From a virus, in IMG/VR virus record IMGVR_UViG_3300019890_000020, positions 1 to 23,243 of that record: DNA of 23,243 bases, one strand, 5' to 3'. The notes below the pieces were generated by a model. The model had not been told where the DNA came from. It did no database searches and saw nothing but the letters and a program-made list of their open reading frames with translations. Positions 1-23,243 of the stretch are shown here, piece after piece. A program made the translations under genes and the position numbers. Numbering within the stretch: position 1 is the first letter of the stretch; every line of letters starts with the position of its first letter.

Positions 1-1
1 T

Positions 2-97
2 GCGTACCCCGACACGGGTTTTCCCCCCGAGAATATCAGCGCCGAGGCTCTTGAAAGCAGGGAATCCTCAGGGGGTTCCGATCGGGTCAACCTCTAG
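2..97 (+). CDS. C-terminal end of an unidentified protein (5' truncated)
   Basis: An open frame runs from the window edge to a TAG at 95-97 and leaves 31 residues rich in Ser, Glu and Gly (ending SGGSDRVNL). The stop shares its last G with the GTG start of the next gene (TAGTG), the same tight coupling seen along the whole + strand block, so this is probably the tail of a real gene of the same operon. The visible part is too short and low in complexity to recognise a family. Its start and most of its coding region lie outside the window. Confidence 0.45.
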   Translation, partial: AYPDTGFPPENISAEALESRESSGGSDRVNL

Positions 98-477
98 TGC
101 CCGAGGCTAATCTCCACGACCTCTGGCATGTAGCCTGTGAGGATATGTTGTACGCGGAGAGAGGTGACGCCCACATGAATGGCGTCACCTCTTTTCAGTT
201 CGGCAGCATGTTCAAAGCAGACTCGATGGACTTCGAGTTTGATCTAGGCAAGGAGTTGTGGCTTACCAAGTCCCGTTTCACCTCCCTCAAGAGGGACTAC
301 ATCGACCCTATCCGCCTAGCCTACTTCTTCAAGCAGGTAGAGGAACTTCCACACAGGAGGGTGGCTACTGCGCAGATGATCTGTCGGATCAAGGGAGAGC
401 GCAGCCACGGAGACAACTGGGTCAGCTACAAGTGGGGTAACTGCATCCTCGGATTCAGTTACCCCACTTGTAGCTGA
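97..477 (+). CDS. Thymidylate synthase-fold protein, N-terminal fragment (gene broken by an inverted insertion)
   Basis: This frame encodes the front part of a ThyA-superfamily protein, which methylates or hydroxymethylates dUMP in the cytoplasm. Visible ThyA-like landmarks are an N-terminal GVTSFQFGSMF block (compare the GT-S-FG segment of ThyA), an Arg pair followed by a hydrophobic strand (LPHRRVATAQMIC, residues 85-96; compare SRRHIVSAWN), and a candidate catalytic Cys116 in GNCILGF (compare PCHTLFQF). Residue 120 is the last that fits the family; the next six are encoded by the right arm of an inverted repeat and run into a stop. Deleting exactly that 29-nt arm (456-484) joins this frame to the 507-929 frame, giving a 267-aa protein. 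The start is a GTG overlapping the preceding stop. The family match is by motif only. Whether the break exists in the virus or only in the assembly is open. Confidence 0.6.
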   Translation: MPEANLHDLWHVACEDMLYAERGDAHMNGVTSFQFGSMFKADSMDFEFDLGKELWLTKSRFTSLKRDYIDPIRLAYFFKQVEELPHRRVATAQMICRIKGERSHGDNWVSYKWGNCILGFSYPTCS

Positions 478-484
478 CCCAGTT
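415..484. repeat. 70-bp near-perfect palindrome: 29-bp inverted repeat with 12-bp spacer
   Basis: Positions 415-443 and 456-484 are exact reverse complements (29 of 29). The 12-bp spacer itself pairs at 4 further positions after one mismatch, so the two 35-nt halves match at 33 positions. It sits at the codons around the putative catalytic Cys of the thymidylate synthase-like gene. The left arm fits the protein family and the right arm does not, so the right arm is the likely inserted copy. Confidence 0.95.
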
Positions 485-506
485 CCGCTGCGAACCCGAG
501 CCTGAA

Positions 507-929
507 ATGTGCATGTACGCACGTACCACGCTTATTACCAGGATGGGAGGGATGGACCTTGCGCTTGCCTACACGCTTGCGAAGTACGTTGCAGACATTC
601 GCGAGGAAGACGTCAGCGACTATAAATTCACGTGGTACGTCGGGACGCTCTACCACTCGTCCCTCCACGCCATGCCTTACTTCTACGCGCATGGACATCA
701 CCTCGATATGTACGACTGGGACGCACATGACTACCCTGTGTTGGGAGCTATGCACAGGCAGCTGGAGTACAACGATCGGCTAGACAAAGAAGAACGCATT
801 ATCAAACACGGTACCAGGGAGCGCCTACGCAAGCAGCGCCGCAAATTCCAAGCAGACGAAGATGCACAGATTGCGGTGCCCTGCCCGGTGGACTCCCTGG
901 ACCTAGAGAGCCTGGAGGGCAAGCGGTGA
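507..929 (+). CDS. Thymidylate synthase-fold protein, C-terminal fragment
   Basis: This is the continuation of the ThyA-like gene that begins at 97, lying in a different frame because of the 29-nt inverted insertion. The frame is open from 474; in the reconstructed protein the junction reads CILGFRCEPEPEMCMYARTTL with the inserted arm removed. MYARTT corresponds to the LYQRSAD phosphate-binding segment of ThyA, GGMDLALAYTLAKYVA to the helix after it, and FTWYVGTLYHSSLH to the VHTLGDAHLY region. The last 50 residues are charged (RLRKQRRKFQ) and unlike ThyA. ATG 507 is only the first start codon in this frame and has no clear ribosome binding site, so independent translation is doubtful. The stop at 927-929 overlaps the GTG of the next gene, which suggests the gene is normally intact. 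Confidence 0.55.
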   Translation: MCMYARTTLITRMGGMDLALAYTLAKYVADIREEDVSDYKFTWYVGTLYHSSLHAMPYFYAHGHHLDMYDWDAHDYPVLGAMHRQLEYNDRLDKEERIIKHGTRERLRKQRRKFQADEDAQIAVPCPVDSLDLESLEGKR

Positions 930-1759
930 GAAGCTATGGAGACAACACTCTGCCACGCATTATCCACTGGTTACGAGAGGACTTGTTGGATGCACCCGAG
1001 GCAGACGTAAAAGAAGTTCACTCTCAGAGTATCGCAGGCAAACCTGAGTACATCACCAAAGAGATCGAGAACGTTACCTTCCAGACTCTTCTTCCCAGCG
1101 AGGCCAAAGATCTGGCAGATATCACCGGAGCAAACCTGCCTTGGGCAGAGGACCACTTTCGGGAGCGCGTCAGTGGCAAGCCTCTCAACCCACCGCCTTC
1201 GGCGGCCTGGTGGCCCTACGCACAGAAAGGTCATGCAGAACACACCGACGAGAATGAAAAGTTCTCCCACACCTACCCTGAGAGGTTCTGGCCAAAGTTC
1301 GCAGAGAGAGTTCCCGTCCCCGAGGGAGCCGAACGCAAGATACGTGCTTCGAACAAAGGGATCCGTTATCGCTACGGGGATCTGTTAGACGTCGTGGGGC
1401 AGCTACACAAGAACCCTGCAACCAGGCAAGCATACCTACCCGTCTGGTTTCCAGAGGACACCGGAGCAACCCAGGGACAACGTGTGCCCTGTACCCTCGG
1501 ATACCACTTTCTTATCCGAGAAAATCGGCTCAACATCACCTACTTCATCCGCTCCTGTGACTTTATGCGTCACTTTCGAGATGACGTGTACATGGCAGGA
1601 CGGCTTGCTCAGTGGGTACGGTACGAGTTGATGAAACGTGAGGGTCCCGAGGACCTACCTGTACCACAGGGGTTGGTTGTAGGGCACCTGACCATGCACA
1701 TCGTCTCGATGCATATCTTCAAAGGCGACGTGCCCACCCTCGAAAGGCAACACGCATGA
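926..1759 (+). CDS. Thymidylate synthase, ThyA family
   Basis: This 277-aa cytoplasmic enzyme is predicted to convert dUMP to dTMP with methylene-tetrahydrofolate, or possibly to make a hydroxymethylated product. Motifs read in ThyA order: a substrate strand NPATRQAYLPVWFPEDTG (163-180; compare NPDSRR-IVSAWNPED), the catalytic Cys189 in VPCTLGYHF, Arg209 in YFIRSCDF (compare YQRSAD), the helix DDVYMAGRLAQWV, and GHLTMHIVSMHIF (253-265; compare HTLGDAHLY). The second Arg of the usual RR pair is Gln here. The first 120 residues are unlike canonical ThyA. GTG at 926 overlaps the upstream stop (GTGA), and its own stop overlaps the deaminase start (ATGA). It is the second of two tandem ThyA-fold genes. 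The deaminase next door supplies dUMP, which supports the role. Confidence 0.8.
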   Translation: MRSYGDNTLPRIIHWLREDLLDAPEADVKEVHSQSIAGKPEYITKEIENVTFQTLLPSEAKDLADITGANLPWAEDHFRERVSGKPLNPPPSAAWWPYAQKGHAEHTDENEKFSHTYPERFWPKFAERVPVPEGAERKIRASNKGIRYRYGDLLDVVGQLHKNPATRQAYLPVWFPEDTGATQGQRVPCTLGYHFLIRENRLNITYFIRSCDFMRHFRDDVYMAGRLAQWVRYELMKREGPEDLPVPQGLVVGHLTMHIVSMHIFKGDVPTLERQHA

Positions 1760-2247
1760 GACCTACCAGAGGAGAGACGTTCATGCGAGCAGCGCACCTG
1801 TTCGCAGAACGCTCTACCTGCAATCGAGGCCACGTAGGGGCGGTACTGGTGGCAAACAGACGCATCATTGCACACGGTTACAACGGTGCTCCTCCTGGGA
1901 TGCCTCACTGCACCGATGTGGGGTGCGAGTGTGTGACGGTAGAGGTTCACCCTCACGGTCCCGAGGATCTCGGGGTCGTAGAGGGTTGGGTTGAGGGATG
2001 CCAACGAACTGTTCACGCAGAGGCTAATGCCATAGCGTATGCGGCCAAAGCAGGGGTAGAGACGGAGGGGTCGTACATGTTCTGTACCCACTCGCCCTGT
2101 CGCAAATGCATGGAGTTGGCTGCCTGTGCTGGGGTGGTGGAAATCATCTATGACAAGCCTTACCGAGCAACTCCGTTCGAGTTGGCTCCGTCTATGGGAA
2201 TCATTATCGTGGGGAGAGAGGGACTCGATGCCAGAGACGAATTCTAA
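1756..2247 (+). CDS. dCMP deaminase (zinc-dependent cytidine/deoxycytidylate deaminase family)
   Basis: This 163-aa enzyme is predicted to deaminate dCMP to dUMP, the substrate of the adjacent thymidylate synthase. The family signature is complete: His87-Ala-Glu89 (TVHAEANAIAYAA) for the zinc ligand and catalytic Glu, and SPCRKC with Cys115 and Cys118 as the other zinc ligands. The N-terminal CNRGHVGAVLV and HGYNGAPPGMPHC blocks match phage and bacterial dCMP deaminases, where extra Cys/His residues (Cys22, His51 and Cys52 here) can hold a second zinc. Length is typical. The start overlaps the upstream stop (ATGA). The gene order of two ThyA-like genes then the deaminase is a compact dTMP-synthesis cassette. 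Confidence 0.9.
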   Translation: MRPTRGETFMRAAHLFAERSTCNRGHVGAVLVANRRIIAHGYNGAPPGMPHCTDVGCECVTVEVHPHGPEDLGVVEGWVEGCQRTVHAEANAIAYAAKAGVETEGSYMFCTHSPCRKCMELAACAGVVEIIYDKPYRATPFELAPSMGIIIVGREGLDARDEF

Positions 2248-2674
2248 TGCAGAGGATGAGATGGAGGGATATGTCGGTCCTGGCCGACACAAAATGCCTA
2301 CGGACAGAGACGGGCTTAGTCACCGAGTAAAGATCGGGGGAATGGTCGGGTACATCACCGCAAACCCCCAGGACGACGGAACGCTCGGAGAGATTTTCAT
2401 CCATGGATTCGGGCAGCTAGGTAGCACTAACGCAGGGTGGACTAACGCATTTGCGATCATGGTATCTATCGGCTTGCAGTATGGAGTCGAGCTACCGATG
2501 CTTGCTCGCAAGTTTGCCCACATGAAATTCGACCCTAACGGTGAAACCGACAACCCAGCTATACCTCACTGCCAATCGATCCCTGATTATATCTTCAAGT
2601 GGATTGCTCTCCACTACGGAGACGACCAGCTCCGAGAGGAACTGCGCAAGATAGATGAGGAGCTTGGAAGGTGA
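2228..2674 (+). CDS. TSCPD-domain protein (ribonucleotide reductase-associated C-terminal domain)
   Basis: The product is about 148 aa. Most of it matches the TSCPD domain that usually forms the C-terminus of B12-dependent ribonucleotide reductases or occurs alone: a basic start (GRHKMPTDRDGLSHRVKIGG), a beta segment GYITANPQDDGTLGEIFIHG, a helix around AFAIMVSIGLQYGVEL, and SIPDYIFKWIALHYGD near the end. Its exact job is not established; the position beside dCMP deaminase and DNA polymerase suggests a nucleotide-metabolism role. The start is placed at ATG 2228, preceded by GGAGAGAGGG and overlapping the deaminase by 20 nt. An in-frame ATG at 2261 is an alternative. The longer open frame from 2126 lies almost wholly inside the deaminase gene and is rejected. 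No reductase catalytic domain is in the window. Confidence 0.7.
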   Translation: MPETNSNAEDEMEGYVGPGRHKMPTDRDGLSHRVKIGGMVGYITANPQDDGTLGEIFIHGFGQLGSTNAGWTNAFAIMVSIGLQYGVELPMLARKFAHMKFDPNGETDNPAIPHCQSIPDYIFKWIALHYGDDQLREELRKIDEELGR

Positions 2675-5049
2675 CGTTTCAAGAGAAGATCCGCAACCCC
2701 TCATGTACTCTGTGTCCGATGTACGAGGAAGCAGGTCACGTATGTCTTATGGGAGAGGGAGCACGCAAGGCGCAGATCTTCATAGTAGGAGAGGCACCTG
2801 GGGCGCAGGAGGACGAAGAGGGCCGTCCCTTTATCGGCTCCTCTGGCAAGCTGCTCACGAAGATGCTGAAAGAAGTAGCTGGCATAGATCGCAAAGACTG
2901 CTATATCACGAACGTAATCAAGTGTCGCCCACCTGACAACTCCACGCCAGGCAAAAAAGATATCAAGATCTGCGTGGAAGAGTACCTAGTCAAGGAGCTT
3001 GAAAGTGTCGAACCTAAGTGGGTCCTTACCCTTGGAAACTCAGCTCTCCAAGGAGTCCTGGGAAAATCTGGAATCACCAAGCACAGGGGGAATCTCACTA
3101 AACTTGGGGATTTCTCTGTTTTCCCTACGTTTCACCCTGCCGCTGTTCTGCGTAATCCGCGTTACGAGAACGAGCTCGTCGCTGATCTTCGGAAGTTCGG
3201 TGATCTCGTTAGAGGGGAAGATAACGCTCCTAAGACGAAGATCAAAATCATCCGGAACCTCAAGCAACTAAAGTGGTTAGATAAGGAGTTATTCGTAGCG
3301 AGAGGATTTACCTACGATATCGAGACGAACTATCTGCCTTACTGGGACCCGAACTTCAAAATAGTCTCGATCGCCTTCTCCTTCCGTGCAGAAGAGGCCG
3401 TTGTTGTACCCATCTACCATGATGAATCTCCATGGAAAGACCCGGCCGAGATACTTCATTTTCTTGGTAGATGGATGAAGCACAAGGATGCCAAACACGT
3501 AGCTCACAACGGCAAGTTCGATGCACAGGGAATGAAGAACTATGACATCGAGACGTATCAGACGTTTGACACTATGCTCGCGGCACACATGCTCGACGAG
3601 AACAGGTCAAAGGGTCTAAAGAATCTGTCTCAGTTCTACCTCCAAGCAGATGCCTATGGCTTAGGAGATGAGCTCAAAGACGCCCACAAAATCCCCCTTA
3701 AGAAACTGGCACTCTACAACGGTCGTGATACTGACTACACCCTGCGCCTCTACGGCAAAATGAAGAAAGAGCTGATCGAGGAACCACGAGTGCGTCGAGT
3801 CTTCCAGCGTCTAATGATGCCGGCCTCCAACGCTATCGTCAACGTAGAGCGACGCGGAGTACAGATCGACTACAAACGATGGACAGAGCGCAATGACATC
3901 GTGCAGGCCAACATCGCCAAGATCGAAAAGGCTATGCTCCCATATGTGCCAGAGCATATGCGCGCCGACATGAACTTCAACTCTCACCCTAAAGTAGCCA
4001 AATGGCTGTTCGAGGAATGTGGGTATGACGTACTAGAAGAGACGGAGAAAGGCGCCCCCTCGTCTAAAGAGGCAGTGCTACTCCAAATGCAAGCGGAGAG
4101 TCGAGAGGCAGCAATTCTCCTCAAATTCCGAAAATGGTTCAAGTACAACAGCACCTACTTCAGGCCGTGGATGGAGCGCTCCGACTCACAGAAAAAGATC
4201 CACCCTCAGTACAAGCTATACGGCACTGTCACCGGGCGCCTTTCCTGTGTTGAACCGAACTTGCAGCAAGTACCTCGGGAGCCGTTCGTACGCAGCGTCC
4301 TAGGCGCCTCCCCAGGCAACGTGTGGGTAGAGGCAGATTACTCACAGGCAGAGCTCAGGATCGCAGCAATGCTGGCTCACGAGACGAGGATGCTCCGCAT
4401 GTTCCAAGCGGGAGAAGATATTCATCTCAACACCGCTGCTGAAACGTCGGGTAAATCCAAAGACTCTATCACGAAGGAGGAGCGCAAGAAAGCCAAGGCC
4501 GTAAATTTTGGTTTCCTCTACGGCATGATGCCTAAAAAATTCGTCACCTATGCGCGTGACAACTATGGTGTCGTTGTCTCTCTTGCAGAGGCCACTAGAG
4601 TACGGGAACGGTTCTTTGCGTCCTATCCTGCTCTGCACCCCTGGCACGAGCGCCAGAAGCGTCTAGCGCACCGCTACAAGCGTGTAAGCAGCCCTATCGG
4701 GAGGGTCCGGCATCTACCTGACATTGACAGCCATGTAGACGGCATCAGGATGGATGCAGAGCGCCAGGCAATCAACAGTCCTGTACAATCCCTGGCCTCG
4801 GACTTCACGCTGCTGGCGATGATCTTGTTAGAGGAACAAGGCATCCCTGTGGTGGGTCTTATCCATGATGCTCTCGCCTTCGACATACCGGAAAACAAAC
4901 TCGAGTGGGCGCTCCCGATCATCAAACACACTATGGAAAACCTACCCCTCAAGAAGCTGTTTGATCTAGAGATAACCGTGCCGATCGTGGTAGATGTTTC
5001 TGTAGGGACTCATTGGAGTGACCCAACACAGAGGGAGTGGGAGGGATGA
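2671..5049 (+). CDS. Fused family-4 uracil-DNA glycosylase, 3'-5' exonuclease and family A DNA polymerase
   Basis: This is the replicative polymerase, 792 aa, with three domains. Residues 1-185 are a family-4 (Fe-S) uracil-DNA glycosylase: GEAPGAQEDEEGRPF, KCRPPDNSTPG, LTLGN, TFHPAAVL, and four cysteines placed as cluster ligands (12, 15, 85, 101). Residues 205-370 are a proofreading exonuclease with Asp216/Glu218 (YDIETN), Asp284 (HNGKFD) and Asp353 (YNGRDTDY). Residues 375-792 are the polymerase: TGRLSCVEPNLQQ, motif A Asp556 (EADYSQAELR), motif B Lys609/Phe613/Tyr617 (KAVNFGFLYG) and motif C His732-Asp733. Every catalytic position looks intact. Phe613 aligns with E. coli Pol I Phe762, so discrimination against dideoxynucleotides is expected. 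The GTG start overlaps the previous stop. The glycosylase could scan for uracil ahead of synthesis or remove it behind, which is inference. Confidence 0.92.
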   Translation: MTFQEKIRNPSCTLCPMYEEAGHVCLMGEGARKAQIFIVGEAPGAQEDEEGRPFIGSSGKLLTKMLKEVAGIDRKDCYITNVIKCRPPDNSTPGKKDIKICVEEYLVKELESVEPKWVLTLGNSALQGVLGKSGITKHRGNLTKLGDFSVFPTFHPAAVLRNPRYENELVADLRKFGDLVRGEDNAPKTKIKIIRNLKQLKWLDKELFVARGFTYDIETNYLPYWDPNFKIVSIAFSFRAEEAVVVPIYHDESPWKDPAEILHFLGRWMKHKDAKHVAHNGKFDAQGMKNYDIETYQTFDTMLAAHMLDENRSKGLKNLSQFYLQADAYGLGDELKDAHKIPLKKLALYNGRDTDYTLRLYGKMKKELIEEPRVRRVFQRLMMPASNAIVNVERRGVQIDYKRWTERNDIVQANIAKIEKAMLPYVPEHMRADMNFNSHPKVAKWLFEECGYDVLEETEKGAPSSKEAVLLQMQAESREAAILLKFRKWFKYNSTYFRPWMERSDSQKKIHPQYKLYGTVTGRLSCVEPNLQQVPREPFVRSVLGASPGNVWVEADYSQAELRIAAMLAHETRMLRMFQAGEDIHLNTAAETSGKSKDSITKEERKKAKAVNFGFLYGMMPKKFVTYARDNYGVVVSLAEATRVRERFFASYPALHPWHERQKRLAHRYKRVSSPIGRVRHLPDIDSHVDGIRMDAERQAINSPVQSLASDFTLLAMILLEEQGIPVVGLIHDALAFDIPENKLEWALPIIKHTMENLPLKKLFDLEITVPIVVDVSVGTHWSDPTQREWEG

Positions 5050-5276
5050 AGAAGCGGTACAAGAGATTGATGATTGCAAAGATGCTTCATCTAGGATGCA
5101 ACGCCATAGACTCCACTCGCGTCCTTACGTGGTATGAAGCTCTCAATGCCGGGGTGTTGACGGAAAAAGAGAAGAAGCTGCTGGATCAGAGGGCTCAGAC
5201 TGTCAAGGTGATGGTCCAGGACGTACGTCTTATAGCTAACCACATCGAACGAAAGGAAAAAGCTTATGAGGGTTAG
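5046..5276 (+). CDS. Small hypothetical protein
   Basis: A 76-aa basic, helical protein (MKKRYKRLMIAKMLHLGCNA...) with no signal peptide, membrane span or recognised domain. ATG 5046 is chosen because it overlaps the polymerase stop (ATGA) with GGGAGGG just upstream; an in-frame GTG at 5037 would add three residues. The 3' end overlaps the following nuclease gene by 11 nt. Its place between polymerase and nuclease suggests an accessory role in replication or recombination, but nothing in the sequence shows it. Confidence 0.7.
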   Translation: MKKRYKRLMIAKMLHLGCNAIDSTRVLTWYEALNAGVLTEKEKKLLDQRAQTVKVMVQDVRLIANHIERKEKAYEG

Positions 5277-6225
5277 TAACTCCAAGGTCAAGACGTGGCG
5301 TCGCTGTCCTAAACAGTTCGAGTTCAAGTACGTGAAGGGCCTGCGTCCTAAACAACGGAAGTTCCACCTAGAGCTGGGTAGCTGGGTCCACGATCTGCTT
5401 ATGACGCGCGCAGACGGCCATGACTGGAAGGCTAGACACAGGGTGCTGAAAGCGAAATTCGACAATCTCTTCGAGGAAGAGAAAGAGGATCTGGGTGATC
5501 TACCCGCAGAAGCAAAGCGTCTATTCACGTCCTACCTGCGTACCTACAAAAAGATCGACGTAGACCACAGGGTCATAGACACCGAGATGGACGAAATTAT
5601 CACGATGCCGAGCGGGTTGGAATTCAACTTCATCATCGACGAAATCTATGAAGACAACGAAGGCTTGTGGCTGCGGGACCACAAAACGGTCTCTAAGTTC
5701 ATGCCTAAAGACTTCATGTTGTTGGACGCCCAGCTGACGCGATACTTCTACTGCGCCGAAAAAATGGGCTATACGCCACTGATGGGGGTGGAGTTCAATG
5801 AGATCAGGACCAAGGCTCCTACCGTCCCCCACCAGAACAAAGACACTTTTTTATCACAAGCCAAGAACATCGACACCGACTACTGGACGTACCTTGCCGA
5901 GATCAAGCGTCTAGGCCAAAGCCCGAAGATCTACAAGGCTACTCTCAGGCGCCTGTGGGAACAGGATGAAAAGTTCTTCCGGCGTTCACGGCTACCGAAG
6001 GACAAGCCTGTCACCGAGCAGATGATGATCGAGCTTGACATGGCGGCAGATGAAATGGCTGACGCAGAGAAGTTCAATCGGTTCCCGCGTAGCCCCGACA
6101 AGTCCTGTGAATGGATGTGCGACTACAAGGATCTTTGCATCATCGATTTGCAAGGCGGAGATATCAGCTCTGCTGTGAAAAGCAAGTACGAGACGCGCAA
6201 GCGTAGTAGAAAGGATGACAAATAA
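5266..6225 (+). CDS. Cas4/RecB-like PD-(D/E)XK exonuclease with Fe-S cluster
   Basis: This 319-aa protein is predicted to be a DNA exonuclease that could make single-stranded ends for annealing. It carries the AddB/Cas4 arrangement: SNSKVKTWRRCPKQF with the first cluster Cys14, GSWVHDLL with His42, the PD-(D/E)XK core Asp125 (FIIDEI) and Asp138-x-Lys140 (LRDHKT), the QLTRYFYCAEKMG motif (Gln156, Tyr160), and three C-terminal cysteines 281, 285 and 291 (CEWMCDYKDLC) that complete a 4Fe-4S signature. No helicase domain is present. No CRISPR array or cas1/cas2 is nearby, so a role in phage recombination or replication is preferred to CRISPR adaptation. The start has AAAGGA about 8 nt upstream. 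Confidence 0.85.
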   Translation: MRVSNSKVKTWRRCPKQFEFKYVKGLRPKQRKFHLELGSWVHDLLMTRADGHDWKARHRVLKAKFDNLFEEEKEDLGDLPAEAKRLFTSYLRTYKKIDVDHRVIDTEMDEIITMPSGLEFNFIIDEIYEDNEGLWLRDHKTVSKFMPKDFMLLDAQLTRYFYCAEKMGYTPLMGVEFNEIRTKAPTVPHQNKDTFLSQAKNIDTDYWTYLAEIKRLGQSPKIYKATLRRLWEQDEKFFRRSRLPKDKPVTEQMMIELDMAADEMADAEKFNRFPRSPDKSCEWMCDYKDLCIIDLQGGDISSAVKSKYETRKRSRKDDK

Positions 6226-6450
6226 ATGGACTATAAGAAGATGAAGGAGAAGGTCGCAGATGCGGCTGACGTTCTGAACAACGGGTTAAAAGTGGATAAC
6301 CCGGAATGTGAGGACGAAAACAATGCCATGGAAGCTGCGATCGCCATGATGTCGGCAGGGATTCAAACTCTGGTAGATATCGCAAAATCTCTCAACAAGG
6401 CCAACGAGCTCAAGGCTACGGAGATCAGGAACAATGCCCGATCTCTCTGA
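6226..6450 (+). CDS. Small hypothetical helical protein
   Basis: A 74-aa protein that starts directly after the nuclease stop with AAAGGATG upstream. It is predicted almost entirely helical (MKEKVADAADVLNNGL... and a second amphipathic stretch AMEAAIAMMSAGIQTLVDIAKSLNKAN). It has no membrane span and no recognised motif. It overlaps the next gene by 17 nt. It lies in the recombination gene set, but no function can be assigned. Confidence 0.65.
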   Translation: MDYKKMKEKVADAADVLNNGLKVDNPECEDENNAMEAAIAMMSAGIQTLVDIAKSLNKANELKATEIRNNARSL

Positions 6451-6664
6451 ACAGATATCCAAAAAACTGAAGACGGCCCTACGGGAGGAGACGCGTGAAA
6501 AACGCAATCTGCACTCCTCGGTTTCCTTGGGTACGCAATCCAGCTATGCCAGAAAATACACCGAAGCGCACATGAAGGTCAAGATACTCCGAGGCGCACT
6601 CTGTCAAGAGTTAGGCATCGAGGAGCCAAAACTCGAAGACCTATTGAAGGACGACGATGGCTAA
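6434..6664 (+). CDS. Small hypothetical protein
   Basis: A 76-aa charged, helical protein with basic and Ser/Thr-rich N-terminal and middle parts (EETREKRNLHSS) and an acidic end (EEPKLEDLLKDDDG). ATG 6434 has AGGA 4-7 nt upstream. It overlaps the previous gene by 17 nt and the Sak4-like gene by 8 nt, which implies translational coupling. No domain is recognised. Confidence 0.6.
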   Translation: MPDLSEQISKKLKTALREETREKRNLHSSVSLGTQSSYARKYTEAHMKVKILRGALCQELGIEEPKLEDLLKDDDG

Positions 6665-7415
6665 AAAGAGAAAGCGAAAACTAAAGTCATCACAGGTAGC
6701 CTCTCAGATCAAAGACGTGGGGGAAGCTAATCCCTACGTCAAGATCTTGATCTACGGGCGCAACGGGAAAGGCAAGACTCGGTTTGCTGCGTCGGCTCCT
6801 AAGCCGCTGATCATCGATATCAACGAGAAGGGTACCCGGTCGGCCCGTAGCTTCAAAGGTGCCAAAGTCATCGAGGTCAGCAACTGGTTTGATCTAGGAG
6901 CCATTTACTGGTACCTGAAGAAAGGCGACCACGACTTCCAGTCGGTAGCGATCGACACGCTCACGGCCTTGCAAGCCCTGTGCATGGAACAAGTCCTCTA
7001 CGAAGGATATGAGCGTGACTCTACGCGCGATCCTAAAACCCCGACGCAGCGGGACTGGGGGAAGACGGCAAACCTGATGAAGGAGGAAATCCTCAAATTC
7101 AGGAACCTCCCCATGAACGTGATCTTCACCGCACAGGAGAGGACTACCGGTGATCCCGAGGAGGGAGAACCGATCCTTGTGACGGTAGACCTACCCAACG
7201 GCGCGCGCGTCCCTGCCCTAGGAGCAGTGGAGGTAGTAGGCCGCGTCTACAAGAAACAGGTGAGGAACAAAAAAACCAAAAAATCGAAGTGGGAGTTTCG
7301 CATGTTAGTAGGGGATCATGAGGAATACGACACCAAGGACCGAACGTTCTCCTTGGGACACGTACTCCGCGAACCCTCAGTACCCAAGATCATCAAAGCA
7401 TCGATAGAGGAGTGA
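6657..7415 (+). CDS. Sak4-like RecA-family ATPase (phage single-strand annealing/recombinase)
   Basis: A 252-aa P-loop ATPase. After a basic N-terminus (KKRKRKLK) it has Walker A GRNGKGKT at residues 34-41 and a Walker B-type strand ending SVAIDTLT (96-103). The layout (short N-terminal basic tail, KILIYGRNGKGKT, PLIIDINEKGT, then the Asp strand) matches the phage Sak4/AAA_24 group, minimal RecA-like proteins that work with a phage SSB in homologous recombination. The SSB-like gene two places downstream and the exonuclease upstream fit this. GAAGGA precedes the ATG. The C-terminal third contains a Lys-rich loop (KKQVRNKKTKKSK) that could bind DNA. Confidence 0.8.
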   Translation: MAKKRKRKLKSSQVASQIKDVGEANPYVKILIYGRNGKGKTRFAASAPKPLIIDINEKGTRSARSFKGAKVIEVSNWFDLGAIYWYLKKGDHDFQSVAIDTLTALQALCMEQVLYEGYERDSTRDPKTPTQRDWGKTANLMKEEILKFRNLPMNVIFTAQERTTGDPEEGEPILVTVDLPNGARVPALGAVEVVGRVYKKQVRNKKTKKSKWEFRMLVGDHEEYDTKDRTFSLGHVLREPSVPKIIKASIEE

Positions 7416-7416
7416 C

Positions 7417-7653
7417 ATGGAACAGGTAGACAGGGCGTTTCCATCCGACGCCAACCCCGATCGCGTTGTGGAGGATGCCACCCCTAACGAGGAAGTCAAC
7501 GTAGAAATCAACAACGCACTGGATGCAGCAAGGGATCTAAAACCCAGTCGCGCAAACAGCCTGGTTATCACTAAGCTGGAAGAGGCACAGATGTGGAATG
7601 CTCGCGATGAGCAACTAAGGACTAAAGAACAGGAGAACCCGATCAATGGCTAA
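7417..7653 (+). CDS. Possible Acb2-like (Acb2/Tad1 hairpin) cyclic-nucleotide sponge
   Basis: A 78-aa protein with an acidic, variable N-terminus and a core at residues 43-60 (SRANSLVITKLEEAQMW). As remembered from the family, this is close to the pattern SRE-SLA-TKLEEA-MW of phage proteins annotated as Acb2/Tad1 hairpin proteins, some of which bind cyclic di- or trinucleotides and so block CBASS or Thoeris signalling. The resemblance is by eye over about 20 residues. The family is broad and many members are untested. It lies between the Sak4-like and SSB-like genes, an ordinary early-gene location for such a factor. ATG 7417 follows GAGGAG. It overlaps the next gene by 8 nt. Confidence 0.5.
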   Translation: MEQVDRAFPSDANPDRVVEDATPNEEVNVEINNALDAARDLKPSRANSLVITKLEEAQMWNARDEQLRTKEQENPING

Positions 7654-8392
7654 AAAACGCCGCAGCAGTAAATCGTCCGGGAGCGCCGATGTTTTCAGCG
7701 TTGACTTTAGTAAGGAAGTCGAGGGTGGTGGAGGCGGAGTACGCGTCCCCGAGAACGACTACAAACTGAAGATCCTCAAGCTCAAAAAAATCCGGGCGTC
7801 TGAGAAAGACACCCCAGGTATCGCCGTCACGGTGAAAATTGTCGAAGGCAAGTTCGCCGGCAAGAAACTCACCGATCGACTGTGGATCACTCCTAAGTCT
7901 CTCTGGCGCCTGCGGTCCTTGCTGGAAGCCCTAGGGATGGAGGTTCCGAAAAAGGCCGTCAAGCTCCCGGCGAAAAAAATCGTCGGCAAGGAAGTCGGAG
8001 CCACGATCATCGACGACGACCCCTACAACGGGCGCATCAAGTCGAAGATCGGAGACTGGATCGATCTGGAGACGCTTGCAGATCTCGACAGTGACGATGA
8101 GGACGACGAGGATGAGGAGTACGACGACGAGGACTCCGATGAGGACTCGGACGATGAGGACGAGGATGACGACGAGGATGAGGATGACGAGGATGAGGAT
8201 GAGGACGACGATCTAGAGGAGATGGATCGTAAGGAACTCAAGGCGTACATCAAGGAGAACGAACTAGAGGTAAAGGTCACCAAGAAGATGGACGAGGATG
8301 CAATTCGAGAGGCTATCGAGGAGGCATCCGAGGATGAGGACGAGGATGACGATGAGGACGACGAGGACGAGCTAGACCTCGACGAGCTCTAA
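7646..8392 (+). CDS. Single-stranded DNA-binding-like protein with acidic tracts and an embedded HeH/SAP-like domain
   Basis: A 248-aa protein. Residues 30-140 look like the OB-fold region of phage SSB-like (DUF669-type) proteins: PENDYKLKILKLKKI, GIAVTVKIVEGKFAGKKL, and the SLWRLRSLLEALG helix. Residues 148-189 are almost only Asp/Glu. Residues 190-226 (EEMDRKELKAYIKEN...REAIEE) resemble small helical HeH/SAP/Rho-N nucleic-acid-binding modules. Residues 229-248 are a second acidic tail. An acidic tail is typical of SSBs, where it recruits partner proteins; one interrupted by a folded module is less usual. AGGAGAA precedes the ATG. It neighbours the Sak4-like ATPase, its likely partner. Confidence 0.65.
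   Translation: MAKKRRSSKSSGSADVFSVDFSKEVEGGGGGVRVPENDYKLKILKLKKIRASEKDTPGIAVTVKIVEGKFAGKKLTDRLWITPKSLWRLRSLLEALGMEVPKKAVKLPAKKIVGKEVGATIIDDDPYNGRIKSKIGDWIDLETLADLDSDDEDDEDEEYDDEDSDEDSDDEDEDDDEDEDDEDEDEDDDLEEMDRKELKAYIKENELEVKVTKKMDEDAIREAIEEASEDEDEDDDEDDEDELDLDEL
8086..8219 (+). repeat. Low-complexity GAY/GAR codon repeat (acidic tract)
   Basis: The tract is built of GAC, GAT, GAG and a few TCC/TCG/TAC codons in irregular hexamer-like repeats (GAGGAT, GACGAC). A shorter copy lies at 8326-8391. It encodes the poly-Asp/Glu segments of the SSB-like protein and could expand or contract by slippage. Confidence 0.85.
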
Positions 8393-8402
8393 GGAGTAAG
8401 CG

Positions 8403-8699
8403 ATGAATGAGTCGGAGATAACTAAACGGATGGTAGCCCGGCTCAAGAGTCGGGGAGCCTGGGCGCGAAAGATTCATGGAAACATGTACACGGCCGGGCT
8501 CCCCGACATCATCGCCGTCTATAAAGGATGGGCCTTGGGGCTAGAGGTGAAGAAACCAGGCCGAGAGAAGACGTTGACGGAAATGCAAGCCAAAACTTTA
8601 TCACGAATCGAGGAAGCCGGAGGGTACGGACAGATGGTCACCACAGTAGAGCAGGTCGGTAAGATCCTGGATGAGATAGACGAGGCAGAGGATGCCTAG
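8403..8699 (+). CDS. VRR-NUC domain nuclease
   Basis: A 98-aa single-domain PD-(D/E)XK nuclease of the VRR-NUC family, whose members cut branched or flap DNA and are common in phages. Motifs: Glu4 (NESEITKRM), KIHGNMYTAGLPDII with Asp35, and LEVKKPG with Glu48-x-Lys50, followed by TEMQ (Gln62). Length is normal for stand-alone phage members. ATG 8403 has GGAG upstream after a 10-nt gap, the largest spacing in this half of the operon. It probably acts with the recombination proteins as a junction or flap nuclease. The 3' end overlaps the next gene by 8 nt. Confidence 0.88.
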   Translation: MNESEITKRMVARLKSRGAWARKIHGNMYTAGLPDIIAVYKGWALGLEVKKPGREKTLTEMQAKTLSRIEEAGGYGQMVTTVEQVGKILDEIDEAEDA

Positions 8700-8988
8700 A
8701 ATCTCTGACACGAGCAGGGCGCACAGGACGCGCGCAGAACGGGCCGAGATCCTGCAAGGGCTAGAGGGCGGGACGGTCTACATCGTGGATCTCATATACG
8801 AGCCTGACCCCTGTGTGCAAGGCGCAGACCTCTGGCCTGTCCTTATGCGCGTTCCCGGCTTAGGACGGAGTGGAATCAAGCGCGCCTGTCAGCGTTCTAG
8901 AGTATGGCCACACGAAAGACTGGGTGAGCTCACTGAGGACGAGAAACTACGCCTCGTCACCTGTCTACCAGCAAGGTGCAAGAAATGA
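8692..8988 (+). CDS. mIHF-like (H2TH) DNA-binding protein
   Basis: A 98-aa basic protein. An N-terminal Arg-rich helix (RAHRTRAERAEILQGL) leads to a C-terminal half (50-92: VLMRVPGLGRSGIKRACQRSRVWPHERLGELTEDEKLRLV) that resembles the S13-like/helix-two-turn-helix domain of mycobacterial integration host factor: a PG-G loop, then an R-LG-L turn and a final helix. mIHF is confined to actinobacteria and their phages, so this is the best host clue in the window. It may bend DNA in replication, recombination or packaging. A CEDP-type role is not shown. The start overlaps the nuclease gene by 8 nt. Confidence 0.6.
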   Translation: MPRISDTSRAHRTRAERAEILQGLEGGTVYIVDLIYEPDPCVQGADLWPVLMRVPGLGRSGIKRACQRSRVWPHERLGELTEDEKLRLVTCLPARCKK

Positions 8989-9290
8989 GACTTAACGAAG
9001 ACGATATCTCAAAACTCAAGGTGCTGGAGACTCTAGACCATATTGAAGGGGTGATGAAAGAGCTTGCAGGAGGTTCTTTCTGGAGACACCCCTTTAGATG
9101 GATGATGTACAAGAGTGCAAGACGTCAAGCCAAGAAGCTGCGCGCGTTCGTGCAAGAAAGCTTGAAGATACAGTGCCAACACAGGGGTCCAGATAGTGGG
9201 CGCGGGTACTTCTATCACTGTGATAAACCGATGGGTCATGATGGAGACCACGGTTTCAGCAGCGACGACGCGATAGTGCAATGGCCTTAG
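8985..9290 (+). CDS. Hypothetical protein with basic region and Cys/His-rich C-terminus
   Basis: A 101-aa protein. ATG 8985 is chosen because it overlaps the previous stop (ATGA); an in-frame GTG at 8976 is the alternative. The middle is basic and hydrophobic (FWRHPFRWMMYKSARRQAKKLRAF). The end has a Cys/His set (CQHRGPDSGRGYFYHCDKPMGHDGDH) reminiscent of the short phage motif C-H...Y-C...GH-G-H, which may bind a metal. No known family is claimed. It overlaps the next gene by 10 nt. Confidence 0.6.
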   Translation: MRLNEDDISKLKVLETLDHIEGVMKELAGGSFWRHPFRWMMYKSARRQAKKLRAFVQESLKIQCQHRGPDSGRGYFYHCDKPMGHDGDHGFSSDDAIVQWP

Positions 9291-9472
9291 GAAACTGGTT
9301 ATATAAGTGGGCTGCTCGTGCTGCTTTTGAATCTGTCACGGGAGAACCCTATCAAGCCGGAGAAGCACGAGCTCGGGTACGCGCTGAGGAACGACGCAGA
9401 CTTAGACGAGAACGCCAAGAAAAAACCCCCCCGACGCCGAAGCGCCGAGGGGGCCAGGAGGACGAGGGATGA
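9281..9472 (+). CDS. Small Arg-rich hypothetical protein, last gene of the + strand block
   Basis: A 63-aa protein beginning MALGNWLYKWAARAAFES with a very basic middle (RVRAEERRRLRRERQ). ATG 9281 overlaps the previous gene by 10 nt, which favours this frame over the alternative at 9318-9509. Its C-terminal codons coincide with the stem of the terminator that serves the opposite strand, so the Pro/Arg-rich end (TPPTPKRRGG) may reflect that constraint. Function unknown. Confidence 0.5.
   Translation: MALGNWLYKWAARAAFESVTGEPYQAGEARARVRAEERRRLRRERQEKTPPTPKRRGGQEDEG
9420..9453 (-). terminator. Rho-independent terminator for the - strand tail/lysis block
   Basis: Read on the - strand, 9453-9426 forms a 12-bp stem (ten Watson-Crick and two G-U pairs) closed by a UUCG tetraloop, followed at once by six T (9425-9420). 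On the + strand the two G-U positions become A-C mismatches and no T run follows, so the signal is directional. It lies about 50 nt past the holin stop and inside the last + strand gene. Confidence 0.88.
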
Positions 9473-9481
9473 CTACCTCGT

Positions 9482-9507
9482 CTTCGACGCGTTAGCGCCG
9501 AAGTTTT
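9482..9507 (+). terminator. Likely rho-independent terminator for the + strand block
   Basis: Positions 9482-9503 fold into an 8-bp stem with one A-C mismatch and a GTTA loop (CTTCG-A-CGC / GCG-C-CGAAG), followed by TTTT at 9504-9507. It lies 10 nt after the last + strand stop and overlaps the stop codon of the convergent holin gene. The T run is short, so efficiency is uncertain. Confidence 0.65.
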
Positions 9508-9913
9508 AGTGGCTAAGCATTCCAGCAGAGCCCGGGGGGTCTACCTTCTGGAGGACCACGCCCTTGTTCGGTACACGCCACACAGCATAGGTGGCAGCGA
9601 TGAAGGCGTAGATAAAGCCTCCGATCTTGACTCCTGTAGCTGCGGGGATTTCGTGGAAAAACAGGGCAATTGAGAAAAGTCCCGGGAGCAACTGGGATAC
9701 CGCCTTGTCGACCGCATCCTGGGTAACGTTCTTCGTCATCACCACAGCCACAGTCGCACCTAGCAAAGGGATCAACGAGATGACTTTAGATTCAAAGTCT
9801 GCGTTGATGTGGAATCCGAAGATGTTCCCTCCCCAGAACAGGGCGATTGCTGCGAATGCAAAGATCGCAAAGCTGGTCAGAGCCTTTGCGTACTTTTGAA
9901 TCATTGCTGTCAT
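9506..9913 (-). CDS. Holin-like multi-span membrane protein
   Basis: A 135-aa hydrophobic protein with about four membrane segments: FAIFAFAAIALFWGGNIFGF (14-33), VISLIPLLGATVAVVM (44-59), LLPGLFSIALFFH (75-87) and IGGFIYAFIAATYAVW (97-112), then a polar tail. It starts in an ATGA overlap with the amidase stop and has AAGGAGAG 7 nt upstream. Small multi-span proteins directly after an endolysin are usually holins, which open the membrane to release it. The role rests on topology and neighbourhood, not on a sequence match. It is the last gene of the block. Confidence 0.72.
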   Translation of the reverse strand: MTAMIQKYAKALTSFAIFAFAAIALFWGGNIFGFHINADFESKVISLIPLLGATVAVVMTKNVTQDAVDKAVSQLLPGLFSIALFFHEIPAATGVKIGGFIYAFIAATYAVWRVPNKGVVLQKVDPPGSAGMLSH

Positions 9914-10569
9914 GCTCTCTCCTTCTTAGGACGACCCGAACCCTCGGATCCGGGGATCAACGGTTTGACGTGATGCACCCTGCGGATATCGTTGATCTTC
10001 TTCCGCAAGTGGTTGGTGTGTGGTGCAGCTGGGTGCAGCTGATCTGCGATGAAGTATTGTGCCAGTAGGGTGACGTACCCCTGTGGGTAGCCGGCGCCGC
10101 AGTCTGAATGACCACTGCCTGAGATCCCGAGATCCTTGTGCTGGAAGATCCCTGGCACGATGATCGAGGATCCAGAGCACTTGCCCTTCTGCAACGGGAC
10201 TCCGTAGTGGATGTGCCCGTACACAAGGAATTCGGCGGCGCCGTGTAGTTGCTCGTGACGCTCTCCGAACCACTGAGCCTCGGTGTAGGCAGCAAAGGCG
10301 ATCTGCTCCAGGCTGAGCGTGATCGAGTTGTAATTGCAGACGGCCCACGCCTTCGCGGCATCATCTACATAGCGTCCGAAGACACCCTTGACGTTCACCC
10401 CTAAGTGTGCGGAAGCCTCCTCGTTATGGAAAATACTGCCAAGAGTTTTGAGATCTGCCATCCCAGAGGGGTTATCACTACCCTCTGTGGTATGGAGAAC
10501 TAGTCCGTGAATACGAGCTCCCTCTCGACTGGACTGCTTTGGTGAGATATCGGTGTAATCAACTTTCAT
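9910..10569 (-). CDS. Endolysin: N-acetylmuramoyl-L-alanine amidase (Amidase_2/PGRP-like)
   Basis: A 219-aa enzyme predicted to cut the bond between MurNAc and the stem peptide. Zinc-site residues in the order of the T7-lysozyme fold are His26 (GLVLHTTEG), His144 (FQHKDLG, compare HRDV) and Cys157 (HSDCGAGYP, compare TECPG); Glu88 (SLEQI) is in the usual active-site strand. The fold ends near residue 175. The basic tail (LRKKINDIRRVHH...GRPKKERA) has no known wall-binding repeat. There is no signal peptide, which fits export through a holin. The start is ATG 10569 because AAGGAGGA lies 4 nt upstream; a longer open frame to 10614 overlaps the collagen-like gene. Confidence 0.88.
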   Translation of the reverse strand: MKVDYTDISPKQSSREGARIHGLVLHTTEGSDNPSGMADLKTLGSIFHNEEASAHLGVNVKGVFGRYVDDAAKAWAVCNYNSITLSLEQIAFAAYTEAQWFGERHEQLHGAAEFLVYGHIHYGVPLQKGKCSGSSIIVPGIFQHKDLGISGSGHSDCGAGYPQGYVTLLAQYFIADQLHPAAPHTNHLRKKINDIRRVHHVKPLIPGSEGSGRPKKERA

Positions 10570-10579
10570 CCTGTCCTCC

Positions 10580-11287
10580 TTATTGAGGTACGCAAGTAAA
10601 CGTACCGTTTTCATTGTCAGTACAAGTAAGGGTACTTACTGCACCAGGTTCACCTGGAGGTCCCGGGGGTCCTTCGGGACCGGGTGGTCCTTCCGGTCCT
10701 ACGGGGCCGACCGGGCCTTCAACTCCTTGAGCTCCTACTTCACCGTTAGCCCCGGTTGTTCCGGTTTCACCCTTGTCACCCTTATCCCCTTTGGCACCTG
10801 CTTCACCATTAAGTCCCGGTTCACCCTTACTACCATTTGAGCCGCGTTCACCGTTAATTCCGTTTACTCCAGAGTCACCCTTAGGCCCTTCAAGACCCAT
10901 CGGGCCGGGAGGCCCTTCGGGACCAAGTACACCTCGTTCGCCTTTAGGGCCTACCGGACCTCGTTTTCCTTGTGATCCCGGAAGACCGATGCCAGCTGGT
11001 CCTGGTTCCCCAGGTTTACCGTTGGCGCCAGGTACACCGGGCAGGCCCCGTTCTCCACGCAGATATTCAAGCGTTGCCGAGAGTTTGTGCCGGTTTTTGG
11101 CTGACTGATGTCTGGCAATCGTTGCCTTGCCTGACGCCTTGGTTGCAGTCCTCTGAGCCTGTGCAGTTGCATCCTGTCGTTCACTAGAGTGGTTGGCAAG
11201 AAGGAGGTAGAGAACGACAAGAACACAGATCAGAATTGCGGCAGCGATTAAGAGTAGAGTCTTGTTTCTACGGCTGAGGTTTTTCAT
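10580..11287 (-). CDS. Membrane-anchored collagen-like protein
   Basis: A 235-aa protein with a short basic N-terminus, one membrane span (LLLIAAAILICVLVVLYLLL, about 11-30), a polar 45-residue stem, 46 Gly-X-Y triplets (78-217) and a short end with two cysteines (STLTCTDNENGTFTCVPQ). The triplets run unbroken except for one missing residue at GI-GLP. They are rich in GPP, GEP, GDK and GER, as in trimeric bacterial and phage collagen-like proteins. Phage collagen repeats usually sit in tail fibres; the N-terminal span is unusual and suggests insertion in the host membrane or a cleaved leader. It overlaps the XhlA-like gene (ATGA) and precedes the endolysin. Function unknown. Confidence 0.75.
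   Translation of the reverse strand: MKNLSRRNKTLLLIAAAILICVLVVLYLLLANHSSERQDATAQAQRTATKASGKATIARHQSAKNRHKLSATLEYLRGERGLPGVPGANGKPGEPGPAGIGLPGSQGKRGPVGPKGERGVLGPEGPPGPMGLEGPKGDSGVNGINGERGSNGSKGEPGLNGEAGAKGDKGDKGETGTTGANGEVGAQGVEGPVGPVGPEGPPGPEGPPGPPGEPGAVSTLTCTDNENGTFTCVPQ
10637..11056 (-). repeat. Gly-X-Y (collagen) codon repeat
   Basis: 46 triplets, each beginning with a GGN codon, give 9-nt periodicity, with one 3-nt phase break. On the + strand the same region reads as Pro-rich frames that are only shadows of this repeat. Confidence 0.9.
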
Positions 11288-11535
11288 GGGGAGCCTTTCT
11301 GGGCAAGCACCACGATCAAGCCGACTACAGCGCTGCCGATCATGCCACCGAAGAATCCGGCCAGTGCGACCTTGACGTTTAGCTTAGTAATTTCGATACC
11401 TTGTTCCACCTGTCGTTCACCCTGCTTCTTCTGCTCGTCCTTTAGTTCTTTAACGTCATCCTTTATATTCGAGATGCTCTCGTTCATTTCACCTAACCAC
11501 TGAGCTTGCTTTTCGGCAAGAGTTTGAGGAACCAT
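11284..11535 (-). CDS. XhlA-like coiled-coil membrane protein
   Basis: An 83-aa protein. Residues 14-54 form a charged coiled coil (ESISNIKDDVKELKDEQKKQ...), and 55-78 are a single C-terminal membrane span (VALAGFFGGMIGSAVVGLIVVLA). This plan matches the XhlA family, which aids holin-endolysin lysis in Bacillus prophages, or a small cell-surface/tail adaptor. It lies between the tail genes and the collagen-like and endolysin genes. The start overlaps the upstream stop as TGATG. The span at the C-terminus, not the N-terminus, argues against an exported protein. Confidence 0.62.
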   Translation of the reverse strand: MVPQTLAEKQAQWLGEMNESISNIKDDVKELKDEQKKQGERQVEQGIEITKLNVKVALAGFFGGMIGSAVVGLIVVLAQKGSP

Positions 11536-13223
11536 CAGCTACTAACCCCCGCCGGTATCAGTGATGCATTCAATCTTTCAAGCAGTGCTTCAAGTCCAGT
11601 GGCCGGAGCGTCTAGGTCTATCTGTGATTGACGACTACTGTGGGTGTAGGTCTTGTTGATGATCTTCCGATAACCGTTGCTTCTGGAGTCGGTAACCGAG
11701 ATATAATCCCCAGATTTTACTACGCTAGCGGGGTAAAAGATACCCTTGTCGTCCATGACGTAACCACTCAAGGTGGCTGATCCTGAATGATCGATAAGCG
11801 TAGCTTCTTCGAGGAAACGTACTCCAAGTTCTACAGCCGTGGTGGACGTGATAGGAACATTAATCTGAAGAATATCCCGACGAGTCCTGTTGGCCAACAC
11901 AGCAGGGTGCTGGGGATCGGTGATTTCTAGAAGAGAGTTTTCTACGTCACAGCCAGATCCTGGAGGCCCTGCGAGAAGAATCTTCCCATTGCCCGGGTTG
12001 GTCCATTGTACGACGATATCTCTCCAGAGCCTCTGAGCGTCGATGCCGGTCTCGTTGAGGTCCGACTCTTTGAGGGTAGAGCGCCAGCGTTTGCCGTAGG
12101 TACCGGGTGCTTTGTAGTCAAGTTGTTTGCCGCGGTAGACGAACCAATCGTAGTTGTCGTATTTGGTTATGTCTTTGACTATGGCCGCTGCGGGTTGAGG
12201 AGTATTGTACCAAGCCTGCTTGACCTGGTATCCGCTGTTTGCCATTTCTGCGGCGTTGGCAAAGAGCTGGGTGTGGTGGTTGATAAAGCAAGCCAGGATA
12301 TCTCGGGGAAGATAGGACAGCCCGGCTTCAGGTTGAGTACCCTGGATGGGGAGGTTTTCCCAGGCCTCTTGGCTGGCTATCTGAGGGTACTTCATTCGGT
12401 AACCGTATTCCGATGAAGCTACTCCTGCTTCTCCAGCAAAACTGTAGTAGGCCTCGAAGTTGACTACCCTCTTTCCCACTACTAACGCATAGTCCCCCGG
12501 ATTGCTTGCATCTGCCATCAGGGTAACTACGCCGGTAAAGATATTGTCATCAGTTGCCTCGATGATGGCGGTCAGGTTTGGATCACTGGTGTGAGTTCCA
12601 AACCCAAAGGGACTCATGTTGAACCACATAGCCCCTATGAGGATTCCTGGCCCTGCATCAAAGTGAACGTGATAACTAGGCTTGTAGATTTTTCCCGGGA
12701 CTAGGGCTTGGAGGTAAGGTGCTCCTCCTGCTCTTTCATCAGGAAGTATCGAGAATGGGGTGGGGTTTTTGAACGTGGCTTCTACCCACTGTAGCGCTCG
12801 GATAGTAGAGGCCTGCTCCCACATACCCATGTCAGAGGCTATATATCCAGCAACCACGGCTTTATTGTCTTCAAGCATGGCCTGGTAACCGACAGCCCCT
12901 GGGTTGATCGATTGCTGATCTCCTGATACATCTGGGATTAAGTCTAAGGAGCCTTCCCAGACTTTGCGGCCTCCGGGAATGTAGGCATACATATCCGAGT
13001 AGGGCACAAGGTCCCCGTAGCCCTTACGAGGGTCCCTGGCCAGGACTCCTGACATCTGCTTCCAGCCCCCAGGCATCTGGTCGCTAAGAACCATATTTCC
13101 GGCTACGTGATCTGGACTTTTCTCGTCTTCGGCCCAGCGGAAAGGGGCACCCCCCGGGGCTTTTCCATTGATAGCTATCTTGTCGGGGGGGTAGACAGTG
13201 CGAACTGAGATAGGGCTAGCCAT
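11535..13223 (-). CDS. Minor tail / tail hub-like protein
   Basis: A 562-aa protein with no signal or membrane segment. It is predicted to lie at the tail tip from its place: third after the tape measure, following the distal tail protein. The middle is rich in aromatic beta-strand sequence (YHVHFDAGPGILIGAMWFNMSPFG), and a segment near 440-525 (ILQINVPITSTTAVELGVRFLEEATLI...YISVTDSRSNGYRKIINKTYTH) resembles the ring-forming or OB-like domains of siphovirus hub proteins (Tal/gp27-like). That comparison is by appearance only. No lysozyme or peptidase motif is seen. The start overlaps the upstream stop (TGATG). Confidence 0.68.
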   Translation of the reverse strand: MASPISVRTVYPPDKIAINGKAPGGAPFRWAEDEKSPDHVAGNMVLSDQMPGGWKQMSGVLARDPRKGYGDLVPYSDMYAYIPGGRKVWEGSLDLIPDVSGDQQSINPGAVGYQAMLEDNKAVVAGYIASDMGMWEQASTIRALQWVEATFKNPTPFSILPDERAGGAPYLQALVPGKIYKPSYHVHFDAGPGILIGAMWFNMSPFGFGTHTSDPNLTAIIEATDDNIFTGVVTLMADASNPGDYALVVGKRVVNFEAYYSFAGEAGVASSEYGYRMKYPQIASQEAWENLPIQGTQPEAGLSYLPRDILACFINHHTQLFANAAEMANSGYQVKQAWYNTPQPAAAIVKDITKYDNYDWFVYRGKQLDYKAPGTYGKRWRSTLKESDLNETGIDAQRLWRDIVVQWTNPGNGKILLAGPPGSGCDVENSLLEITDPQHPAVLANRTRRDILQINVPITSTTAVELGVRFLEEATLIDHSGSATLSGYVMDDKGIFYPASVVKSGDYISVTDSRSNGYRKIINKTYTHSSRQSQIDLDAPATGLEALLERLNASLIPAGVSS

Positions 13224-15343
13224 CAGGATACCCCACTAGTGAATAGATAAGCTGGTCTATAGCGATACTTGATGGATATTGAGTTGGATTCGGAATCGGC
13301 CTTGGTTTCGAAGTCTCCGCGAGTAGGTATGAATATTCCTCGCATAGGACGTGCCTCTAAGCCTCCAGGTTTAAGGTAAGGCATGAACCCGAGAGGGGTA
13401 AGTCGTGCCCAGGAGGCTTCACCTACCGATTCCCTGAAGCAACCGTCCGAACGAAGTTCCATCTTTTTACCGGCATAGCAGACAGCTCCACGTTCTTCTG
13501 ATTCAGGTTTATTGGCTACAAGATAACCATAAGAGCGTATTTCTTTGTCAGATTCAGTTGCCCCCGCAGCAAGATCTATAGTCCCGGTCTTGCCTTCTTT
13601 CAGCGCCCCGGTTTTATTCAGTGCAGCATCAATGGTGTTTAACGTAGTAACACTTACCGTTCCGGAGTTGTTAGGGGATGAGAAGAAGGCTGCGGTAATT
13701 TCACCTTCTTCGGTGAGGGTAGCCATTATCTTCGTGACACCGTGTCTTTTGGTTCCTATCCCGGCCAAGCCTTTTTTCAGTACGGTTTTGACTCCAGCTA
13801 CACATTTGATGATCTGAAAGTATTGTTCGTTGGCGGCTTCTTGCTTCACAACAAGACCTAGCCAGTTTTCTGCACTGGTGAAACGTAGGACGAAGCCGAA
13901 CATACTACCAGTGGTTCTCTGCGTCCCGATGACGTTGCCCCCGGTATTTTCCATCGTCCCCTGGAAGACCTGATTACCTGGTATGTTCGTGCTGGATACC
14001 GTAAAATTAGCCACGGTGTCACTGAATTCAGCCCTGGTCATGATGGTTGACGTAGCCAGGTTAGGTATTATCGAGATGGACCCTCTATAAGTCAAACCTA
14101 CGGCATCCCCGAAGGATTCGAATTTACCTCCGACAGTAGGAGTCGATCCGGTGACAGCCCCGGGGGCTTCCGGTCCATAGATCTGTTCAAGCACTACAGG
14201 AGAGAAAGCTTCTGATTCCTTCTCGTAAACCAAGGAGAGATACTGCTCGGTAGGCAGGACCCAGAATTTGTCAAGTTCAATTTCCTGATTGGCAGACGTT
14301 GCCCTACCCAGAAGTCTCCATTCCCACGTTTGGTTACCTAAGACAGCCGTTTCAGGACGGCATTCTCCGAGGTTCATGATGCAGAACCCGGCAACCAACG
14401 TAGTGACTACTTCTTCGTTTTCCGTCCAGAAGTCAGAGCCTAAGGCTTTCCACTGAAGTTTTAGATGAATATTTCCGGGGGTAGCGTTCGGGTCCCAGAC
14501 TCTTACCAAGAGATTACGAGGTCCGGTATGAGTCATCTGCCCCGACGCCGTAATTTTAGATCCCAACACAGGTTGATAGGTCGGCACCAGTTTAGACTTG
14601 ACGGTAGCTGCGCCTATGGATCCAGTGCGAGCTCCTGCTTCTGAGTTACCTAGTTTGGTAAGTTCAGAGGCAAGGTACCCCATCTTTGCTGTGTTGGCTC
14701 CTGAGTGATCTCTTGCCTCGATGGCAGAGATGGCTCCATGCCAGTCTCCTGAGGTACCGGCGTTTTTGTTTTCGATTTCCAGACGCAGGAGACCGGGGGC
14801 GGTACCGATAGGTTCAACGATTTCCCATTCGACGTCATGCCCATTAGAAACCGTGACTGCGTTGCCTTCCACTTCTTCGGTGGCGTAGAAGTAGGGGCTA
14901 CACGTCATGACAAGAGTGACCTCGGGAGCCGCCCCCCTGTGTCCCATGTACCACCCATCCACTCCGGTCAGGGATGCTTTGTAGACTATCGCGCCTACAG
15001 CACGTTTGAACTGACCGCGGGAATCCATGATGCGCTTGATCCAACCCCCAGATTCTTGGAGGGTGTTTACCTTGGCCTGTAGTTTGCTCAAGGCTTCTGC
15101 AAATGAGATGCCACCTTCTCGGGTAACAAGCAATTTCATGGTGACAGTTCGGTTGGGAGGGTGTCGTTCAGCAGGAATTTCACCAAGTTCCTGTTTGACC
15201 ATAAAGAGTTCTATATCCGAGTCGCCCCAGTTGGCTTCGCGAACATGGATGCCAAGTTTGTCGAGTTCCAGCGCTACGCGCCCCGAGATGAACTCGGATG
15301 AATCTATTACCGCAGTTTCGGTACTTCCCATTACTGATGGCAT
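13223..15343 (-). CDS. Large minor tail protein (distal tail-like N-terminus)
   Basis: A 706-aa protein coded directly after the tape measure gene, where siphophages encode the distal tail (Dit) protein. The first 200 residues fit a Dit-type beta domain: strands with a conserved TMKLLVTREGG, then a PYFYATEEVE stretch typical of Dit or minor tail proteins. The rest is repeated beta-sandwich-like sequence (around 200-370 and 420-600) that could be carbohydrate- or surface-binding, as in evolved Dit proteins with inserted lectin-like modules. No catalytic motif is seen. The start overlaps the tape measure stop (TGATG); MGS five residues in is an alternative start. The receptor-binding role is inference. 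Confidence 0.7.
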   Translation of the reverse strand: MPSVMGSTETAVIDSSEFISGRVALELDKLGIHVREANWGDSDIELFMVKQELGEIPAERHPPNRTVTMKLLVTREGGISFAEALSKLQAKVNTLQESGGWIKRIMDSRGQFKRAVGAIVYKASLTGVDGWYMGHRGAAPEVTLVMTCSPYFYATEEVEGNAVTVSNGHDVEWEIVEPIGTAPGLLRLEIENKNAGTSGDWHGAISAIEARDHSGANTAKMGYLASELTKLGNSEAGARTGSIGAATVKSKLVPTYQPVLGSKITASGQMTHTGPRNLLVRVWDPNATPGNIHLKLQWKALGSDFWTENEEVVTTLVAGFCIMNLGECRPETAVLGNQTWEWRLLGRATSANQEIELDKFWVLPTEQYLSLVYEKESEAFSPVVLEQIYGPEAPGAVTGSTPTVGGKFESFGDAVGLTYRGSISIIPNLATSTIMTRAEFSDTVANFTVSSTNIPGNQVFQGTMENTGGNVIGTQRTTGSMFGFVLRFTSAENWLGLVVKQEAANEQYFQIIKCVAGVKTVLKKGLAGIGTKRHGVTKIMATLTEEGEITAAFFSSPNNSGTVSVTTLNTIDAALNKTGALKEGKTGTIDLAAGATESDKEIRSYGYLVANKPESEERGAVCYAGKKMELRSDGCFRESVGEASWARLTPLGFMPYLKPGGLEARPMRGIFIPTRGDFETKADSESNSISIKYRYRPAYLFTSGVS

Positions 15344-18300
15344 CAGCGCGTAGCCCCTCCTGGCGTTCTCGATCGAGTAGCCGTGGTCGCCTGCTTTCGG
15401 GTAACTTTCGTGATCTCTGCCTCGGTGTCGAATGCTCTACCGTTGGCACGACCGGTGACTCTGTTGTCTGCCTCGTGGAACTCGATCTTTTCGAAGTTGA
15501 CCCCAGGTTTGCCGGAGGCTGCTACCACGCTGCGTCTTTCGGCGTTGCTGACTACGTTGGATCCGTTAGGCAGTAAGACTGTCTCTGCCCCGTTCTCGCC
15601 GACCGTAGCAGCTACCAGGCCTCCTTTGGCAAAGGCTCCTGCGTTAGCTATTGCAGAGACGGACTGCATAGACGCCATCACAGGGGATTGAGCCTGCAAC
15701 GTGAGCAGGTTCCTTTGGAGTTCTTCGTTGATTACTTTCTGGTCTGCGAGCTGTTCTTCGGTGTTCTCTTTGGCAAAGACGTTGCCCGGTAGGCCGGAGA
15801 TCGCTTCTTCGGTCCCCTTGAGTGCCTCAGCCCACTGAGTGATTTCTTCGAGGTTGCCAGAGGCCTCTGCTTCTCCTAGCCGTTCAATGTCGAGGGATTT
15901 CTCTCGTTCGAGGACTGCGAGGTTATCCTCTTCTCCCGGGGTAAGTTCGGCTAGCGCCATCGCTGCTTCGATTTCCTTCATCGCCTTCATCGGAAGAGCA
16001 CGTTTTTCTGCGTCCGATTCGGTGAAGGCTTCTATGTGCGGATGCAGAGCTTCATCGATAGCCTTCAGCTGTTGCTCGGTGGCAAAGAGTTCTCCACCGA
16101 TTTCATCCATCGGGGGAGCATGGTTCATCTTGTCCAGAGGACCCCCTAGGCCCTGGACCGTCTGGAGACCGAGAAAGTTCTGGTTACCGGCGGATCCCCC
16201 ACTGGAGTAGATGGCGAAGGCGGTGCTGGACAACCCTTCCCTCTGCGTTTCTAGAGTGGGGATAACTTCGTTCAACACGGATTCCTGACGTCCGAATCGG
16301 GTGACGTCTCGTTCTATCCCCTTGACAGCCTTTTCGTCTCCATGAATCTTCTGGTTCGTGTCGTTGATCTTTTCGTTGATAGCTTTTATGGAGTCGTGGC
16401 TGGCTGAGCCCGTATTGTTGATTGCGTGTTGCTTGTCTGAGATCTGAGCTCGAAGGCTTGCCTCTTCTTGGTGAACAGCCGCCGTCTGCTTGGCGCCTTC
16501 TGCCTTGGACAGTTGGTGTTCAAGCTGCTTCTGTTCTTTTTCAAGAGCCTGGGTGTTTTGATTCTTGGCAAGTTCGATGGTGCGAATTTCGGATTCGAAC
16601 TTCTTGACTTCCTCTTCGAAGTCCTTGATCTTCTTTTCGACCTCACGTTTGTGCTTTTCAGCCTGGCGGATATCCTTCATCACTTCGGTCAGTTGCTTCT
16701 TCGAGGACTTGAAGATCTTGATTACATAATCTTTCTTGCCTTCGACTATGTCGTGAGCCGTGAGCAACTGATTGCGCAGTCCTACCAGAGAGCCGAGCTT
16801 GGAGTTCAGCCACTGCCCGTCGGTTTTGTTGTTGAATTTACCCTGGACCAGCCATTCAGTGGCTTTGCCTTCTTTTTCCAGCTTTTCGATATCCTTCGCA
16901 GGAGCTACTTCGGTTTTGTCGAGGGATTCTGCGTTGGTAGCGTATTCTCCATATTTTTCAACGTTCGTGGTCATGCTAGCCAGCTTGCTGAGCTGGGCTC
17001 CTTTGATGCCGATACCTTCGATAGTATTCAGGAGGGGTTTGACCTTGGCTTCTGCTTTGACGATAGGCCCGGTTTTTTTGGCCCCTGCTCCTTTGACTAT
17101 CCCTTCGATGTCTTTGATCGGGTGCGCTACGCCACCTTTCTGCAACCCCATGGAGAAGGCCTTTTCAGCGCCTTCTTCACGGTTAGCCTGATTCTCGGTA
17201 GGAACGTAAGGCTTCTCCCATTCTTCCATGAAGTAGACAGCGGCTTGTGCTGCACTGTCAGAGGAGTTCAGCCCCGAGATGATTCCACTGGAGATATGTT
17301 CCAGAGCAAAGACCATTTGGAATGATGGGTCTCCCCACGGCTTACCTGCGGCTTGTGCTGCGGCTTGCTCAGAAGCCAGGGAGATTTCGCCTGCCGTAAA
17401 TCCTAGTAGACCGCCACCTCCACTACCTACTGCTTCGGGGTCCCATCCTGACTCTTGCCACGCATTACCCAAGATACCTGCGGCACCTATCTTGTTCAAA
17501 CCGTTGGCGAGTAGGGTTTTACCAGCTGCCTCTACCGCGTTGTTCCCCTGAATTTCGGTGAACTTACCGCCGATGCTGGATCCGGTAGGAGCTTTCTTGG
17601 CGATGTATTCATTAGCCGCTTTGTAGACCTGAGTCAAGGCCTCGTTGCCCAGTTCAGAGAGTTGACCGTCGGGTCCACCCATACTGACTTTTCCGATCTT
17701 GGGAACCACAGAGGAGGCGGAGTTGAGGTTACCTGCGCCGCCCGACCCCATCACAGAGGCCAGCGCCTTTGCCGTCTGTTCACCGAAGAGTTGAACGTGG
17801 TTTACCTCTTCTGCCGATTCGGGATAGAACGGACGGTACAGTCCTGCTTCTTTGAGTTGAGCTTCCTTGGCTGCAAACATCGAGTCTCGTAGGGAAGACC
17901 CGATGCCGATGTCGGCAGCTTCTCCCTTGGTGTGTGGGTCATCGGGGAATCCTCCGACTTCCACGGAATGTTGTGGGGAGCGATATCCTGAGATGACGTA
18001 GACGACTTCGGAGATCTCTTGCGAATACTTGTTAAGGTCCGCAAGAATCTGAGGCTCCTTACCTACACTCATGTTGACCCCGGAGTTGAGGACGACTCCG
18101 CCTGCTGCGAAAGCACCCCCTTCTTGGAACCGGGGTACTGCGTTGTTGATCGCTTCTAGTTGCCCGAGCTTCTTGGAAGCATTACGGTTGAGAACGTGAA
18201 CGATCTCTCCGGGCTCCACCATAGCCGTCAGAGGTACCTTGTCGCCAGCGCCGCTTCCAGGTACGACGATACCTCCTGTCTGTTTATGGGCTTTGTGTCC

Positions 18301-21300
18301 TTCTTTGGTCTTGCCTTTCGCCCCTTTGGTATGGAAATGTACGTTGCTCACCCCCATGGAACCAAGGGCTTCTTGCAACTCTTCCATCAAGGTGTTGATC
18401 CCTGACACGCCTTCTTTACTGAAGGATTCGACAGACCCTTCAGCACCTTCCAGTTCCTTCTTCACTCCTCCGTGGAAAGAGTTGAAGGCTCGGCCCGCCC
18501 GCTGTAGTACCTGTTCCGTGTGACTCATGTGAGTCTGGGTGACTTCGTCCATCTGCGGTACGAGGGCGATATAGTCTTTGCCCCATTTATGTTGGGCTTC
18601 GGACATTTCGTGGTAGAGCTTGGCTTGGCCCGGTGCAAGCTGGTGGAGAACCTTGAATGCCCCGTGAAGTTTTTCCTGCGTTTCCACCAGTTCTTCTTCG
18701 GCCTTGAGAAGATGTTCGATGGATTCCGTACTGTGACCCTGAGCTTCCCGTTCTTCCTTCCTGTGTTCAACTTTTTCCCGCATCCCCTTGAGCAAGGGTT
18801 TGTCGGTGTTAACCATTTCTTTGGCTTTTACGATCGCAAGTTCCTGCGACGTAGTCGTCAGGGATTCTGCCGACGCCCAAGCCTGCGTGGCTTCTTTGTT
18901 GGCTTTGCGAGCTTCGGCCAGTTCGATTTCTGCATCGTGAGCGTGCTTGCTGATCGGCCCGTACTTCTTCACTACTTCGTTCAAGTTCTTCTGGGCCTCT
19001 CGTACATCGTTCGCAGCTTTTCTGCTGTGGCTTCTGTCGGAGGCCAGCTTCTTTTCGGCCGATTCCATCCCTGACATCGCGCCTTTGAACTGAGACTCTA
19101 CGGTTCGGGCGTGCTTGATTTCGGCTTCCAGTCGTTCTGCGAATGGATGCTTGGGAGAGGACTCGAACAGTTTGCTCAAAAGCTCCCCGCCCAGAGAGCC
19201 TAGGCCTACACCGATCATGGCTCCTACAGGACCTCCGATGAAGAATCCTGCCAGGCCTCCTACGATAGATCCACCCGCCTCGAACCCGGCCTCCTTGAGA
19301 TGGTTTTTGCCTTTGTCCATCAAAGAGGTTACGAGATTGATTACTCCGTAGGCTGCGAAGGCTGCCGGGATTACACTGGCCATGCCTCCTACCAGGGTAG
19401 ACCCGAGTTTGCCCCCGGCTTTCTCTACACTCGCAGCGTCTTTGGTTATCGCGTTGGTGGGGGTACGTCCGAAGAGTGACATCTGAGATCCTGCGGCCGT
19501 GCCTGCCTCAGGTATGTCCATGGCCAACTGACTTTTATTATGGGTAAGGATCTCTCCGGTCGCGGCGTTTACCCCTGCTGCCTCGGACGTGCTGGATGCC
19601 GCGGCCTGCACTGCCTCGAAGGACGCAGCCAGCTCCGCGTTGCTGACGGACAGTGCCTCGTTGGACGCCACAAGTTTAGCGTTGGACACCTCCTGTGCTG
19701 AGAGCTTGGCAGGTAGTAACCCGATCTGTTGCCAGAGCCAACTGAGGACCGGCCTGAGCAACCCCATTTTTGCCGCAATCACAGCAATGCCTAGCGCCCA
19801 CTTGGCAAGAGGCCCGGTCTGCTCGAAGGCTTCCAGCACCTTGGCAATGACTATCAGGACTGCCGTGGCAGCATGGACCAGAGGAGGGGCTACCTCCATG
19901 TAGACCTGACGGAAGATAGTCACAAGAGGGGGAACAAGTTTCAGCAGTGCGAGGATCTCTTCCTTATGGATGGCGAAGATGTTGTGTAGTTCTCCACTGC
20001 CCTCGGTAGACGTGACCCACTCATCTGCCTTGTTGATCATTTCATCTAGGGCGATGACGATAGCGCTGCCCGTGTGAGCATCGTTGCTGAAGATATCTGC
20101 GAGCAGCCCTCCTACGTCCTTGAGGAAGCCCATCCACAGGTGGAAGTCAGCGATGAGGTTTTCAATGTGTTCTTCCCAGGTGGCGAAGTTCTGGGGTTCA
20201 TTCCATTTAGTGAAGAACTGGTCTAGGGATTCAGTGAAGCCTCCCGTGAACTTCGATGCGTCTGCCACGGTTTTGAGGATGAACTCGATAGCCTGGGTGA
20301 AGGCATGGATGGACGTAGGGAGATCTTGTTTGAACTTGTTCTCAAGCTGGTCGAAGACTCCCATACCTTCGGGACCCTTGAGCCATGCGAACAGAGGCTT
20401 GATGTCCTTGTTGATAATCGTCAGGTTGTCTTCGGCCGCTCCTGCGATTTTAGGGACGAACGCTTCGGCCACGTTAAGGCCTTGATTGTCCAGGTGCGCA
20501 GACTTTTTCCTCGCCCCAGCCGTGTCGACCTTGAAGATTTTTTCCAGGTGTTTGGCATGTTCACCCAGTTTGAGCTCGGCTTCTCCTGCCGGACCGGCTT
20601 CTCGCATTGCTTCATTGAAGGCTTTCTGTGCGGTGCGCGCCTGAGTGGAGTAGTAACCATACTGTTTGATGGCTTCATTCCAGTTGGTCTGCGCTTCCGT
20701 GATCTTCTTGGTGGCAGCTATCGTGGCTGCTCCTACCAGTGCATCTGATCCTCCGCCCACAGCCATCTTGCCCAAGGCGCCTGCTGCCAGTAATCCACCT
20801 CCGGCCGAGGCAGCCACAGCTGACCCTGCTACTCCTCCCAGGGATAGTGCGAAGTGCTCTGCCCCGAATCCTGCAAATGACCCTAGGGAACCTGCGCCCG
20901 GAAGTCTCCCTCCGCCCGTAGCAAGCCTAGCCCACCAGGGGGCGGGGAATCGTCCTCTGCCTCCACCTGAGTGTCCGGTGAGTAGCTGGCTCAGATCTAT
21001 ACCAAGTCCGGAGTTATCAGATGCCGAGCTGGTGCGGCCTCTACCCGAGTTCATCACCTGCAACATCTGGATGAGCTTCTGGATATCGTTGGAACCCGAC
21101 GAGCTGGTTCCTCCGAAGAAGTTCGGGTGGCCCCTGTCCCACTGGCGAATAGAGGTCATGTTCTTGGTTATAGCTGCTGCCGATAACCCAGCATCTGCTC
21201 CAACGTTTCCTCCGGCCCTGCTGGCGGCCGTGGTACCTGCTGTACCTGCTAGACCCTTGAGAGCATCGTCGTTGACCTCTATGCGTACCTCTTGGACTAT

Positions 21301-21483
21301 CGGTACGGCGGTGGCAGCGCGTAGCTCGTCGATTTTTTTATGGGTGTTATCGATCGACACCCCTGCCGCCTCAACGGTTCCAGCCACTTTCGTCCACTGC
21401 TTATTATAAACAGAGAGTTCGGAGTTGGCCTTGTTAAGACCATCTATAGTGACCTTCGCGCTGAGGATGACGGCAGGGAGCAT
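15343..21483 (-). CDS. Tape measure protein with M15 peptidase and tail-lysozyme domains
   Basis: At 2046 aa this is by far the longest gene; it sets tail length and helps DNA entry. Several hydrophobic Gly/Ala-rich segments (about 200-250, 560-590, 695-715, 740-775) could cross membranes. Residues about 1140-1225 match the M15 D-Ala-D-Ala carboxypeptidase fold: SGYRSPQHS, HTKGEAADIGI (zinc His/Asp) and EVNHVQLF (catalytic Glu, zinc His). Residues about 1310-1430 match the phage tail lysozyme domain: AAGILGNAWQESGWDPEA, GGGLLGFTAGE. Residues about 1590-1700 are coiled coil. GENGAETVLLP-NGSNVV near the C-terminus is typical of tape measures, with a related loop near 1090 (VEPGEIVHVLN). At roughly 0.15 nm per residue a tail near 300 nm is expected. 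Confidence 0.93.
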   Translation of the reverse strand: MLPAVILSAKVTIDGLNKANSELSVYNKQWTKVAGTVEAAGVSIDNTHKKIDELRAATAVPIVQEVRIEVNDDALKGLAGTAGTTAASRAGGNVGADAGLSAAAITKNMTSIRQWDRGHPNFFGGTSSSGSNDIQKLIQMLQVMNSGRGRTSSASDNSGLGIDLSQLLTGHSGGGRGRFPAPWWARLATGGGRLPGAGSLGSFAGFGAEHFALSLGGVAGSAVAASAGGGLLAAGALGKMAVGGGSDALVGAATIAATKKITEAQTNWNEAIKQYGYYSTQARTAQKAFNEAMREAGPAGEAELKLGEHAKHLEKIFKVDTAGARKKSAHLDNQGLNVAEAFVPKIAGAAEDNLTIINKDIKPLFAWLKGPEGMGVFDQLENKFKQDLPTSIHAFTQAIEFILKTVADASKFTGGFTESLDQFFTKWNEPQNFATWEEHIENLIADFHLWMGFLKDVGGLLADIFSNDAHTGSAIVIALDEMINKADEWVTSTEGSGELHNIFAIHKEEILALLKLVPPLVTIFRQVYMEVAPPLVHAATAVLIVIAKVLEAFEQTGPLAKWALGIAVIAAKMGLLRPVLSWLWQQIGLLPAKLSAQEVSNAKLVASNEALSVSNAELAASFEAVQAAASSTSEAAGVNAATGEILTHNKSQLAMDIPEAGTAAGSQMSLFGRTPTNAITKDAASVEKAGGKLGSTLVGGMASVIPAAFAAYGVINLVTSLMDKGKNHLKEAGFEAGGSIVGGLAGFFIGGPVGAMIGVGLGSLGGELLSKLFESSPKHPFAERLEAEIKHARTVESQFKGAMSGMESAEKKLASDRSHSRKAANDVREAQKNLNEVVKKYGPISKHAHDAEIELAEARKANKEATQAWASAESLTTTSQELAIVKAKEMVNTDKPLLKGMREKVEHRKEEREAQGHSTESIEHLLKAEEELVETQEKLHGAFKVLHQLAPGQAKLYHEMSEAQHKWGKDYIALVPQMDEVTQTHMSHTEQVLQRAGRAFNSFHGGVKKELEGAEGSVESFSKEGVSGINTLMEELQEALGSMGVSNVHFHTKGAKGKTKEGHKAHKQTGGIVVPGSGAGDKVPLTAMVEPGEIVHVLNRNASKKLGQLEAINNAVPRFQEGGAFAAGGVVLNSGVNMSVGKEPQILADLNKYSQEISEVVYVISGYRSPQHSVEVGGFPDDPHTKGEAADIGIGSSLRDSMFAAKEAQLKEAGLYRPFYPESAEEVNHVQLFGEQTAKALASVMGSGGAGNLNSASSVVPKIGKVSMGGPDGQLSELGNEALTQVYKAANEYIAKKAPTGSSIGGKFTEIQGNNAVEAAGKTLLANGLNKIGAAGILGNAWQESGWDPEAVGSGGGGLLGFTAGEISLASEQAAAQAAGKPWGDPSFQMVFALEHISSGIISGLNSSDSAAQAAVYFMEEWEKPYVPTENQANREEGAEKAFSMGLQKGGVAHPIKDIEGIVKGAGAKKTGPIVKAEAKVKPLLNTIEGIGIKGAQLSKLASMTTNVEKYGEYATNAESLDKTEVAPAKDIEKLEKEGKATEWLVQGKFNNKTDGQWLNSKLGSLVGLRNQLLTAHDIVEGKKDYVIKIFKSSKKQLTEVMKDIRQAEKHKREVEKKIKDFEEEVKKFESEIRTIELAKNQNTQALEKEQKQLEHQLSKAEGAKQTAAVHQEEASLRAQISDKQHAINNTGSASHDSIKAINEKINDTNQKIHGDEKAVKGIERDVTRFGRQESVLNEVIPTLETQREGLSSTAFAIYSSGGSAGNQNFLGLQTVQGLGGPLDKMNHAPPMDEIGGELFATEQQLKAIDEALHPHIEAFTESDAEKRALPMKAMKEIEAAMALAELTPGEEDNLAVLEREKSLDIERLGEAEASGNLEEITQWAEALKGTEEAISGLPGNVFAKENTEEQLADQKVINEELQRNLLTLQAQSPVMASMQSVSAIANAGAFAKGGLVAATVGENGAETVLLPNGSNVVSNAERRSVVAASGKPGVNFEKIEFHEADNRVTGRANGRAFDTEAEITKVTRKQATTATRSRTPGGATR

Positions 21484-21486
21484 CGA

Positions 21487-21678
21487 TTATCCTTCTTCTT
21501 CTGCTGCGTCGCGTGACTCTTTTGCCAGTTGCTCGTAGAACAGTCTCCAGAGTTCCAACCTCTCTTGACTGATACTATCGAGCATTCCTTCTATGTCGAT
21601 CCAGCCAAGATCACGAGCTAGGAGGTGGTGAAACCGAATTTCGCTCGTCGGATCCGCGAAGATCCTCCTGTGCTTTTT
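21487..21678 (-). CDS. Frameshift extension of the tail assembly chaperone (T part)
   Basis: A 63-codon open frame with no start codon of its own at the expected place. It reads KKHRRIFADPTSEIRFHHLL...RLFYEQLAKESRDAAEEEG and stops 3 nt before the tape measure ATG. FADPTSE-R---L and LW--FYEQL are typical of the second half of siphophage G/GT chaperones. It lies in the +1 (equally -2) frame relative to the upstream 21611-22066 frame and overlaps it by 68 nt. The A6 run at 21679-21674 (CTG AAA AAA G on the - strand) is the most likely slip site. The fused GT protein would bind the tape measure and the tail tube subunits during assembly. Confidence 0.75.
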   Translation of the reverse strand, partial: KKHRRIFADPTSEIRFHHLLARDLGWIDIEGMLDSISQERLELWRLFYEQLAKESRDAAEEEG

Positions 21679-22066
21679 TCAGCTGGTCCTTCTGGATGCC
21701 GGAGTTATCGTCGAGCCATTTGATGACCCGAGCAAACCCTGGCCCGGAAGTCAGGTGCAACTGCCTGACATTCTCGTTGGTGAAATTCGGCTCCTGGACC
21801 CCGAGCTCGAACTGCATGATCTCCATCTCAGCCCAAGCTACAGCCGTTTCACCTTCTCGGATGGCAAACCCACGCTGTTTGATGCGAGCGCTCTCCGATG
21901 CAGTGAACGACCGTAGCTGGACTGAGTAACCCCACTCAGGGATATCGACCCATTCGGTTTTCAGGTCTTTCGGTGCGGCAGAGAGAATCTGCTCGACCGA
22001 TCCTTTAGGGAGCTTGCCGGTCTGAACGTCTTTGACGGTCTGCCCAGCGTTCGGTACCTCTGTCAT
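21611..22066 (-). CDS. Tail assembly chaperone (G part)
   Basis: A 151-aa soluble protein between the major tail protein and the tape measure gene, the standard place of the G-type chaperone. It has a basic, Lys/Pro-containing start, a conserved-looking EWGYSVQLRSFTASESARI segment (compare W---V-VR-LT--E in this family) and a helical C-terminal half. AAGGAGGAATAAAG lies just before ATG 22066. The last 20 residues (RGSDERNSVSPPPSS) are low in complexity, as expected where most ribosomes terminate and a minority shift frame to the T part. It acts in the cytoplasm and is absent from virions in known systems. Confidence 0.85.
   Translation of the reverse strand: MTEVPNAGQTVKDVQTGKLPKGSVEQILSAAPKDLKTEWVDIPEWGYSVQLRSFTASESARIKQRGFAIREGETAVAWAEMEIMQFELGVQEPNFTNENVRQLHLTSGPGFARVIKWLDDNSGIQKDQLKKAQEDLRGSDERNSVSPPPSS
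21674..21679 (-). promoter_or_regulatory. Candidate programmed frameshift site (A6 run)
   Basis: On the - strand the G frame reads CTG AAA AAA GCA. A lysyl-tRNA on the first AAA can move +1 onto AAA and then read AAG in the T frame; a -2 slip from the second AAA reaches the same frame. The usual -1 heptamer is absent, and the -1 frame is closed by a TAG 60 nt on. A homopolymer sequencing error is the main alternative. Confidence 0.5.
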
Positions 22067-22090
22067 CTTTATTCCTCCTTAGTTGTGCTG

Positions 22091-22510
22091 CTATTCCGTG
22101 ATGCGTTCGATACCCTGTTCCCCGACGTTTTTGAAGTTGACCTGCGTCGTGGACGCCTGGCCTACCTGACCCGACAGAGGGTCATAGGAGAACAACAGGG
22201 TTTCCATCTTGTAGAGGGGGTTGGTAGGTGCTTTGACGGCGTTTACCGGGAGCACTTCGACGAAGAAGGGCGTTTCACTCTGCGACAGCGGCCACAGAGT
22301 GGCATCGACCTCTGCCACCTGGTAATCCTGGATAAACGTCACCTGCATGGAACCGTCTCCGAGTCCCTTGCCGGTCTGTTTGTTGACGGCTCCGAAGGTA
22401 GTCAGGTCGACTTCCTCCGACGTGGTCGTGATAGCGACCTGATTTGCCCGGTTGGACAAGGTCACGCCGTTGATGATGATTTTCGGTTTCCTGAGGATGA
22501 ACTTTGCCAT
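22091..22510 (-). CDS. Major tail (tube) protein
   Basis: A 139-aa soluble protein of the compact tail-tube type. It begins MAKFILRKPKIIINGVTLSNRANQVAITTTSEEVDLTTFG, a pattern common to small siphophage tube proteins (a hydrophobic strand, then -G--LS--A--V---TS-EEVD-T-FG). It continues with a conserved-looking SMQVTFIQDYQ and an SYDPLSGQVGQASTTQVNF strand pair. It precedes the chaperone and tape measure genes, the standard order. GGAAGGG lies upstream of ATG 22510, which directly follows the preceding TAA. It should be the most abundant tail protein. Confidence 0.85.
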   Translation of the reverse strand: MAKFILRKPKIIINGVTLSNRANQVAITTTSEEVDLTTFGAVNKQTGKGLGDGSMQVTFIQDYQVAEVDATLWPLSQSETPFFVEVLPVNAVKAPTNPLYKMETLLFSYDPLSGQVGQASTTQVNFKNVGEQGIERITE

Positions 22511-22809
22511 TTACTTATCCCTTCCTTTTCCACCAAACAACGGCGGCGGTGGTGTCGGTTTCTCATCCGGGCTTTCTCCCGGGGGAGTCTTTTGCTCCTC
22601 CACTACCGGCTCGTCTGAATCCTCCGGCGTGTCGGTTGTCTCTTCATCGGGAGGCACTTCCCCGATCACCTTCAAGCCCCCACCTTCGATAAGGGTTTTC
22701 TCCTGGAATTCGGAGAGGTCTGCGGTGAACGTAACTCCCGGAGAGTGTCCCAGGATTTCCAGGAGAAAACCCTTTCCGTAGGCCCGCAGTTTTCGTACTG
22801 TTTCTTCAT
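22511..22809 (-). CDS. Small acidic/proline-rich protein with no start codon in frame (apparent frameshift near the 5' end)
   Basis: An open frame between the DUF3168-like gene and the major tail protein gene encodes about 97 residues: ETVRKLRAYGKGFLLEILGHSPGVTF... then an acidic, Pro-rich end (PPDEETTDTPEDSDEPVVEE...PTPPPPLFGGKGRDK) stopping exactly at the tail protein start. It is open back to a TAG at 22825-22823 but has no ATG, GTG or TTG in the 5' part. ATG 22809, which overlaps the upstream stop (ATGA) as expected for the true start, is one base out of frame. Adding one A to the AAA four codons in would give MKK-TVRKLRAYGKGF. A sequencing indel is therefore likely, with real recoding the alternative. 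No family is recognised. Confidence 0.55.
22691..22774. repeat. 18-bp perfect inverted repeat, 48-bp spacer
   Basis: Positions 22691-22708 and 22757-22774 are exact reverse complements (18 of 18) with no extension either side. Both arms are inside the small gene upstream of the major tail protein. Because 18 is a multiple of 3, an inverted copy here would not break the frame. Confidence 0.9.
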
Positions 22810-23243
22810 TCTTTCTTCTCCACTATGAGGTTGTAGTTGTGGCCTGTATGCTGGAACCTCTCTCCATCACTGACTTCTGGGTAATTGACACGTGACATAG
22901 AACGCACGAACAGTACGTCATAACCATCGATGGAAAGTTTTTCACTATTGAGTAGTTCCTTGCAGCGCTTATCGATGGACTCAGCCTGCTTGGCACTACC
23001 TACACCCTTGATCAGTAGTTGTCCGTCTTCCATCGGTTCACCGTCGAAAGTCCATGATTCATTCCCCGTTGGATCTTCGAAGATCACGTAAGGCAACTCG
23101 GCTTCAGGATTCTGCGGAGCCAGCTGGTAGTACACTCCTTTAACCAATTCCATCAGCACAGGGTCGGCTTTCAGGAATTTCTCGATGCCTTCACGGATGG
23201 GGTCTACTTCAGCTTTGAAGGCATCGAGAAATTCCTGAAAGCC
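22806..23243 (-). CDS. DUF3168-like tail terminator/completion protein (5' end not resolved)
   Basis: The frame is open from the window edge to the TGA at 22806. The reliable part reads DPIREGIEKFLKADPVLMELV, then GVYYQLAPQNPEAELPYVIFEDPTGNESW and ends HTGHNYNLIVEKKE. This resembles DUF3168-type proteins, which cap the tail tube or join it to the head: an N-terminal helix with L-AD--L--LV-G-VY---AP-----PYV-F, then beta strands. Its place before the major tail protein fits. GTG 23159 is the first start codon, but the family-like sequence extends upstream of it, so the true start is probably beyond 23180. The last 27 nt are an inverted copy of 23166-23192 and may not be native, so the first nine residues read from the edge are doubtful. 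Confidence 0.7.
   Translation of the reverse strand, partial: GFQEFLDAFKAEVDPIREGIEKFLKADPVLMELVKGVYYQLAPQNPEAELPYVIFEDPTGNESWTFDGEPMEDGQLLIKGVGSAKQAESIDKRCKELLNSEKLSIDGYDVLFVRSMSRVNYPEVSDGERFQHTGHNYNLIVEKKE
23166..23243. repeat. 27-bp perfect inverted repeat ending exactly at the window end, 24-bp spacer
   Basis: Positions 23166-23192 and 23217-23243 are exact reverse complements (27 of 27). The right arm occupies the very last bases of the sequence. A contig ending in a fold-back of its own last hundred bases is characteristic of a hairpin chimera or an assembly dead end. Confidence 0.95.

Follow-up and report, generated by a model that had tools for sequence, protein, structure and literature searches.

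Results

An inverted copy within a conserved phage gene

We analyzed an IMG/VR virus record in its entirety, and refer to its full length of 23,243 bases as the window. Close to the left end, a gene of the phrog_13667 family is divided between two reading frames, and the division coincides with a palindrome (Table 1). A repeat scan bore out the observation, first made in a sequence-only reading of this DNA, that the segment 456-484 repeats 415-443 in reverse complement without a mismatch, which makes an inverted repeat of 29 nt. The palindrome extends to arms of 34 nt (415-448 and 451-484, 97% identity) separated by a loop of only 2 nt. Folded as RNA, it has a predicted energy of -73.1 kcal/mol (z = -13.8 versus shuffled sequences).

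Table 1. Features of the window at and around the three fold-backs
Position	Strand	Feature	Basis or remark
97..477	+	N-terminal fragment of the broken gene with a predicted thymidylate synthase fold (phrog_13667 family)	Reads into the inverted arm, then stop
415..443	+	Source (original) arm, encoding part of DNWVSYKWGNC	Found in L001
445..454	+	ATCC-TC-GGAT, short complementarity that could prime a fold-back	Sequence reading; stem in the RNA fold
456..484	+	Inverted copy of 415-443	Net gain versus L001 of 23 nt
507..929	+	C-terminal fragment of the same broken gene, in a different frame	ORF list; match to the L001 gene
926..1759	+	Intact ThyA-type gene downstream of the broken gene, conserved synteny	PF00303, phrog_160
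22511..22809	-	Second gene broken by a fold-back, located between the genes for tail terminator and major tail protein; the version of the relative has 96 aa	G001 comparison
22691..22708	+	Original arm of the second fold-back	Scan; comparison with the relative
22757..22774	+	Inverted copy of 22691-22708; net insertion of 17 nt at 22757-22773	Missing in the relative; breaks the second gene
23166..23193	+	Original arm of the third fold-back	Scan; comparison with the relative
23216..23243	+	Inverted copy of 23166-23193; the contig ends with these 28 nt	Scan; comparison with the relative

A megablast search of the window against isolate phages returned no match. The closest relative is a 51-kb IMG/VR contig, IMGVR_UViG_3300036792_000159 (L001 / G001), which aligns to window positions 85-4997 at 80% DNA identity; around the homologue of the broken gene (window 85-981) the identity is 86%. 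In the relative this homologue (L001:3614-4420) is unbroken and encodes 269 amino acids. The frames 97-477 and 507-929 match its N-terminal and C-terminal portions, respectively, which confirms the earlier claim that they are parts of one gene. The comparison with homologous phage genes suggested in the sequence-only reading gave a uniform answer: the gene is whole in all 59 aligned homologues (that of the relative and 58 others from IMG/VR loci), and an insert like that of the window is present in none of them. Judging by the relative, the left arm 415-443 is ancestral and the right arm 456-484 has been added. The dN/dS ratios against the relative (0.05 for the 97-477 half and 0.044 for the 507-929 half) indicate strong purifying selection on either half of this gene. 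This suggests that the break is either recent or not real.

The alignment with the relative also defines the size of the change. The sequence GGGTTC-TCG-TTCCGT of the relative corresponds to GGATTC-AGTTACCCCACTTGTAGCTGACCCAG-TTCCGC in the window, so that 26 nt replace 3, with a net gain of 23 nt. An exact insertion of 29 nt is thereby ruled out; 3 to 6 ancestral nucleotides must have been replaced by the copy 456-484 or coincide with it. The proposal that removal of the 29 nt restores the frame exactly is thus correct as to the frame, the difference between 29 and 23 being 6, but not as to the product, which at 267 amino acids is two residues short. For the same reason the ThyA landmarks, said to become correctly spaced after the excision, would still be two codons (Ser-Phe) too close together: W113 to R135 would span 21 residues, whereas this stretch has at least 23 residues in all 59 homologues and exactly 23 in 45 of them.

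Predicted fold and genomic context of the broken gene

The broken gene is assigned to phrog_13667, a family annotated as having unknown function. A Pfam search with both fragments recovered no family, and PF00303 in particular was not matched; a profile comparison of the broken gene with the neighbouring ThyA gave a probability of 0.1%. We obtained an AlphaFold model of an intact homologue (pLDDT 91, pTM 0.90). The Foldseek matches listed for it were nearly all thymidylate synthases (TS) or CMP/dCMP hydroxymethylases, the rest being TS-DHFR or phage dCMP hydroxylase. The fold matches listed for the intact homologue ran from a Z of 14.1 for the best down to about 10.5, with E. coli and other TS at about 11. 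The negative profile comparison with ThyA is not decisive, since the fold search did match TS. According to the model, the phrog_13667 protein has a predicted thymidylate synthase fold that is closest to the CMP/dCMP hydroxymethylases, and the broken gene is TS-like by fold, not one to be filed as a ThyA or PF00303 member. The earlier description of the gene as thymidylate synthase-like accordingly holds at the level of predicted structure and not at the level of sequence, where neither a Pfam model nor a profile link was found.

Three residues, C116, R135 and D146, are invariant in the 59 homologues at near-TS spacing, and by this spacing the first two may correspond to the catalytic Cys and the substrate-binding Arg of TS. 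If D146 is equivalent to N177 of E. coli TS, as spacing only would have it, it suggests a cytidylate substrate. Of five isolate actinophages examined, three (Zuko, JacoRen57 and Margaret) have the phrog_13667 gene immediately preceding a thymidylate synthase gene, and a small gene separates the two in Huwbert and Shrew. The surrounding block in these actinophages comprises a helicase, a nucleotide kinase, dUTPase or MazG, usually dCMP deaminase, and DNA polymerase I. In the IMG/VR loci, too, the phrog_13667 gene sits upstream of a ThyA-type match.

Other genes of the window have features of their own. The ThyA-type protein encoded at 926-1759 has C189 and R209, plus D220 at the position of N177, counted from the catalytic Cys, and the best solved match of its profile is the CMP hydroxymethylase MilA. 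In known enzymes Asp at position 177 favours dCMP (PMC8670742). The name thymidylate synthase may therefore be a misnomer in these phages. The region 2671-5049 encodes a uracil-DNA glycosylase domain fused to a family A DNA polymerase with a 3'-5' exonuclease; Streptomyces phage Zuko and Curtobacterium phage Shrew likewise have polymerases with a uracil-DNA glycosylase domain. On the minus strand, the ORF at 10580-11287 contains a long collagen-like tract of Gly-X-Y repeats.

Two further fold-backs in the same contig

We scanned for fold-backs with perfect arms of at least 14 nt and no more than 100 nt between the arms. The window contains exactly three, with arms of 29 nt (415/456), 28 nt (23166/23216) and 18 nt (22691/22757); the last two had been overlooked in the sequence-only reading. 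The same scan of the 51-kb relative recovered zero fold-backs. In all three cases the left arm is found in the relative and the right arm is missing from it. A common k-mer cause of the arm lengths 18, 28 and 29 was considered and dropped, as no single k fits them.

The second fold-back repeats the situation of the first in another gene, where the frames flanking the 17-nt insert match the protein of the relative (GPTE on one side, ILGHSP on the other). At the third, homology to the relative extends as far as 23215 and is lost with the first base of the terminal added arm. Among the window genes that can be compared with the relative, each is contained in a single frame except for two, both of which are broken exactly at fold-backs. 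This comparison covers genes with a counterpart in the relative; the region 8976-11535, largely without counterpart, lies outside it. General pseudogene decay is ruled out, because only these two comparable genes are broken, both at fold-backs, and the others are intact. No other contig with the same junction was found in a search that may not cover the window's own or very near records.

Fold-backs in related loci

In a first comparator set of 45 loci (674 kb), long fold-backs were confined to two AT-rich repeat tracts, and none of the 48 contig ends surveyed carried a terminal fold-back. A second set of 79 loci (1.42 Mb) contained six distinct perfect fold-backs of 16-21 nt, most of them outside ORFs of at least 60 aa or at an ORF edge; none of the six was seen breaking a gene. 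Perfect fold-backs reach 21 nt at most in the combined set of 119 IMG/VR loci (2.0 Mb, not counting two AT-repeat loci). Fold-backs of at least 18 nt occur there at 0.058 per 23 kb, versus three in the window. The Poisson estimate for three fold-backs, P of about 3e-5, is post hoc, draws on loci that are not fully independent and serves as a guide only. A lineage-wide tendency to form fold-backs was not seen in the closest relative, in L015-L018 or in the wider set.

Two comparator cases deserve description. L074:4393-4496 and L075:4393-4496, in near-identical contigs from two samples, share one intergenic fold-back with perfect arms of 19 nt and a spacer of 66 nt, which suggests that some phage fold-backs are real and stable. 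At L064:18906-18956, where there is no ORF, an 18-nt perfect fold-back surrounds GGTTCGAACC, which resembles a tRNA T-arm.

Discussion

Proposed copying mechanism

A fold-back template switch, whether it took place in a cell or in a tube, is well supported as the mechanism. The sequence-only reading had recognized this signature, and the ancestral left arm, the added right arm and the short complementarity at the switch point all agree with it. We propose that a 3' end growing in the + direction paused after GGATTC, where GGAT could pair with its own preceding ATCC and so prime a fold-back. The polymerase would then have copied 415-443 backwards, making 456-484, and the strand would have re-annealed to the original template at TTCCG, with the net gain of 23 nt. 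The same error at 22757 would have placed TTCC opposite GGAA 48 nt back, with re-entry within a TT(T)CC run and a net gain of 17 nt; at 23216 it would have terminated the contig. Complementarity at the switch point amounts to 4 nt in each of the first two events (GGAT/ATCC and TTCC/GGAA) and to 0-1 nt in the terminal one. Both internal events return to the original template, and the terminal event is the contig end. If the ancestral Ser codon of the broken gene was AGT and not the TCG of the relative, the first event would have begun from a longer imperfect palindrome.

Origin of the fold-backs

In our judgement the fold-backs are probably errors of amplification, library preparation or assembly. 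The copying would have happened outside the cell, during amplification (by phi29 or PCR) or library preparation, and the miscopied molecule would have entered an assembly of low coverage or one derived from a single molecule. An origin in vitro is most likely because three events are found in one 23-kb contig and one of them is the contig end. The sequence-only reading had left the choice open between a fresh mutation, a functional hairpin and a chimera; the two additional fold-backs tip the balance toward a technical chimera, and the hairpin finds no support among homologues. Against a technical origin, the internal events rejoin the template, whereas the commonest chimeras of multiple displacement amplification (MDA) and of libraries are single joins; the terminal junction differs from the other two in having almost no complementarity, or none; and a well-covered assembly would normally outvote such molecules. 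An alternative with some probability is real template-switch mutation during replication in the host; two genes would then have been newly disrupted in the phage genome, or in part of the population. Two switches combined with short complementarity are the classical structure of a cellular template-switch mutation, such changes are documented in nature (PMC7954356, PMC8794818), and the internal copies lie within otherwise clean sequence. We nevertheless regard this origin as unlikely. At least two rare events would have had to occur independently in a genome whose comparable genes are otherwise without lesions, and both internal events break genes, one of them under strong purifying selection and intact in all 59 homologues. 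The closest relatives are without fold-backs, so that no lineage-wide mutator is visible, and it would stay unexplained why the contig ends inside the third fold-back. Bursts of fold-back template-switch mutagenesis in vivo, in which virus or host replication produces several short inverted copies per genome at once, appear more doubtful still.

The inserts are flanked by identical codons in both genes (TTC...TTC and GAA...GAA), resembling take-off and landing sites, and the hairpin is very stable; a functional hairpin or a translational bypass element, with ribosomes skipping the insert, would be one way to read these features, and bypass of the insert in the second gene would indeed yield a product matching the relative. 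Matching flanking codons are, however, an automatic consequence of the short homology used in template switching. If ribosomes bypassed the insert of the first gene, the W113-R135 stretch would be shorter than in any homologue; the insert occurs in no homologue, and no such function is applicable to the third fold-back at the contig end. We consider a functional element of this kind highly improbable. A chance inverted repeat, or an ordinary structured element (a terminator or an operator, for example), has some precedent in the perfect intergenic fold-backs of 16-21 nt of related phage contigs. Yet perfect arms of 28-29 nt far exceed chance expectation, and each of the first two fold-backs disrupts a conserved or homologous gene from within. 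This origin is scarcely credible, and chance or a terminator hairpin was ruled out by the absence of the added arms from the relative.

The palindrome thus most probably arose through faulty DNA copying rather than being part of the virus itself, and its value is a modest one, as a lesson in quality control. Should the fold-backs be technical, they illustrate how such chimeras, by disrupting genes in virus contigs assembled from metagenomes, can be mistaken for mutations or split genes; looking for perfect inverted copies within genes and at the ends of contigs would be a simple way of detecting them. Should they be real, a single phage genome would have acquired several template-switch mutations, an example of unusual clarity.

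Comparison with known systems

Among the chimeras formed by phi29 polymerase in MDA, more than 85% are inverted joins and more than 70% of junctions have 2-21 nt of complementarity (Lasken and Stockwell 2007, PMC1855051). The fold-backs of the window are similar in joining inverted sequence from nearby and, for the two internal ones, in the possible priming by short complementarity, and such chimeras are expected in low-input environmental DNA. MDA chimeras, however, typically consist of one join with an intervening deletion, whereas here two of the three events return to the template after 17-29 nt. Chimeras that arise in library end repair carry inverted repeats (PMC10908179), and the short inverted copies at fragment ends in such reads (PMC10908179, PMC6941819) resemble the end of our contig; being artefacts of read ends, they alone do not explain internal copies whose sequence runs on into the right flank. 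During PCR, inverted repeats induce polymerases to change strands and to go on copying the opposite one (PMC5218489). This structure-induced switching shares with our events the copying of the opposite strand at an inverted repeat and the return within one molecule, but there the loop between existing repeats is inverted, and here a new arm is added. The same jump, reverse copying and return, with one event leading to a perfect stem, characterize the short-range template-switch mutations of genomes (PMC7954356, PMC8794818). Those mutations are dispersed and have been fixed over evolution, whereas the window holds three events in a single contig, two of them gene-breaking and one terminal.

What the first reader, a model, noticed from the sequence alone, without database searches (positions are those of the whole stretch)
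7417..7653. Candidate anti-CBASS (Acb2-like) sponge within the recombination genes
The core SRANSLVITKLEEAQMW closely follows the pattern remembered for Acb2/Tad1 hairpin proteins, with substitutions where others have E and A. If right, the phage may blunt cyclic-nucleotide immunity. The N-terminus is longer and acidic, so ligand choice may differ.
Basis: partly seen in the sequence, partly recalled or inferred. Interest (0 to 1): 0.6.

Follow-up and report, generated by a model that had tools for sequence, protein, structure and literature searches.

The report
Likely phage nucleotide-signal sponge protein
A small phage gene appears to encode a divergent relative of the Acb2/Tad1 proteins, which soak up the alarm nucleotides bacteria use against phages; it is a plausible new member of a known kind, and its function is untested.

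Summary
The 78-aa ORF at 7417-7653 (+) is real: it follows a GAGGAG site, overlaps the next gene's start, and sits between Sak4-like and DUF669-like genes. It is a divergent relative of the Acb2/Tad1 hairpin domain. Pfam PF24729 is its best match (E 6e-5, 23.6 bits), below the curated 27-bit cut-off. A profile of 56 viral relatives scores it 60 bits, against at most 10.5 for 2,000 shuffles. AlphaFold gives a two-helix hairpin (23-39, 45-73); CbTad1 heads the weak Foldseek PDB list. It keeps the family's most constant residues (R45, T52, K53, E56, W60), but its first 22 residues match nothing, the usual glutamate is Ala46, and the dinucleotide-stacking aromatics of T4 Acb2 are not evident. Two relatives of this phage lack the gene at this junction, one by a clean 233-base gap, so it is an accessory gene. 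Best reading: a sponge for bacterial immune nucleotides, perhaps cyclic trinucleotides. Kinship and hairpin are well supported; hexamer, ligand and anti-CBASS activity are untested. Acb2 versus Tad1 descent is unsettled (the tree leans to Acb2). New member of a known kind; modest interest.

The parts
7417..7653 (+). Acb2/Tad1-hairpin-like protein, 78 aa
   Evidence: ORF; PF24729 E 6e-5, 23.6 bits, under cut-off 27; relatives' profile 60.0 bits
7407..7412 (+). GAGGAG, likely ribosome-binding site of the gene, just before the Sak4-like stop
   Evidence: sequence; inference from position
7417..7482 (+). N-terminal arm, residues 1-22: acidic, no family match, low model confidence
   Evidence: pLDDT 50-57 in residues 1-20; scores within shuffles
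7483..7533 (+). predicted helix 1, residues 23-39
   Evidence: AlphaFold2 with alignment and without
7549..7635 (+). predicted helix 2, residues 45-73, with R45, A46, T52, K53, E56, W60
6657..7415 (+). upstream neighbour: Sak4-like ATPase
   Evidence: phrog_124 E 1.1e-47, AAA_24 E 6.8e-25
7646..8392 (+). downstream neighbour: DUF669-like protein with acidic tail; its start overlaps the end of the gene
   Evidence: PF05037 E 2e-4, phrog_3724 E 7.3e-38
7414..7646 (+). stretch absent at the same junction in relative L002 (L002 5757 and 5767 flank it)
   Evidence: blastn and alignment

Best explanation
The gene encodes a small accessory counter-defence protein of the Acb2/Tad1 hairpin kind. Shown here: sequence kinship, the family's constant residues, and presence or absence at one junction among related phages. 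Predicted: a two-helix hairpin. Inferred by analogy: several copies assemble (a hexamer in Acb2 and Tad1) and bind and hold, without cutting, the nucleotide second messenger of a host immune system (CBASS, Thoeris or type III CRISPR), so that the effector is not switched on. More speculative: the ligand is a cyclic trinucleotide such as cA3, because the R-x6-T pair shared with CbTad1 and the PaMx33-type Acb2 is kept, Acb2 and Tad1 both have a trinucleotide site at the trimer interface, and the aromatics that stack on cyclic dinucleotides in T4 Acb2 are not evident.
For: PF24729 is the best Pfam match, E 6e-5; relatives' profiles without this protein score it 35.7-60.0 bits, the best shuffles 7-11; PDB profile search puts CbTad1 (2.7e-7) and 'Acb2 homolog 43' 9ptq (1.5e-6) on top (the alignment includes this protein and 12 relatives); hairpin model with and without alignment; CbTad1 ranks 1-4 of 61 in Foldseek PDB and hairpin-named proteins ranks 1, 4, 5, 6, 8 in BFVD; R45, T52, K53, E56, W60 kept, T52 matching T4 T68, where T68M is said to lower binding affinity (PMC12657230 legend); accessory gene absent from two relatives.
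Against: Below Pfam's cut-off; signal almost all in helix 2, residues 1-42 within shuffles for each subfamily profile; no Foldseek match at E 0.001, and unrelated helical chains reach Z 7.0 against 5.8 and 6.2 for Tad1 and T4 Acb2; E46 changed to A; Y8 and F82 of T4 Acb2 have no clear counterparts; no host known, no assay.
Confidence: 0.65

Rival explanations
1. It is a stripped-down Tad1: the Tad1 hairpin without its N-terminal beta domain, still aimed at the Thoeris signal gcADPR.
For: Best tblastn hits are Tad1-like (L016, L018, 44-45%); highest subfamily score is Tad1-like (43.1 against 41.4 and 35.7), with likeness DGTTNEEV / DATPNEEV before helix 1; N47 as in 24 of 57 viral relatives, mostly the Tad1-like ones.
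Against: Tree splits it from the Tad1-like set with SH-aLRT 99 (71 columns only); residues 1-42 alone do not score above shuffles with the Tad1-like profile (84 of 1,985 scored shuffles as high); no beta domain.
Confidence: 0.15
2. It is a decayed or retargeted hairpin protein that no longer sequesters immune nucleotides.
For: A46 in place of the near-constant glutamate and no evident dinucleotide-stacking aromatics. Loss of Acb2 can help phages escape Panoptes (PMC12657218 and PMC12657230, passages).
Against: Frame intact with a good ribosome-binding site; R45, T52, K53, E56, W60 all kept; A at the same place also occurs in L066, which passes the Pfam cut-off at 70 bits.
Confidence: 0.1
3. 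It is an accessory recombination or replication protein that works with Sak4 and the DUF669-like protein, unrelated to immune signals.
For: Position between Sak4-like and DUF669-like genes, overlapping the latter; of 12 phage relatives 4 have recombination-type genes within about 2.5 kb (L006, L007, L013, L015), L010 an 'endonuclease'.
Against: Two relatives have Sak4 and DUF669-like genes without it; AAA_24 is over its cut-off in 6 of 47 records given (47 of the 60 loci), none within 3 kb of the hairpin gene; other relatives sit by endolysin, holin, terminase, ThyX or ribonucleotide reductase genes.
Confidence: 0.05
4. The likeness is a chance motif on an unrelated coiled hairpin.
For: Sub-threshold Pfam score; helical hairpins are common and structure matches weak.
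Against: 0 of 2,000 shuffles in each of two sets come near; no other frame of 1,142 scores; PHROG and PDB searches agree.
Confidence: 0.05

Closest known systems
Tad1 (Thoeris anti-defence 1), CbTad1, PDB 7uav/7uaw/8kbe/8kbf
   Same: Helical hairpin with R-x6-T and T-x3-EEA-xMW; 1.1 A over 47 residues, 26% identity to 7uav_C; top of Foldseek PDB list; profile E 2.7e-7.
   Different: Tad1 carries an N-terminal beta domain that takes part in gcADPR binding (review PMC12043709, passages); this protein has only 22 unmatched residues there. The tree sets it apart from Tad1-like relatives.
Acb2 (T4 Vs.4, PDB 7uq2; PaMx33-type p26, PDB 8h2j/8ixz)
   Same: Same size class, hairpin without beta domain, TKLxEAxMW core shared with T4; Pfam places T4 Vs.4 in PF24729.
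   Different: Only 25% aligned identity to T4 Acb2; T4 loop between helices is longer; Y8 and F82 not evident here; T4 has D where this protein has R45.
Short hairpin proteins of mycobacteriophages and other phages (e.g. LoneWolf gp49, prophi91-3 gp62; 'Acb2 homolog 43', PDB 9ptq)
   Same: Similar length and plan: an arm of about 20-30 residues, then the hairpin with PGREKxLAxTKLEEAMFW; 9ptq is hit by L053 at E 7.4e-5.
   Different: Those tested pass the Pfam cut-off easily (68-80 bits), this one does not. Their role in mycobacteriophages is called unknown (PMC11953737, passages).

Membership tests
Acb2/Tad1 hairpin domain (PF24729) | Profile match over Pfam's curated cut-off (27 bits) | tested here: not met
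   23.6 bits, E 6e-5, profile 30-51 of 58. 2 of 10 scanned phage relatives are under it too.
Acb2/Tad1 hairpin domain (PF24729) | Sequence homology to the domain | tested here: met
   60.0 bits with a profile of 56 relatives that leaves it out, shuffles at most 10.5 of 2,000; relatives were confirmed against this protein, so the figure is favourable.
Acb2/Tad1 hairpin domain (PF24729) | Two antiparallel helices | tested here: met
   Predicted helices 23-39 and 45-73, near 98 pLDDT; 23-38 and 43-72 without alignment. A prediction, not a solved structure.
Acb2/Tad1 hairpin domain (PF24729) | Family's most constant residues in helix 2 | tested here: inconclusive
   R45, T52, K53, E56, W60 kept; the usual E is A46 (54 of 57 viral, 21 of 22 genome, 11 of 12 phage relatives have E).
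Acb2 (anti-CBASS 2) | Short N-terminal helix before the hairpin | tested here: inconclusive
   Residues 1-22 have no predicted helix and low confidence as a monomer.
Acb2 (anti-CBASS 2) | Dinucleotide-contact residues Y8 and F82 (T4 numbering) | tested here: inconclusive
   F82 place is Q66; Y8 place not identifiable, F8 nearby. F82 is not family-wide: 0 of 12 phage relatives.
Acb2 (anti-CBASS 2) | Hexamer that sequesters cyclic nucleotides and blocks CBASS | not testable with these tools
   Needs multimer modelling, binding and plaque assays.
Tad1 | N-terminal beta domain before the hairpin | tested here: not met
   Only 22 residues before helix 1, no strand predicted.
Tad1 | Binds gcADPR | not testable with these tools
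   Needs a binding assay.

The most novel reading that the evidence does not exclude
A hairpin-only sponge in which the dinucleotide (or gcADPR) pocket is gone and only the trinucleotide site shared by Acb2 and Tad1 remains: a trinucleotide-only sponge, possibly kept because it defeats cA3-signalling CBASS or type III CRISPR without tripping Panoptes-type guards that respond to loss of dinucleotides.
Probability: 0.15. Interest if true: 0.55.

Novelty: new member of a known kind. Interest (0 to 1): 0.33.

Why it matters
If it works as a sponge, it extends counter-defence by nucleotide sequestration to an uncultured phage lineage and to a sequence that standard annotation (Pfam cut-off, NCBIfam) passes over. 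With two related phages lacking exactly this gene, it offers a natural with/without comparison. Ligand choice in this family matters because Panoptes turns dinucleotide sequestration against the phage.

Tried and rejected
A single-protein search of IMG/VR with this protein found no relative by tblastn. The best partial identities over 50 or more residues found later were about 45%; higher figures (up to 80%) are over about 20 residues of the core only. A weak PF24729 hit in the sister genome (L003, 14.6 bits in a 252-aa frame) was set aside as chance: at that threshold 8 of 14 control genomes ring, and this protein finds nothing in that record. NCBIfam has no match for it or for four relatives including T4 Acb2. 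The Pfam hit to Tla3_C (E 0.0069, under its cut-off) was taken as chance in the acidic arm. I first favoured a 'mini-Tad1' because of the ATPNEEV likeness; the helix-1 test and the tree did not support it, so it is kept as a rival. Adjacency to Sak4 as a family rule was tested and not found. Known Acb2 chain 8h2j does not appear in the fold search lists shown; that says nothing against the fold. The primary papers on Acb2 and Tad1 structures are not held, so residue roles come from passages of PMC12657218, PMC12657230 and PMC12043709. That R67 of the PaMx33-type Acb2 and N92 of CbTad1 touch ligand is recalled and comes from no call.

Biases: the 60 viral and 22 genome relatives were chosen by a TK..E..x(M/F)W pattern and confirmed against this protein, so constancy of T, K, E and W there is built in and the home-made profiles favour it; the Pfam and PHROG tests and the 12 phage relatives (12 of 36 records hit, picked by eye for variety) were not pattern-chosen. 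Profiles used 56 of 60 loci; four near-copies (L029, L047, L058, L059) were left out. Starts of relatives were taken as the first ATG after a stop and may be too far upstream in some.

Full report
What is there. The window is a virus record of 23,243 bases. At 7417-7653 on the + strand lies a 78-codon ORF starting with ATG. GAGGAG at 7407-7412 precedes it; the upstream Sak4-like gene ends at 7415 and the downstream DUF669-like gene starts at 7646, overlapping the last 8 nt. Gene order is exonuclease, two small ORFs, Sak4-like, this gene, DUF669-like with a long acidic tail, and a resolvase-like gene. Upstream are thymidylate synthase-like, dCMP deaminase and UDG-DNA polymerase A genes.

Kinship. 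Pfam-A's best match is PF24729, Acb2/Tad1 hairpin domain: E 6e-5, 23.6 bits, residues 35-60, curated cut-off 27. Two PHROGs of unknown function match about the same stretch at E 6e-4 and 8e-4. In PDB sequences the only hit at E up to 10 is Tad1 8kbb (E 1.5); a 13-row alignment that includes this protein gives 2.7e-7 for CbTad1, 1.5e-6 for 'Acb2 homolog 43' (9ptq) and 0.3 for T4 Vs.4. tblastn against phages gives 36 records, best E 7e-3. Of 12 of these fetched, 10 were scanned: all 10 have PF24729 as best match, 8 of 10 over the cut-off. An alignment search of viral contigs gave 60 loci (limit of 600 candidate stretches reached). A profile of 56 of them, without this protein, scores it 60.0 bits; the best of 2,000 shuffles scores 10.5. 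Among 1,142 stop-to-stop frames from the window and loci L002, L077, L078 and L079 it is the only real hit. The signal is mainly in helix 2: residues 43-78 give 42.0 bits; residues 1-42 give 6.1 bits with the pooled profile (above all 2,000 shuffles, best 4.9) but lie within the shuffles for each subfamily profile; residues 1-22 show nothing.

Fold. AlphaFold2 with 42 rows gives helices 23-39 and 45-73, mean pLDDT 80.2, pTM 0.60, 97-98 in residues 31-60, and 50-57 in residues 1-20. Without an alignment the same two helices appear at lower confidence (72.6, pTM 0.35). Foldseek against the PDB has no match at E 0.001 or better; the first four of 61 are CbTad1 at E 1.5 to 2.0. Against BFVD, also none at 0.001, proteins named Acb2/Tad1 hairpin are ranks 1, 4, 5, 6 and 8 of 284. 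In the second look 7uav_C superposes at 1.1 A over 47 residues (Z 5.8, 26% identity) and 7uq2_A has Z 6.2, but unrelated helical chains reach Z 7.0. The fold agrees with the family but does not prove it alone; the sequence does most of the work.

Residues. Counted from the T of TKLEE, R at -7 is in 55 of 57 viral, 22 of 22 genome and 12 of 12 phage relatives; this protein has it (R45). T52, K53, E56 and W60 are kept; in the phage set, not chosen by a pattern, these are 12, 11, 11 and 11 of 12. At -6, E is in 54 of 57, 21 of 22 and 11 of 12; here it is A46, shared by one viral relative, L066. T68 of T4 Acb2 aligns with T52; T68M is described as lowering T4 Acb2 binding affinity (PMC12657230, figure legend passage). 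F82 of T4 Acb2 stacks on bound dinucleotide and Y8A disrupts binding (PMC12657218, passage). The F82 place is Q66 here; F stands there in 2 of 22 genome and 0 of 12 phage relatives, so it is not a family-wide feature. No clear partner for Y8 exists, though F8 is near. R and T stand 7 apart in CbTad1 (R91 and T98 of chain 7uav, counted) and in the PaMx33-type Acb2 (R67 and T74 of chain 8h2j, counted), as here; T4 has D in place of R. Acb2 and Tad1 are both said to bind trinucleotides at the trimer interface, apart from the dinucleotide or gcADPR sites (review PMC12043709, passages). From this I infer that the shared trinucleotide site is the likelier one to survive here. That is an inference, not a test.

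Acb2 or Tad1. The Tad1-like profile scores it 43.1, actinophage-like 41.4, Acb2-like 35.7 (the subfamily names are mine, from looking at the sequences). A quick tree on 71 columns puts it on the side of the Acb2-like and actinophage-like sets, apart from the Tad1-like set with SH-aLRT 99, and resolves nothing further. It has no beta domain. I call it a divergent Acb2/Tad1-hairpin protein and leave the subfamily open.

Accessory nature. The nearest relative found, IMGVR_UViG_3300036792_000159 (L002), is 98% identical in the best segment of the Sak4 protein and about 80-88% in DNA across the region, but window 7414-7646 has no counterpart: the match stops at 7413 (L002 5757) and resumes at 7647 (L002 5767). 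A second relative, IMGVR_UViG_3300021445_000013 (L078), has the Sak4 frame ending at 2667 and the DUF669-like frame starting at 2668. This protein finds nothing in the whole L002 record. Two absences in two relatives make gain in this lineage the simpler story; loss is not excluded. GC is like the neighbours' (0.519), GC3 0.57 being the lowest of eight genes compared. Relatives sit in varied settings: of 12 phage loci, 4 have recombination-type genes within about 2.5 kb (L006, L007, L013, L015) and L010 an 'endonuclease'; others sit by endolysin, holin, terminase, ThyX or ribonucleotide reductase genes. AAA_24 is over its cut-off in 6 of 47 records (47 of the 60 loci were given), none within 3 kb of the hairpin gene by the contig ranges. 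This argues against a fixed role with Sak4.

How it most likely works. By analogy with Acb2 and Tad1, copies of the hairpin assemble and hold a nucleotide signal so that the bacterial effector is not activated. Kinship is shown and the hairpin predicted; assembly, binding and protection are inferred. I put the sponge reading at 0.65 and a trinucleotide-only sponge at 0.15.

Literature seen. Passages only: PMC12043709, PMC11722364, PMC12657230, PMC10022894, PMC10419184, PMC12657218 (a residue search found nothing), PMC11953737, the last reporting Acb2-type genes in two mycobacteriophages with unknown role. The searches listed no paper that I could tie to this phage; they were not aimed at it by name, since its name is not known. 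The primary structure papers are not held.

Verdict.

Noticed in passing
2671-5049 (+): Uracil-DNA glycosylase domain fused to a family A DNA polymerase (PF03167 E 5.7e-34 at residues 28-173; PF00476 E 1.1e-81). tblastn hits in Streptomyces phages Zuko and KimJongPhill cover 99% of it, so the fusion is not unique.
   Followed up: partly
926-2674 (+): Divergent thymidylate synthase-like protein (phrog_160 E 4.6e-30), dCMP deaminase and a TSCPD-domain protein beside the UDG-polymerase: a nucleotide-metabolism cluster that might go with unusual DNA bases.
   Followed up: no
6226-6664 (+); L002 4543-5023; L078 1899-1900: The junction between exonuclease and Sak4 also varies: two small ORFs in the window, the second 75% identical in L002, the first without a blastp match there, and none in L078.
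   Followed up: partly
7646-8392 (+): DUF669-like protein with a very long D/E tail broken by a short helical-looking stretch (DRKELKAYIKENELEVKVTKKMDEDAIREAI); the same plan in L002 and L078.
   Followed up: no
L078:3409-3789 (+): A 126-aa ORF that reads like a LAGLIDADG-type homing endonuclease (YLAGFIDGEGCF; by eye) sits between the DUF669-like and resolvase-like genes of the relative.
   Followed up: no
15343-21483 (-): 2,046-aa protein with phage tail lysozyme (PF18013 E 1.7e-17) and peptidase M15 (PF08291 E 3.6e-6) domains and no PHROG match at 1e-5.
   Followed up: no
10580-11287 (-): Collagen-like tail-fibre protein (PF01391 E 1.2e-22) next to an amidase gene at 9910-10614.
   Followed up: no
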